In this document: piece after piece, positions 1 through 50,914 of the stretch | How positions within the stretch are numbered: position 1 is the stretch's first letter | Layout of the letters: each line of letters starts with the position of its first letter | Position numbers and translations under genes: made by a program | Origin: a virus | DNA length: 50,914 bases | Reading direction: 5' to 3' (one strand) | Virus record (IMG/VR): IMGVR_UViG_3300046167_000433 | Coordinates: 1 to 50,914 of that record | The notes under the pieces: model-generated | Told to the model about the DNA's origin: nothing | Database searches by the model: none | What the model saw: the letters and a program-made list of their open reading frames with translations, nothing else

Positions 1-1
1 G

Positions 2-376
2 ACTCTGGGGATTATGAATGTTCCGAACCACCGGCTACATACGTTCTATACCGTAGAGCGCCCGTGGCAGGACAACGCTCCTTTTCTGTCGTGCATCCCC
101 TTGGGGGAGTATTCCGTTATCTGGAAGCAATCTCCCAAGTTCGGGTGGTGCCATGAGATAGAAAACGTGTCCGGCAGAAGCCACATCCTATTCCACGTCG
201 CCAACTTCCCTGAAGAGGTTGAGGGGTGCATAGGTGTTGGTATGTCGTTGATGGGAGATCGTATCGCCGTAGGAGAATCTCGAAAAGGGATCGAGGCGTT
301 TCATGAAGCCACTGGGGGGAAAGCATGGCGGCTAAGGATCGTGAATGCACCGTATGCGGCGTTAAGTACCCTGTAG
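2..376 (+). CDS. DUF5675 family protein, 5' end cut by the window
   Basis: The visible protein carries the DUF5675 pattern: FYTVERPWQDN, then SCIPLGEY, SPKFGWCHEIENVSGRSHILFH, and a final GCIGVG block. An ATG lies at 14, but the frame stays open to base 2 and family members normally have some 10-20 residues before the TVERPW block, so the true start is probably upstream of the window. The biochemical role is not established; the fold is often placed near lysis or structural genes. The gene overlaps the next one by about 50 nt. Family call fairly sure, start unsure. Confidence 0.75.
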   Translation, partial: TLGIMNVPNHRLHTFYTVERPWQDNAPFLSCIPLGEYSVIWKQSPKFGWCHEIENVSGRSHILFHVANFPEEVEGCIGVGMSLMGDRIAVGESRKGIEAFHEATGGKAWRLRIVNAPYAALSTL

Positions 377-795
377 AAGGATTCCCGACTTGCGGTAGGG
401 GCTATCGCAGGAGGACATGCAGAGAGTGTACTAACAAGCAAAAGCGAGACTTTAAGTCCGCAGACCCTGAGACATATTTGATCTCTCGTCTTGGCCGACA
501 GTCTGGCCGCAACAGGGTTGAGATCAGCATAGACAAAGAGTTTCTGAGGGAGCTTTGGGATTCGCAGGGAGGGAAGTGCGCCGTTACTGGGTTGCACATG
601 ACTTACTTCCCCAGAGGGCAGAGGAACGCAACGGGCCTTAACGGGTCGGTAGATCGGCTCGATGGCCTTAAAGGTTATGTAAGGGGCAATGTCCGTCTGG
701 TCTGCGCGAGGGTAAATGCTATGCGCTCATCAGGAGAGGATGCTGATTTGCTGTGGTGGTGTAAGCAAATAATAGAGGGGATAGAGGGTGAATGA
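325..795 (+). CDS. HNH-type endonuclease beside terminase
   Basis: A 156-residue protein with an N-terminal Cys pair (CTVCGVKYP) and a second pair (CRECTNKQK) that look zinc-binding, then GGKCAVTGLHMT and SVDRLDGLKGYVRGNVRLVC. The CAVTG followed by a D-R-x-D and GNV core is the pattern of phage HNH/His-Me-finger nucleases of the recombination-endonuclease-VII-like group. It sits directly before the terminase large subunit, where HNH proteins commonly assist packaging cleavage in tailed phages. The ATG at 325 has a GGGGGAAAG Shine-Dalgarno. Specific activity is inferred. Confidence 0.7.
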   Translation: MAAKDRECTVCGVKYPVEGFPTCGRGYRRRTCRECTNKQKRDFKSADPETYLISRLGRQSGRNRVEISIDKEFLRELWDSQGGKCAVTGLHMTYFPRGQRNATGLNGSVDRLDGLKGYVRGNVRLVCARVNAMRSSGEDADLLWWCKQIIEGIEGE

Positions 796-2377
796 CGAGG
801 ACTTAAAGGAGGCGGCGAGAGTCTTCAAAACGGACTTCCCTGTCTACGCCAAAAACATTTTGAAGGTCGTCAACAAGGAGGGAGTGCAGTTGCCCTTCCG
901 CCTGAACGACGGCCAGAAGATGGTGCATAACCAGCTAGAGACTCAGCTTAAAGAGACCGGCAAGATCCGCGCTCTGATCCTCAAGGCCAGACAGGTAGGG
1001 ATATCAACGTATGTGGAAGGTCGGTTCTTCTGGAAGATTACGCAAACTCGCAACGCTAATGCGTTCGTTCTTTCTCACCTTGCTGAGTCTACTAACTCGA
1101 TCTTTAACATGGTGCGGATGTTCTATGAGAACGTACCTCATAAAGCCTTTAAGCCAACCCTCGGCAGTCAGAGTGCGGCCACCCTTGTCTTCGATGAGAT
1201 CAACTCACGTTACCGAGTGGGTACAGCAAGATCGACTCAGACAGGGCGAGGACAGACTAACCGCTTTGTCCATGGCTCGGAGGTCGCCTTCTACCCGCAG
1301 GGGGCGGACATCGTAGCCGGTCTACTCCAGACAGTGGGCGGTAACGGTAGTGAGGTGATTCTCGAATCTACCGCGAACGGTGCTGGTGGCTGGTTCTACG
1401 ATCAGGTCATGAAATCTTTGCGCGGCGAGACCGAGTGGATTACTTGCTTCGTTCCGTGGTTTGCCATGCAGGAGTACAGGGCCACAGTGCGTCCGTACTT
1501 CGAGCGCACCCGAGAAGAAGAGAAGCTCGCCGATCAGTATGGGCTGGACGATCAACAACTCCAGTTCCGCCGAAACAAAATGGATGAGCTAGGAGGAAAC
1601 GATCTGTTTAGGCAGGAGTATCCGACTACCGCGATAGAAGCCTTCCTGACTTCGGGCCGGTGCTTCGTCGAAGAAAATGTTTTGGCTGATGCTGAGAAGG
1701 AGGTTTATACCCCCGACTTCATTGGTGAACTCCGTTCTGATGGTATGTCTGAGCGTACCAGTGGGCCGTACAGGGAGTGGTATCCGCCGAATCCAGATGA
1801 CTCGTATGTCATTGGCGTGGACGTGGCAGAGGGATTGGCCCACGGAGACTACTCGGTCGCACAGGTTCTCGACTCGCGTGGCAGGCAGGTCGCCTGTTAC
1901 CACGGGCATATTGATCCGTGGGAGTGGGGCAACATCGTCGGGATACTCGGCAAGCGCTACAACACCGCCTACATCATCGTCGAAAGAAACAACCACGGCC
2001 TAACAACTTTGCGCCGACTACAAGAAATTAACTACCCGTCGCTGTTCATTGAAAGTTCAGTTGATGGTGCTTATGGAGACCGCATGACGAAGCGCGGCGG
2101 CTTCCTAACAACCAGTAAAACCAAGCCATTAATCATCGATAACCTTGCCGCCCTGCTACGACAGAGGGACTCCGGTATAGCAGACACTGAGCTTATTAAA
2201 GAATTGCGAACCTACGTCATTGACGAAAGGGGGGCTACCAATGCTCAAAACGGCTGTTATGATGATAGGGTGATGGCGTTTGCCATTGCCCTCCATGGAT
2301 TGGCTTCTATGCCGCGACCAAGAGTACATCCGGTCGCAAGGCGCTTCAAAACAGTAGACACCGTGGTGGGTTATTAA
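788..2377 (+). CDS. Terminase large subunit (TerL)
   Basis: DNA-packaging motor ATPase/nuclease, 529 residues. Residues 67-74 (ARQVGIST) are the variant Walker A of TerL proteins, followed by a DE-box-like segment (HGSEVAFYPQGAD). The C-terminal nuclease domain begins at VIGVDVAEG, with its first metal-binding Asp near residue 345. The start is GTG at 788, 8 nt inside the end of the HNH gene, with GAGGGG upstream. The stop overlaps the portal start (TAATG), so translation is probably coupled. No separate small subunit is visible; it may lie left of the window. Confidence 0.93.
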   Translation: MNDEDLKEAARVFKTDFPVYAKNILKVVNKEGVQLPFRLNDGQKMVHNQLETQLKETGKIRALILKARQVGISTYVEGRFFWKITQTRNANAFVLSHLAESTNSIFNMVRMFYENVPHKAFKPTLGSQSAATLVFDEINSRYRVGTARSTQTGRGQTNRFVHGSEVAFYPQGADIVAGLLQTVGGNGSEVILESTANGAGGWFYDQVMKSLRGETEWITCFVPWFAMQEYRATVRPYFERTREEEKLADQYGLDDQQLQFRRNKMDELGGNDLFRQEYPTTAIEAFLTSGRCFVEENVLADAEKEVYTPDFIGELRSDGMSERTSGPYREWYPPNPDDSYVIGVDVAEGLAHGDYSVAQVLDSRGRQVACYHGHIDPWEWGNIVGILGKRYNTAYIIVERNNHGLTTLRRLQEINYPSLFIESSVDGAYGDRMTKRGGFLTTSKTKPLIIDNLAALLRQRDSGIADTELIKELRTYVIDERGATNAQNGCYDDRVMAFAIALHGLASMPRPRVHPVARRFKTVDTVVGY

Positions 2378-4353
2378 TGGACGAATTCCTCGAAGAGGGC
2401 GTCGGATTTGATGTTGAAAATCCAGACGGCTCGCAAGACATAGAACTTCAATCACTCGGCGCTAGGCTTAAAGGCCTGTTTACCGAGTACAAAGACGCCC
2501 GTAGAGAAACTGAAGACGAGTGGATCGAAGATCTACGACAGTTCTCTGGCCAGTACGATCCTGAAATCCTTGCTCGATTGAGCGAAGCATCTGGCTCTCG
2601 CAGTAAGGTATTCGTTGGCCTATCTAGAACAAAGGTAATGGCCGCGTACAGCAGGCTTATCGACTTACTATTTCAAAGTGGTGACGCATTTTTTGGCGTA
2701 CAACCAACCCCCCGCCCCAAGATCAATCCGATGAAACGAGCAGAAATGCAACAGATGCTCATTCAGAATATTGTGCAGATGGGGCAGGGCCAACCCGAGG
2801 AGGTGATCCGGCAAGTCCTAGCTGAGAACGAAGAGCGCATCCGTCAAGGGTTGCAGGAGCAGGAAGAGCGTTTATCCGAGATGGCCTCTGAAGAAATGCA
2901 GAAGGACATTGAGGATCAGCTAATAGAAGAAAACACCGAGCAGAAGATGAAGGAGGCTATCCTTGAGGCCTGCATCTTCGGCTCCGGTGCCATCAAGTCC
3001 GGCACGGTAAAGATCGACAAGGTTCAGTCTTACCAGCGCGTTGAGGATGAGATGGGGAGATCTCAGTATGTCATGGCGATGGAAGAAGAGGCCCGACCTG
3101 AAATTGAGTCGGTATCTATCTTTGATCTTTACCCAGACCCCTACTGCACCAGTCTTGCAGACTGTTCAGGAATGTTCCGCCGTCACGTCCTTACTCGCCG
3201 TCAATTCAGAGAGTTGGCAGATCTTCCCAGCTTTGACTCCGAGATAATCCTAGCCACTGTTAAAGATCGACGGAACGGAAACCATGAAGAAGAAGACCAT
3301 GAGCGCACTCGCCGCGAAATTGCTGGCGTTGTTGATCATGGTGATTCCCGCAGGTTTGAGCTACTGGAGTTCTGGGGTTCCATTGACGGCTATGACCTAC
3401 AAGAGGTTGGAGTCGAATTTCCGGAGGGATCTGATCTCAGCCAAGATTTTGATGCCAACGTATGGATCGTCGCCGGAAAGGTAATCAAGGCCGCACTTAA
3501 TCCGGTCAAGGGATACCGTATTCCGTACAACATATTCCCCTATGAGCGCACTCCCCATCAGTTCTGGGGCGTGGGAGTACCGCGCATGATGCGTGATTCC
3601 CAGCAGACGATGAACGCGGCAACGCGCATCTGGCTGGACAACATGGCGCTCAGTTCAGGCCCGATGGTAGAGGTGAATACCGACTTGCTCGCGGCGGGTG
3701 AAGATCCAACCGACCTCCATCCGTGGCGAGTCTTTTTGCGATCTGGCGGGGACGGCTCTATGCCTGCTGTCCGTTACTACCAGCCTGTCGCGAATGCCAA
3801 CGGCTTGAACCAAATCATAGAAATCTTCCGACGCTTTGCGGACGAAACAACTTCTCTCCCAAGCTACACCCACGGTGAGCAGACGAAGAGTTTGAATAAG
3901 ACGGCAACGGGTATCTCAATGCTTATGGGAGCGGCAAATGTCGCGCTCAAGAGTACGATTAAAAACATTGACGATTTCCTTATACGCCCTATGATTGAAT
4001 CAATGTTCCACTTCAATATGGAGTTCGGAACGAATGAGCGAGCGAAGGGCGATCTAAAGGTCGTTGCTCGCGGTAGCACCGCACTTGTGCAGAAAGAAGT
4101 GCAGAGCCAGAGACTATTGCAATTCCTCTCTCTGGTTTCAAACCCGATGGACTCTCAACTCATTGATCGAGGCAAACTCTTGCGCGATATCGCCCAGAGT
4201 ATGGATATCGATCCGGATGAATTTATTAAGTCTCAGGAGCAACTCATTGCCGAGCAACAAGCTTTACAACAGCAAATGCTCGCCGCGTCAGGCGAGGGCG
4301 GTCAAGGTCTTGGCCCTGACGGAGGAATGGCCCCTCCTGATGGAGTTGCTTGA
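2377..4353 (+). CDS. Portal protein (podovirus-type head-tail connector)
   Basis: A 658-residue protein placed between TerL and scaffold. It starts with an acidic helix-rich region, then SRSKVFVGLSRTKVMAAYSRLIDLLF, a long Gln/Glu-rich coiled insert (about residues 110-190), then ESVSIFDLYPDPYC and the conserved connector-like stretch IPYNIFPYERTPHQFWGVGVPRMMRDSQQTMNA (read in short pieces). The C terminus is Gln- and Gly-rich. These are features of portal proteins annotated as head-to-tail connecting proteins. It forms the dodecameric packaging channel. Confidence 0.88.
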   Translation: MDEFLEEGVGFDVENPDGSQDIELQSLGARLKGLFTEYKDARRETEDEWIEDLRQFSGQYDPEILARLSEASGSRSKVFVGLSRTKVMAAYSRLIDLLFQSGDAFFGVQPTPRPKINPMKRAEMQQMLIQNIVQMGQGQPEEVIRQVLAENEERIRQGLQEQEERLSEMASEEMQKDIEDQLIEENTEQKMKEAILEACIFGSGAIKSGTVKIDKVQSYQRVEDEMGRSQYVMAMEEEARPEIESVSIFDLYPDPYCTSLADCSGMFRRHVLTRRQFRELADLPSFDSEIILATVKDRRNGNHEEEDHERTRREIAGVVDHGDSRRFELLEFWGSIDGYDLQEVGVEFPEGSDLSQDFDANVWIVAGKVIKAALNPVKGYRIPYNIFPYERTPHQFWGVGVPRMMRDSQQTMNAATRIWLDNMALSSGPMVEVNTDLLAAGEDPTDLHPWRVFLRSGGDGSMPAVRYYQPVANANGLNQIIEIFRRFADETTSLPSYTHGEQTKSLNKTATGISMLMGAANVALKSTIKNIDDFLIRPMIESMFHFNMEFGTNERAKGDLKVVARGSTALVQKEVQSQRLLQFLSLVSNPMDSQLIDRGKLLRDIAQSMDIDPDEFIKSQEQLIAEQQALQQQMLAASGEGGQGLGPDGGMAPPDGVA

Positions 4354-4522
4354 ATCTCGGTTAGCCGAGGCTCATGAGAAGTTGGAGTACGCGGACGAAC
4401 AGAATTTTAGACGCCAGCAAGGACGGGTAGCAGAGCTACGCGCCTTGATTGGACTTGAACAGACCGCAGAGGCGGTCATCGAAGCGGAAAGGAATCCGCG
4501 TAGGTCTCCTAGCTTCGATTAA
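4340..4522 (+). CDS. Small hypothetical protein between portal and scaffold
   Basis: A 60-residue, mostly helical charged protein (starts MELLESRLAEAHEKLEYAD) whose ATG lies 14 nt inside the portal end. A GGAGG lies about 14 nt upstream, further than usual. Small coiled proteins of this kind occur at this position in related phages, but I assign no function. The same frame is open further upstream inside portal; that extension has no start signal and is shadow sequence. Confidence 0.6.
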   Translation: MELLESRLAEAHEKLEYADEQNFRRQQGRVAELRALIGLEQTAEAVIEAERNPRRSPSFD

Positions 4523-4548
4523 CGGACACCCCACAGAGGAACCGTGTA

Positions 4549-5448
4549 ATGAAAGTAGATCCAGCAAAACTTGAAGCGGAAGCACAGGAATTAATAGCTC
4601 AGTACAAAGGTGAAGTTCCGGCCCCTCAAGAAGAGGAAACGCCAGAGGAAGTTCAACCTGAAGCAGAGTTAGCGGCACCCGAAGAGCCATCGGAAACTGC
4701 CGAAGTACCTGTGGAGGCTCCTGTCGAAGATGAGCGCGGCGAATTATCTGAGGCAGAGTTAGCACTTAAAAAGGCTGATGAACGCTACAAGAATGCGCAA
4801 AGGAAGATGACTCAGGCGACCACTGAGGCTAAGGAACTGCGACGTATGAACGAGCAGGTCATGGCTGAACTGGGACAAATGAAGCGTCAGCTTGCGGAGA
4901 AAGACATTGATCTAGAGAAGTTGAAGCAGGTCAGGGAAGAGTACCCAGACTTAGCGGCACCAATTCTGGATGAGATGGAAAGGACGCAGGCAAAGGTAGA
5001 CGAGCAACATGCCGAACTTGAAGCACTCCGCAATATGCGAGAGCAGGATGCAGTCCAAGAGGCGCAGAACGCGCACATGGATCGCATTCGGGAAGCTCAC
5101 CCAGACTTGGACAACATTGTTCAAACGGGAGACTGGGCTGACTGGCTGGAGGTGCAGAACGCGCAAGTTCAGAGCTGGATTGAATCCGGTTCATCGAACG
5201 ACGTAAACGCGGCTCTGTACAAATTCAAGAGCGACATGGGTGTGGGTCAACCGACGCCGCAAGAGCGGGTACTGGAAAAGGCGAAAGCGGCGGCAGAGCC
5301 AAAGCTCCCTAAATCCAGAAAGCCCGATACTGGTGCCGGACAAAAAGTCTGGTCTGCGGCTGATATCAAGAGCATGTCTCTGAAAGACTTCGAGGCAAAT
5401 CAAGGCGCTCTGATGGATGCATGGAGACAGGGACAAATCCGGCGTTAA
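4549..5448 (+). CDS. Scaffold / capsid assembly protein
   Basis: A 299-residue protein directly before the coat gene. The N-terminal 80 residues are very acidic and Pro/Glu-rich (QEEETPEEVQPE). Residues about 65-170 are a long predicted coiled coil with many Gln, Glu and Lys, and the C terminus is basic and ends near WRQGQIRR. Order, charge layout and length fit scaffolding proteins that template the procapsid and then leave. GAGG precedes the ATG. Function is inferred from position and composition. Confidence 0.8.
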   Translation: MKVDPAKLEAEAQELIAQYKGEVPAPQEEETPEEVQPEAELAAPEEPSETAEVPVEAPVEDERGELSEAELALKKADERYKNAQRKMTQATTEAKELRRMNEQVMAELGQMKRQLAEKDIDLEKLKQVREEYPDLAAPILDEMERTQAKVDEQHAELEALRNMREQDAVQEAQNAHMDRIREAHPDLDNIVQTGDWADWLEVQNAQVQSWIESGSSNDVNAALYKFKSDMGVGQPTPQERVLEKAKAAAEPKLPKSRKPDTGAGQKVWSAADIKSMSLKDFEANQGALMDAWRQGQIRR

Positions 5449-5477
5449 TTAAAACTCTTGCATAGAGGTATTTAACG

Positions 5478-6347
5478 ATGGCTATTGGCGCAGGTGCTTC
5501 AAACTTTACTTACGCGAGCGGACAGGCTGGTTTCATTCCAGAAGTTTTCTCAAAATTATTGCAGGCGAAGTTCTACAGTTCTTCGGTTCTTCCTGCTATT
5601 TCAAACACTGACTACGAAGGCGAGATCTCTGGCCAAGGCGATAAGGTTCACATCCGAACCGTGCCGAACGTCACAGTTGCAGACTATAACGGTGCGATCA
5701 GCTACGCTGACTTGACCACTAGCACAGTCGAGCTTCTGATCGATCAAGCTAAGTCGTATGCGTTCAAGATGGACGACGTGCTATCTGCACAGGGCGATAT
5801 CGATATGTTGGCTGAAGCATCTAAGGATGCCGCTGAGTCTATGCGTATCGCAGTTGAGACGGACGTACTGGCTAACGTAGTGACTGGAGCGACCACTATT
5901 GGTTCGCAGACCACCATTACTTCCAGCAACATCCTTACCAACATCCTTGACATCGCTAAGGAGTTGGACGAGTTGAACATCCCTGAAGAGGGTCGATTCA
6001 TCGTTCTGCCTCCCAGCATGGTTTCTCTGTTAAAGCAGAGTGAACTGCGTCAAGCGTACCTGACGGGTGATGCGACTTCGCCTCTCCGTAACGGTCAGGT
6101 GGGTCAGGTAGATCGCTTCACGGTCTATCAGAGCAATCTGCTCTACACCGCCACGTCTGGTGCTGATGACACTTACACCCACGTTCTCGCGGGTCACCCC
6201 AAGGCAATCACGTTTGCTTCTCAGTTCACTAACACTGAGACAGTACGACTTGAGTCCACCTTTGGTGACGGCGTTCGCGGACTGAAGGTTTATGGCCGCA
6301 AGGTCGTAACTCCAGACTGCCTCGCTGTAGGTAAGTGGAAGGTCTAA
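5478..6347 (+). CDS. Major capsid protein, HK97 fold, P22 coat-like family
   Basis: A 289-residue coat protein. Family-like blocks are FIPEVFSKLLQAKFYSSSVL near the N terminus, DYEGEISGQGDKVHIRTVP, then LLIDQAKSYAFKMDDV (the E-loop/spine region of this coat family), and a C-terminal GLKVYGRKVVTPD. The gene follows the scaffold and is followed by a strong terminator, a common layout that allows high coat expression. Codon use and composition match the neighbours. I see no fused decoration domain. Confidence 0.92.
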   Translation: MAIGAGASNFTYASGQAGFIPEVFSKLLQAKFYSSSVLPAISNTDYEGEISGQGDKVHIRTVPNVTVADYNGAISYADLTTSTVELLIDQAKSYAFKMDDVLSAQGDIDMLAEASKDAAESMRIAVETDVLANVVTGATTIGSQTTITSSNILTNILDIAKELDELNIPEEGRFIVLPPSMVSLLKQSELRQAYLTGDATSPLRNGQVGQVDRFTVYQSNLLYTATSGADDTYTHVLAGHPKAITFASQFTNTETVRLESTFGDGVRGLKVYGRKVVTPDCLAVGKWKV

Positions 6348-6356
6348 GACCTAATC

Positions 6357-6379
6357 GGGGGAGGGTTTCCTCCCCCTTT
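6357..6379 (+). terminator. Rho-independent terminator after the coat gene
   Basis: Perfect 8-bp GC-rich stem GGGGGAGG / CCTCCCCC with loop GTTT, followed by TTT. It starts 10 nt after the coat stop. It probably acts partly, keeping coat transcript levels above those of downstream tail genes. Confidence 0.8.
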
Positions 6380-6398
6380 CACTTTCAGGGAGAGATAA

Positions 6399-6674
6399 GT
6401 GAACGAAGCCAAGACCGAGAAAGACGATCTGTACATCGAGGCCAAGGAAGAGTTTGGCATCACCCTAGATAGACGACAGACCTTGGGTGATTTGCAAGAT
6501 CAGATGGACAGAATTAGGAAGACTGGAAAACAGCCGGAGAAGGTTCTGCCAGCAAGGATGCCGAAAAAGCTTCGCAACATCGTGACCGGAAATATTTTCG
6601 ATTACGACCCCTTGTTCGCAAAGAATCCCGATCTGGAAATAATTGAATGGGAGGCTACGGATGGCGACGACTAA
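6399..6674 (+). CDS. Small head-associated protein of unknown function
   Basis: A 91-residue charged protein starting with GTG (GGGAGAG upstream). It contains an N-terminal helical LEM/HeH-like stretch (EEFGITLDRRQTLGDLQDQM) and then a short beta-rich tail (LRNIVTGNIFDYDPLFAKNPDLEIIEW). Small proteins of this type often sit between coat and the first adaptor. The end overlaps the next start by 14 nt. The LEM/HeH resemblance is by eye only. Confidence 0.65.
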   Translation: MNEAKTEKDDLYIEAKEEFGITLDRRQTLGDLQDQMDRIRKTGKQPEKVLPARMPKKLRNIVTGNIFDYDPLFAKNPDLEIIEWEATDGDD

Positions 6675-7314
6675 GGTCAATGACATACTTGATCGTGCCG
6701 GTATCATCCTACAGGACACTTCAAATACTAGGTTTGCAAGCGCAGACCTTTTAAAGTTTTTTAATGACGGTCAGCGCGAGGTTGTAATTTACCGACCCGA
6801 CGCGAACGTCACTAACGCTACGTTTACTTGTGCCGCTGGTAGCAAGCAGTCCTTACCTTCGGCGGCTATTCGCCTGATCGATATCACTAGGAACATCGAC
6901 GGTAGAGCGGTCAGTCAGATTGATCGAAAGATGCTGGACGAGTCACTGCCCAACTGGCACAACTCGACGGCAGACAGCGATAGGAAGATTGAACACTTTG
7001 TCTACGATCCAACAGACCCTAAGAACTTTTACGTCTATCCGCAGGCGCTAAACAGCTTTCAGCTAGAAGTAATCTACAGCGAGTCTCCGGCAGATGTTGT
7101 TTTGTCAAACTTCACAACCGACACGACAACTATCACGTTGGATGACCCTTACGCGAACGCGCTGTTGGACTTCATTCTTTATCGTGCATATCAAATTGAC
7201 TCTGAGTTCGCAGGTAACGCAGAGAAATCATTGATGCATTACCGATCATTTACAAATGGCTTGGGAGCCAAGACGCAGGGTGACTCAGCGTCCGATCCCA
7301 GAGTAGGAGCTTAA
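6661..7314 (+). CDS. Head-tail adaptor (DUF6682-like, tail tubular A-like)
   Basis: A 217-residue protein with the pattern RFASADLLKFFNDGQREVVIYRPDA near the N terminus and DPYANALLDFILYRAYQID near the C terminus, typical of phage adaptor proteins that attach to the portal ring. I start at ATG 6661, which has GGGAGG 7 nt upstream, instead of the TTG at 6643. By analogy with P22 gp4 and T7 gp11 it would form the adaptor ring below the portal. Confidence 0.75.
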   Translation: MATTKVNDILDRAGIILQDTSNTRFASADLLKFFNDGQREVVIYRPDANVTNATFTCAAGSKQSLPSAAIRLIDITRNIDGRAVSQIDRKMLDESLPNWHNSTADSDRKIEHFVYDPTDPKNFYVYPQALNSFQLEVIYSESPADVVLSNFTTDTTTITLDDPYANALLDFILYRAYQIDSEFAGNAEKSLMHYRSFTNGLGAKTQGDSASDPRVGA

Positions 7315-7316
7315 TA

Positions 7317-7940
7317 GTGAAGTTTCTCGACATTTCAGATTTCGTAAGAACAGAGGCTAGAGGCGCTCCAGAATTTCTTGTTGAGAGGGTAGTAAGAGAG
7401 TCAGCCACAGAGTTTTGCGTCAAGACGGACGTGTATCGCTTAGAGCCTGAAACGATCCAAGTGATCTCAGGGATCGATGAGTACGACTTAACCATCCCTA
7501 ATGGCACTGAGCTAAATCACATTATCGATGTGTACAGGGGGCATCGGACATTACAGCCCGTGTCCTACTCTCGATTGCTTGAGGTTAAGGGAGACGGCAC
7601 AACAACCGGACAGCCTAGATGCTATTCGCAATTACAAAGCACATCTTTCTATGTGGCCCCAGTTCCTTCGGCTTCTGAAACGCTAAGCGTTCTGTATTCA
7701 GTTAAGCCGACATCTACGGCCAGCAGTATTCCCGACTATATAGGCAAGGCGTATAGAGAGCCGATTGTTCACGGAGCGCTTTATAGGTTGCAGATGATGC
7801 CTAACCAGCCGTGGTCAGATCAAGGAAGTGCGCAAGCAAACAAGTCTCTCTGCGACCAGCGGACTGCTCAGGTTCTTCGAGAGGTTCGCTATGGCTATGG
7901 CGGCGGCTCTATGACAGTTAAATCGAGGGCGTTTATCTAA
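7317..7940 (+). CDS. Second head-tail connector / tail protein
   Basis: A 207-residue protein starting with GTG, 2 nt after the previous stop, with GGAG upstream. Visible pattern: MKFLDISDFVRTEARGAPEFLVERVVRESATEFC at the N terminus (read in parts), then QVISGIDEYDL and a helical C terminus IGKAYREPIVHGALYRLQMMPNQPW. This resembles small podoviral connector proteins that follow the adaptor. The overlap with the next gene (TAATG) indicates coupled translation. Exact role is inferred. Confidence 0.6.
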   Translation: MKFLDISDFVRTEARGAPEFLVERVVRESATEFCVKTDVYRLEPETIQVISGIDEYDLTIPNGTELNHIIDVYRGHRTLQPVSYSRLLEVKGDGTTTGQPRCYSQLQSTSFYVAPVPSASETLSVLYSVKPTSTASSIPDYIGKAYREPIVHGALYRLQMMPNQPWSDQGSAQANKSLCDQRTAQVLREVRYGYGGGSMTVKSRAFI

Positions 7941-8317
7941 TGGCTTATTCAGACACGATTAATCTTGTCGTCGGCGACACACTCCCAGAAGTGACGGTCA
8001 CTCTTCGAGATTCCAATAAGGCGGCATCTGGACAGACTCTTGATCCCGAAAACTCAGCGACTTGGGATCCGATTGATCTCACTGGCGCAACTGTTCGCAT
8101 GAGAATCCGAAAGGTTGGATCTGCGACTGTATCCAGCACGTTGACTATGACTGTTGTTAGCCCTCCAACAAACGGCAAGGCGACCACCAACTTCCCTGAC
8201 GGAACTCTATCTGAGGCGGGGGTGTTTGAGGCAGAGGTGGAGATTACTTACAGCACGGGTGCTAAGCAGACTGTGAACGACTTGCTGAAGCTGAAGATCA
8301 GGGATGACTTCGATTAA
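7940..8317 (+). CDS. BppU-N/Ig-like beta domain structural protein
   Basis: A 125-residue beta-rich protein. It has LVVGDTLPEVTVTLRDSN, then PIDLTGATVRMRIRK, GKATTNFPDGTLSEAGVFEAEVEITYSTG and a final KLKIRDDFD. This is the pattern of the N-terminal domain of phage BppU-type baseplate/tail proteins, a small beta sandwich that docks fibres. It lies at the head of the tail-fibre block and overlaps the next gene by one base. Confidence 0.65.
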   Translation: MAYSDTINLVVGDTLPEVTVTLRDSNKAASGQTLDPENSATWDPIDLTGATVRMRIRKVGSATVSSTLTMTVVSPPTNGKATTNFPDGTLSEAGVFEAEVEITYSTGAKQTVNDLLKLKIRDDFD

Positions 8318-9213
8318 TGTTAAGAGCCGCCTACTCATATCAACTGATTAAGGCGTCTGCTCAGCGGACGGCGGTTTCGTTCGCCTCCGATTCTGTCAAT
8401 ACATCTTTCCGCGTTTCATTTGCTGATTTGACGGCAAGTCTTGATTACATCAGCCTATCTGCAAGCTATTTGGTTATTGCTGAAAGTCTCAATCGATTTT
8501 TTGACGACTCTTTTGCGTTTGCCGATCTTGCCAGCCTATCGGTTAGTAAGTCCGCATCTGATTCACTAGGCGTTACGGAGCTTTCTGTTCTTTCTGTACA
8601 GAAGTCGTTAACAGAGTCAGTCGGGGTATCCGATCAGTTCACAAAGGTTTTGATTATCAATCGAGACTTTACTGAGTCACTGGCTGTGGCTGAAGCAGTT
8701 TCTCTAACAGTTTCGTTTGGCAAGTCAGAAGCAATCTCCGTTTCTGATCTGACATCGATTAGCTCATCTAGGGGCGAAGCTGATGCAGTGGCGGTCAGCG
8801 AGGCAACGACTCTTCTAGTGGGTAAGTCTCAAGGTGACTCGCTCTCAGTATCCGAGCAGGTATCGAAGGCATTTAGCACTTCACTAACTGATGCTTTCAC
8901 TTTAGATGACCTTCTCAATTCAGAGCTTACTCAGACTCTTGATAAGGCTAACGTCTTTGGGGTGACAGAGGTTCTGACCTTCGCCAGCACAAAAGTTTTA
9001 TCTGACTCTACATCTATAGCTGAATCGATTGCGATCAGTGCCGCACGTTCAGTAGCAGATACGCTCGCAATGCAAGAGTCTCTGACCGCCCAGTTTGCTA
9101 AGTCCTTGTCTGACTCCACATCAGTATCGGAATCAATCTCCGTAACGCTGATCTCAGGTTCCGGCAGTGTGTTTAACCAAGGCGCATTTAATGCGTTCGC
9201 TTTTAACGAGTAG
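8317..9213 (+). CDS. Ser/Val-rich repeat fibre protein
   Basis: A 298-residue protein made almost wholly of degenerate units of roughly 20 residues with the core D-S-x-x-V-S-E followed by 9-12 hydroxyl-rich residues (for example DSLSVSEQVSKAF, ESVGVSDQFTK, DSTSVSESISV). At least ten units can be read. The C terminus is an aromatic stretch ending NAFAFNE. Such repeats usually build elongated fibrous or adhesive structures on virions. No enzymatic motif is visible. It overlaps the preceding gene by one base. Confidence 0.6.
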   Translation: MLRAAYSYQLIKASAQRTAVSFASDSVNTSFRVSFADLTASLDYISLSASYLVIAESLNRFFDDSFAFADLASLSVSKSASDSLGVTELSVLSVQKSLTESVGVSDQFTKVLIINRDFTESLAVAEAVSLTVSFGKSEAISVSDLTSISSSRGEADAVAVSEATTLLVGKSQGDSLSVSEQVSKAFSTSLTDAFTLDDLLNSELTQTLDKANVFGVTEVLTFASTKVLSDSTSIAESIAISAARSVADTLAMQESLTAQFAKSLSDSTSVSESISVTLISGSGSVFNQGAFNAFAFNE

Positions 9214-9224
9214 GGAGAAACGAA

Positions 9225-9647
9225 ATGTTTCAAGATGGAATGAAAATGAGCGGCAAGCTCACGATCACACTGAACGACAAGGTCGTGCAAGAGGTCGATA
9301 ACTTGGTTGTGACTTCGGGCAAAGCGTTTGTTGCTTCCCGAATGATCGGAACAAGCGCCAGTGTCATGAGCCACATGGCTGTCGGTAGTGGATCTACTGC
9401 CGCCGCCGCTAATGATACGGCTCTTGGTAGTGAGCTAGGCCGAACTACTGCGACCTCTAGCGCGTCTGGTGCGGTTGTGACTTACGCCTCAACTTTTGCC
9501 GCTGGCACGGGAACGGGTGCAGTCACTGAAGCAGGTCTCTTCAACGCTTCTAGCTCTGGTGACATGCTCTGTCGCACGGTTTTCTCTGTGGTAAATAAAG
9601 GCGCGTCGGACTCCATGACGATTTCATGGACGGTTACCGTTTCCTAA
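9225..9647 (+). CDS. Phage tail structural protein (small beta-rich family)
   Basis: A 140-residue protein with the recognisable pattern AFVASRMIG, HMAVGSGSTAAAANDTALGSE, VTYASTFAAGTGTGAVTEAGLFNA and a terminal NKGASDSMTISWTVTV. I recognise this as a common tail-associated family of environmental phages, often next to fibre genes. It probably forms a trimeric collar or fibre base domain. Start is ATG 9225 with GGGAGAAA upstream; ATG 9240 is an alternative. Confidence 0.6.
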   Translation: MFQDGMKMSGKLTITLNDKVVQEVDNLVVTSGKAFVASRMIGTSASVMSHMAVGSGSTAAAANDTALGSELGRTTATSSASGAVVTYASTFAAGTGTGAVTEAGLFNASSSGDMLCRTVFSVVNKGASDSMTISWTVTVS

Positions 9648-9659
9648 GAGGGCTAATCG

Positions 9660-10427
9660 ATGGCGGTTAAGTTCAGTAATAACGTCAAGACCGAGCTTGC
9701 TTCTGCAATAAACAGTTCTGCAACAAGCATATCGGTCACAGATGCGTCTGGCTTCCCGACTCTGTCGGGCAGTGACTTTACGCTGGCGACCATCGTTGAC
9801 ACCGGCAACTCTGCGCTTCTCGAAGTTGTAAAGGTTACGGGAATCTCAAGCAATACGCTGACGGTAGTAAGGGCGCAGGAAGGCACAACGGCAAGAGCCT
9901 TTGACTCGTCCGATAAGGTTGAGCTTCGCCTGACCGCAGGACTTCTAGAGACGGCTATAGACGATGCGTCAGGCGGTATTTCCTACGCCCGAGTTACGGC
10001 TAACCACACGATGGTTGCTGGTACGGGAGTTATCGCTGACACGACGGGGGGTGCGTTTACCGTAACCCTACCGGCCTCTCCGTCTGTCGGTGATGAAGTT
10101 GCTATTGCTGACGGCGGAAGCTGGGGCGTTGCCTACCTTACGGTGGCTCGTAACGGGTCAACGATTGAAGGGCTTGCGGAAGACTTAACGCTAGATGTTA
10201 GCGGACTAAAGGTGGGTCTTGTGTATGACGGCACCACTTGGCAGGTATATCCATCAGCGGGAATTTTTGCTGGCGCATCAGGCGGTGCGTTTTACAAAAA
10301 CAATCAGGTCGTCTCGTCTGACGTAACCATACTATCAACCGAAAATGCGATGACCACTGGCCCAGTAAGCGTCAATTCAGGAGTGAATATGACGATTCAG
10401 TCGGGTGCCAGAGTCGTCGTGTTGTAA
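9660..10427 (+). CDS. Tail fibre protein
   Basis: A 255-residue beta-rich protein. The N terminus (MAVKFSNNVKTELASAINSS, then FPTLSGSDFTLATI) is a virion-attachment module seen in tail proteins of environmental phages. The middle (VTLPASPSVGDEVAIADGG) resembles a carbohydrate-facing beta domain, and the C terminus ends GARVVVL, like a trimeric beta-helix cap. It belongs to a run of fibre genes in one direction. Confidence 0.6.
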   Translation: MAVKFSNNVKTELASAINSSATSISVTDASGFPTLSGSDFTLATIVDTGNSALLEVVKVTGISSNTLTVVRAQEGTTARAFDSSDKVELRLTAGLLETAIDDASGGISYARVTANHTMVAGTGVIADTTGGAFTVTLPASPSVGDEVAIADGGSWGVAYLTVARNGSTIEGLAEDLTLDVSGLKVGLVYDGTTWQVYPSAGIFAGASGGAFYKNNQVVSSDVTILSTENAMTTGPVSVNSGVNMTIQSGARVVVL

Positions 10428-10437
10428 GGGATAAATA

Positions 10438-11280
10438 ATGTCGAGAATTGCATTAAATGCTAACGCAAGTGGCTCCGGTGTTTTCACTATTGAGTCGCCC
10501 AACTCCGATACAGATCGGACATTAAACCTGCCTGACAAAGCTGGCACGGTTCAGGTCGGTGAGGGTATTGACGATAACGCTACGTCTACTGCTCTCACTA
10601 TTACGTCAGGTGAGTATGTGGGCTTGGGAAATGCTGATCCTGTTACTCCGTTTGATGTGACTGCTCGCTCAGGCGCATTCGCAATGGCTATGAGAGCTAG
10701 GTCAAATAATGACTATGCCTTTTTTGGCATGAGGTCTTATGACGGCACAGAAGATTTAGGTGACATTGCGATACTGCGTACAGCGGCAGATACAGGTCGG
10801 ATGCTTTTTTATACAAACAACGGCGGTTCCGCGACTGTAAAGATGAGCATTTTGCCTAGTGGCGGGATTACTTTTAACGGCGACACAGCCGCCGCAAATG
10901 CTCTTGATGATTACGAAGAAGGAACGTGGACGCCTTCAATTTCATCGGGCATTAATTCAATTAGCTACAACACTGCAATTGGTCACTACACAAAAGTAGG
11001 AAATCTGGTCAACACGGACTTTTATACGAGGGTTACTGGCACAGGAAGTGGCGCACAATTTGTTGTTTCTGGTCTGCCTTACGCAATAAAAAATACAAAT
11101 GCTATTAGAGGTGGTGGATGGTCAACCTACCAAAACATTTCCAGCAATACTGTGCAGTTTTACGGATCCCAAGGAGGAACTTTTTTCTATTGTTATATTA
11201 ATGGATATAGCACTTTTACAACGACAAGTAGTCTCAACGGCCATTTTTTAATTGGCACATTTAGCTATATCACCGCTTAA
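10438..11280 (+). CDS. Tail fibre with exchangeable C-terminal tip (copy 1)
   Basis: A 280-residue fibre protein. It contains TLNLPDKAGTVQVGEGIDDNATSTALTITSGEYVGLG (in parts), a typical trimer shaft, then ALDDYEEGTWTPSIS, after which a tip of about 110 residues begins. The anchor LDDYEEGTWTP is shared with the gene at 16383, and identical DNA of 27 nt runs there (10909-10935 against 16782-16808), yet the tips differ. The stop lies inside a 70-nt repeat also found after the second copy. This makes it a likely receptor-binding fibre. Confidence 0.7.
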   Translation: MSRIALNANASGSGVFTIESPNSDTDRTLNLPDKAGTVQVGEGIDDNATSTALTITSGEYVGLGNADPVTPFDVTARSGAFAMAMRARSNNDYAFFGMRSYDGTEDLGDIAILRTAADTGRMLFYTNNGGSATVKMSILPSGGITFNGDTAAANALDDYEEGTWTPSISSGINSISYNTAIGHYTKVGNLVNTDFYTRVTGTGSGAQFVVSGLPYAIKNTNAIRGGGWSTYQNISSNTVQFYGSQGGTFFYCYINGYSTFTTTSSLNGHFLIGTFSYITA

Positions 11281-11347
11281 CAATTACCCCTCTCGGAGAT
11301 TGGGGCAGACAGTCCATAGCCAAAGGAGATAAACATGGCACTCACAG
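11278..11347 (+). repeat. Fibre-cassette flank repeat, copy 1
   Basis: About 70 nt matching 17181-17250 with about five mismatches. It runs from the fibre stop codon to the fourth codon of the next gene. It holds the stem CCCC-TCT / AGA-TT-GGGG at 11287-11305, whose 3-nt loop differs between copies while the stem is kept, and the Shine-Dalgarno AAAGGAGAT before ATGGCACT. Confidence 0.85.
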
Positions 11348-11592
11348 AATCAGTAGAAGTAGACAAGGTAGAAATCGTAGGCCCGTACAAGGCAGTGCAA
11401 GTTCGCACGGCTACGGTTATCTACAAAGATGACGTAGAAATCTCTCGCGGGTTCCATCGTCACGTTATCAGTGCAGGCGATGACTATAGCAACGAGACAG
11501 AAGAAGTGCAGGCTATCTGTGCCGCTGTTCACACTCAGGAAGTTATCGACGCTAAGGAAGAGAATGATGCCGCTAACGCGCCGCAGGGGTAA
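11335..11592 (+). CDS. Small acidic phage protein of the tail-fibre block
   Basis: An 85-residue protein beginning MALTESVEVDKVEIVGPYK, with a central VRTATVIYKDDVEISRGFHRHVI stretch. This short family often follows fibre genes in environmental phages; no function is known to me. Its start and leader lie in the duplicated 70-nt segment, and a decayed counterpart of the same start lies at 17238. The Shine-Dalgarno AAAGGAG is strong. Confidence 0.65.
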   Translation: MALTESVEVDKVEIVGPYKAVQVRTATVIYKDDVEISRGFHRHVISAGDDYSNETEEVQAICAAVHTQEVIDAKEENDAANAPQG

Positions 11593-11594
11593 AA

Positions 11595-12008
11595 ATGTCT
11601 GACCTAAACGTACAAAATCTCAACAGCAAGACAGGCAACTCAGCGATCTCTATTGCTGATAACGGCACTGTCTCGTTGTCTACTGCGGCGTCTGGTTCCA
11701 CCCAAACAGCTAACGCTACAAACTCGACAACTCTGGACTTCAGCACCTATCAGAACTTTGTTTTGACGCTGACAGGTAACGTCACGCTGGCTAACCCCAC
11801 GACTGAGGCAGTAGGGCAGTCAGGTTTCATCGTGATGATTCAAGACGGTACTGGTGGACGTACTGTGTCTCTTGGTACTGACTACGAGACTGCTAATGGA
11901 GCAGGGCTTACCCTGTCTTCTGCCGCAAGCACTACAGACATTGTGCCTTACGTTGTTGCCGCAGGTGGTCGCATCTTGCTTGGCGCGGCACAACTCGCGT
12001 TTGCGTAG
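11595..12008 (+). CDS. Small fibre-associated beta protein
   Basis: A 137-residue protein with TTLDFSTYQNFVLTLTGNVTLANP, then GQSGFIVMIQDGTGGRTVSLGTDYE and DIVPYVVAAGGRILLGAAQLAFA at the end. This pattern is common in fibre-tip or base proteins of environmental phages. It lies 2 nt after the previous gene. Its precise role on the virion is inferred only from context. Confidence 0.6.
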   Translation: MSDLNVQNLNSKTGNSAISIADNGTVSLSTAASGSTQTANATNSTTLDFSTYQNFVLTLTGNVTLANPTTEAVGQSGFIVMIQDGTGGRTVSLGTDYETANGAGLTLSSAASTTDIVPYVVAAGGRILLGAAQLAFA

Positions 12009-12017
12009 AGGTTAGCT

Positions 12018-14378
12018 ATGGCCTTTGGCTCAGAACAATGGATGTATGCATCGGGCTTCTATCCGCATGAGATAGGTAACTCTTCGCGTGTAAATAACGG
12101 CACCTATTACACAAGAACACCCTCGTCTGGTGGTAATGAAAAAACTTGGACATGGAGTGCTTGGGTAAAAAACAGCGGCGTAACCATCGGAGGATACCTT
12201 TTAAGTGCGGGCGCGTCAGGAAATAGAGAGTTCCTTATCTACTTTGATGGTACAAACCAGAGAATTAACGTATATCAATACAGTTCTGGTGCTGTACGGG
12301 CATCAGTAATAACAAGCGCACAATTTCGTGACCCTTCCGCTTGGTACCATTTTGTTGTAGCGGTAGATACGACTCAGACAACAGCATCAGACAGACTTAA
12401 AATATACGTCAATGGCGAGCAACAAACTGATTTTGCTTCTGCTCAGTATCCAGCCCAAAATTTAGATACGCTTGTATCCTCTACTGATATTCACGATATA
12501 GGTAAAAATGCTTACAACCAGAATGTCTTTTCTAACTTTTATATAACTGAAGTTAATTACATAAACGGCTCTGCGTTGACTGCTTCTAGCTTTGGCGAAA
12601 CCAAGGCAGACACATGGATTCCTAAGAAGTACGCAGGCAGTTATGGCAGTCACGATTACTACCTAAACTTTGCTACTAGGGCTACTAATCCTATCGACGC
12701 TTCAGGTCAAGGAAACAACTGGACAAGCGTAAACGTAGCGGCAGTGTCTTGGATGCTTGATAGCCCGACGAATAACTTTTGTACGTTGAATCCTTTGGCG
12801 CAATTTGGTTCCCCACCAATTTCAGAAGGTAATTTAAAAGTAGAACTGGCTAACGGCTCTGATGGTGTGTTTGCTTCTATTCAGCCTACTGGCAAGAAAT
12901 ATTATTGGGAGGCGCTTTTATTATCTGGGATAGAAGGCTATGGGGTAATGGCAAATAGCGGAAACGCCTCCAGTGCTACCAATACTCTTTACTATACAGA
13001 TGGTCGTATTTATGTAGCTAACTCTTTAGTTACTAGTTCAGCGACCACTGCAACGAGCGGAGATATTATAGGTATTGAGTATGACCCTACCGCAGAGACA
13101 ATAAAGTTCTTCAAAAATAATACCCAGATAGGAAGCACTTATGCCGCAACAGGCGATGGGCTACTCCCATTTGCAGGAGGAACGGGTAATGGCTCTGGCG
13201 TTAGCGTATTCAACTTTGGTCAAGCCTCTGATTTTGCTGGGAACAAAACAGCACAAGGCAACACAGACGCCAACGGACTTGGTGACTTCTACTACGCACC
13301 ACCAGCAGGCTTCCTAGCCCTATGTACGGCTAACCTGCCTGATCCAGCAACGGCGTTTAATCCTGCTGTAAACAACAGCCCACAAGATCACTTTAATACT
13401 GTGCTGTACACGGGTAACGGTAGCACTAACAACATTACAGGCGTTGGGTTTCAGCCTGACTTTGTGTGGATAAAATCAAGAAGTGAAACATACTGGCACC
13501 GTGCGTTTGATGTACTTAGAGGTGCAACAAAACAGTTATACCAAAATGAGAGTTCCGCTGAAGCTACAGAAAGTACGTCACTAACCGCTTTTGGTAGCGA
13601 TGGCTTTACCCTTGGCAGTTTTCAATATACCAATAACAATAACAGTACCTTTGTCTCTTGGAACTGGAAAGCCAGTAATAGTGCTGGATACAACAATGAC
13701 GGCACTATTCAATCTATCGTGTCTGCTAATACTGATGCTGGATTTAGTGTTGTTGCCTACACCGTCCCTTCTGGCGGGGGTTTTTCTGTAGGTCACGGAT
13801 TAAACTCTACCCCAAAAATAATTTTGTCAAAAAATCGTGACACCACTTCAAATTGGGATGTGTATAGCGAAGTCATTGGAAATACAAAAAGGTTGATGCT
13901 AAACCTCACCAACGCCCCTGACACACAGCCAGCATGGAATAACACTACGCCCACCTCTTCTGTTTTTTATAGTGTTGGTGGAGGCTCTTGGCATGGAGTT
14001 GGTAGCCGAATAATAAATTATGTATTTAGTGAAGTAGAAGGTTTCAGCAAGTTCGGAACGTACACAGGCAACGGAAGCGCAGACGGCCCCTTTATCTACA
14101 CAGGGTTTAGGCCAGCTTTTGTGATGTTTAAGCGCACTGACTCAGCGGTAAATTGGGTAATGTATGACACATCCCGCGACCCCTATAACTATGTTGATAA
14201 TACTCTGTATCCAGACGAAGCTTGGGCCGAAAACCCTGCTGGTTCAGCGCTGTTAGATATTGTAAGCAACGGATTTAAATTAAGGAGTGCTGGTGGTACT
14301 GCTCTAAACACAAGTAGTGGGACTTATCTTTACATGGCATTTGCTGAGATGCCCTTCAAATACGCCAACGCGAGGTAA
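12018..14378 (+). CDS. Large tail fibre with LamG-like, SPRY-like and DUF7483-like domains
   Basis: A 786-residue putative adhesin. Residues about 35-190 look like a LamG/concanavalin-type lectin (TWTWSAWVKNSG, WYHFVVAVDTTQ, RLKIYVNGEQQTDF). Residues about 285-405 resemble SPRY (KKYYWEALLLSGIEGYGV, DIIGIEYDPTAETIKFFKNNTQIG). From about 450 the sequence LYTGNGSTNNITGVGFQPDFVWIKS, with a second related half, matches what I know as DUF7483. Such combinations bind host surface glycans. Domain names are by eye. Confidence 0.75.
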   Translation: MAFGSEQWMYASGFYPHEIGNSSRVNNGTYYTRTPSSGGNEKTWTWSAWVKNSGVTIGGYLLSAGASGNREFLIYFDGTNQRINVYQYSSGAVRASVITSAQFRDPSAWYHFVVAVDTTQTTASDRLKIYVNGEQQTDFASAQYPAQNLDTLVSSTDIHDIGKNAYNQNVFSNFYITEVNYINGSALTASSFGETKADTWIPKKYAGSYGSHDYYLNFATRATNPIDASGQGNNWTSVNVAAVSWMLDSPTNNFCTLNPLAQFGSPPISEGNLKVELANGSDGVFASIQPTGKKYYWEALLLSGIEGYGVMANSGNASSATNTLYYTDGRIYVANSLVTSSATTATSGDIIGIEYDPTAETIKFFKNNTQIGSTYAATGDGLLPFAGGTGNGSGVSVFNFGQASDFAGNKTAQGNTDANGLGDFYYAPPAGFLALCTANLPDPATAFNPAVNNSPQDHFNTVLYTGNGSTNNITGVGFQPDFVWIKSRSETYWHRAFDVLRGATKQLYQNESSAEATESTSLTAFGSDGFTLGSFQYTNNNNSTFVSWNWKASNSAGYNNDGTIQSIVSANTDAGFSVVAYTVPSGGGFSVGHGLNSTPKIILSKNRDTTSNWDVYSEVIGNTKRLMLNLTNAPDTQPAWNNTTPTSSVFYSVGGGSWHGVGSRIINYVFSEVEGFSKFGTYTGNGSADGPFIYTGFRPAFVMFKRTDSAVNWVMYDTSRDPYNYVDNTLYPDEAWAENPAGSALLDIVSNGFKLRSAGGTALNTSSGTYLYMAFAEMPFKYANAR

Positions 14379-14383
14379 CAACA

Positions 14384-14908
14384 ATGGCATGGAGATATAA
14401 CGACAGCGTTATCCGCGAAGGCAGAAGCTGGACGGATGATGATGGAATTAAGCATCCCTCTAATTGGGGGTCATGGTCAGACGAAGAGAAGACTGAAGCT
14501 GGTCTAGCGTGGGTAGATGACCCTGCTCCGTTTGACTCACGGTTTTACTGGGCGGCAGACGTACCCAAGTCGCTAGATGACGTACACGAAGTAGACGAAG
14601 ACGGCGAGCCTGCTTACGGCCCAGACGGTAAACCCGTTGTAACGCTGGGCCTAAAGTCTCAAGAGTGCGCCAAGGTCAAAGCACAGGCAGGTAGCTTGCT
14701 GGCTTCTACTGATTGGTACGTTATACGCAAGTCTGAAACTGACGTTGCTGTACCCGCTGATGTGCTGACTTACAGAGCGGCTGTACGCACACGCTCAGGT
14801 GATCTTGAAAGCGCAATCAACGCTTGCGAAACACACGATGCTTTTATGGCTCTCTTTGAATCGACAGAAGAGCAACCCTCAATATTCTCAAACTGGCCCG
14901 AGATGTAA
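14384..14908 (+). CDS. Tail fibre assembly chaperone-like protein
   Basis: A 174-residue protein with RYNDSVIREGRSWTDDDGIKHPSNW at the N terminus and KVKAQAGSLLASTDWYVIRKSE, VPADVLTYRAAVRTRSGDLE at the C terminus. The C-terminal half resembles the DUF4376/Tfa-type chaperones that help fold fibres and are encoded next to them. It sits between two fibre genes. Confidence 0.65.
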   Translation: MAWRYNDSVIREGRSWTDDDGIKHPSNWGSWSDEEKTEAGLAWVDDPAPFDSRFYWAADVPKSLDDVHEVDEDGEPAYGPDGKPVVTLGLKSQECAKVKAQAGSLLASTDWYVIRKSETDVAVPADVLTYRAAVRTRSGDLESAINACETHDAFMALFESTEEQPSIFSNWPEM

Positions 14909-14912
14909 GAAT

Positions 14913-15119
14913 ATGGCAAAGCTATCTGACTATGTAGATCAAGGCAGTACAACCTCCGAGATTAAGTTGCTCGACAGTATTACTACGTCAGCTACAGCCA
15001 CTTACGCTCTAACAAAAAATGGAACTGCTTACTCGCCGGACTCTGCTCGCAACCTAATAGTGTCATTGAACGGAGTGACGCAAGCACCTCAAGCTGCCTA
15101 CACAGGTGTCAGGGTCTAA
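14913..15119 (+). CDS. N-terminal piece of a frame-split tail fibre
   Basis: Codes 68 residues (MAKLSDYVDQGSTTSEIKLL, then SLNGVTQAPQAAYT) before leaving the family pattern as GVRV and stopping. The pattern continues one frame over as VSGSNIVFDSALTSADVIDYIL, beginning at GTG 15106. Leaving out a single G at 15105-15106 would join them into AAYT-VSGSNIVF. I therefore read this and 15106-16383 as one fibre gene with an extra base. The ATG at 14913 is preceded by a weak Shine-Dalgarno. Confidence 0.7.
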   Translation: MAKLSDYVDQGSTTSEIKLLDSITTSATATYALTKNGTAYSPDSARNLIVSLNGVTQAPQAAYTGVRV

Positions 15120-16383
15120 CATCGTGTTCGATTCTGCTCTGACCAGCGCGGATGTCATCGATTACATTCTGGTTATTGGCAGTGCAATAAGCATTGGTAC
15201 GCCATCAGACGGGACTGTGGGTACAGCGCAGATGAGTTATCCGCTGGGCAACTTTAGCTCTACTGGTATTGATGATAATGCTACGTCAACGGCAGTCACA
15301 ATTGATTCTTCTGGCAATCTCTTAATGAACACCACTAAAGAGATTCAGTTCTATGCTTCAACGTATGGAATTCGAGCGTCTACTGGATTAGAAATAAAGA
15401 CCGGCGACTTTACGCGCTTCTTGAAAGGAAGCACTGAATATATGCGTATTGATACCTCTGGTAACGTAGGAATTGGCACTACGAGTCCGGTAGCAGGAAC
15501 AAAGTTAACGCTTAATGACAGTGCTTTTGGTGGTATGCAGTTTCAAAGTGGTGGTTCTGATTGTGGTTACATTGGCGTAAACACCAACACACTTTATATA
15601 GGTGGCGGCGAAAAAATAGTATTTCACACAGGGAATGCACAAGCTGTTGATGGCTCTAGTCGGATGCGTATCGACAGTAATGGAAAGCTTCTGATCAATA
15701 GATCTTCTACTAGCGGATCACCTTCAATGCTGTCTCTTCAACAAGTAGGAGGAAATTTTAGTAGCACAACTGTAACTAGAACAGAAATGACAGGAATTAC
15801 TCTAGCTGACAGTAATGGTGCCAACAATAAGGGTACTGGTATTTGGTTTGATTCAGGTTCTCTGTTAGCTGGAATAGCATCAGCTAGGGAAAATGTAGGA
15901 AACTGGGGAACAGATTTAAGGTTTTATACTCACCCCAATACTACCACTAATGTAAGCGATACTTACGAGCGGATGAGGATCACTCCAGCAGGACAACTAA
16001 TTCTCCGTGCTGTGAAAGACGATACAACATCAGACAGTGCAAACATGAACATCAGGTCGGCTGATGGTTTAGTTAGACGAGTTAGTTCAAGTAGACGTTA
16101 CAAAAACTCTATTGTTGATTCGCCACACGGACTTAATGAACTGCTTGCGTTACGTTCGGTACGCTACAAAGGGAACAACGACGGCGATAAAATTTTTGGT
16201 GGTTTTATTGCTGAAGAAGTTCACGAAGCAGGGCTAACTGAGTTTGTCCAATACAACGAAGAAAATGAGCCTGATGCTTTAGCGTATGCACAGATGGTAG
16301 CTCTTTGCACGAAAGCCATCCAAGAACAACAAGCAATCATTGAAGAACTACAGACCCGACTCTCTGCGTTGGAGGCTAACTAA
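15106..16383 (+). CDS. Tail fibre shaft with C-terminal S74 intramolecular chaperone
   Basis: A 425-residue continuation of the gene at 14913. It contains shaft motifs (GIDDNATSTAVTIDSSGN, NVGIGTTSP) and ends with SSSRRYKNSIVDSPHGLNELLALRSVRYKG, then GGFIAEEVHEAGL and a coiled-coil tail (AIQEQQAIIEELQTRLSALEAN in parts). This end is the peptidase S74 chaperone domain, which helps trimerise the fibre and then cuts itself off at the Ser-Lys site. The GTG start is probably not a genuine start but the far side of a frameshift. Confidence 0.8.
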   Translation: MSGSNIVFDSALTSADVIDYILVIGSAISIGTPSDGTVGTAQMSYPLGNFSSTGIDDNATSTAVTIDSSGNLLMNTTKEIQFYASTYGIRASTGLEIKTGDFTRFLKGSTEYMRIDTSGNVGIGTTSPVAGTKLTLNDSAFGGMQFQSGGSDCGYIGVNTNTLYIGGGEKIVFHTGNAQAVDGSSRMRIDSNGKLLINRSSTSGSPSMLSLQQVGGNFSSTTVTRTEMTGITLADSNGANNKGTGIWFDSGSLLAGIASARENVGNWGTDLRFYTHPNTTTNVSDTYERMRITPAGQLILRAVKDDTTSDSANMNIRSADGLVRRVSSSRRYKNSIVDSPHGLNELLALRSVRYKGNNDGDKIFGGFIAEEVHEAGLTEFVQYNEENEPDALAYAQMVALCTKAIQEQQAIIEELQTRLSALEAN

Positions 16384-17183
16384 TGGCTATTACTAAAACA
16401 CAAGGCCCGTTCTCCCAAGGCATTGACGATAACGCAGATGCTACTGCGATAACTATCAATAGTTCTGAGCAGGTTGGCATTGGTACTACGAGTCCTACTG
16501 ACAAGCTACACGTTTCGGTAGGTTCATCGGGCGCATCTGCTCACTCTTATACTGATCTTTTGCTAGAAAGCAGTTCGCACACGGCTATTCAAATTTCTGG
16601 CCCTAATACAGCAGAGCAGGCAATTTGGTTTGCTGATCCACAAGCATCAACGGCGGGTGGAATTATGTACTACCACCCCCATAACTCTCTGACATTTAGG
16701 ACGGCAGAAACAAGCCGACTGCGCGTTGATAGTGATGGGTTGAAGTTTGGGAATGATACAGCCGCCTCTAATGCTTTAGACGATTACGAAGAAGGAACGT
16801 GGACGCCTACTATTGAGGGGTATGGTCAAACCACCCCAGCGTCACAAACATATTCCTCTCAAGTAGGGCGTTACATAAAAGTAGGCCATCTTGTTTTAGC
16901 GACTTACGCAGTCACCTTTACTAGTAAAGGCAATATGTCTGGTAACTATGTTTTGCTCAAGGGCTGGCCGTTTAATAGGGCCAACGCCAATACTTATGGC
17001 GGCATAGGGTATTTTAATCATATGTCTACGGGTGTGAGTTCTATGTGGTGGGAGCTAACGAACTCAGCCGGTTGGTTGGCTTACGTCAGTACGTCAGGCA
17101 ATACCACTTCTACATATATGACAGCATCAGGAATTAGTAACAGCACCATTATTCAAGGCTCCGTAGTCTATTACGCCACATAA
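16383..17183 (+). CDS. Tail fibre with exchangeable C-terminal tip (copy 2)
   Basis: A 266-residue fibre protein. The N-terminal part has GIDDNADATAITINSSEQVGIGTTSP, the middle RLRVDSDGLKFGNDTAASNALDDYEEGTWTPTI, and then a tip of about 120 residues that is unlike copy 1 (10438) except for a few aromatic positions. The DNA around the LDDYEEGTWTP anchor and the 70 nt behind the stop match copy 1. It overlaps the previous stop (TAATG). Confidence 0.7.
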   Translation: MAITKTQGPFSQGIDDNADATAITINSSEQVGIGTTSPTDKLHVSVGSSGASAHSYTDLLLESSSHTAIQISGPNTAEQAIWFADPQASTAGGIMYYHPHNSLTFRTAETSRLRVDSDGLKFGNDTAASNALDDYEEGTWTPTIEGYGQTTPASQTYSSQVGRYIKVGHLVLATYAVTFTSKGNMSGNYVLLKGWPFNRANANTYGGIGYFNHMSTGVSSMWWELTNSAGWLAYVSTSGNTTSTYMTASGISNSTIIQGSVVYYAT

Positions 17184-17250
17184 CCATTACCCCTCTTAGA
17201 GATTGGGGCGGACAGTCCATAGCCAAAGGAGATAAACATGGCACTTACAG
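17181..17250 (+). repeat. Fibre-cassette flank repeat, copy 2
   Basis: Second copy of the 70-nt segment at 11278-11347. The hairpin CCCC-TCT-TAG-AGA-TT-GGGG is at 17190-17208. The Shine-Dalgarno and ATGGCACT are kept, but the gene behind it is reduced to 13 codons. Confidence 0.85.
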
Positions 17251-17279
17251 GCGCAACTGCAAACAGCATAAACGAGTAA
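17238..17279 (+). pseudogene. Remnant of the small MALT-start gene
   Basis: The strong Shine-Dalgarno AAAGGAG leads to ATG and 13 codons (MALTGATANSINE) and a stop. The first four residues and the whole leader match the intact 85-residue gene at 11335. It is most simply a leftover of a duplicated fibre cassette. A functional 13-residue peptide cannot be excluded. Confidence 0.55.
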
Positions 17280-17301
17280 TTTCCTAGAATCCAAGGAGAG
17301 G

Positions 17302-17514
17302 ATGATGTCAGAAGAGACAATCAGCATTGATGGTGTTGAGCATGACCTAGATTCTTTGTCTGATGAGCAGAAATATATGCTCAGCCAGATACAAGATATT
17401 CAGAAGAAAGCGGCATCACTGCGTTTTTCTTTAGATCAGTTAACCGTGGCACAGGATGTGTTTACACAAAATTTAGTTGGCTCTCTAAAGGGAGATGATC
17501 AGGAGGCGGCATGA
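17302..17514 (+). CDS. DUF6447-like small protein
   Basis: A 70-residue protein with ISIDGVEHDLDSLSDEQKYMLSQIQDIQ and a following coiled helix (RFSLDQLTVAQDVFTQNL). This is the pattern of DUF6447, a short family frequent in environmental phages near lysis genes; role unknown. AAGGAGAGG precedes two adjacent ATGs (17302, 17305). The end overlaps the next gene by 4 nt. Confidence 0.65.
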   Translation: MMSEETISIDGVEHDLDSLSDEQKYMLSQIQDIQKKAASLRFSLDQLTVAQDVFTQNLVGSLKGDDQEAA

Positions 17515-17753
17515 ACTGGGTAAAGGATTACCTGATAAATATTCTGGCGGCAATCAGCCAGCTTTGTAATGCAGTAATTGGGGGAAACCCAAACCTTACC
17601 GTCAGTGCGCGGTGTCACTTAATGCAACATCACTGGTTCTGGGGTGCGTTTCGCAAGGTTCTAAACTGGGCTTTCTGGATGCAGAAAGACCACTGCAAGG
17701 AATCGTGGAGGGGAGACGTTGTCTTCTGTGAGACGGTAAGAAGGCACGGTTAA
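17511..17753 (+). CDS. Small putative membrane protein in the lysis region
   Basis: An 80-residue protein with one N-terminal hydrophobic helix (YLINILAAISQLCNAVIGG), then PNLTVSARCHL and an aromatic, Cys/His-containing segment (HHWFWGAFRKVLNWAFWMQKDHC). I recognise this as a recurring phage family beside holins without a settled function. It starts within the end of the previous gene and ends at the start of the holin (TAATG), so the three are probably co-translated. Confidence 0.55.
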   Translation: MNWVKDYLINILAAISQLCNAVIGGNPNLTVSARCHLMQHHWFWGAFRKVLNWAFWMQKDHCKESWRGDVVFCETVRRHG

Positions 17754-18133
17754 TGAGCTTTCTAACCGCGTTAATCAGCCCAATTACCAGCCTTCTTGGT
17801 GGCTACCTCAACAACAAGCATGAGGAAAGTCAGGCCAAGCATCAGGCAAAGATGGAGGTCATTAAGAATGACGCCAACTGGGAAACGCTCATGGCTGGAG
17901 CTACGGCGTCTAGCTGGAAAGATGAGTGGTTTACGATTTTGCTCTCTACTCCAATTCTGGCTGTTATCTGGGGCGTTGCTTTTGATGACAGCAGTGTCAT
18001 GGGCCGCGTTCATGTCGGGCTTGATGCTTTGGCTTCTCTTCCTGAGTGGTATCAGTACCTTCTCTTCGTCGCTGTTACTGCCAGCTTCGGTATTCGCGGC
18101 GCGGACAAAATAATGGAACTGAGAAAGAAATGA
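17753..18133 (+). CDS. Holin, 3TM family
   Basis: A 126-residue membrane protein. It has an N-terminal hydrophobic stretch with a charged amphipathic helix (KHEESQAKHQAKMEVIKNDANW), then SSWKDEWFTILLSTPILAVIWGVAF and PEWYQYLLFVAVTASFGIRGADKIMEL. The KDEWFT and final GIRG-K layout fits the GTA_holin_3TM family (holin of 3TMs), which permeabilises the inner membrane at lysis. A matching endolysin is not evident nearby. Confidence 0.75.
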   Translation: MSFLTALISPITSLLGGYLNNKHEESQAKHQAKMEVIKNDANWETLMAGATASSWKDEWFTILLSTPILAVIWGVAFDDSSVMGRVHVGLDALASLPEWYQYLLFVAVTASFGIRGADKIMELRKK

Positions 18134-18330
18134 ATCCAGAGACGTTTGATCAGTGGAGGCTAATACCGAGGCTGTTAATGATCACGATGCTAATCAGCAC
18201 TTATCGTGTTGTTGAGTGGTACATGGCGTTACCCGATCCTTCAACTCAGCAAACCACGCTGGTGTCGATCATGACGGGAATGCTCTCAGGTTCTTTTGGA
18301 TTATTTTTAGGTAGCGGGAGGAAAGAGTAA
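18130..18330 (+). CDS. Small two-helix membrane protein
   Basis: A 66-residue protein with two hydrophobic helices (IPRLLMITMLISTYRVVEWYM and TLVSIMTGMLSGSFGLFLG). Its ATG overlaps the holin stop by 4 nt (ATGA). It may be a second holin, antiholin or pinholin-like partner; the sequence alone does not decide. It ends in the start of the next gene (TAATG). Confidence 0.65.
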   Translation: MNPETFDQWRLIPRLLMITMLISTYRVVEWYMALPDPSTQQTTLVSIMTGMLSGSFGLFLGSGRKE

Positions 18331-19967
18331 TGGTCGCTATAAACATCTCTGCATTTGGCGGCATGTCTGAAAAGCTGTCACCGAGACTTCTTCCTGACAC
18401 CATGAGTGAGTATGCGGAGAACATCGACTTCAGTCACGGCACGATGAGGGGCCTGAGATCTGACGCATCTGTAACGCTAACTATGGCTCTCGGTACCTTA
18501 AATAGCGGCACTGAGACTTTGTTTAAAACGCAGGAGGGAGCATGGCTAACCTTCCAAGATGATGTGGACGTTGTTGAGAGTCCTGTTGCTGGCGATATCT
18601 ATGATCGAGTGTACTTAACAGGATACGGATCCTATCCTCAGATCACGTCATCGCCGTATAACAACGTGTATAAGCTAGGCCTGCCGAGGCCAAATGCACC
18701 CACCGTGACTCTAAGCCCGACAACCTCTGGCAATACCGATACAGAAACGCCTATCAGTAGAGCCTACCTCGTTACACTGGTCACTGCGTTTGGCGAGGAA
18801 AGTGCGCCCTCTCTAGTATCAACAAGCGATATCGTTGATGTCTATACAGACCAGACTGTAACCATAGCTGTTGGCAGTGCGCCGTCTGGAAGAAACTACG
18901 CATCTATCCGCGTGTATAGAACAGACGACGACGGCGTGTTTCGCTTTCTAGTTCAGAAGACGGCTAGTGGTGACACCTTTACTGACACCTCTCCAGACAC
19001 ATCACTTGGGGAAGAAGTTCCTAGCGCCGACTGGATAGCCCCTAATGACAGCATGATCGGCCTAACCGCAATGCCGAACGGGATTACTGCTGGGTTCTTT
19101 GGTAACACTTTGTGCTTCTCCGAGGCGTATCTCCCTCACGCGTGGCCAGAGGCGTATCAGCTTACGACCACCTATCCTATTGTTGGCTTATCGCCCACGG
19201 ATACAGGCCTGATTGTTCTTACTGAGGGCAAGCCATACATCGTGCAGGGTGCAGATCCGGCAGGCATGGTCATGAATGAGTTAGATATTTCTCAGTCCTG
19301 CCTTTCCAAAAAGTCTATCGTGGATATGGGCGGGTCTGTTATCTACTCATCACCCGATGGCCTTGTGGGAATCTCTCAGTCTGGCTCGAAGGTTTTGACC
19401 GATAACGTATTTACCAAAGAGCAGTGGGATGACTACGCCCCAAGCACGGTCATAGGGTTTAGATGGGAGGATCGGTACGTTGCATTTGCTTCTCGTTCTG
19501 GAGCAACAGCCCCAGAGGGTTTTGTATTAGATCCTAGAGGGGGGCAGAACTCTTTCTCTACGATCAACCAAAGCTGGGACTACGTTGCAGGCTTTAACGA
19601 TTTGGGTACTGATGCGCTCTACCTAGTAAGAAACAACGGTGTGGTTTACACCTTCACTGGCGGCACCGGATACTCAAGCGCACAGTTTTACTCAAAACAT
19701 TTTTTCACTAAGCGCCCAATAAACTTCGGTGTTTGCCAAGTGGCATTTGGAGAGGATCTTGGCGGCGGTGAAACGACAGTAAAAATTTATGCGGGAGAAA
19801 AATCTCCAACAACCTTGATTCACACTCAGTCTATTTCTGCCTCAGAATCTATAGCCACGTTCAGACTTCCCAGTGGTAGTAGGCACAGCATCTTTCAGGC
19901 TCAAGTAACTTCCTCTAGGGAAGTTGCCAATATTGTTATAGCCGAATCTCCGAGAGAAATAACTTGA
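18330..19967 (+). CDS. Tail tubular protein B / tail hub-like structural protein
   Basis: A 545-residue beta-rich protein. The N terminus (INISAFGGMSEKLSPRLLPDTMSEYAENIDFSHGTMRGLR, in parts) is typical of podoviral tail-tube/stabilisation proteins. The middle has ETPISRAYLVTLVTAFGEESAPS and YASIRVYRTD, a fibronectin-like insert, and repeats such as VIYSSPDGLVGISQSG suggest beta-propeller blades as in T7 gp12/P22 gp10-type hubs. Role inferred by family resemblance. Confidence 0.7.
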   Translation: MVAINISAFGGMSEKLSPRLLPDTMSEYAENIDFSHGTMRGLRSDASVTLTMALGTLNSGTETLFKTQEGAWLTFQDDVDVVESPVAGDIYDRVYLTGYGSYPQITSSPYNNVYKLGLPRPNAPTVTLSPTTSGNTDTETPISRAYLVTLVTAFGEESAPSLVSTSDIVDVYTDQTVTIAVGSAPSGRNYASIRVYRTDDDGVFRFLVQKTASGDTFTDTSPDTSLGEEVPSADWIAPNDSMIGLTAMPNGITAGFFGNTLCFSEAYLPHAWPEAYQLTTTYPIVGLSPTDTGLIVLTEGKPYIVQGADPAGMVMNELDISQSCLSKKSIVDMGGSVIYSSPDGLVGISQSGSKVLTDNVFTKEQWDDYAPSTVIGFRWEDRYVAFASRSGATAPEGFVLDPRGGQNSFSTINQSWDYVAGFNDLGTDALYLVRNNGVVYTFTGGTGYSSAQFYSKHFFTKRPINFGVCQVAFGEDLGGGETTVKIYAGEKSPTTLIHTQSISASESIATFRLPSGSRHSIFQAQVTSSREVANIVIAESPREIT

Positions 19968-21772
19968 AGCTGAAGTCCTCACAAAGAAAGAGTCTTGCGG
20001 CAATTCCTACCGCCTTTAGGGGGCAGGAACGTCGTTTCGCTCAATCCGTATCAGAGAGCCTAGATACTCTGTCAGGGCGGAGAGGCAATGCTATTGACCG
20101 AGCAGTAACCTTTAGGGATCTGCTTGAAACCGGAGTGCTAAATCTTTCTGGTGGAGCATTGTCAGAGGGCGGTGTCGGTGTTATCAACCCAAACGATTCT
20201 GATTCTACCCCTAACGGCCCAATAGAATTACCCACGAAGCCCACTAACCTTACTGCGAGCGGCGGGTTTAATAGTATATTTTTAGGATGGGTTCTTCCCC
20301 CTTATAGAGGGCATGACTACATCGAGATCTTTCGGTTTGCCACGAACAACGTCGTGTCTGCTGAAGCGGCTGGCCCTTATACCCGTTACTACGGCGATCA
20401 GTATTTTTACACTGACCTAAACGTGGGTAGTCAGGAAACTTGGTACTACTGGGTTCGTGCTGTAAATAAGAACGGCATAGCTGGCCCATTTAATCAGTCG
20501 GCAGGCACATCGGCCACGTCAGCAGTGGATTATCTTTTCGTGTCGGAATTGATCGACGACATCCTTGATAATGGTGCTAATAGTCTCGGGCTGAACGCTT
20601 CAATCGAAGCTATAGAAAACGACATCACTACGGTGAACACTACTGTGTCTGGCCTCTCTAGCACCGTCACCACGCTGAATACTACGGTCAACGGTCAAAG
20701 CACATCGATACAAACGAACACTTCGACCATCGATGGAATACAAGGAAAGTTTGCTGTAAAGATCGATAACAACGGGCATGTCTCTGGATTTGGCCTAATT
20801 TCTCAAGCCAACGACCATAGCGCTGGTTTTGTTGTAAACCCTACATCATCGTTCATTATTAATGCCGATAGGTTTGCTATTGCCCGACCTTACAACAGCA
20901 ATAACACGAACATTCAAACAAGGGCTCTCTTTAAGGTTATAACGTCTTCAACGACTATTAATGGCGCACCCGTCGGCGCTGGCGTCTACATCGACGAGGC
21001 GTTTATTCACGACGCTCAAATCACGAACGCTCTTATCAAAAACGCGACAATCACCGATGCAAAGATATCTGATCTGACGGCGGGGAAGATTACGTCCGGA
21101 GAAATAGTTCTAGATTCTTATAACAACAATGCTATCAGGCAAGGAAAGACCAGTTACGCTTCATCAGTTAACGGTTTCTGGTTAGGCAATCTCAACGGTG
21201 CTGGCGCGTTTAACCTTGGTAACTCTACCAACTACGTCAGGTTTAACGGATCTGCTCTTGAGGTAACTGGGGCGTCAATAACCGACGCTAGTATCGGCAC
21301 TCTGAAAATTGCTAACAATGCGGTGACCGTTCCAGAGGGAGATTCAGCATCGATAAGCGTGAATTGCGGAAATAGCTATGTATTTTTAGATAGCCAGCTT
21401 AATTATCTAGCAAACTGGGACGGCAATTCAGTTCCAACAGGACTGATAATTGGCGCTATGGCTCAGTATGTTGGAACGAATACTTCTAATCAGGCCAGCG
21501 GAAACGCTACTGCATATGTCAAAATGACTATCGAGTGGAGAAGTAACACTGGTTCTTACATCAATAACAATGACGGGGACTCCACGATTGGAGTTAGTTC
21601 GTTACGAAAAACTTTCGGCGGGGCGGCTGTCAGCACGTCATATATTGCGGTTCCAAGCTGGAGCAGAGGAGCGCGAGTGCGTATACAAGGAAGAAATGAG
21701 CATTACAGTGACGGCGCAACAACAAGAAAGGCTTCAAAATATGGGTACTTTGTGCTGGCGTCGAAGCGATGA
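19964..21772 (+). CDS. Tail fibre/tip protein with FN3 and DUF1983-like (gpJ C-terminal) parts
   Basis: A 602-residue protein starting at TTG 19964, 4 nt inside the previous gene. Residues about 85-175 are a fibronectin type III domain (KPTNLTASGGFNSIFLGW, WYYWVRAVNKNGIAGPF). A coiled segment with repeated TTVNTTVSGLSSTVTTLNTTV follows. Residues about 260-390 match the C-terminal module of lambda gpJ-type host-specificity proteins (GKFAVKIDNNGHVSGFGL, FIINADRFAIARP, GVYIDEAFIHDAQITNALI). The C-terminal 200 residues would be the receptor-facing part. Confidence 0.75.
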   Translation: MKLKSSQRKSLAAIPTAFRGQERRFAQSVSESLDTLSGRRGNAIDRAVTFRDLLETGVLNLSGGALSEGGVGVINPNDSDSTPNGPIELPTKPTNLTASGGFNSIFLGWVLPPYRGHDYIEIFRFATNNVVSAEAAGPYTRYYGDQYFYTDLNVGSQETWYYWVRAVNKNGIAGPFNQSAGTSATSAVDYLFVSELIDDILDNGANSLGLNASIEAIENDITTVNTTVSGLSSTVTTLNTTVNGQSTSIQTNTSTIDGIQGKFAVKIDNNGHVSGFGLISQANDHSAGFVVNPTSSFIINADRFAIARPYNSNNTNIQTRALFKVITSSTTINGAPVGAGVYIDEAFIHDAQITNALIKNATITDAKISDLTAGKITSGEIVLDSYNNNAIRQGKTSYASSVNGFWLGNLNGAGAFNLGNSTNYVRFNGSALEVTGASITDASIGTLKIANNAVTVPEGDSASISVNCGNSYVFLDSQLNYLANWDGNSVPTGLIIGAMAQYVGTNTSNQASGNATAYVKMTIEWRSNTGSYINNNDGDSTIGVSSLRKTFGGAAVSTSYIAVPSWSRGARVRIQGRNEHYSDGATTRKASKYGYFVLASKR

Positions 21773-22341
21773 TTAGGGCGGCTGTTTTTTACAATGACTC
21801 TGGGGAGATTGTTTCCTGCAAAACGGGTAGTGAGGCAGGTATTTACCTTACGGCTGAGTCATCTGAGTTTAACTATATTTTATTTGAAGATGCTCCAGAC
21901 GTTAATAACAAGTATGTTGCAAATGAGAAGTTGGTTGATATGCCAACTCAGCCAAGCGAATTTTATGAGTTCAATTACTCTACAAAATCTTGGGATTTGC
22001 AGTTCTCTTTCGCTCAGCAGGGCAAGTGGAGCGAAATAAAAAAAGACAGAGATTCAGAAGAGTTCGGCACATTCGTCTGGAACGGCTTTACATTTGACTG
22101 CGACGAGACAAGTCAGCGCCGTATACAGGGCGCAGTTCAGTTGGCCGCGCTCGACACCAGCACCGTTATGGATTGGACTCTGGCAGATAACACCTCTCAG
22201 ACGTTCAACGCCACAGAATTACAGCAGATTGGGCAGGCATTAGGGGCGCATGTAAACGCCTGTCATGTCAAAGCTAGAGGCCTTAGAGACCAGATAGATG
22301 CGGCTCAAACCGAGGCAGAGCTTAGCGTTATAAGTTGGTAG
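21769..22341 (+). CDS. DUF4376 protein, fibre-assembly-like
   Basis: A 190-residue protein. The C-terminal 115 residues match DUF4376: KWSEIKKDRDSEEFGTFVWNGFTFDCDETSQRRI and DWTLADNTSQTFNATELQQIGQALGAHV, ending with LRDQIDAAQTEAEL. This domain is usual in tail-fibre assembly chaperones and fibre-adjacent proteins. It follows the gpJ-like gene directly (4-nt overlap) and may assist its folding. Confidence 0.75.
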   Translation: MIRAAVFYNDSGEIVSCKTGSEAGIYLTAESSEFNYILFEDAPDVNNKYVANEKLVDMPTQPSEFYEFNYSTKSWDLQFSFAQQGKWSEIKKDRDSEEFGTFVWNGFTFDCDETSQRRIQGAVQLAALDTSTVMDWTLADNTSQTFNATELQQIGQALGAHVNACHVKARGLRDQIDAAQTEAELSVISW

Positions 22342-22346
22342 TGTTG

Positions 22347-22374
22347 TTGAGTTTTAGCGCTTAAACGCTATGAT
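22347..22374 (+). promoter_or_regulatory. Candidate sigma70 promoter before internal virion operon
   Basis: -35 TTGAGT at 22347-22352, 16-nt spacer, -10 TATGAT at 22369-22374. The spacer holds a small dyad TAGCG / CGCTA around CTTAAA. Expected start about 22381. This is the only clear promoter I noticed inside the late structural region. Confidence 0.5.
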
Positions 22375-22380
22375 GAGTTA

Positions 22381-22460
22381 AGTAATACCCCGCCCGTGGG
22401 GCAGATCGGGAAAACCCTATTCAAATCAATCCATTGCTCGCGACCCTGTCGCGGGTTTTT
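22381..22460 (+). ncRNA. Candidate 80-nt small RNA or attenuator leader
   Basis: Between the promoter and the next gene lies a compact structured segment. It has a CCCC / GGGG hairpin at 22388-22401, a GGG-AAAA-CCC hairpin at 22408-22417, and the terminator CGCGAC-CCT-GTCGCG at 22439-22453 followed by GG and five T. AAAACCC at 22411-22417 is fully complementary to GGGTTTT at 22453-22459, an alternative pairing that would break the terminator's T-tract region. It could be a discrete sRNA, a phage attenuator, or just the terminator of the upstream fibre operon. Confidence 0.4.
22439..22460 (+). terminator. Rho-independent terminator
   Basis: 6-bp perfect stem CGCGAC / GTCGCG with loop CCT, then GG and TTTTT. 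It ends the fibre operon and lies 20 nt before the next start codon. Confidence 0.7.
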
Positions 22461-22479
22461 CTGCGTGTTCGGGAGAGGT

Positions 22480-22884
22480 ATGGCGCTAGATCCGGTGGAC
22501 ATAAGAGAGGTATGGCCGATTGTCCGAGAGGGGCTTGAGGTAGTTAAAGCGGCAACCAGTCCGCCTTGGATACCGGAGGACATATACGCCGCCTGTGTGG
22601 CCAAGAGTGCGTTCCTATACATGGATCCAGAGCGCACAGAGAAAGGCTTCGCAGTAGTTCAATCTCAATGGTGTGAGTTTGAGCGGATCAGCAAATTTCT
22701 ACTTTGGGTTGTGTATGACCCTCAGTACGGCACAGCCAACCACTACGTTGAAGAGTGGGAGGATTTGGCCATGAAGACGGGACACCACTGCGTTGAATTT
22801 GTGACCCCGATAGACGCGATTGGAAGGTTAACCAGAAGGCATGGGTACAGAAAAGTATCGAGCCTTTACCGAAAGGATTTATAG
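22480..22884 (+). CDS. GNAT-like internal virion protein (T7 gp13-type position)
   Basis: A 134-residue protein with an acetyltransferase-like layout: DIYAACVAKSAFLYMDPE, then GFAVVQSQWCEFERISKFLLWVVYDP and a C-terminal RLTRRHGYRKVSSLYRK, like the last helix-strand of GNAT domains (GF/GY-x-x-x). Related proteins head the internal core operon of many podoviruses. I start at ATG 22480 with GGGAG upstream; the same frame is open back through the terminator, which is not coding. Enzyme activity is doubtful. Confidence 0.6.
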   Translation: MALDPVDIREVWPIVREGLEVVKAATSPPWIPEDIYAACVAKSAFLYMDPERTEKGFAVVQSQWCEFERISKFLLWVVYDPQYGTANHYVEEWEDLAMKTGHHCVEFVTPIDAIGRLTRRHGYRKVSSLYRKDL

Positions 22885-22893
22885 GAGAAGCTT

Positions 22894-23472
22894 ATGGGCG
22901 GTGGCGGAAAAACACCAGACGAGTCAGAAGCGTATAGAGCTTTGGCCGAGCAGACGGCAACGTACTTCAATCGATACAAGGAAGTATTTGTCCCTCTTGA
23001 GAATAAATACATCAATGCAGTCTTTGATGCTGGCGAGGGTGCCGCTTACGAAAAAGCAATGAGCGGTGCGGCGATGGCCACGCAGGCCCAGTACGAGCCA
23101 AAGATGGATCAAGCTCAGCAAGCACTTCTGGCTAGGGGCGGCGTCGATCCGTCGTCAGGCGCATTTAGAGAAAACACTGGCGACATGTATTCAAAGCTTG
23201 GTGTTGCTCGCGGCTTAAACGCCGCAGATGCAGGAATAAACAACACCGATAGGTTTGCTGGCGGCATCCAGAACTTGGTCAAGATGGGTCAGGGAATTGC
23301 CAGTGAGGCCATGCAAGGTCAGATCGGCTTGGCGCAGGTAGGTGAAGATAAAGCCAGATCATTAGCCGCAACAGATTTCGCAAAAGACCAAAGCGGCCTA
23401 AATGCACTTGGCACTGCCGCTGGAGTAAGCGCGGGCGGGGCTTACAAATATTTCGGAGGTAACGTCACATGA
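22894..23472 (+). CDS. Internal virion / DNA ejection protein
   Basis: A 192-residue Ala/Gly/Gln-rich helical protein (MGGGGKTPDESEAYRALAEQ, AYEKAMSGAAMATQAQYEPKMDQAQQALLARGG). The Gly-rich start and helical Ala-rich body resemble podoviral ejection proteins that are stored in the capsid. It is followed, with 4-nt overlap, by two more proteins of similar style. Function by context. Confidence 0.55.
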   Translation: MGGGGKTPDESEAYRALAEQTATYFNRYKEVFVPLENKYINAVFDAGEGAAYEKAMSGAAMATQAQYEPKMDQAQQALLARGGVDPSSGAFRENTGDMYSKLGVARGLNAADAGINNTDRFAGGIQNLVKMGQGIASEAMQGQIGLAQVGEDKARSLAATDFAKDQSGLNALGTAAGVSAGGAYKYFGGNVT

Positions 23473-24038
23473 ACTACGGGGCATACTTTAACAACATGCC
23501 TCCTGAAGTTCAGGAGCAGTTAGCTGGCTTCTACGGCGCTGGTGGCACCACTGGCTCCAGTCAAGTAACCAACTCTGGCACAGCGGCAAGTCCTGTCTAC
23601 GATTATACGCCGTCAAATAACTACTCAAACATTAACACAAGCGCTTATTCCGGAGATAGCAAAGAGGGCGCATCTCGCCTTTTTGCGGACATCATCAGGG
23701 CGCAGACAGACGATTACCTGAACCGATTCGCTCCGATTGAAGACTATCTGGCCAGCACCATCACCGCGACAGGCACGACCTTCTTAGAAGGCGACATGGC
23801 TCGAACCAGAGAGTCAGTTATGGGCGGGGCTAGATCAGCGCAGGGCCAGTACAGCCGCAACCTTAGCCGGTTCGGAGTACAGGGAGGCGTCCTAGACAAC
23901 AGCATGGATACCGTGGGCGCAATGGTTGGCGGACTTAATGACACCAGAGATCGCGATGCCGATAGAAAAATAGCAATTCTCGGAGGGGGGCTTGGCTCAA
24001 TTGCTCCCAAGATTAGATCATCACAGGGGGCTACCTAA
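23469..24038 (+). CDS. Internal virion protein
   Basis: A 189-residue protein. The N terminus is Gly/Ser/Asn-rich (FYGAGGTTGSSQVTNSG), the middle has DYLNRFAPIEDYLASTI, and the C-terminal half is helical (DMARTRESVMGGARSAQGQYSRNLSRFG, then GGLNDTRDRDADRKI). Overlaps both neighbours. The operon position before the giant protein suggests a capsid-internal ejection component. Confidence 0.55.
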   Translation: MNYGAYFNNMPPEVQEQLAGFYGAGGTTGSSQVTNSGTAASPVYDYTPSNNYSNINTSAYSGDSKEGASRLFADIIRAQTDDYLNRFAPIEDYLASTITATGTTFLEGDMARTRESVMGGARSAQGQYSRNLSRFGVQGGVLDNSMDTVGAMVGGLNDTRDRDADRKIAILGGGLGSIAPKIRSSQGAT

Positions 24039-24667
24039 TGACTCTCATAGCTACAGGCGACAACCTTCGCAATAAATCTCTTATGGGCCTTCAGGCCATG
24101 TCTCGCGAAGAGGCAGAGCGCGAGGCTTTGTACCAGCAGATGGTTCAGCAGAAGGCGGCTCAGCGGTCTCAGCTTGCAGGAACTGGCCTTGGTATCGGTG
24201 CGTCCTACGCAGTTAACAATCCAGACAAGGTCGCGGCACTTGGTAGCAAGATTTTCGGTGGCGGTCAGGCGGCTGGCTTAAACATCGCGGCTCCCTCCGC
24301 CGCAGGCCTTCAGCAGTCAGTGGCCGGAGCGTCGAAGTTAGGAGGTGAAGTCGCGGCTCTTACAAAAACTCCTTTGGCTGGAACTCTAGATGCCGGAGTG
24401 GCCAACGCATTAACAACTCAGGGTGGGCAGTCCGCATTTTTGCAGACGGGCGCTGGTCTATCAGCTACAGCCCCAGCGGCACAGGTTGCCTCCGGAGCGG
24501 CGGCTACAGGAGAGGCTCTCGCGGCAAGCAGTGCGGCGGCGAATAGCGCAGTAGCTACCGGCACAGCCGCAGGTTCTGCCGGAACTCTAGCAACCCTCGG
24601 AACTATTGCCGCACCTCTCGCTATAGGCGTGGGCGCTTTCTACTTACTTAACAAACTTTTTGACTAG
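24038..24667 (+). CDS. Internal virion protein, Ala-rich with hydrophobic C terminus
   Basis: A 209-residue protein. The N terminus is helical and charged (LMGLQAMSREEAEREALYQQMVQQKAAQRSQL in parts). The rest is Ala/Gly-rich and ends in a membrane-like helix (TLGTIAAPLAIGVGAFYLLNKLF). Such composition fits proteins that insert into the host envelope during DNA ejection. No known domain recognised. Confidence 0.55.
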   Translation: MTLIATGDNLRNKSLMGLQAMSREEAEREALYQQMVQQKAAQRSQLAGTGLGIGASYAVNNPDKVAALGSKIFGGGQAAGLNIAAPSAAGLQQSVAGASKLGGEVAALTKTPLAGTLDAGVANALTTQGGQSAFLQTGAGLSATAPAAQVASGAAATGEALAASSAAANSAVATGTAAGSAGTLATLGTIAAPLAIGVGAFYLLNKLFD

Positions 24668-24675
24668 GAGGTCAC

Positions 24676-26187
24676 ATGGCTCGTAGTTACCTTGGAAGAA
24701 GCGACGGATTCGCAGACGGATTCACAAGCGGCTTTGGATTAATCAACAACGCTATTAACGACAAGCGCAAGCTGGATACTGCGGAGGAAGAGCTTCAGTA
24801 CAGAAGGGGTCAAGACACTCAAGAAAGCGACAGATACCGCCTAGATAGAGAAGAGGATGCTCGCCAATTTGATGCAACAAACAAAAGGCTCACAGCTTCC
24901 GAAAGCGCCACTGCTAAGTTTAGGGCGGATGAGGCAAGGCTCACAGCAGAATATAGGCAGTCTGAAACAGAAGAAAATTCATTAGTCAGGGAAGCTCAAT
25001 TATCTGCCGCAAGGGTAAAGGAGCAGGACTCACAAGAGCAAATAGACTTGCGCGCAAAGGAAGCCAGAGAGGCTGACGCGCAAAACGCCATTTATCAAAT
25101 GGATCAGGTCATTAAGACGGCTCAGCGAAACGGAGTTCAGCCAGACCTAGCAACTATACAAGACCTGCTAAAGAGGACTGAAGGAACAAAGTTCGATCTG
25201 ACTATAGCTCTTGGTAAAGACTACCAAAGCAATATTGCGAATCTGACAAACACGCTTTCGGCCCAGCTTAATAATGGTGAATTTGGTGGGGATGACATCC
25301 GCGTAGAGATGGGGGCGGATGCTCTTGTTAATTCCACTAATGGCGCAATGATTGGGCAGACCGTTGACGAAACCTTTGTTAATGCTCCAGAAGAGTTTCG
25401 TGACGGCACTTGGAAAGTTATCCGTCGAGAGGCGACTGACATAGGCATTGAAGAAGAGTCACTAAATCGGCAAGTGAACGAGCAAGGCCCACCTCAGTTA
25501 ATGGCTTCTATGGATGTTCTTGTAACTGTTGAAAACGATAAGGGCGAGATCGGCCATTACCAAGCTCCAATGACAGAGGGCCGAGTTTCTGGATCCAGTC
25601 AAAGGACGCAAATCCCAGTTACCGACCTATTCGATGGAATGGGTGGAACGGCGGTTTTTATTGATTACTTAAATAACAATATGGCCGAACCCATCAAGCG
25701 AGCAAAGATAGAAAAGATGGGGGGTGATGCCAAGTTCCAAGAATCAATTGCGGCGGTTCAAACGGAACTTGCGGAGACCTTGTCTCTCGCGCCCTCTGCT
25801 AACACATTCCTATCAAATATGACGAATGAGGAAATTCTTAACAGCCCTGAAGATCTGAGACGTTTGGCTGAAGATCGAGTGCTGGGTCTTGGTACGAAGC
25901 AAGAGTCTTTTAGGGCAGATGCAACGCAAGAGCTTCTGCAAACCAAGTTGGACTTGGGGCCGCTTCTAAAAAACTTCCGTGTTAAAGATAGCGATGGAAA
26001 TCCAACGAAAACTCCCAGTCTGACTAATGCTGAGTTTTTTCAGCTAGGCGCGACCTTAGCGGGAGATGGCGACGTAACCACAGCCACAAGAGAAAGACTG
26101 AGACAGATCCTCAAAAAGTATGGGGTAGCTGAAATAAGACGGGGATTGGGCGGCAACACTCCAGACATTCCCAGCTTCCCTAACTAA
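24676..26187 (+). CDS. Internal virion protein, coiled-coil
   Basis: A 503-residue protein with a strong Shine-Dalgarno (AGGAGG). It starts MARSYLGRSDGFADGFTSGFGLINN, followed by a long charged coiled coil (about residues 30-140, many Glu, Arg, Gln) and a mixed alpha/beta rest. The start pattern recurs in podoviral internal virion proteins that precede a very large partner. It probably packs with the 2842-residue protein. Confidence 0.6.
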   Translation: MARSYLGRSDGFADGFTSGFGLINNAINDKRKLDTAEEELQYRRGQDTQESDRYRLDREEDARQFDATNKRLTASESATAKFRADEARLTAEYRQSETEENSLVREAQLSAARVKEQDSQEQIDLRAKEAREADAQNAIYQMDQVIKTAQRNGVQPDLATIQDLLKRTEGTKFDLTIALGKDYQSNIANLTNTLSAQLNNGEFGGDDIRVEMGADALVNSTNGAMIGQTVDETFVNAPEEFRDGTWKVIRREATDIGIEEESLNRQVNEQGPPQLMASMDVLVTVENDKGEIGHYQAPMTEGRVSGSSQRTQIPVTDLFDGMGGTAVFIDYLNNNMAEPIKRAKIEKMGGDAKFQESIAAVQTELAETLSLAPSANTFLSNMTNEEILNSPEDLRRLAEDRVLGLGTKQESFRADATQELLQTKLDLGPLLKNFRVKDSDGNPTKTPSLTNAEFFQLGATLAGDGDVTTATRERLRQILKKYGVAEIRRGLGGNTPDIPSFPN

Positions 26188-26202
26188 GTAGAGGATTATT
26201 TA

Positions 26203-29200
26203 GTGCGCGTAAAATATCGCAGAGGCGACAGCAGAAACTTTCAAGAAGAGCAGGATAAAAGCTACCTTTCAGAATTTACTTCTGGATTTTCCTCTGGGGT
26301 TGATACAACCCTTGGAAGCCTTGGTGGTGTTCGCTCTCTTTTCAACTCTATAACTGGAGATGAAGAAGAGGCAATTGAGTATCTGAACTACGCTCAGAGA
26401 AAGTTTCAAGAGGCAGGCGAATCCAGCGGCACGGTTACCAACATCGAGGATATAGACGGGGCTTCCGACTTTGTTCGATGGGCCACCTATTCGGCTGGCA
26501 CCATCCTGCCTTCCATCGCGACCAGCATTGCTGGAGGCGGCATTGGTGGCGCTGTAGCGCAGGGCGTAGCGAAGAAATTTACAAAAGATCGAATACAAAG
26601 AGAGGTTAAAGACGCGGTTGAGGACAAGGTTTCTGAGCGCGTAAAGAAACGAATTCTTAGAGAGACGCTTGACGCGGATACCGCTGGATATAGAACGCTT
26701 GGACAGGCGGTCGGAACCTTTGGAGCTTCTGCCGCGCAAAACACAGGCGGCACCTTCGTAGACATATACGAAGAGACAGGAATAGAGGCACCTGATGTAG
26801 CACTTGCGGCGGGGGTTGCCGCTGGCGCATTAGATTCTGTTTTACCGTTTGTCGCCCTCAAGAGAATAATGCCGGATACGGTATTTAATAAGTTCAAAGA
26901 TGGGGTGGCAGACAAGCTCGTTAAGAATGGAGGCGTTACTCGCCGCGTTCTTTTGCAGGGCGGTTTGTCTGCTGGAGCCGAGGGCATCACAGAGGCAGGA
27001 CAAGAGCTTATACAGGCGACTGCTGTGGGGATGATGCGGAACGACCCCATGGGAGGATATGCAGAATACTTCGATGAGTTCATCAAGAACGTCAATAATC
27101 CAGATGATCAGTTAGTTAGTCGCCTTCTGAATGCGGCGGCAGTTGGAGCTATTGGCGGGGCCGCTACAGGAAGCTTTACGGGTGCGCTGAACCGCAAAGA
27201 GAATAGAGTCGATGACGTTAGGGTTGATAGAGAACCCACTACCGACACTGTCGAAGAGGATGCTCCGGATGGAGCAGAGACGGTTCCTGATGCAAATGAA
27301 GTGGATCCAGAGACTCAATCTATACTTGAGGCCGCTCGACAAGATCAGCGTGATGCTCGCCGCAAGGCTCAAGGCTTTCCTCAATCTATGCCTGACATTA
27401 CAGACAGAGACGTTGATGCTGAGACTGATGCGCGTGTAGGTGAAGCGCAGGTCAGACAAAGAGCGGCGGCGCGCAGAGCGCAAGGTCTACCAGAGCAGGC
27501 AGTAGATCGAGAAACAACATCTCCAGAAGAGGCTCGGAATGCTCGATACGAAACAGACTTAAACGAGTCTCTTCGCAGATCTTTGAGAGCTAGAAAGGTT
27601 GTTAATGAAATCATTCCTGCTTCTATTTTTGAAACGGGAGACGCCACGCCTGAAGAGAATGCACTCGCCGCCAAAGAGGCTGAGAAGTTAACAGTTATTC
27701 CGAGCGGCCCGACTATTGAGCTTGGCCCTGATCGAACCATGGAGTCTTTAGAGCGAAGCTCAGTAGATTATCAGGGCATTGAGGGCACTCTTACCCGACG
27801 TGAGGATGGTGTCTACGTTGTCGTGACGCCGCAGGGTGATCAGGTTGTAGTGGAGAGCGGTGAATCTGACGCCGGATCTACCGCCGCTACTTTATTAGGT
27901 GTAAGGCCGAAAGATGTTGAGGTCAATACTCCGGACTCAGAGGCTCAGTACAACGCAGACGACGACACCTTTGTGGCTCGCGGAAAGACTTATCGCTATA
28001 TAGATACTCAGCGCAATAAAGACGGTGAGGCCGTTGCGATTAACGCGGAAACCATGAACGGCCAGCCGCGTGTGTTTAGAAGCAAGCGAACCGTTCAGGC
28101 CGTTGAGGCGGAGCGAGCTAGGATACAGCAGGAGTTGATGACTCAGGACTTAGCCACTGGGCAGGCGCAGTTCGATGACTTATCCGATAAGTTACAAATG
28201 GCTGTATTCGACCAGAGGGAAGCTCAAGGTCTGGATACAACCATAGATGAAGTTACGATTGAAGAAGTTCAGGCCGCAATTGCGTCCTCTCCAGCCGGAA
28301 TTCAGTCCGCTCTTCAGCAAGAAACGGAAGCTCTTTTCAGTAGAACTGATCAGACTGAATTTGATGTTCGACAAACCTTTGATGCGGCAGACCAGTGGCT
28401 CTCTTTTGAGGGGGATGTGGTCAACGCTAATCAGGAAACTCTTGAGTCTCGTCAGGACAGGATCGATGTCCTTGCTGGACAGCCTACGAAGCCAGCAAAC
28501 AGCGACGACCTTATAACAATACGGGCAATCGAAGGCATAGCCGAAAAGATTGCAGATGCTATGCGCCGTCCTACGTTTTTCAACGAAACAGTAGACGGCA
28601 AGCAACAGAATGTCGAAGCAAAACCAATGGATAGCCTTGGGGATGCCGACACGATAAACGAGATTCAGCAATCGATATTCGATCTTATCGAAGCTGGTCT
28701 TCCTGTAGATTTTGTAAGCCAAATACAGGCTCTGGCAACTCACTCTCCTGCCCAGTCTCAGGGACTTGGTGCCACGGTTTCAGACAGAATGTCTATTGAA
28801 TCCAGTTTAGTATCCCAATCTACTACAGATGCTAATGCTGACAGAGAGTTGAGATATGTATTAGCGCATGAAGCGTGGCACGTTCTCGACAACGCTAATG
28901 ATATTAGCGGCCAGTTGCCATCATTCAATGCAGAAGTCGTCTTCAGCGGCGAGGGGCCGAAGGTTGTTTTGGGTGATGCAATTGCAGATCTCTACGAAAA
29001 CTACCTCCAGAAGACTGAGTTGGGGCGTAGATTTACCTACCCGTTTAATGAGATTGAACAGCAAGCTGGCCCCGCTACAAACGCAGAAGACCTTGCGGAA
29101 TTTATTCGCAAGGAGTCTTTCGCTCAGCTTGGTGCGGTATACCTAAGCAACCCAAAGTTACTTAAAGAACAAGCGCCAGAGGCGTACAATGTAATTCGCA

Positions 29201-32200
29201 CTATTCGGGATAACCCGACACTTGCGACTGGAGAGAATGATGCGAGAGTTCAAGATACCAACGTCGGAGTACAGCCCGAAGGTACAGGAGTACAGGGAGA
29301 AGTTCGGCCATCCACCGTCAGCGGAAGCGCTGAAGTGGAAGCGGACGGAGGATCTGGAGAAGCTGGCCTCGATGGCGCTCAAGCGGGGCAAGCCAATCAG
29401 GGAGTGGGCGGAGAGACCCAACAAGAAGCTGGGGACGGTGACGGATCTACTCTACTCCAAGAGCGAGTAGACGAAACCCCAGAACAGGGGAGCTTGTTTG
29501 CAAGACGCTTAAATAAAAAGCCTTCAAAGCAAGAGCAGTCTCGCCGAGACTTTATTAAGAAGATGGCTACAGTCGCTGTCGTCTCTGGATCGGGTGTAAA
29601 AGGAACGTCTTACTATACTGAGATCGCCTCAAATCCAGATCTAGTTCGCGGCAAGGCTAAGCCAATCTCTAGCTTCGTACAGCGCTCACTCCCTGAAGAG
29701 TCTGTATCTGCGTTCGCGTTTGGAGATCTGCCTAAAGCCATAGACATAGCGGTCGAAGGAGCGCCGCAGGACGTAATTGCGCTCGCGGAAAAAATCAAGG
29801 CAACCCTGCCAAGCCAAGATCTGTATGACACAGACGTACAGCGCGGGTTGTGGAATGTCGCAGGCATGGTCAGCATGGAAGACAAGCCGACCATATCAAT
29901 AATGCCAGATACGAAAGACTCTGGAATGACCGCAACCTTGCTTCATGAGGCGATGCACCTCGGAATTGCGGCTAGATATAGATCATTAAGCACTGCCGTC
30001 TCATCTAGAAATTATGAGCTACTGGGCATGGATCAGCCTAAAGCAAGAGAGGCTTTAGATCAGTGGTATAGCTTGTGGGGCGAGTTTAGAAGAGCGGCCA
30101 ACCCAAATCTTCAAAATTCAAATGTTAAAAACCTTCCTCCTGAAACTCGTATTGCGTATGGAAAGCCAGACGAGTTTTTTGTCAGGGCTTTAACTCAACC
30201 AGAATTTCAGCAACAGCTCCATGATTTAAATTACGAAGGTAAAACATTTCTTTCTAAATTTAAGGACTGGGTAAAGAAGTATCTGTTTGGCCCTGATACT
30301 GGTGTACAGCCAACATATCTCGATGCGGCACTAACGGCGGCGAATGATTTGCTCGATGCGTCCATGCTAGATAGCCCAGATTTCACGTTCATGAAGAACG
30401 TCAATATTAACCTTGCGGAAGAGAGAGGCGGCACACAAGACGAATCCGCAAATCCTCCTACCCTGTTTGTTAGGCGTCTTCTTAAAGGACTGTCAGATCA
30501 AGAAAGTCAGGCAGAGGCATCGACCCTCTTATCTGGAGAAGAGTCCCTACAAGTAGAGGTCACCGGAAAAAATAATCGGCGCACAGTAACCGACGTTTCT
30601 CGGGCGCTGGACACGAGAACTTTACAAATTTTCGGTAGAACTCTCGCTGATCGAACAGACGAGAATGCTGAGATAGTATCAAATATTATGGCGGCAGAGG
30701 CAGAGTACGCTCTGTCTAGAGACGGCAATGCTGGGGAGTGGTATCAGCAGAAAGTCGCTAACGCAATGATGATTGCAGAAGAGGTATTTCCAGACCTCAA
30801 GGACAGCCCCAATCAGCAGGCTATGTTTAAAGCCGCTCTTGCGATCACATCTAACGGTTCGTCTGTAGATGAAAACTCAGCCAACACAATCAATAAAGTT
30901 TTCGGAAAGTATATAGAAACCGGAAAGTTTCCGATTGTTGGGTATGGCAAAGAATCTCCAACCATGAAAAAGAGCTTCAAGCTCCTTAACGTCATGATTG
31001 AGGAGATGGGGCTGGACAATGTAAGAGAGTTTCTTTCTAACGACTTTACTGTGCGTGAACTTAAAGCGGCTGGCTTTTCGGTAAACGGAGAGGGTGTCGA
31101 TACGGTTGTAAAGGGAAGCGCCATACTCGGCCCAAAGATCGGACAGGGGTTTTATCAAAACCTTCAGGCTAACTACAACACCCTGACAATGGATCTTTGG
31201 TACATGCGCACTTGGGGCCGTATAAACGGCAACCTGATGTCGGACTCTGACAGAAAGTTTCCTGAATCTCTGCAAAAGTTTCGTGAAGCAGTCTTGGAAA
31301 ACGAGAAAGCCAGACTCCGAAAAGAAGGCATAAATGTTTCTGACTTCAAAAAAGATGACGAGGTCGCTACTGACCTTGCCGTAAAAATGAACGGTGAATT
31401 TGCTCGCGGCAACTACAAGAACAAGACCCCAGCAAACAATGCGGCGAGAAACCTAAAGAACGCTACAAAGGCACAAGAAACTCCTCGCGGATCTCGTGAA
31501 CGAGAGTACATGCGCAAGGTAACTAGAATGGCGGTGGACAAGCTCAATGCGGCCACCGGAGAGAACATAAACACAGCGGCATTTCAGGCTTTGATCTGGT
31601 ATCCTGAGAAGGATCTTTATAACAAGCTGGGAACCCCGAACAAGAAATCGGAGCCAACAGATTATGAAACAGAATTCGCAAAAATCGCCAAAGAAAGAGG
31701 CGTCAGTGAACAGGCAATATCGCGAATCCTCGGACTGGAGCAACAGTCCGGAGCAGGAGGAGTTCAACAAGACTCTCGAAGCGATGCCGGAATCGAAGAT
31801 GCGCCTAGCGGCACAGAGCCTCAGCAAGCTGATGAAGAGCAAGGGTTAACAGAAGCTACTGGAGTCGCTGGAGAAGGGCAACAGCTAGACTCCAATGCAC
31901 CAACATCATTCGTAAAGAGACTTTCCGGCCAGACAAAATCATACGACGACGCTCGCAATGATGGGACGCTGATGGATGGGAAGCCGTCTACCAGCGAGTT
32001 CAATCTGGATGACGAGACCCGAACCGAAGCGGTCATTCGGAAACTTCAAGACAAGTACCTACCCCTTAAAAAGTTTGAGGAGAAATCCGCAGAGTTCTTG
32101 GGGCTGAAGGAGCTACCAGAAAGATTCCGAACCTATATCGGCGAGACACTGCACTCAGGAAAGGTCAAGGACGACAACGACCGTCTTGAGCAGAATTACA

Positions 32201-34731
32201 TAAGGCCGATTGGCACAATACTGCGAGAAAACAGCATCGACGTAGATGACTTTGGCATCTATCTAATCGCTAAACACGCGCCAGAAAGAAACAGTTACAT
32301 CGCAAGCATTAACCCCGCGATACAGGAGGCGGGATCCGGCATGTCTAATGCAGACGCTGAGCGGGTTATAGCTACGTTTGAATCAGACGGCACAGCCAAA
32401 GCCATGAATGAGGCGGCTGACCTTACCTACAAGATGCTTGCAGAAAACCGCAAGAGGCTGACTGAGTCGGGTCTCGTTGACGACGATACGGTAGACGGCT
32501 GGAACCAGCAATATAAGTTCTATGTGCCCTTAAAGGGTTTTGCGGCGTCTTTGGATGAAGACAATAATATAGTGGCACCGAAAGGCTTGCCCAGAGGTTT
32601 TAGCATCTCAGGTAAAGAGGTCTTGGCCGCTCTCGGCAGAACCACGCAGTCAGACAACCCCTTACTTTATGCGATGAACGATGTTGAAAACAAAATCGTC
32701 AGAGCCAGAAGAAACGAGGTGGCACAAAGATTCCTCGGCCTTGCTAGGGAGCTAAGCGGTAAGGGCAGTAAACAGCTAACGGTTTATGAAGACCCCGCAT
32801 CATTCCCCATGGACAGAGAAAGATCCGGTAGCCAAGTCCGCGAAAAACGCATGGATGCTTTTGACATGCGGGATGCCGTAAGAAAGGAGGATAACAAGCC
32901 ACGATTCCTATCGGTCAAAGAAGACGGCAAAGAGATCTTTATCGAGATCAAAGATCAGGCTCTCAACAACGCAATGCATAACGTAAGCGCTGAAAACTTT
33001 GACAGCCTTGTCACGTTCCTTGGCCAGAACATGAACTTTCTTCAGAAGTTTCAGATATGGAGACGTAACACGCTCATCAACTACAACCCAAGTTGGTTCC
33101 TGATTAACCCGCTCCGCGATATACAGACTGGCATCATGTACACGATGTCAGAAAGTAGTAAGTCAGGCGGCATGATTGAAGGAGAGGCAATAACTGGCGA
33201 CATCCTCGCCGGATACTTTCCAGCCGCTCGCGCTTACTTCAAGAACCTGCGTGGCGGAAGGGTAGACTCAGAGCTAGACGAGTACTTTGATGAGTATCAG
33301 GCTTCTGGCGCACCGACTGGACTGACGCTGACAAGAGAAATTGATGAGCAGAAAAAGCGGTTAGAAAATATTATTACCGAGGGCAACCTAGTCTCTAACA
33401 TAAGAAAGGTCGGTGACCTTGTGCAGGACTTAAACACGGCCTCTGAGAACACGGTTCGCTTCGCCGCTTACGTTGCGTCAAGGCGCAATGGTGTGGAAGT
33501 AGAGAATGCCGCTAATCTTGCTAAAAATATGACGGTGAACTTTAACCGCAAAGGAGAGATGTCTGCTGGATTAAATGCTTTCTATCTTTTCTTTAATGCG
33601 GCGGTTCAGGGTACGGCAAACATAGCCCAAGCTATGACCGGAAGGACAGAATCTGGAGGACTTAACAAAGCGCAGATGGCGGCTGTAGGGATCGGCCTGA
33701 CCGCTTACATGATTACAGAACATAACATTCTCGGCGCAGAAGAGGACGACGATGGCGAGTCCCTTTACAAAGATCTGACCGGATACGACAAGCTGATGTC
33801 ATGGAACATTGTGCGGCCAGACGGGGAGAGCTTCTTTCAGATCCCCATGCCTTACGGATATGGAATGTTTCACACCATGGGGCGGCTCTCGGCAGAGTTA
33901 GCTCACGGGCTAATAGATGAAAACGACTTTGCGGCAGAGATCACTGCGGCAAGTGTTCATCACTTCCTACCTCCGCCCCTTGGTTTTGTTGGGGCTGTTG
34001 GCACCGAAGATGATTTGATGGACTTTACCTCTCGGGCAGTGATCGATCTTGTCCCAGACATCATTGAGCCATTTGCATCTTTGTCGGCCAACATGAACCA
34101 CTTTGGATCTCCGATTTATCTTGAGCAAAACTCCCTAATGGATTCGGCCCCTGACTCATCCAAGTCAAAGCGATCTACCGAGAAGGTATATAAGGAAACA
34201 GCGCAGTTCCTTAACGAAGTTTTTGGTGGATCTGAGTTCAGAAAGGGCGGCGTGGACTTGTCTCCGGATGCCATCAAGTACGCAACCGAGTTTGCTACCG
34301 GCGGTCTAGGCAGGTTCATCAGCAGGTCTTCTGATGTAGGAATTCTGATGGCCAATGAGATAGAGAAGGATGATCCGTCATTGGGGGAATTTCCAATCCT
34401 AAGATATTTTGTCGGTGAGCCGTCTCAGTTCTCGGACAAGGTTGAGTATTACGAAGGCATTAGAGATCTTCAGGAAGTATTCAATGAAGCGGAGGCCTCG
34501 ACTGGAGATGATCGCAGACAATTCTTAGAGAAGTTTGGGGGCAAGGTCAGACTTGAACCTCTGTACAAGCAGACCCAAAAACAGCTTCGTGCATTACGGC
34601 AGAAGAAGAAGTCCATTGAAAAGATGCAGTCGGATCCGGCAAGAGCCTACGATCAGATTCAAAGAATAGAGGCCCAAATGGATTTGCTGTTTGATCGATT
34701 TAACAAGAAATATCGAGAGGCTAATAAATGA
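26203..34731 (+). CDS. Giant polyvalent internal virion protein with two zincin motifs and LPD38-like region
   Basis: A 2842-residue protein starting at GTG. Hydrophobic Gly/Ala segments (about residues 95-125, 180-220, 310-330) suggest membrane contact. HEAWH at 889-893 and HEAMH at 1248-1252 are zinc-protease motifs. SRRDFIKK at 1113-1120 with a hydrophobic follow-up mimics a Tat signal, but is internal. Residues about 1440-1680 contain ILGPKIGQGFYQNLQ and LTMDLWYMRTWGR, a helical domain of phage polyvalent proteins. Residues about 1930-2480 (RARRNEVAQRFLGLA, FNRKGEMSAGLNAFYLFFNA) resemble large-polyvalent-protein domain LPD38. Acidic Gly-rich linkers separate domains and several end in an LFxRR-type motif. 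It probably enters the host with DNA. Domain names are by eye. Confidence 0.85.
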   Translation: MRVKYRRGDSRNFQEEQDKSYLSEFTSGFSSGVDTTLGSLGGVRSLFNSITGDEEEAIEYLNYAQRKFQEAGESSGTVTNIEDIDGASDFVRWATYSAGTILPSIATSIAGGGIGGAVAQGVAKKFTKDRIQREVKDAVEDKVSERVKKRILRETLDADTAGYRTLGQAVGTFGASAAQNTGGTFVDIYEETGIEAPDVALAAGVAAGALDSVLPFVALKRIMPDTVFNKFKDGVADKLVKNGGVTRRVLLQGGLSAGAEGITEAGQELIQATAVGMMRNDPMGGYAEYFDEFIKNVNNPDDQLVSRLLNAAAVGAIGGAATGSFTGALNRKENRVDDVRVDREPTTDTVEEDAPDGAETVPDANEVDPETQSILEAARQDQRDARRKAQGFPQSMPDITDRDVDAETDARVGEAQVRQRAAARRAQGLPEQAVDRETTSPEEARNARYETDLNESLRRSLRARKVVNEIIPASIFETGDATPEENALAAKEAEKLTVIPSGPTIELGPDRTMESLERSSVDYQGIEGTLTRREDGVYVVVTPQGDQVVVESGESDAGSTAATLLGVRPKDVEVNTPDSEAQYNADDDTFVARGKTYRYIDTQRNKDGEAVAINAETMNGQPRVFRSKRTVQAVEAERARIQQELMTQDLATGQAQFDDLSDKLQMAVFDQREAQGLDTTIDEVTIEEVQAAIASSPAGIQSALQQETEALFSRTDQTEFDVRQTFDAADQWLSFEGDVVNANQETLESRQDRIDVLAGQPTKPANSDDLITIRAIEGIAEKIADAMRRPTFFNETVDGKQQNVEAKPMDSLGDADTINEIQQSIFDLIEAGLPVDFVSQIQALATHSPAQSQGLGATVSDRMSIESSLVSQSTTDANADRELRYVLAHEAWHVLDNANDISGQLPSFNAEVVFSGEGPKVVLGDAIADLYENYLQKTELGRRFTYPFNEIEQQAGPATNAEDLAEFIRKESFAQLGAVYLSNPKLLKEQAPEAYNVIRTIRDNPTLATGENDARVQDTNVGVQPEGTGVQGEVRPSTVSGSAEVEADGGSGEAGLDGAQAGQANQGVGGETQQEAGDGDGSTLLQERVDETPEQGSLFARRLNKKPSKQEQSRRDFIKKMATVAVVSGSGVKGTSYYTEIASNPDLVRGKAKPISSFVQRSLPEESVSAFAFGDLPKAIDIAVEGAPQDVIALAEKIKATLPSQDLYDTDVQRGLWNVAGMVSMEDKPTISIMPDTKDSGMTATLLHEAMHLGIAARYRSLSTAVSSRNYELLGMDQPKAREALDQWYSLWGEFRRAANPNLQNSNVKNLPPETRIAYGKPDEFFVRALTQPEFQQQLHDLNYEGKTFLSKFKDWVKKYLFGPDTGVQPTYLDAALTAANDLLDASMLDSPDFTFMKNVNINLAEERGGTQDESANPPTLFVRRLLKGLSDQESQAEASTLLSGEESLQVEVTGKNNRRTVTDVSRALDTRTLQIFGRTLADRTDENAEIVSNIMAAEAEYALSRDGNAGEWYQQKVANAMMIAEEVFPDLKDSPNQQAMFKAALAITSNGSSVDENSANTINKVFGKYIETGKFPIVGYGKESPTMKKSFKLLNVMIEEMGLDNVREFLSNDFTVRELKAAGFSVNGEGVDTVVKGSAILGPKIGQGFYQNLQANYNTLTMDLWYMRTWGRINGNLMSDSDRKFPESLQKFREAVLENEKARLRKEGINVSDFKKDDEVATDLAVKMNGEFARGNYKNKTPANNAARNLKNATKAQETPRGSREREYMRKVTRMAVDKLNAATGENINTAAFQALIWYPEKDLYNKLGTPNKKSEPTDYETEFAKIAKERGVSEQAISRILGLEQQSGAGGVQQDSRSDAGIEDAPSGTEPQQADEEQGLTEATGVAGEGQQLDSNAPTSFVKRLSGQTKSYDDARNDGTLMDGKPSTSEFNLDDETRTEAVIRKLQDKYLPLKKFEEKSAEFLGLKELPERFRTYIGETLHSGKVKDDNDRLEQNYIRPIGTILRENSIDVDDFGIYLIAKHAPERNSYIASINPAIQEAGSGMSNADAERVIATFESDGTAKAMNEAADLTYKMLAENRKRLTESGLVDDDTVDGWNQQYKFYVPLKGFAASLDEDNNIVAPKGLPRGFSISGKEVLAALGRTTQSDNPLLYAMNDVENKIVRARRNEVAQRFLGLARELSGKGSKQLTVYEDPASFPMDRERSGSQVREKRMDAFDMRDAVRKEDNKPRFLSVKEDGKEIFIEIKDQALNNAMHNVSAENFDSLVTFLGQNMNFLQKFQIWRRNTLINYNPSWFLINPLRDIQTGIMYTMSESSKSGGMIEGEAITGDILAGYFPAARAYFKNLRGGRVDSELDEYFDEYQASGAPTGLTLTREIDEQKKRLENIITEGNLVSNIRKVGDLVQDLNTASENTVRFAAYVASRRNGVEVENAANLAKNMTVNFNRKGEMSAGLNAFYLFFNAAVQGTANIAQAMTGRTESGGLNKAQMAAVGIGLTAYMITEHNILGAEEDDDGESLYKDLTGYDKLMSWNIVRPDGESFFQIPMPYGYGMFHTMGRLSAELAHGLIDENDFAAEITAASVHHFLPPPLGFVGAVGTEDDLMDFTSRAVIDLVPDIIEPFASLSANMNHFGSPIYLEQNSLMDSAPDSSKSKRSTEKVYKETAQFLNEVFGGSEFRKGGVDLSPDAIKYATEFATGGLGRFISRSSDVGILMANEIEKDDPSLGEFPILRYFVGEPSQFSDKVEYYEGIRDLQEVFNEAEASTGDDRRQFLEKFGGKVRLEPLYKQTQKQLRALRQKKKSIEKMQSDPARAYDQIQRIEAQMDLLFDRFNKKYREANK

Positions 34732-34893
34732 AAAAAGCCAAGCCAAAAAAGAAGGGGCGCTACTCCAAAGAACAAGGCGCTTTACTCGCGGGTCAAGTCA
34801 GAGGCCAAGCGAAAGTTCAAGGTGTGGCCCTCTGCGTATGCCTCTGGTTGGCTGACCAAGGAGTACAAGCGCAGGGGTGGAACCTATGCCTAG
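34728..34893 (+). CDS. Small basic protein, frame-split near its N terminus
   Basis: ATG 34728 overlaps the giant gene's stop (ATGA) and gives MKKAKPKKKG. In the start frame the protein then turns into unlikely sequence (to 34916). One frame over, the sequence reads PKNKALYSRVKSEAKRKF, VWPSAYASGWLTKEYKRRGGTYA and stops at 34893, overlapping the next ATG (ATGCCTAG). That second version is a pattern I recognise from phage small basic proteins. One base fewer in the A6/G4 runs at 34745-34757 would restore it. Confidence 0.6.
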
Positions 34894-35152
34894 CAAGAAG
34901 CCGAAGGGCGGTCTGACCAAGTGGTTCAAGGAAGACTGGGTCGATCTCAAGACAGGCAAGAAGTGTGGGCGTTCGGGCAAGGATAAGAATAAGAGACCAT
35001 ACCCATCCTGCCGACCGAAGAAAGTTGCAGACAAGATGACTGCGGCGGAGAAGGCTAGATCCAAGTCAAAGAAGACTGGGCCAGCCAAGGTGAAGCACGA
35101 CGTTACAGCGTCAGGGAAGCGCAGAAAGACCTCAACTAAAAGGACTAAGTAA
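34886..35152 (+). CDS. DUF5872-like small basic protein
   Basis: An 88-residue Lys-rich protein: MPSKKPKGGLTKWFKEDWVDL, then KKCGRSGKDKNKRPYPSCRPKK and a strongly basic tail. This matches DUF5872 of phages and bacteria; role unknown, perhaps nucleic-acid binding. I start at ATG 34886 (AGGGG upstream) and not at the GTG three codons before. Confidence 0.7.
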   Translation: MPSKKPKGGLTKWFKEDWVDLKTGKKCGRSGKDKNKRPYPSCRPKKVADKMTAAEKARSKSKKTGPAKVKHDVTASGKRRKTSTKRTK

Positions 35153-35256
35153 TGTTTAAGAACTGCTCAACGTGTAAGACAAAGGCGAAGTGCAAGAAGG
35201 CTGGTAAGTGCATGGGGAAGAAGTCGGCCCCCAAGAAGAGGGCCAAGAAGTATTGA
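35152..35256 (+). CDS. 34-residue Cys/Lys-rich mini-protein
   Basis: The start overlaps the previous stop (TAATG). The peptide begins MFKNCSTCKTKAKCKKAGKC and is rich in Lys, with cysteines at positions 5, 8, 14 and 20, a possible small zinc knuckle. Size and coupling point to a real late gene. No family known to me. Confidence 0.6.
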   Translation: MFKNCSTCKTKAKCKKAGKCMGKKSAPKKRAKKY

Positions 35257-35260
35257 GGAC

Positions 35261-35278
35261 AGGCCGCTTACGCGGCCT
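35261..35278. terminator. Stem-loop between convergent operons
   Basis: Perfect 7-bp stem AGGCCGC / GCGGCCT with loop TTAC. The loop contains the stop codon of the leftward gene ending at 35268. There is no T-tract on either strand, so it may block by structure or need a factor. Confidence 0.5.
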
Positions 35279-35534
35279 TGATTCCGCTGTCGGTTAGCTT
35301 GAGGTCGATGCTGTCCTCAATCCAAAACTCGGCGCTATCTCCAAACCCCTCCCGCCGGTAACCGTAGATGTATAAGTCATGCTCATCTCCGGTTACCAGC
35401 GGCATCTCGCTAACGGGATAGTGCCAAACATCACCGCCTTCAGCATAGGTGATTGCGACCTCGGTCTTGTGGGCACACCTCAACTGCTTGGCTATTTGCC
35501 TAACCTGCTTTCGTTGCTCTGTCTTAGTCATCAC
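35268..35534 (-). CDS. Hypothetical protein
   Basis: An 88-residue protein (MMTKTEQRKQVRQIAKQLRC start, then VWHYPVSEMPLVTGDEHDLYIYG). Basic N-terminal helix followed by a beta-rich acidic part. Last gene of a three-gene leftward operon, overlapping the SprT-like gene by 4 nt. No family recognised. Confidence 0.65.
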   Translation of the reverse strand: MMTKTEQRKQVRQIAKQLRCAHKTEVAITYAEGGDVWHYPVSEMPLVTGDEHDLYIYGYRREGFGDSAEFWIEDSIDLKLTDSGIKAA

Positions 35535-36022
35535 GCGGCCTCCTGCATTGCCGTAGCTCTAGGGTTCACCAGACGGCTTCTGAGGATGCGATAGAGGTCT
35601 CTCCATCCTTCCCCATGGGCCTTGCGGTACTTCGTCTTCAGCCACCGTGTGCGCGGCCCCCAGTGGTGCTGGACGTGGTGCGCCACTTCATGTGCAACGA
35701 CGCATAGCAAACGGTTCTCAACGTCGCCGCAGTCCATCGACCCGATCACTGGATCGCCTGCGAAGGCTTTGTACTCAGACATCTGTGACGTCCCCCTGCG
35801 CAAAGACCAGAGGTCAATGGTGATGCCCTTGGCTCCGCCGTATGATGCTTGCCCGCGATGCTTAACGTGGACGCTACACATGCGCTTCATCTGCGTGTAG
35901 GTGGCTGGGATCTCATGCTCAGCCTTAGCCAGTTCACGCAGGCAGAGGTCTGCCATTTTGCGAACCATCTTGGCTTCAGCCTTGGTCACGTTGTCGCTGT
36001 GCGATAGTTGCTTGCCCCTCAT
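35531..36022 (-). CDS. SprT-like zinc metalloprotease-fold protein
   Basis: A 163-residue protein with the zinc motif HEVAHHVQHHWGPR (HExxH near residue 111) preceded by LLCVVA. The arrangement, with a short basic C-terminal segment containing H-G-E-G-W, fits SprT/WSS1-type minimal metalloproteases. In cells such proteins clear DNA-protein crosslinks; a phage role is inferred. It stands in a leftward operon opposite the late genes. Confidence 0.65.
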   Translation of the reverse strand: MRGKQLSHSDNVTKAEAKMVRKMADLCLRELAKAEHEIPATYTQMKRMCSVHVKHRGQASYGGAKGITIDLWSLRRGTSQMSEYKAFAGDPVIGSMDCGDVENRLLCVVAHEVAHHVQHHWGPRTRWLKTKYRKAHGEGWRDLYRILRSRLVNPRATAMQEAA

Positions 36023-36249
36023 TTCCAGTTCCTCCCCAGAAACTCACCAAGGTTGATGTCGAGCTTGTCGATCACCGCGTTGAATGCCCACAGGTCTGAG
36101 AGGTAGACGGTCTTGCCTGCCTTGTCAGCCTGCTTGAAGTAGTGGTCATGTATCTTCCGCGCCCACTCTTCCTCGTTCATCAGGTACTTAACCTTGCGAT
36201 GAGTGGGTATCTTGCGGATACGGTTAGGTGTAGTATTGATTCTTGGCAT
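36019..36249 (-). CDS. Hypothetical small basic protein
   Basis: A 76-residue protein starting MPRINTTPNRIRKIPTHRKVKYL, with a helical rest (EEEWARKIHDHYFKQADKAG). I chose ATG at 36249, which has GGAG 9 nt upstream, over a longer upstream start at 36318. First gene of the leftward operon. Confidence 0.6.
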   Translation of the reverse strand: MPRINTTPNRIRKIPTHRKVKYLMNEEEWARKIHDHYFKQADKAGKTVYLSDLWAFNAVIDKLDINLGEFLGRNWK

Positions 36250-36335
36250 AGCGTTTTTCTCCAGATTGTCGCTACTGTCACGCTGGTGGGGGGTCAGTCC
36301 CCCATCGGCACCTTTCACACACGTTGAAGCGCATG

Positions 36336-36349
36336 TGATGTGAACATCA
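36336..36349. promoter_or_regulatory. Candidate operator dyad
   Basis: TGATGT-GA-ACATCA, a perfect 6-bp inverted repeat with a 2-nt centre. On the minus strand it overlaps TATGAT, a possible -10 of the leftward operon. It lies in the 369-nt gap (36250-36618) between divergent operons. Confidence 0.4.
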
Positions 36350-36508
36350 TATCAAATCAATATCCGCCAAATCCCACTTACGTCCCGTAATGCGCCTGAA
36401 ACCCGCATAAACACTAGGCCTCTGCGTCAAAATCAGGGGGGTTGACACCTACATTCGTAGTCTTAAATGGTCATAAAGTTGGCTATTTATGTCCCTGACG
36501 CCCTGTAA

Positions 36509-36548
36509 GTTGTTGATTTTTATGGGCGCAAAAAAAATCTATAACAAC
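36509..36548. other. AT-rich imperfect stem-loop
   Basis: Arms GTTGTT-GATTTTT and AAAAATC-TAT-AACAAC, 13 bp with a 3-nt bulge, loop around ATGGGCGCAAA. It lies 31 nt upstream of the -10 TATAAT at 36580. It may be a transcription boundary or a protein-binding site. Confidence 0.45.
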
Positions 36549-36559
36549 GATTTGAAGTG

Positions 36560-36585
36560 TTTACATTGGTATTCGGCTGTATAAT
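36560..36585 (+). promoter_or_regulatory. Candidate promoter for DUF1289 operon
   Basis: Perfect -10 TATAAT at 36580-36585. The best upstream hexamer, TTTACA at 36560-36565, is only 14 nt away, shorter than the optimum. A TTGACA also lies further upstream at 36442. The next gene starts 33 nt downstream with AGGAGA. Confidence 0.5.
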
Positions 36586-36618
36586 AGAAGCTGTGATGAA
36601 CGACTCAGGAGAAGGTCT

Positions 36619-36855
36619 ATGAACCTTGATGGAGAAGTTACCTCGCTGTCCGACAGCCCGTGCAATGGGTGGTGTTCGGCAACGATCTTTGGCGACGTAG
36701 CCTGCAAAGGATGCGGTCGCACTCAGGACGAAATCTCTCAGTGGAATGGCATGACTGAGGTTGAGAAGAAGCTGGTCGTTATCGATCTAGCTAAACGCGA
36801 CTTCGCTATCCGCCACGTTTACGAAACCTCACTCAAGCCGAGAAAGCTAGGATGA
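36619..36855 (+). CDS. DUF1289 family protein
   Basis: A 78-residue protein with SPCNGWCSATIFGDVACKGCGRTQDEISQWNGMTEVEKKLVV (in parts): the four-Cys pattern C-x3-C and C-x2-C and the WNGM block are DUF1289. The family is common in proteobacteria and may bind metal; its function is unsettled. Probably early expressed from the promoter just upstream and coupled to the next gene. Confidence 0.8.
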   Translation: MNLDGEVTSLSDSPCNGWCSATIFGDVACKGCGRTQDEISQWNGMTEVEKKLVVIDLAKRDFAIRHVYETSLKPRKLG

Positions 36856-37118
36856 CTGTAGTGCCTATCAAGAATGCCGGAGCAATCGAAGAACTCGATA
36901 GACTAAGAGATCAGTTGTTGTCTGGCGAGGCTACTAAGTTCTATGCGTTCACTGACGCAGAAGATCCTGAAGACGCAGTGGTGTATGGCGGGGACTGGGA
37001 TATGACGGAACTGGTTGCAGTGCTTGGAGCGTTGCAGTCAATGGAGATTAAGTCTGTTCTCGATACGCTGTTTGAGGCGACCGACGAATTTGAGGAAGAG
37101 GACTACCCCGAAGAGTAG
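36852..37118 (+). CDS. Hypothetical acidic protein
   Basis: An 88-residue acidic protein (MTVVPIKNAGAIEELDRLRDQL, C terminus EEEDYPEE). The layout FYAFTDAEDPEDAVVYGGDWDMTELVAVL resembles short proteobacterial/phage proteins of unknown role. Overlaps the DUF1289 gene by 4 nt, so both likely share regulation. Confidence 0.65.
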   Translation: MTVVPIKNAGAIEELDRLRDQLLSGEATKFYAFTDAEDPEDAVVYGGDWDMTELVAVLGALQSMEIKSVLDTLFEATDEFEEEDYPEE

Positions 37119-37124
37119 TCCCGA

Positions 37125-37146
37125 CCACCACACTCTTGTTACCCAG
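37125..37146. repeat. Direct repeat near attP, copy 1
   Basis: Near-identical to 37476-37498; shared ends are CCACCACAC and TTGTTACCCAG, with one length difference and one base change in the middle. Candidate arm-type integrase site. Confidence 0.6.
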
Positions 37147-37147
37147 C

Positions 37148-37474
37148 CTAAAAGATAACCTCAAGATCGTCATTTTCGCTGAGCGTTAAAAGCGAATGCC
37201 AAGCAAACTCATGACCAGTAACAGTGTTGCGCACTCTTAACGGTTGTCTCTGGGGTTGTATCGGGCTTAGCTCGGGCATCCCACACGGGTTCCAAGGTTT
37301 TTCAGCGGACAGCTTTGGCGGCTCTTTGACCTGCGATGCAGGGGGATCTATTGACGGACTGAGGTCTATGTCACCGAACAACAGCCTTCCGTCCTGCCCC
37401 GTAACTGCTCTGGCAGACACAGGGAAAGGGCAGTCATACTCACCGAAGTCTTCTAGCGGATCGTCAAGCCTCAT
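37148..37474 (-). CDS. Hypothetical Pro-rich protein between direct repeats
   Basis: A 108-residue reading frame (from ATG 37474) beginning MRLDDPLEDFGEYDCPFP and ending LLTLSENDDLEVIF. It is Pro-rich with no motif I know. Its start and stop lie just inside the two 22-23 nt direct repeats. A longer start at 37513 would read through the second repeat. The opposite strand is also partly open; I consider the minus frame more likely because of the upstream GGTGG and composition. Confidence 0.4.
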   Translation of the reverse strand: MRLDDPLEDFGEYDCPFPVSARAVTGQDGRLLFGDIDLSPSIDPPASQVKEPPKLSAEKPWNPCGMPELSPIQPQRQPLRVRNTVTGHEFAWHSLLTLSENDDLEVIF

Positions 37475-37475
37475 C

Positions 37476-37498
37476 CCACCACACCTTTTGTTACCCAG
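37476..37498. repeat. Direct repeat near attP, copy 2
   Basis: Second copy of the repeat at 37125-37146, 134 nt from the tRNA-like attP core. Same orientation. Confidence 0.6.
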
Positions 37499-37616
37499 TA
37501 GACGACTCCGCAAAGTAGCCTATTTAAATTGGAAGTCCGGCGACAGATTCCAAGCTGATTAAAATTAAAACAAAGCTAAGCTAAGCCTTATTCAGTTAAG
37601 TTCTATGCAGCATGTG

Positions 37617-38675
37617 TTAAGGCTCGATTCTGAGCGCTAACACTGGCAGTGTTGAGGTCGACGGTTCGATCCCGTCTGGCTCCACCACCATTCTACTAGG
37701 CCGTTTGACCGTAACACTTACGGAAGACGGTCTATCTATAACAGAATGATCTATACCAGCTTTCGCTGACCCATTCTGCGTATAGGATTTACTCGGCACC
37801 GAAGCACCGTTGTTCACGAAGTTCTGCATGTCCATGTTGGCAAGATGCATGTAACGCTCCAGCATCGCCATACTGCTCCAACCCCCCAACTTCTGAAGCA
37901 GAGGCATCGGTGTGCCTGCTACCGCATGACGGGTTGCCCATGTGTGTCTAAGATCGTGAAACCTCACTGACCCTATCTCTGCGCGGTCACAGGCGCGTTG
38001 CCACACCTTGTTCGTGACACTGGTGCGCCTACTGATAGGGTTGCCATTACGCTTCGTGAAGACGTACTCACAGTCCTGACCACGATCCTGCTGAGCCTCA
38101 TGCATGTGATCCAAGATAGCCAAAGCACTCTGCGATAGAGGCACCAGCAAACGCTTGCCGGACTTCATCTTAGAACCTTTGATATCTAGCATCCCATCCT
38201 GCACCTCACTCCACAGCAGGCACTTGACGTTCGTCACGCGCAAGCCAGTGGCCAGTGCAAAGCGCACCATCTGTGATTGCAGTCTGGGAAGGCAGAACAG
38301 CAGTCGTTGAACTTCTCGCTCATCTAAGACTCTAGGTTCGCGAGCATCCTCAGACACATTCAGGTTTTCGTATGATGGGACATGCTTCGACTCGATCAGC
38401 CCACGCTTGTTCTTTGCGTAGTTGAGTACAGCAATAAAGTAACGCAACCGAGAGTTGATGGTCGCGCTCCTAAAGCCTTTCTCTTGCAGATCTTCGACGT
38501 AATCTGTCACGTCACAAACTCCAAAGCTATCGATTGGCCGGTTGCCGTAACGCTCAATGGCTTCCTCGATAGCGGTGTTAGCCGCCGGACTTTTAGGCCT
38601 TCCTAGCCTTTTGCTCGGTTGCTTTATGTAGCGCTCAGCAACTTGCCGAAACGCTACCATTTCGCGGTCACTCAT
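37617..38675 (-). CDS. int: Tyrosine site-specific integrase
   Basis: A 352-residue recombinase. Catalytic residues are visible (numbering from the ATG at 38675): Arg146 (ATGLRVTNVK), the HDLRHTWA box with His240 and Arg243, Trp266 (GGWSS) and Tyr275 (LERYMHL). An N-terminal SAM-like core-binding domain (FRSATINSRLRYFIAVLNYA) precedes it. The last 20 or so residues (VEPDGIEPSTST) are antisense reading of the tRNA-Ala part of attP. The start overlaps the upstream gene by 8 nt; an alternative start is 38690. Confidence 0.95.
   Translation of the reverse strand: MSDREMVAFRQVAERYIKQPSKRLGRPKSPAANTAIEEAIERYGNRPIDSFGVCDVTDYVEDLQEKGFRSATINSRLRYFIAVLNYAKNKRGLIESKHVPSYENLNVSEDAREPRVLDEREVQRLLFCLPRLQSQMVRFALATGLRVTNVKCLLWSEVQDGMLDIKGSKMKSGKRLLVPLSQSALAILDHMHEAQQDRGQDCEYVFTKRNGNPISRRTSVTNKVWQRACDRAEIGSVRFHDLRHTWATRHAVAGTPMPLLQKLGGWSSMAMLERYMHLANMDMQNFVNNGASVPSKSYTQNGSAKAGIDHSVIDRPSSVSVTVKRPSRMVVEPDGIEPSTSTLPVLALRIEP
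37632..37687 (+). other. attP: attP core: 3' half of tRNA-Ala(GGC)
   Basis: The segment reads as the end of a tRNA. GAGCGC is the D-stem side, then an anticodon arm TAACA-CTGGCAG-TGTTG with anticodon GGC at 37645-37647, variable AGGTC, T-arm GACGG-TTCGATC-CCGTC, acceptor TGGCTCC, A and CCA. No 5' half precedes it. Phage integrases often target tRNA 3' ends and restore the gene on insertion. It adjoins and overlaps the 3' end of the integrase gene. Confidence 0.85.
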
Positions 38676-39072
38676 ATTCGCTCTCCTCATTACTGAAGAA
38701 GCTGTCGCCGAACCGCTTATCGATAGTACCCCAAACGGGCGGCGTTTTTGAACGCCTTAGCTTCTCGGCTTTGTAAATAGCTTCATCTTTGGTCATGAAT
38801 TCATGGCCTACCTGCCAGACTTCGTCACCTTCCCCGTTGCGAGTACGCAAATTCTCTGTGGTGGCGGGGTTTAATCTAACGGGGACAACAGGGCGGAAGT
38901 GCATTCTCAGCAGGGTCACCCATAGCCTTTCTGGGTACTGCCGATTCAATTCATCGATGTGCCGAATCTTTACTCTGAGCGCGGCACCACGCCTCTTATC
39001 TGGCGTTTTTTGCGATTCGATTTCCTCGGAAGATCTTGACCTGCGAAGGCGCTTCAAATCTGAGTAGTCCAT
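38668..39072 (-). CDS. Hypothetical basic protein upstream of integrase
   Basis: A 134-residue protein (MDYSDLKRLRRSRSSEEI start; middle HIDELNRQYPERLWVTLLRMHFRP; C terminus EFMTKDEAIYKAEKLRRSK). Basic and helical; might assist excision or DNA handling, but no HTH is clear. I chose ATG 39072 with GAGGACAA upstream; a longer frame to 39186 lacks support. Confidence 0.6.
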   Translation of the reverse strand: MDYSDLKRLRRSRSSEEIESQKTPDKRRGAALRVKIRHIDELNRQYPERLWVTLLRMHFRPVVPVRLNPATTENLRTRNGEGDEVWQVGHEFMTKDEAIYKAEKLRRSKTPPVWGTIDKRFGDSFFSNEESEYE

Positions 39073-39412
39073 TTGTCCTCCTCTGCTCGACCCCCGATGT
39101 TGCTTGTCCGCACCTAGCGCACTCTGTTTCAGCGCTGGAGTACATCTTTGTCCCCTCGTAATAAATGCGGACGCCCTGTACCTCAACTGGATTCGGATGC
39201 TTCTCCATCAGCGCCACCTCCAGCACGTTCTGATCTTCGTAGATATGCAACACCGCCACCGTTGTTCTTTTTAGAGTCATGATTTCCATCAGCGTGACCT
39301 TAAAGTCACAGGTGTTAGGTGCGTCTTTCTGGTTGAGATTTGTCCCGCAAAAAACTGTCTGACCAACGCTTCTGCCCAGCACAAAGTTCTTTAGTCGAGG
39401 GTCGGCTCTCAT
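38996..39412 (-). CDS. Hypothetical protein with Cys pair
   Basis: A 138-residue protein starting MRADPRLKNFVLGRSVGQT, with LMEIMTLKRTTVAVLHIYEDQNVLEVALME and a C-terminal ECARCGQA knuckle. The last 25 residues overlap the next gene by 77 nt in another frame, unusually long for this genome, so the natural stop may be earlier. GAGGG lies 9 nt before the start. No family recognised. Confidence 0.5.
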   Translation of the reverse strand: MRADPRLKNFVLGRSVGQTVFCGTNLNQKDAPNTCDFKVTLMEIMTLKRTTVAVLHIYEDQNVLEVALMEKHPNPVEVQGVRIYYEGTKMYSSAETECARCGQATSGVEQRRTNGLLRFEAPSQVKIFRGNRIAKNAR

Positions 39413-39436
39413 GGTTATCGCCCTCTACCATGATCG

Positions 39437-39525
39437 AGGTCTGAGACAGGGCGATTTACCAAACATCCTTGTCTGGCACGATGAGTCGTGTGCGCCGACG
39501 ACACGCTTAGGAGTCGCCTCAGACC
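39437..39525 (-). other. Structured intergenic segment after SSB
   Basis: The 118-nt gap holds an inverted repeat, GGTCTGAG at 39438-39445 and CTCAGACC at 39518-39525, enclosing a second dyad CGTGT / ACACG near 39487-39503. On the leftward transcript this would form a branched structure between the SSB stop and the next start. It may be a leader, an RNA-processing element or a terminator without a T-tract. Confidence 0.35.
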
Positions 39526-39530
39526 CTTTT

Positions 39531-39980
39531 TCAAAACGGAATGTCGTCGTCTTCAAACTCCTCGATGGCTTCCTGCTGAACAGGTGCTGACCCGCTTACC
39601 GGCTGGAACCCCTCGGGCACTCCGCCGCCAGCTTCTTCGAGGACTTGAACTTGATTGACGTAGGTCGAGCAACCGTGATCCTTGTAAGGCTCTTCTGCAA
39701 TCGCCGCTAAGATTTTGACCTTCGAGTTGAAGGGAATCTCACCCTTCTCCCATGCACTCAAGTCGGGATTAAAAATACCTACGTCATAGGTAGTCGAGAA
39801 CTTTCTCTGCGGAGTTCCCTTATAATCTTTAACTTGCACTCCAGCTTCAGTGAGCGCCTCGGCATTGGCCGCATCAAGCTTCACCGTGATGGTGTACTTG
39901 TCTGTGCTTTTACCCTGATAGGTGTCAAACTCTTTGAGGTTGCAGAACGCCACCTCACCTTCAACGTACATTTTTTTCAT
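39531..39980 (-). CDS. ssb: Single-stranded DNA-binding protein
   Basis: A 149-residue protein with an OB-fold-like N-terminal part (MYVEGEVAFCNLKEFDTYQGK, YTITVKLDA, KILAAIAEEPY) and a short acidic C-terminal tail EEFEDDDIPF, the tip that SSBs use to recruit partner proteins. Related to phage SSBs of the T7 gp2.5/DUF2815-like kind. It lies in the recombination module next to the exonuclease. Confidence 0.8.
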   Translation of the reverse strand: MKKMYVEGEVAFCNLKEFDTYQGKSTDKYTITVKLDAANAEALTEAGVQVKDYKGTPQRKFSTTYDVGIFNPDLSAWEKGEIPFNSKVKILAAIAEEPYKDHGCSTYVNQVQVLEEAGGGVPEGFQPVSGSAPVQQEAIEEFEDDDIPF

Positions 39981-39982
39981 GA

Positions 39983-41005
39983 TCAGTCTCCCATTTTGAC
40001 TTTGATTTGGCGTGTGTTGGATGAGGATCTAAAGTCTTCTAGCTCATGGCCGTTTGACAGCAACGCCGCCTCACCACCAATAGCTTCAAATCCCTTCCGG
40101 AAATCGAACGATGCTTTGCGCTTGATGCACTGCAATTGGATGACACCATCCGTCACGTTCCTGTTCGAGTACTTGTCAGCGACGACTTTCTTCGCGTCAT
40201 TCACCACGTTTTCGAGACCCAAAATCTCTCCGAGAATGGCTGAGTGTTCCGTCCTCAGTTCGTTGAGACGCACCATTGCCTTGGAAAGAGTCTCCATTTC
40301 ATCGCCCTTGACGACCTCGTAAATGTTCTCAGCAGAGTCGGTATGAACTTTCCTCCGAGACAAGTTCTCGTATTCAGAGTGGATGTACTCATGCCATTCA
40401 ATGTAGAGATCGATGCGAGGAATCGTTCCCTTTACCGGCTTGGGTAGCAGGACTTTCGGTAGCGGCTCATGCAACCAGCCCTCTTCGCGATGGATCCGCT
40501 CGATGTTGTACTCGGGTTCTGCATCGGCGTGGGGTGACAGGTAGCAAAGAAAGTCCAGCCAATCCACATCCAGCACCTCCATGACCAACTGGCACTGACG
40601 CAAGTACATCTTCTTCTTTTCGTCCCAAACGCTGTAGGGAGCCTTTGTGAATCGAGGGTATGGGCACTTGATCTCGATAGAGCCATCCAGTCCGACAAGG
40701 CCGTCTGGCGAAGCTCCGAGAAACTCATACATTGGATGCACAACGAAGTCGGTTTCATCTACGGTGGTGTTAAACGCTCGCTCGTACCACTCCTTAGCAA
40801 CTGACTCCATCATCTGACCGTGTGCAACTGCGGGGCCACCGTTAAACTCTGACGGCGCTCCGGCTAGGTCTCGCACCATAGACCTGACAAGGTCATCTGG
40901 CTTTTGATACGGATTGCACTGCTCTAAAACACCAACGGCAGTTCCGCTTATCTTTCCTTTTCTCTGCTCAAGCCATTCGACTGAACCCTGTTCTACAGCC
41001 GCCAT
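39983..41005 (-). CDS. YqaJ-type (lambda Exo-like) viral recombinase exonuclease
   Basis: A 340-residue nuclease. N-terminal pattern QGSVEWLEQRKGKISGTAVG is the YqaJ box, HGQMMESVAKEWYE carries the conserved Glu, and FLGASPDGLVG with SIEIKCP supplies the PD-(D/E)xK catalytic Asp and Glu-x-Lys. These enzymes resect 5' ends for annealing proteins. The C-terminal third is helical (MVRLNELRTEHSAILGEIL). Operon with SSB and Sak3-like gene. Confidence 0.88.
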   Translation of the reverse strand: MAAVEQGSVEWLEQRKGKISGTAVGVLEQCNPYQKPDDLVRSMVRDLAGAPSEFNGGPAVAHGQMMESVAKEWYERAFNTTVDETDFVVHPMYEFLGASPDGLVGLDGSIEIKCPYPRFTKAPYSVWDEKKKMYLRQCQLVMEVLDVDWLDFLCYLSPHADAEPEYNIERIHREEGWLHEPLPKVLLPKPVKGTIPRIDLYIEWHEYIHSEYENLSRRKVHTDSAENIYEVVKGDEMETLSKAMVRLNELRTEHSAILGEILGLENVVNDAKKVVADKYSNRNVTDGVIQLQCIKRKASFDFRKGFEAIGGEAALLSNGHELEDFRSSSNTRQIKVKMGD

Positions 41006-41244
41006 ACAACACCCCGCTCGCCTAGCGCGTCGGACTCGCTAGTCCAATTTTGATTGTCGTTAAAGTCTGAGATGAGGAGGCTTGCGACTAACTCAAGAAA
41101 ACCGGATCGTCTTGCCCGAGCAGGGTTACCTGCCCAAGTTATCCCAGCCGCTTCCAAGTTAAGTCTGCTCCAGATATTGTTAGCCATCTCGCAATCACCA
41201 ATGCAGTACAGCCATCGTTGAGCATTCGTATTATTTGTTTTCAT
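40993..41244 (-). CDS. Hypothetical protein
   Basis: An 83-residue protein (MKTNNTNAQRWLYCIGDCEMAN start; LEAAGITWAGNPARARRSGFLELVASLLISDFN). Overlaps both neighbours in the recombination operon. No motif recognised. Confidence 0.55.
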   Translation of the reverse strand: MKTNNTNAQRWLYCIGDCEMANNIWSRLNLEAAGITWAGNPARARRSGFLELVASLLISDFNDNQNWTSESDALGERGVVWRL

Positions 41245-41924
41245 GATTTAAACCCTTCGCTTTTAGTAGAACTTCCCAGCGCTCATGGAACTCATCCTCA
41301 TCCCATTTGCGATTTGCCCATTGGCGTCCTGCCTTTGGTTTATATTTCTTGGCCGTCTCTTTTGATACAACTACCTTTGCCACTTTCTCCAAGTAAACTT
41401 GCTTTGCTTCTTCTTCTGATTTTTCGGACTGATATTTTGTATCATCTCCCACCTTACTAGGAGATACCGCCTTCTTGGTAGGCTTTTTACTAGATGAGTC
41501 GGTAATAAAGGGATAATTGTCGTGGTTGAGCCATAAATCCCATCCAAGACCTAACTCCGCCAAGGCGCGAACCCGACATCTCATCTTGGCGTTGTGGATG
41601 TCATCAGCATTAGGGTTTTGAACTGGCTTATTATTGTATCCAGTGACCGATTTGGAGACGTGAATACTGGAATTGCCCACTGCTACCGTGACTCGAACCT
41701 CTGCTGTAGTGTCAGCAAAGTAGAAAACCTCAAGCCCTTCGGGGCTTCTATCGAAGGCCCACTCGTAGTCGGGATAGTTTTTCATCATGAGCGCGTGAGC
41801 GTTCTGCCACGGCAAGTAGGGGAGCTTTATGGGCTTGCCATTATCTTCGGCATCAGACCATTTGACGTAAGGCTTTACGTCTACAGTTGGAAAGTTTCTT
41901 GAAAACGGAACTGCGATCTGGCAT
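41231..41924 (-). CDS. Sak3-like (DUF1071) ssDNA annealing protein, frame-split near start
   Basis: The body matches DUF1071/Sak3 annealing proteins: IKLPYLPWQNAHALMMKNYPDYEW, RVTVAVGNSSIHV, and MRCRVRALAELGLGWDLWL, followed by a charged linker and basic C-terminal end. The expected N terminus MPDRSSVFKKLS begins at ATG 41924 (GGGAG upstream) but in another frame. One extra T on the plus strand at 41887-41888 separates it from TVDVKPYVKW. Without that base the join is seamless. In the present frame the body can only be read from a GTG at 41983 inside promoter-like DNA. Confidence 0.75.
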
Positions 41925-41949
41925 TGGCTTACTCCCTCTCTTAGATAGG

Positions 41950-41979
41950 AGTAAACCAAAGCTAAATGTAGGATGTCAA
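41950..41979 (-). promoter_or_regulatory. Candidate leftward promoter
   Basis: On the minus strand, -35 TTGACA (41979-41974), 18-nt spacer, -10 TTTACT (41955-41950). It would start just before the Shine-Dalgarno of the Sak3-like gene and drive recombination and integrase genes. Confidence 0.4.
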
Positions 41980-42018
41980 TCACTTTACATAAGGATATGT
42001 ATATAATCGCGACAGGTC

Positions 42019-42462
42019 TTAATACGACAGAATCTCCAGCATTGACTCTAAATATTCTTGCGCCCGTGCTGGGTCATTGTAAACCTTGGCAACAAGCACC
42101 ATCCGCCGACCGTCTTCAATATTGATGCAGTGCATCTCAGTCCACTTGCGAACTGTCTGGTCTGCTCGGACAAGCTTCTCTGAAGATACCCCGTCCATTG
42201 GTCTCGGACTTCCATTAACCCACCAATACAAATCAACGTCGTAAATGTCGCAAAACGTAATAAGAACGACTGGATCTCGGGGTAATGAGCCTCTCATCCA
42301 TGCGGCTATAGTTGCGTCAGATACGCCAACCTCTTTTGCCATTATTGTCTGCGCACCATGCTTAGGTATTTGATGACGCTTCAAAATTGACATGAACCGC
42401 TCAGAACGAGCCAGTCGAACAGCGGCTCCTTCATCGTCTTGCTGTACTTCCAATACGTTCAT
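42019..42462 (-). CDS. Phage repressor-like HTH regulator
   Basis: A 147-residue protein. Residues about 25-75 hold an XRE/cI-like helix-turn-helix (GAQTIMAKEVGVSDATIAAWMRG), then DPVVLITFCDIYDVDLYWWVNG. The C-terminal 60 residues are helical (RKWTEMHCINIEDGRRMVLV) and have no LexA-type peptidase Ser/Lys pattern, so induction would not use RecA-stimulated self-cleavage of this protein. GGGGGAG precedes ATG 42462. It faces the divergent replication operon. Confidence 0.75.
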   Translation of the reverse strand: MNVLEVQQDDEGAAVRLARSERFMSILKRHQIPKHGAQTIMAKEVGVSDATIAAWMRGSLPRDPVVLITFCDIYDVDLYWWVNGSPRPMDGVSSEKLVRADQTVRKWTEMHCINIEDGRRMVLVAKVYNDPARAQEYLESMLEILSY

Positions 42463-42503
42463 AACTCCCCCTTTTCGGCTGTTGATTGTACGGACATTAT
42501 GGC

Positions 42504-42518
42504 CTTGTACGCAACAAG
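42504..42518. promoter_or_regulatory. Candidate repressor operator
   Basis: CTTGT-ACGCA-ACAAG, a perfect 5-bp inverted repeat. Related half-sites lie nearby: TTGTACG also at 42485-42492 and GCAACAAG again near 42638-42645. All lie in the 185-nt gap between the repressor and the replication operon. Confidence 0.5.
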
Positions 42519-42577
42519 TATACACACACTATTCCAACAAATGTTAGCAATAAGTGACAATTAGGTAGGAACCAAGC

Positions 42578-42606
42578 TTGATATTGGAATAAATCCACGC
42601 TAATCT
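42578..42606 (+). promoter_or_regulatory. Candidate early rightward promoter
   Basis: -35 TTGATA (42578-42583), 17-nt spacer, -10 TAATCT (42601-42606), about 40 nt before the primase-like gene. ATTCCAA at 42531-42537 and TTGGAAT at 42584-42590 form a wide inverted repeat overlapping it. Confidence 0.45.
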
Positions 42607-42647
42607 CGATACACGATTTACAGTTAGGCTTATCGGGGGCAACAAGC

Positions 42648-43097
42648 GTGAGTATCAGAGACAAATTAGAGCAGTTAGTTTCGCGTCTAGATTACGTCAG
42701 ACAAACCGGAACTGACAAGTATAGAGCGCGATGCCCTGCACACGACAGTAACAGCGCGAAGCTGGATATAGCAATAGGTCAGAACGGTGATCGAATCATC
42801 ATGATCTGTCGAACCAGAGGGTGCGCCCCACGGGACATTATGGATGCCGTTGGGCTGAGTGAGGGAGATATGTTCCCTGATGACCCCCACACCCACGTCA
42901 GAGGATTTAGGAAGCACAAAGATTGGGTGCCCGAAGATGATGAGTTCGTCGTTCGGATTGGCTTAGACCAGCCTCGCGACAAATTCAGCAAGAAAGATTG
43001 GGAGATATTCCAAGCCGCAGTGAAGCGCGAGTCGAAGCGACTTGAGTGCAATGCCATCGAGTTCTACACCAACAACACTTGGAGCCGCCAAGCGTGA
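42648..43097 (+). CDS. Primase-type CHC2 zinc-finger protein without Toprim domain
   Basis: A 149-residue protein starting with GTG. YRARCPAHDSNSAKLDIAIG and IMICRTRGCAPRDIMDAVGLSEGDMFPD form the Cys-His-Cys-Cys zinc-binding module that opens DnaG-type and phage primases. No catalytic Toprim or AEP part follows; the remaining 70 residues are basic and helical. It may load or recognise template for host primase, or pair with the next gene products. First gene after the operator region. Confidence 0.75.
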   Translation: MSIRDKLEQLVSRLDYVRQTGTDKYRARCPAHDSNSAKLDIAIGQNGDRIIMICRTRGCAPRDIMDAVGLSEGDMFPDDPHTHVRGFRKHKDWVPEDDEFVVRIGLDQPRDKFSKKDWEIFQAAVKRESKRLECNAIEFYTNNTWSRQA

Positions 43098-43768
43098 AGT
43101 GGTTCAAGTTGTACACCGAACTAGCCCAACATCCCCGCCTCAGAATCCTTGCCTTTGAAGATCGCTGGCACTACGTCTCGCTTATGTGCGCGAAGGCGGA
43201 CGGGACGCTGGATCAGGATGCGACGTTGAGAGACAAGATGCTCAGCGTCCACCTCGGCCTGAGCGCGGTAGAAATGGACGCGGTGAAAGACCGATTGATG
43301 GACGTGGATCTGATCACTTCTGACTGGGGCATCATCAACTGGGAAGACAAGCAAAGTTCGGACGCGACAGGTGCCGCTAGGAAGAGAAGGCAAAGAGCAA
43401 AAGAGAAGCTGTCTAAAGAAGAAGAACAAAGAAACAAGAATATAAGAACAGAAAGTGACAGTCACGGGACGGTCACGGGACAGTCACGGGACAAAGACTT
43501 TACGGGCCGTGACTCAGGCTTACAGAAAGAGGAAAAGATCGAAGCAATCTGGAGGCTTTTCCCTAAAAAGGTTGCCAAGTCCAAGTGCATCAAGAAGCTA
43601 GAAAGACTCGACATGGCCACGTTGGGTTTGATTGAGAAGGATCTCCGCACCCGCGTTTGGAATCCCGATCCGCGCTACATCCTGAACCCAGAAACCTACA
43701 TCAACCAAGAGCGCTGGATGGACGAAGTCTCTGCGCCCGAGCAAAAGGACGACGAACTTTATGTCTAG
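43094..43768 (+). CDS. Replication initiator / replisome organiser (lambda O-like)
   Basis: A 224-residue protein starting at GTG 43094, overlapping the previous stop. The N terminus VKWFKLYTELAQHPRLRIL, then MCAKADGTLDQD, is the winged-helix start typical of phage replisome organisers. A charged linker (KRRQRAKEKLSKEEEQRNKN) contains the iterons at DNA level, and the C-terminal domain (IEAIWRLFPKKVAKSKCIKKL) resembles the partner-binding half. Frames upstream of 43094 overlap the primase gene and are not used. Confidence 0.7.
   Translation: MKWFKLYTELAQHPRLRILAFEDRWHYVSLMCAKADGTLDQDATLRDKMLSVHLGLSAVEMDAVKDRLMDVDLITSDWGIINWEDKQSSDATGAARKRRQRAKEKLSKEEEQRNKNIRTESDSHGTVTGQSRDKDFTGRDSGLQKEEKIEAIWRLFPKKVAKSKCIKKLERLDMATLGLIEKDLRTRVWNPDPRYILNPETYINQERWMDEVSAPEQKDDELYV
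43455..43492 (+). repeat. Iterons, probable replication origin inside initiator gene
   Basis: GTCACGGGAC occurs three times in a row at 43461, 43472 and 43483, exactly 11 nt apart, preceded by the palindrome GTGAC-A-GTCAC at 43455-43465. The unit length is not a multiple of three, so the repeats encode different residues and are not a protein repeat. An A-rich purine tract (about 43405-43455) precedes them, a possible unwinding element, as in lambda. Confidence 0.7.
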
Positions 43769-43940
43769 GAAACCTACTGACAGCGAGTTCATGCAACTCG
43801 AAGATCTCGACGTTAACTCTTCTCTGGAGGGCATGGCGAACGTGTTCTCGGCAGGGGAGTTTACCGACAACGTGCTGGAGTTTAGAAAGCACGGCGTCAA
43901 CAAGGATGCGTTCTTTCCGTTCTGGGATCGTCCACGGTGA
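43761..43940 (+). CDS. DnaB-like helicase, N-terminal piece (frame 1 of 3)
   Basis: 59 residues, MSRKPTDSEFMQLEDLDVNS to DAFFPFWDRPR. The ATG lies 8 nt inside the initiator gene. The protein-like sequence breaks at about 43924, where one extra base (most simply in the GGG at 43924-43926) shifts it to VHGDKFALRP in the next frame. Confidence 0.65.
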   Translation: MSRKPTDSEFMQLEDLDVNSSLEGMANVFSAGEFTDNVLEFRKHGVNKDAFFPFWDRPR

Positions 43941-44520
43941 CAAGTTTGCACTGCGTCCACGAGAGGTAACCATCCTGTTTGGAAGTCGTGGATCCTACAA
44001 ATCCACCGTCGCAAATTACCTAGTAGCTGATTACCTGATGCACAAGATCAAGGTGGGTTACGTCTCCTATGAGATGGATACACCCTACCTTTTGAGCCTG
44101 CTATCCGATCAGCTTGCCGACAGCGTCAACACGCCAGATGAGTTTGTCACGAAGTGCATGAAGCTTATGGATCAATACCTCTATGTGGTCAATGAAATGG
44201 TAGACAAGCCGCACAGTGCGATTGCCAAGGTAAATCACATGCTCGGCAAGGGTTGCAAGCTAATCGTCTTGGACTGCTTACAGCGCATCACCATGCCGTT
44301 GAATGACCTCAACCTTGAGCGGGACTTTGTTGTTGAGTTAACCAATCTGGTACGCGCCCACGACGCTCATCTCATTCTCGTTCATCACTCACGCAAAGGG
44401 GGCCACTCGGATGGCGATAACCCACGTCCTGTCATCGATGACCTAAAGGGGTCTGGGGGGTTGGCCGACAACGCCGATGAACGTGATTGCTTGCTGGGCC
44501 AACAAGAAGAAAAAAGATAG
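43924..44520 (+). CDS. DnaB-like replicative helicase, ATPase core piece (frame 2 of 3)
   Basis: The SF4/RecA-like ATPase core: VHGDKFALRPREVTILFGSR, Walker A GSRGSYKST, VGYVSYEMD, Walker B LIVLDCLQRI, and the LILVHHSRKGG and DDLKGSGGLADNAD motifs. This frame then reads ERDCLLGQQEEKR and stops, while one frame over continues NVIACWANKKKKDREFW. Phage helicases of this kind unwind the fork after loading by the initiator. The frame is open upstream to 43657, but that part is shadow of the neighbouring genes. Confidence 0.75.
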   Translation, partial: GIVHGDKFALRPREVTILFGSRGSYKSTVANYLVADYLMHKIKVGYVSYEMDTPYLLSLLSDQLADSVNTPDEFVTKCMKLMDQYLYVVNEMVDKPHSAIAKVNHMLGKGCKLIVLDCLQRITMPLNDLNLERDFVVELTNLVRAHDAHLILVHHSRKGGHSDGDNPRPVIDDLKGSGGLADNADERDCLLGQQEEKR

Positions 44521-44719
44521 GGAGTTTTGGATCGAGCAAGGCTCTCCTCACCGCGATGACGATCTTGAATTACTAGCCCAGCCTGACGTGACCCTGATGG
44601 TAAAGAAGCAACGCCTGTCTGGCTTTGAGTCAAACATCGGTCTGTGGCGCACAGAGGCCAGAGCATTTCACACAAAGGGGAGCAAGCCTCGCCAGTACAG
44701 ACCGGAGTTAGAGCAATGA
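44477..44719 (+). CDS. DnaB-like helicase, C-terminal piece (frame 3 of 3)
   Basis: 80 residues beginning with a chance ATG, then NVIACWANKKKKDREFWIEQ and a C terminus with DVTLMVKKQRLSGFE and LWRTEARAFH. It completes the helicase fold (final beta strands and arginine-finger area). Removing one base at 44476-44479 joins it to the ATPase core as ADNAD-NVIACW. Confidence 0.7.
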   Translation: MNVIACWANKKKKDREFWIEQGSPHRDDDLELLAQPDVTLMVKKQRLSGFESNIGLWRTEARAFHTKGSKPRQYRPELEQ

Positions 44720-45051
44720 TTGAAGAGGAGCAGTTCGCGATCAAGATCAGGGCCGCAGGCGAGCAGATGCGAGAGGCAGAGGAGGCCATCGCTCGGGCCG
44801 AGGCGCAGGAAAAGATGACGTATGCCAAGGCGATGGTGCAGGCCGAGGTGGACGGGAGCAAGACTGCCGCCGCGCAGATGAGATCTGCCGACGAGCAGGG
44901 GGATGTTTTTAACTCCCGACTTAACAGGGGCGTGGCCAAGGGAATGTTGGCGGCGGCGAAGGCAGAGTTTAGAGCCTGCGAAATAGAGTTCGAGCAATGG
45001 CGCTCGCACAAAGCAAGTAACCGACTAGAGCAGAGGGCATACAAGGGATGA
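44716..45051 (+). CDS. Hypothetical coiled-coil protein
   Basis: A 111-residue helical protein (MIEEEQFAIKIRAAGEQMRE, IARAEAQEKMTYAKAMVQAE). ATG 44716 overlaps the helicase stop (ATGA). The pattern of Ala, Glu and Lys heptads points to a coiled coil; no domain known. Frame upstream of 44716 is shadow. Confidence 0.6.
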   Translation: MIEEEQFAIKIRAAGEQMREAEEAIARAEAQEKMTYAKAMVQAEVDGSKTAAAQMRSADEQGDVFNSRLNRGVAKGMLAAAKAEFRACEIEFEQWRSHKASNRLEQRAYKG

Positions 45052-45245
45052 GCAAACGGGAAGCAAGAGTAGTCATGCCGTTCAGATTGAACGAGAAGGC
45101 CATGCAATCGCTGAAGATTTTGGCGAGAAAGGAAAAGACATCAGTGACCGCATTACTGGTCGATGGAGTCAACGCAGTTCTGGAGAGCCATGGCCGCAAG
45201 CCGGTAGCTGTCCAAGCAATCATGGGGAGGCCTCCAGAAGAATGA
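45048..45245 (+). CDS. Ribbon-helix-helix-like small protein
   Basis: A 65-residue protein: REARVVMPFRLNEKAMQSLKILARKEKTSVTALLVDGVNAVL. A short strand with alternating residues followed by two helices is the Arc/CopG RHH layout, so DNA-binding regulation is plausible. Overlaps both neighbours by 4 nt. Confidence 0.6.
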   Translation: MSKREARVVMPFRLNEKAMQSLKILARKEKTSVTALLVDGVNAVLESHGRKPVAVQAIMGRPPEE

Positions 45246-45553
45246 AGGGGCGCACACCTACAGCGGATGAGAAGCGATGGATGAATGATGTCGCGTCACT
45301 CGGTTGCATCGTGTGCAAGAAAGAGGGGAAGGAGCGAACGCCTGCTGAGATTCATCACATCGATGGGAAGACCAAAACAGGCGCTCACTTCCACATCCTA
45401 CCGCTGTGCTACTACCACCACCGAGAGGGTTCCACCAACCCTTTGTTTGTGAGCAGGCACCCATACAAAAGGCGGTTTGAAGAGCGCTATGGGACGGAGA
45501 TGGATCTTATGTTTGAGGTAGAGCAACTGGTTCTTGAGTTGAGGGGGGAGTAA
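45242..45553 (+). CDS. Ref-like HNH nuclease (DUF968 type)
   Basis: A 103-residue protein. GCIVCKKEGKERTPAEIHHIDG contains the Cys pair and the His-His of the HNH core; AHFHILPLCYYHHREG and SRHPYKRRFEERYG complete it. This matches P1 Ref-type nucleases, which cut at RecA-made displacement loops. In a phage with its own annealing pair it may aid recombination-linked cleavage. Confidence 0.75.
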   Translation: MKGRTPTADEKRWMNDVASLGCIVCKKEGKERTPAEIHHIDGKTKTGAHFHILPLCYYHHREGSTNPLFVSRHPYKRRFEERYGTEMDLMFEVEQLVLELRGE

Positions 45554-45556
45554 GAG

Positions 45557-46057
45557 ATGGGATATTCAACCGGCAGTGCCTACAACTCGACAACAATTTT
45601 GGAGGATGGGTCTGGTCAAGACACTGGATACATGGGTGAAAAGGCGTTTCAAGAATGGCTTTTGTATAACCGATTTGCGTTCACTTCCTGTGGTTCTGAA
45701 GTCGATCATTACGACTTCATTGTGCATCTCAAGTATCGCGACATCACAGTCGATGTGAAAACCAAAAAACGAAATGTGCCTTACGACCACGACCTGTTTG
45801 ATACCCATGTTAACGACACTCAAATGCACTTCGGTTGTCAGCTTTATGTCTTTGGCAGTCTCCACGGTGACGTAGTGCATTTTGGTGGATGGATAGCAAA
45901 GAAGAAGTATTGGCAGAACTGTCAGCGAGTTAAGAAGGGACAGAAGACAAGCGGGGGACTTGTTGAAAAAAGAGACGGGGGAAAGATGAAGCACTCCGCT
46001 CTTAAAGACATGGAGTCTCTCGAAAAAATATTTAGAAAAATTGAGGCTATGAAATGA
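45557..46057 (+). CDS. PD-(D/E)xK-like nuclease-fold protein
   Basis: A 166-residue protein. GYMGEKAFQEWL has the helix with the conserved Glu, DHYDFIVHLKYRDITVDVKTKKR has the Asp, then D-V-K in place of E-x-K, typical of PD-(D/E)xK nucleases. Middle WIAKKKYWQNCQRVKKGQ is basic. Could be a restriction-like or recombination nuclease. GGGGGAG precedes the ATG. Confidence 0.6.
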   Translation: MGYSTGSAYNSTTILEDGSGQDTGYMGEKAFQEWLLYNRFAFTSCGSEVDHYDFIVHLKYRDITVDVKTKKRNVPYDHDLFDTHVNDTQMHFGCQLYVFGSLHGDVVHFGGWIAKKKYWQNCQRVKKGQKTSGGLVEKRDGGKMKHSALKDMESLEKIFRKIEAMK

Positions 46058-46320
46058 GAGAAAAACAAGCACTGAAGAAGCTTGAGTCTTATGTACTCAA
46101 GACTTACGGAGAGCATTACGCGAAGAACGGATTGCAGGCAATCGATCTGATCATCGCTAACGGTTACGGCATCGAACACGCCATGGCCTGCGTCATCAAG
46201 TATGCGTCACGGCTGGGTAAGAAGGAGGGGGCAGACATGGAGCATGACATCTTGAAAATCTGCCACTACGGACTGCTGGCCTTGGTTGCTCTAGAAAAAA
46301 ATGACGGCGGGAAAAAATGA
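46054..46320 (+). CDS. DUF3310-like small protein
   Basis: An 88-residue protein with GIEHAMACVIKYASRLGKKEG and DILKICHYGLLALVAL, the KY-x-x-R-x-G-K-K and K-x-x-HY pattern seen in DUF3310-type phage proteins found near nucleotide metabolism genes. Function not settled. Overlaps neighbours by 4 nt. Confidence 0.6.
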   Translation: MREKQALKKLESYVLKTYGEHYAKNGLQAIDLIIANGYGIEHAMACVIKYASRLGKKEGADMEHDILKICHYGLLALVALEKNDGGKK

Positions 46321-46601
46321 GAGAAAACAAATCACGATTCCACGGTCTCTTAAACCGCATGGGGGATATGAACGTCGTTACGTTTACCACTAAGGAGGCT
46401 GGGCCAATGCTGGGCATCTCCAAGGTCGATGTGAAGCTCCTCATTGAGTATGGCGTCAGCACGGGGAGGTTGAGGATGGCGCTCAGTTCGGGTGATTACG
46501 GAAGGACACACGCGCTCTATGAGCTAGTCAACTGGCGCACCAAGTGGATGAGAATGAAGTGGAGGAGCGACGATGGTCAACTCACGAACGAAGGGGCATA
46601 A
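46317..46601 (+). CDS. Hypothetical protein, possible HTH
   Basis: A 94-residue protein. FTTKEAGPMLGISKVDVKLLIEYG looks like a MerR/excisionase-type helix-turn-helix, with a basic C terminus (WRTKWMRMKWRSDD). Overlaps the next gene by 29 nt. Assignment tentative. Confidence 0.5.
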   Translation: MRENKSRFHGLLNRMGDMNVVTFTTKEAGPMLGISKVDVKLLIEYGVSTGRLRMALSSGDYGRTHALYELVNWRTKWMRMKWRSDDGQLTNEGA

Positions 46602-46974
46602 CTACGAGCGTGAGATCGTTCACGCCTTACGCGAAGAGCTAGGCACGATAGTCGATGAGCCGATCAAGCGGATCCTAGATCAGTATCGAGAGAACAGCTT
46701 GCCCGACATAGTGGTGGGGCCGTTTGCTATCGAGTGCAAGCGATACAGCCAAGGTTGCGTCCCGCATCGGGCGTGGTGGGATCAGGTGGTCGCGGCGGGA
46801 AAGGCTAACGACTTGATACCGGCGCTGGTGTATCGGTTCGACAGGGCCAAGACGCTTTGTGTCGTTCCGCTTTACGCAATCAATCCAGATCTCCCCAGAA
46901 GCACCGAGAGTAGGGCGACGATGGATTGGAATGACTTTGTAATGGTCATGCGAGAGAACCTTGCGTCCCCCTGA
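46573..46974 (+). CDS. Hjc-like Holliday junction resolvase
   Basis: A 133-residue protein. KGHNYEREIVHALREELG is the N-terminal helix with the catalytic Glu; LPDIVVGPFAIECKRYSQG supplies Asp and the E-x-K pair. The C-terminal part (LVYRFDRAKTLCVVPL) fits the archaeal-Hjc-like fold seen in phages. It would resolve branched DNA before packaging. Starts inside the previous gene. Confidence 0.75.
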   Translation: MVNSRTKGHNYEREIVHALREELGTIVDEPIKRILDQYRENSLPDIVVGPFAIECKRYSQGCVPHRAWWDQVVAAGKANDLIPALVYRFDRAKTLCVVPLYAINPDLPRSTESRATMDWNDFVMVMRENLASP

Positions 46975-47245
46975 ATTAAGGGCCGTTTACATGGAAGCGG
47001 CAAGGCACCTAACGTATCCTGAAATTAAGGCTCATATCCACGAAAAATTAAGCCCTCAATTTCATATACTTGCGATGCGTCTAGCCCTAATTGCGGTCAG
47101 TTCAAATATCGCAGATCTGTCAAGTCTAGAAGAACGGCGGCGAGTTCTAGATACTTATCCTGACTGCGACGGAGCGCTGGACGGCATTCGAGACGAGGTA
47201 AAACTCGGGGTGCAAAGACTCTGGCGGCGGCGCAAATCTAACTAG
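46961..47245 (+). CDS. Hypothetical helical protein
   Basis: Up to 94 residues (TTG start at 46961) or 84 from ATG 46991, which has AAGGG 9 nt upstream; the start is undecided. Content: YMEAARHLTYPEIKAHIHEKL, HILAMRLALIAVSS, and a basic C terminus VQRLWRRRKSN. No family recognised. Confidence 0.5.
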   Translation: MRPPELRAVYMEAARHLTYPEIKAHIHEKLSPQFHILAMRLALIAVSSNIADLSSLEERRRVLDTYPDCDGALDGIRDEVKLGVQRLWRRRKSN

Positions 47246-47254
47246 GGGATCTTA

Positions 47255-47500
47255 ATGACTGAAGCCGCACGAATTCTTGAGCGGAAGGACAACGTCGTCT
47301 TTCTTCACCGCGAAGGCTGGAATTACTTTGATGAAACAGCCCCCGAGATCGAGGGCTGGTACTTGGTGACGGGAACGTCGGACGATGGTAACTGGTTCGG
47401 TTTCTTTGAGTTGGTCGGGGATAGTTTGTCGGGCGAGGTCGATGAACCTAATCCGTATCCCGTCGCATTTCTTCGAGTTCCAAATCCACCTTTATTTTGA
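47255..47500 (+). CDS. Hypothetical protein at operon end
   Basis: An 81-residue protein (NVVFLHREGWNYFDETAPEIEGWYLVTG, then PYPVAFLRVPNPP). Beta-rich, acidic; resembles short phage proteins that give EGWYLV-like patterns, role unknown. Its last 53 nt overlap, on the opposite strand, the end of the leftward gene 47448-47849. Confidence 0.55.
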   Translation: MTEAARILERKDNVVFLHREGWNYFDETAPEIEGWYLVTGTSDDGNWFGFFELVGDSLSGEVDEPNPYPVAFLRVPNPPLF

Positions 47501-47849
47501 GTAGCTCCAGCGCGTAGCTGGGCATTGTTCGATAGCCCTTGGATGATGGGTCTCTGAGCCAGTTGCGAACCGTTTCCAGCGGGGCATTGATCAGAAAAGC
47601 CACCTCATTGCGCGTCAGGGAATGCTTTTCAGTCATTCGCTTGAGTTCAATATTGTATTGACCAGAGCTATTCATATGCTCCTCTTTTGGAAAGTAATCT
47701 GCGCCAAATTTATTGTACAGGCGCAGGTATTTTCTTAGTCTATGTTCTGGAATGTTCTCCGTTACGTCAACCACGCACTTCCAAGGTCTGCCACGGGATC
47801 TTTCCTCCGCGACACGGGCCATCGTCTCCGAGCTTACCTTAGTAATCAC
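47448..47849 (-). CDS. Hypothetical HTH regulator
   Basis: A 133-residue protein. The C-terminal half reads EKHSLTRNEVAFLINAPLETVRNWLRDP, a clear helix-turn-helix-like unit resembling YiaG/Cro-type regulators. The N-terminal half is basic (RGRPWKCVVDVTENIPEHRLRKYL). Last gene of the leftward small-gene operon, with its end convergent on the rightward operon. Confidence 0.6.
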   Translation of the reverse strand: MITKVSSETMARVAEERSRGRPWKCVVDVTENIPEHRLRKYLRLYNKFGADYFPKEEHMNSSGQYNIELKRMTEKHSLTRNEVAFLINAPLETVRNWLRDPSSKGYRTMPSYALELLKIKVDLELEEMRRDTD

Positions 47850-48066
47850 GTCGGATCTCCTCCAAGCTCATGGGATTTTTGTGTTCCTCCATGGCCCTGC
47901 AAAAGCTATCCCATACCCACTTCAAGTTAGGATGCTCTTTGATCCAATCGCCGATGATAATCCTCTGAGCAGACCCCTTCTTGTAAGCTCGGTGATCGTC
48001 CGAGTAGGTGTACCAAAAGTCATGCTTTTTCAGCAGATCAAAAAACTGAAATTCTAATTCGTCCAT
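47839..48066 (-). CDS. Hypothetical protein
   Basis: A 75-residue protein (MDELEFQFFDLLKKHDFWYTYSDD, then IKEHPNLKWVWDSFCRAMEEHK). Helical and aromatic. GGAGG that ends the preceding mini-gene serves as its Shine-Dalgarno. Overlaps the HTH gene by 11 nt. No family recognised. Confidence 0.6.
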   Translation of the reverse strand: MDELEFQFFDLLKKHDFWYTYSDDHRAYKKGSAQRIIIGDWIKEHPNLKWVWDSFCRAMEEHKNPMSLEEIRRDY

Positions 48067-48070
48067 GATG

Positions 48071-48163
48071 TCATCCTCCTACAATTGCTAATTCGTAAAA
48101 TAGAAATGAAAAATAAAGTGCGAGTGTTGCGGCAAGGGCAACCCACTGCTCTGGAATATTCAT
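48071..48163 (-). CDS. 30-residue single-helix membrane mini-protein
   Basis: Starts MNIPEQWVALAATLALYFS and ends with Gly-Gly; one membrane helix of about 20 residues. ATG 48163 overlaps the upstream stop by 4 nt and has GGAGG at normal spacing. Its own end carries the Shine-Dalgarno of the next gene. Tight packing on both sides supports it as a real gene. Confidence 0.6.
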   Translation of the reverse strand: MNIPEQWVALAATLALYFSFLFYELAIVGG

Positions 48164-48381
48164 TGAATCGATCCTCCGTTTTCGTCTTCAAGAAAAGAGG
48201 AGATCTGTCCTAGCAGATCGACCCAGTCCTCGATGATTTTCTTTTGAACTGAATAGGGCATCTCCATGAAGACATCGTCTGGATCCAAGCACAGAAACCC
48301 GAATCCTTTTTCAACGTCAGCAATCAGGTGTCCAACCTTCGACTCTTCAACTGCTGATTCGTCAACCGTTACCATCTTCAT
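48160..48381 (-). CDS. Hypothetical acidic protein
   Basis: A 73-residue protein (MKMVTVDESAVEESKVGHLI, then CLDPDDVFMEMPYSVQKKIIEDWVDLL). Helical and acidic. Overlaps both neighbours by 4 nt. No family recognised. Confidence 0.6.
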   Translation of the reverse strand: MKMVTVDESAVEESKVGHLIADVEKGFGFLCLDPDDVFMEMPYSVQKKIIEDWVDLLGQISSFLEDENGGSIQ

Positions 48382-48593
48382 TCGATCTCAATCCCTTCAT
48401 GCTCAAGTTCATCTAGCTTGGCACCAAGGTAGCGAATCATCGCGATTGCTTGCTCGATCTGTTTCTGATCTGAAGAGGTCTGCAATAAAAAAATTGCCTC
48501 GTCACCCAGCTTCTCGAACTGCCCTGCGGCGGTCAGTATTACTTCGCGCTCACTGTCACCACGCGCCGACTCAATATCGATTACGTTGCTCAT
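48378..48593 (-). CDS. Hypothetical protein
   Basis: A 71-residue acidic helical protein (MSNVIDIESARGDSEREVIL, then QIEQAIAMIRYLGAKLDELE). The VIDIESA opening resembles small phage proteins, role unknown. 4-nt overlaps on both sides suggest one co-translated operon. Confidence 0.6.
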   Translation of the reverse strand: MSNVIDIESARGDSEREVILTAAGQFEKLGDEAIFLLQTSSDQKQIEQAIAMIRYLGAKLDELEHEGIEIE

Positions 48594-48904
48594 GCCTCTT
48601 CCTCGTTAAAGATCAAATCGAATCCCCAATAGGTCTCGCAGTAGCCCCACGGCGGGATTATGCCGCCGCTAATAACCTGCATTGACTGTGAGACCCCCCA
48701 ATCTGCGGGGCCGCACTCCCAGATCACATGCCAGCCGCTGGTATAACCACGCTCCTGACTCTCCTCCGGCGAGTAGATCTGAACCTCATAATTGGGATCC
48801 TGATCTGCCTCGGCAGAGTCCATAACGAGCGCAAGGTAAGCCGTGTTTGCGGCGTCTTTTGCTGACTCGAATTGATGCCACTGAATTGCTTTGATGTGTC
48901 TCAT
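48590..48904 (-). CDS. Hypothetical protein
   Basis: A 104-residue protein (MRHIKAIQWHQFESAKDAAN, then GWHVIWECGPADWGVSQSM). Aromatic-rich. ATG 48904 chosen because it overlaps the previous stop by 4 nt; a longer frame to 48958 is not needed. No family recognised. Confidence 0.6.
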   Translation of the reverse strand: MRHIKAIQWHQFESAKDAANTAYLALVMDSAEADQDPNYEVQIYSPEESQERGYTSGWHVIWECGPADWGVSQSMQVISGGIIPPWGYCETYWGFDLIFNEEEA

Positions 48905-49137
48905 GACTCCAACTCCTCCAGCCCTTCCGGTATCGAACCGACAGCCCCTACAAAGCATCGATCCATCACCGCGATGTAGTCCGCAAGCTCCTGCTTCTGA
49001 GCCTTAGTCTCTATTGATAATGCGCACTGGACGTAGATGTCCTTGAAGACATCGTCCGGCTGGTGTCCTGCCTGCAAGAGCATCAAGATGCGATCCTGTA
49101 CGGACTGCTGTAAGTTTTCTGCGGCTAGTAATTTCAT
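48901..49137 (-). CDS. Hypothetical protein
   Basis: A 78-residue acidic helical protein (MKLLAAENLQQSVQDRILML, then DVFKDIYVQCALSIETKAQKQELADYI). ATG 49137 overlaps the upstream stop by 4 nt. No family recognised. Confidence 0.6.
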   Translation of the reverse strand: MKLLAAENLQQSVQDRILMLLQAGHQPDDVFKDIYVQCALSIETKAQKQELADYIAVMDRCFVGAVGSIPEGLEELES

Positions 49138-49631
49138 GACGCGAGTTCCTCTTCGATGTCTGAGATGATTTCGTTGCACAGGTTGTTGTCGGAGTAGTCA
49201 CTGATCACGCCCATGGGTTGATGCTCAAAGCCGTTGTTGTAGATCAGGCTGAACCAGCCGAGACCCTGACCGTCATTCATGATGATCACGTCACCATCTC
49301 CTGCGGCTAGGTTCTTGATGATCTCGGCGAGGTCGCTGGAGCGCTCGATGATTGGCTCGTCTTCCATCCAAATCGAGATGGGGTGACCGCGCTTCAGGAT
49401 GGCTTTGACTAGCGCCAGCAGGACGGGTCGCTCCCACTTGGGTGGATAGTTAGCACTTGACCAAGTCAGGTTGCGCTCTTTTTCCAATTGCACTTGAAGG
49501 TCTGCGGCATGAGCCATGCGCTGTAGCTCTGATCGAATGTCTCGCTTGCTCTCAAACGATCCGTTCTCAAGTACCGCCAGCATCACTGGCAACAGCGATT
49601 TCCAAGTTGGTGTTATGTCGATGGTTTCCAT
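49134..49631 (-). CDS. Hypothetical protein with ITPTW-LLP start
   Basis: A 165-residue protein. The N terminus METIDITPTWKSLLPVMLAVLENG is a recurring start of phage and proteobacterial proteins of unknown function, which supports ATG 49631 over the longer frame from 49709. The second half (PIIERSSDLAEIIKNLAAGDGDVIIMNDGQG) looks like a different domain. Two stem-loops lie in the leader. Confidence 0.6.
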   Translation of the reverse strand: METIDITPTWKSLLPVMLAVLENGSFESKRDIRSELQRMAHAADLQVQLEKERNLTWSSANYPPKWERPVLLALVKAILKRGHPISIWMEDEPIIERSSDLAEIIKNLAAGDGDVIIMNDGQGLGWFSLIYNNGFEHQPMGVISDYSDNNLCNEIISDIEEELAS

Positions 49632-49665
49632 TTCAATTTCCAGATTGTTCGGGTGAATTCCCGTG

Positions 49666-49702
49666 ACCCGCCGAAGCGGGTTTCGACCAGTGTTCAACTG
49701 GT
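49666..49702 (-). other. Two adjacent stem-loops in leader
   Basis: ACCAGT-TGAAC-ACTGGT and ACCCGC-TTCG-GCGGGT on the minus strand (plus coordinates 49686-49702 and 49666-49681). Both stems are perfect; the second has the stable TTCG tetraloop. No T-tract follows. They lie between the stop at 49709 and the start at 49631. Confidence 0.6.
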
Positions 49703-49708
49703 AGCTCA

Positions 49709-49981
49709 TCAGACGGGGAAGTGGCGGTTACAGCGCTCGCGGAAATCTTCCTGCGCACCGTCCCATGTCATGTCGTAATGGCCCCAAGTGAAGCCGCTGG
49801 ATACCCAGAAGTAGGCGGCGGTGCCGTAGCGATGAGCCAAGCCTTTGTAGCTTCCCCCCCTGTCGAACAGCACTACTGCGCCTTCCTCATCCGACTCAAC
49901 GCGGACGATATTCCAGCCGTTGTATTTGGCCCAATGCTCAAGGTCAGCCATGCGGCCTATTGATTTGACTGATGCGTTCAT
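49709..49981 (-). CDS. Hypothetical protein
   Basis: A 90-residue protein (HWAKYNGWNIVRVESDEEGAVVLFDRGG, then GHYDMTWDGAQEDFRERCNRHF). Aromatic alpha/beta; no family recognised. ATG 49981 overlaps the preceding mini-gene stop by 4 nt. Confidence 0.6.
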   Translation of the reverse strand: MNASVKSIGRMADLEHWAKYNGWNIVRVESDEEGAVVLFDRGGSYKGLAHRYGTAAYFWVSSGFTWGHYDMTWDGAQEDFRERCNRHFPV

Positions 49982-50082
49982 GATTCTTGCTCCATGTTGA
50001 CGAGGATTATTGGTAGGAGAGTGCAGACCAGAAGGCCGAAAACAATTAATCCAAAGGTGAGTAGTTGATCTTCTGAGTTCAT
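49978..50082 (-). CDS. 34-residue membrane mini-protein
   Basis: Starts MNSEDQLLTFGLIVFGLLVC and continues as one hydrophobic helix (TLLPIILV) before a polar end. ATG 50082 overlaps the upstream stop (TGATG), GGAGG lies 8 nt upstream, and its stop overlaps the next ATG by 4 nt. Possible small membrane effector; function unknown. Confidence 0.6.
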   Translation of the reverse strand: MNSEDQLLTFGLIVFGLLVCTLLPIILVNMEQES

Positions 50083-50914
50083 CACGCCGCCTCCTGATTG
50101 GCTTTCTTGAGTTCGGCTTTCGCCTGCTTGAATTCCTCGGTGACAGTCCACGGCAACCCGTAACGCTTCGCGCAGATCGGGCCGTAGCCGTTGCTGACTG
50201 ACTCGTTAGTGGTGAGATCGCGGGAGCAGAAACAGCAGTTGTTATGCTGAGCGCCGTGAGCCTTGGCGGCAGTCACAACGTCAGCGCCCACCTCGGCGAT
50301 GCGTTGCTTAACGTCATCCTCGACGCCTCGCCCCGCGAAGAACTTGCCCTCGGGTGTGATCTTGCCGAGGTAGTCTCGGTAACCGTAGGCGTCCTTCTCG
50401 CCCTTGACATAGACGTGGCCAGCGTTGCGTCCCGTGAGCAGGGTGCCAGAGAGAACAGCAGGTCTCCGGTGTTGACCTTGGGGCGCTTGATGCCAGCCTT
50501 GAGAGCCAGAGCAAAACGATCTAGCAGATCGCCCATATTGATCTGGGTTTGGGTGGCCTTCTGCTCGCGTTGCTTTGCCCAATCTTCCTCTCGGGCAATG
50601 GACTGATACACGGCTTGCAGTTGCTTCGGTGACAGGTCGCCCTTCTTCTTGACCTGCTCCATCAGGGACTCGTAAAAGTCGCCCTTTGCATTGGCGAGGT
50701 ACTCCAGCGCGGCAGGCTCCCGCTTGCCAAACTCTGCGACGTTCTCTTGCTTGCGTCGGATAGCCGCAGTAGCCGAGTAGGCGCGAGCCTTGAGCCGTTG
50801 CTCAGGGCTGGTCTTGAGTAGCCCAGTACCTCGGCACTTGCCGCACTCGACGGTTCTCCGGTTTACAAAGCCGTAGGTGTACCGGCCAGTGCCGTGACAG
50901 CGGTGGCACTTGTA
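50082..50914 (-). CDS. DnaJ-type zinc finger plus DUF6011 protein, partial and frame-split
   Basis: The gene enters from beyond the window. Its visible start has two CxxCxGTG motifs (YKCHRCHGTG and VECGKCRGTG), the DnaJ-type zinc finger. A helical middle follows (RKQENVAEFGKREP, LDRFALALKAGIKRPKVNTG). At about 50445-50456 the frame changes: the expected reading continues SGTLLTGRNAGHVYVKGEKD one frame over. The C-terminal part CCFCSRDLTTNESVSNGYGP is DUF6011, a further Cys-rich unit. One base is missing at the CTCTCT run. Likely an early phage protein; role unknown. Confidence 0.75.

What the first reader, a model, noticed from the sequence alone, without database searches (positions are those of the whole stretch)
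10880..17250. Duplicated fibre-tip cassette with identical flanks and unrelated tips
Genes 10438 and 16383 share the LDDYEEGTWTP anchor (27 identical nt at 10909 and 16782) and a 70-nt sequence behind the stop, yet the tips in between are unlike each other. Conserved borders around a variable middle are what recombination-driven tip exchange would need, and the phage encodes its own annealing protein and exonuclease. It could carry two receptor specificities or a spare tip.
Basis: partly seen in the sequence, partly recalled or inferred. Interest (0 to 1): 0.7.

Follow-up and report, generated by a model that had tools for sequence, protein, structure and literature searches.

The report
Swappable receptor-tip cassettes in marine phages
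This marine bacterial virus carries two tail-fibre genes that end in interchangeable tips, and comparison with sister viruses shows that the tips are replaced as whole cassettes between conserved borders while the rest of the fibre stays the same, which probably lets the viruses change which cells they recognise.

Summary
The repeats are real: 27 identical nt at 10909 and 16782, and a 65-70 nt block behind both stop codons that includes the start of the next gene. "Unrelated tips" is corrected: at protein level the tips are distant homologues (37% over 117 aa), predicted as tailspike/receptor-binding head folds.

Tip exchange between phages is well supported. The closest relative (IMG/VR 3300046167_000757) is identical to the window for 482 nt up to base 10925, inside the anchor. 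It then carries a different tip A (38% aa), and similarity resumes at 96% in the border. At gene B it is identical for 824 nt, then all 24 differences start at the last anchor base. Two unrelated phages share an 89%-identical tip exactly from anchor to stop, with nothing in common on either side.

Of 52 loci fetched only through the gene downstream of tip A, 51 carry anchor and tip; tip similarity is nearly independent of shaft similarity.

The anchor is conserved as protein, not in synonymous codons, so homology-driven exchange (the phage has a Sak annealing protein and a RecE/YqaJ exonuclease) is likelier than site-specific exchange. Exchange between A and B inside one genome, two receptor specificities or a "spare" remain unshown. 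The principle is that of T-even adhesin swapping.

The parts
10438..11280 (+). Fibre gene A (280 aa): N-terminal adaptor and shaft, anchor, tip A
   Evidence: weak PHROG tail-fibre matches; shaft 100% identical to the closest relative over 10444-10925
10564..10601 (+). GIDDNATSTA joint, second repeated block (copies at 15265 and 16419)
   Evidence: Repeat D3; separates different N-terminal adaptors from shafts in relatives
10903..10935 (+). Anchor A, LDDYEEGTWTP; left join of the tip cassette
   Evidence: 27 identical nt with anchor B; window/relative similarity ends here
10936..11277 (+). Tip A (114 aa), replaced in the closest relative
   Evidence: 38% aa to the relative's tip; model pLDDT 88.6
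11278..11347 (+). Border A: stop codon, intergenic sequence, RBS, start of the 85-aa gene; right join
   Evidence: 30-mer found in 11 IMG/VR contigs, behind different LDDYEEG tips wherever the upstream gene is readable
11335..11592 (+). Downstream 85-aa gene (phrog_6228, unknown function)
   Evidence: 51 of 52 readable relatives have an anchor-tip gene directly upstream
16383..17183 (+). Fibre gene B (266 aa)
   Evidence: 824 nt left of 16783 identical to the relative
16776..16808 (+). Anchor B
   Evidence: first difference to the relative is base 16808
16809..17180 (+). Tip B (124 aa)
   Evidence: All 24 differences of gene B to the relative lie at 16808-17180; model pLDDT 89.2, Foldseek to Dettilon tailspike E 6e-4
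17181..17250 (+). Border B, same block as border A (65 nt at 93.8%)
   Evidence: absent behind tip B in the relative
17238..17279 (+). 13-codon stub of the 85-aa gene start (MALTGATANSINE*), probable scar of a transferred tip+border segment
   Evidence: Sequence; tblastn match to the window only; no 85-aa gene follows
41231..41983 (-). Sak-type single-strand annealing protein
   Evidence: PF06378 E 3.5e-13, phrog_659
39983..41005 (-). YqaJ/RecE-type recombination exonuclease
   Evidence: PF09588 E 1.4e-21, phrog_434

Best explanation
Genes A and B are two tail fibres of one modular family. Each ends in a tip cassette that starts with a protein anchor (LDDYEEGTWTP, the N-cap of a beta-rich receptor-binding head domain) and ends at the stop codon. 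Co-infecting phages, or a phage and a prophage, exchange whole tips. The left crossover falls in the DNA that encodes the conserved anchor or in the homologous shaft just before it. The right crossover falls at the stop codon or in the conserved intergenic block and the start of the next gene. Shown: the cassette limits, tip replacement between near-sisters at A and (by a 94%-similar allele) at B, transplant between unrelated phages, and tip types occurring at both fibre positions in different phages. Inferred: homologous or homeologous recombination, plausibly by the phage's Sak annealing protein and RecE-type exonuclease; tips as receptor-specificity determinants; the stub behind tip B as the scar of an imported tip+border segment.
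For: Window vs closest relative: 482 identical nt up to 10925, tip A 38% aa, then 96% from the border on. Gene B: 824 identical nt, then 24 differences all in 16808-17180. L018 vs L076: 89% nt identity from the anchor's first codon to the stop, unrelated outside. L005 second tip vs tip B: about 81% nt from just before the anchor, shaft unrelated. Border 30-mer in 11 contigs, behind different tips. Without anchor ascertainment, 51 of 52 loci found through the downstream gene carry an anchor and tip. Of 316 left ends of shared DNA blocks, 172 lie within 50 nt of a tip's stop codon. Shaft and tip similarity uncorrelated (Mantel r 0.03, p 0.17), gene-tip r 0.11, against 0.33 within the downstream gene. 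Position exchange: L005 position A vs L076 position B tips 75% aa. Recombinases.
Against: No donor almost identical to tip A or tip B was found outside the same phage, so the immediate donors are unsampled. The contigs are metagenomic assemblies; a chimeric join at a repeat cannot be excluded in a single case, though a near-identical contig (99.6% over 1-11384) supports tip A's left and right joins. The right-hand pattern alone (varied tip, conserved next gene) could arise from fast tip evolution. No binding data exist; solved relatives are C-terminal tailspike domains, so a trimerisation role is possible.
Confidence: 0.85

Rival explanations
1. No exchange: the tips simply evolve very fast under diversifying selection, while the anchor and the downstream gene are constrained.
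For: Tips are more diverse than the downstream gene (median identity 30% vs 59%). Tip B differences to the relative are mostly in nonsynonymous codons (19 of 24).
Against: 482 identical nt beside a 38% tip needs replacement, not drift. Near-identical tips occur on unrelated shafts. All 5 synonymous changes of gene B also lie in the tip part.
Confidence: 0.06
2. Site-specific recombination or homing: a recombinase recognises the anchor or border DNA, or a homing endonuclease in the border drives tip conversion.
For: The border is conserved at DNA level in a group of phages. One relative (L189) has an HNH_3/AP2 endonuclease ORF inserted in the border. The window encodes a tyrosine integrase.
Against: Across 115 exact anchors, synonymous codons are no more conserved than in the tips except one Thr codon. 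Many relatives with the anchor lack the border. No HNH ORF was seen at the window's borders, and the HNH insertion was the only exception among 52 loci. Left joins fall at different bases.
Confidence: 0.07
3. Intragenomic switch or spare: A and B exchange tips within one genome, or recombination between the direct repeats deletes or fuses them, giving phase-variable specificity.
For: 27 identical nt and 65 nt at 94% in direct orientation; anchors A and B more alike than codon use predicts; the same tip types occur at both positions in different phages.
Against: No relative with swapped A/B tips or with the 10935/16808 deletion was found. Border B is no closer to border A (93.8%) than to borders of several other phages (95.4%), so it is not a recent copy. 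Gene B is co-inherited in the relative apart from its own tip changes.
Confidence: 0.12

Closest known systems
T-even distal tail-fibre/adhesin swapping by recombination between conserved motifs (Tetart, Desplats, Krisch 1998; title cited in PMC6363177)
   Same: Conserved motifs flank a variable receptor-binding segment and recombination between them swaps it
   Different: Different protein family; here one motif is the N-cap of a C-terminal tip domain and the other border lies at the stop codon and in the next gene; two cassettes per genome. The T-even paper itself could not be read here
Variable tail-fibre C-termini in metaviromic islands of marine phages (Mizuno et al. 2014, PMC3909814)
   Same: Marine phages, conserved fibre N-terminus, C-terminal region variable or under-recruiting
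   Different: That paper reports under-recruitment; its text holds neither the word 'recombination' nor this motif
Host-recognition modules shared by distantly related Alteromonas phages A5, V22, P24 (PMC10579305)
   Same: Transfer of receptor-binding parts between unrelated marine phages
   Different: Whole ten-gene module with a chaperone; here a ~370-410 nt tip cassette moves alone
Dettilon tailspike C-terminal domain (PDB 6f7d/6f7k)
   Same: Sequence profile E 5e-4 and fold E 6e-4, probability 1.00
   Different: There it ends a tailspike; here it ends small fibres behind the LDDYEEGTWTP anchor; 16% identity
Invertible fibre-tip segments (Mu/P1 type, from general knowledge)
   Same: Two alternative tips for one fibre type in one genome
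   Different: The two copies here are in direct orientation, on complete separate genes; no invertase was found among the proteins scanned

Membership tests
Motif-bounded adhesin/tip exchange by homologous recombination (T-even type process) | Variable receptor-binding segment between conserved motifs | tested here: met
Motif-bounded adhesin/tip exchange by homologous recombination (T-even type process) | Mosaic joins at the motifs between related phages | tested here: met
Motif-bounded adhesin/tip exchange by homologous recombination (T-even type process) | Exchange changes host specificity | not testable with these tools
   No binding or infection data; the host is unknown (searches found no cellular relative)
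T4 gp37/gp38 adhesin family (protein membership) | Sequence match to gp37/gp38 families | tested here: not met
   No Pfam match for the fibre genes; PHROG matches are other tail-fibre families
Phage receptor-binding/tailspike head domain | Fold similarity of the tip to solved phage RBP or tailspike heads | tested here: met
   Tip B to 6f7d/6f7k E 6e-4; weaker for tip A, best 6r5w E 0.01, low TM
Diversity-generating retroelement | Reverse transcriptase and template repeat with adenine-directed substitutions | tested here: not met
   No reverse transcriptase among the proteins scanned (not every ORF scanned); tip B substitutions not adenine-directed
Invertible tip segment (Mu G-segment type) | Inverted repeats and a DNA invertase | tested here: not met
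   Long repeats are direct; no invertase among the proteins scanned

The most novel reading that the evidence does not exclude
The two fibre genes act as an expression site and a reservoir fed from one shared tip pool: tips arrive from other phages at either position, move between positions by anchor/border recombination inside the genome, and in some lineages a homing endonuclease in the border (as in L189) drives the conversion, making tip exchange an evolved, dedicated process rather than a by-product of general recombination.
Probability: 0.1. Interest if true: 0.75.

Novelty: new member of a known kind. Interest (0 to 1): 0.5.

Why it matters
That makes the rate and range of host-recognition switching in uncultured marine phages measurable. 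No paper in the held open-access library contains the anchor motif.

Tried and rejected
RNA hairpin in the border (CCCC...GGGG): not more stable than shuffles (z about 0 for the window's two copies), no Rfam match. Site-specific recognition of the anchor: synonymous codons not conserved. Diversity-generating retroelement: no reverse transcriptase found, substitutions not A-directed. Inversion: repeats are direct. Border B as a recent copy of border A: no closer to it than to borders of other phages. Host from prophages: the downstream gene and the portal found no relative in 84,980 cellular genomes. GenBank phages: only distant tip relatives, chiefly cyanophages. Known-motif literature: no paper with DDYEEGTW.

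Full report
Observation. The window holds two fibre genes, A (10438-11280) and B (16383-17183). Both contain LDDYEEGTWTP, with 27 identical nt at 10909-10935 and 16782-16808. Behind both stops lies the same block, 88% over 83 nt ungapped or 93.8% over 65 nt, running through the ribosome-binding site into the first codons of the next gene. After tip A that gene is complete (85 aa, phrog_6228); after tip B only a 13-codon stub remains (MALTGATANSINE*). The tips are not unrelated: 37% identity over 117 residues, E 1.8e-9.

Domain. Alignments of 75 and 36 tips keep the anchor, a YTKIGxxV motif, a Gly-Leu-Pro turn and a C-terminal Tyr, with about 31-35% mean column identity. AlphaFold2 models are confident (pLDDT 88.6 and 89.2). 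Tip B matches the C-terminal domain of the Dettilon tailspike by fold (E 6e-4, probability 1.00) and the tip profile matches it by sequence (E 5e-4); phage receptor-binding heads (Listeria PSA gp15, TP901-1) are weaker matches. A receptor-binding role is therefore likely but not shown; a trimer-clamp role is possible.

Closest relative. IMG/VR 3300046167_000757 is collinear with the window. From 10444 to 10925 the two are identical (482 nt; background in the region ranges from 64 to 100% per 100 nt). Two mismatches fall inside the anchor (10926, 10932), then the tip differs (38% aa), and similarity resumes at the stop codon at 96% and continues into the 85-aa gene. At gene B the 824 nt left of 16783 are identical, and all 24 differences of the gene lie from 16808, the last anchor base, to 17180. 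That is best read as a second replacement, by an allele about 94% similar. The five synonymous differences also lie only in that part. The relative lacks border B and the stub; it keeps about the last 24 nt of the following gene (window 17302-17514), whose homologues lie in the same order in L010. So it most likely lost the segment by deletion, and the window's arrangement is the older one of the two (inference).

Other phages. The border 30-mer occurs in 11 IMG/VR contigs; one is nearly the same phage as the window (99.6%) and two pairs of contigs are duplicates of each other. Every contig in which the upstream gene could be read has an LDDYEEG tip there, and the tips differ. Among loci fetched through the downstream gene alone, so without selecting for the anchor, 51 of 52 have an anchor-tip gene directly upstream (44 by strict motif, 7 variants by eye). 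The exception, L189, has an HNH_3/AP2 endonuclease ORF inserted in the border. In 131 non-redundant cassettes, 172 of 316 left ends of shared DNA blocks lie within 50 nt of a tip stop codon; ten pairs share a tip but not the sequence upstream, and all begin between -44 and +9 nt of the anchor. L018 (75-kb contig) and L076 (37-kb contig) share a tip at 89% nt identity from the anchor's first codon to the stop, with unrelated DNA on both sides. Tip types also change position: the position-A tip of L005 is 75% identical (aa) to the second tip of L076.

Linkage test. In 41 non-redundant loci, rank correlation of pairwise identities was 0.33 between halves of the downstream gene, 0.11 between that gene and the tip, and 0.03 (p 0.17) between shaft and tip. 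Tips reassort almost freely from shafts.

Mechanism. Across 115 exact anchors, synonymous codons are no more shared than in the tips, except one Thr codon. The anchor is thus conserved as protein and gives only short imperfect DNA homology. The phage encodes a Sak-type annealing protein and a YqaJ/RecE-type exonuclease; such proteins are known to recombine short or diverged homologies (general knowledge), so they fit, but no result here ties them to the exchange. The border does not fold better than shuffles.

What stays open. Exchange between A and B in one genome, a spare-tip role and two receptor specificities were not shown. The two anchors are more alike than codon use predicts (about 0.2% of random pairs), which fits past exchange or common origin. 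Border B is at least as close to several other phages' borders (95.4%) as to border A (93.8%), which speaks against a recent copy within this genome. The stub suggests that tip B came from a position where the 85-aa gene follows.

Placement. The process is the one described for T-even phages, recombination between conserved motifs swapping adhesin specificity (Tetart et al. 1998, seen here only as a citation in PMC6363177). Variable fibre C-termini in marine phages are known (PMC3909814), as is transfer of host-recognition modules between unrelated marine phages (PMC10579305). New here, as far as the held open-access library shows, are the tip family with its anchor and the exact cassette limits.

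Noticed in passing
L189:538-1072: An HNH_3/AP2 homing-endonuclease-like ORF (HNH_3 E 1.4e-13) sits exactly in the border between tip stop and the 85-aa gene in a relative.
   Followed up: partly
9701-10000: Inside gene 9660-10427 a ~300-nt stretch drops to 64-67% identity with the closest relative while both sides are 90-100%; another swapped segment just upstream of fibre A.
   Followed up: no
17187-17490: The closest relative lacks border B, the stub and most of the 70-aa gene 17302-17514 (only its last ~24 nt remain), which looks like a deletion starting at the border.
   Followed up: partly
L206:6050 (end of contig IMGVR_UViG_3300049916_000366): A contig 99.6% identical to the window over 1-11384 stops 37 nt past the end of the repeated border, perhaps an assembly break caused by the repeat or by tip variants.
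   Followed up: no
12018-14378: A 786-aa fibre-like protein with DUF7483 (E 1e-117) and a borderline SPRY domain lies between the two cassettes; weak DNA relatives in Roseobacter phages CRP-811 and CRP-406.
   Followed up: no
26203-34731: A 2842-aa protein with an LPD38 large polyvalent protein domain (E 3e-31).
   Followed up: no
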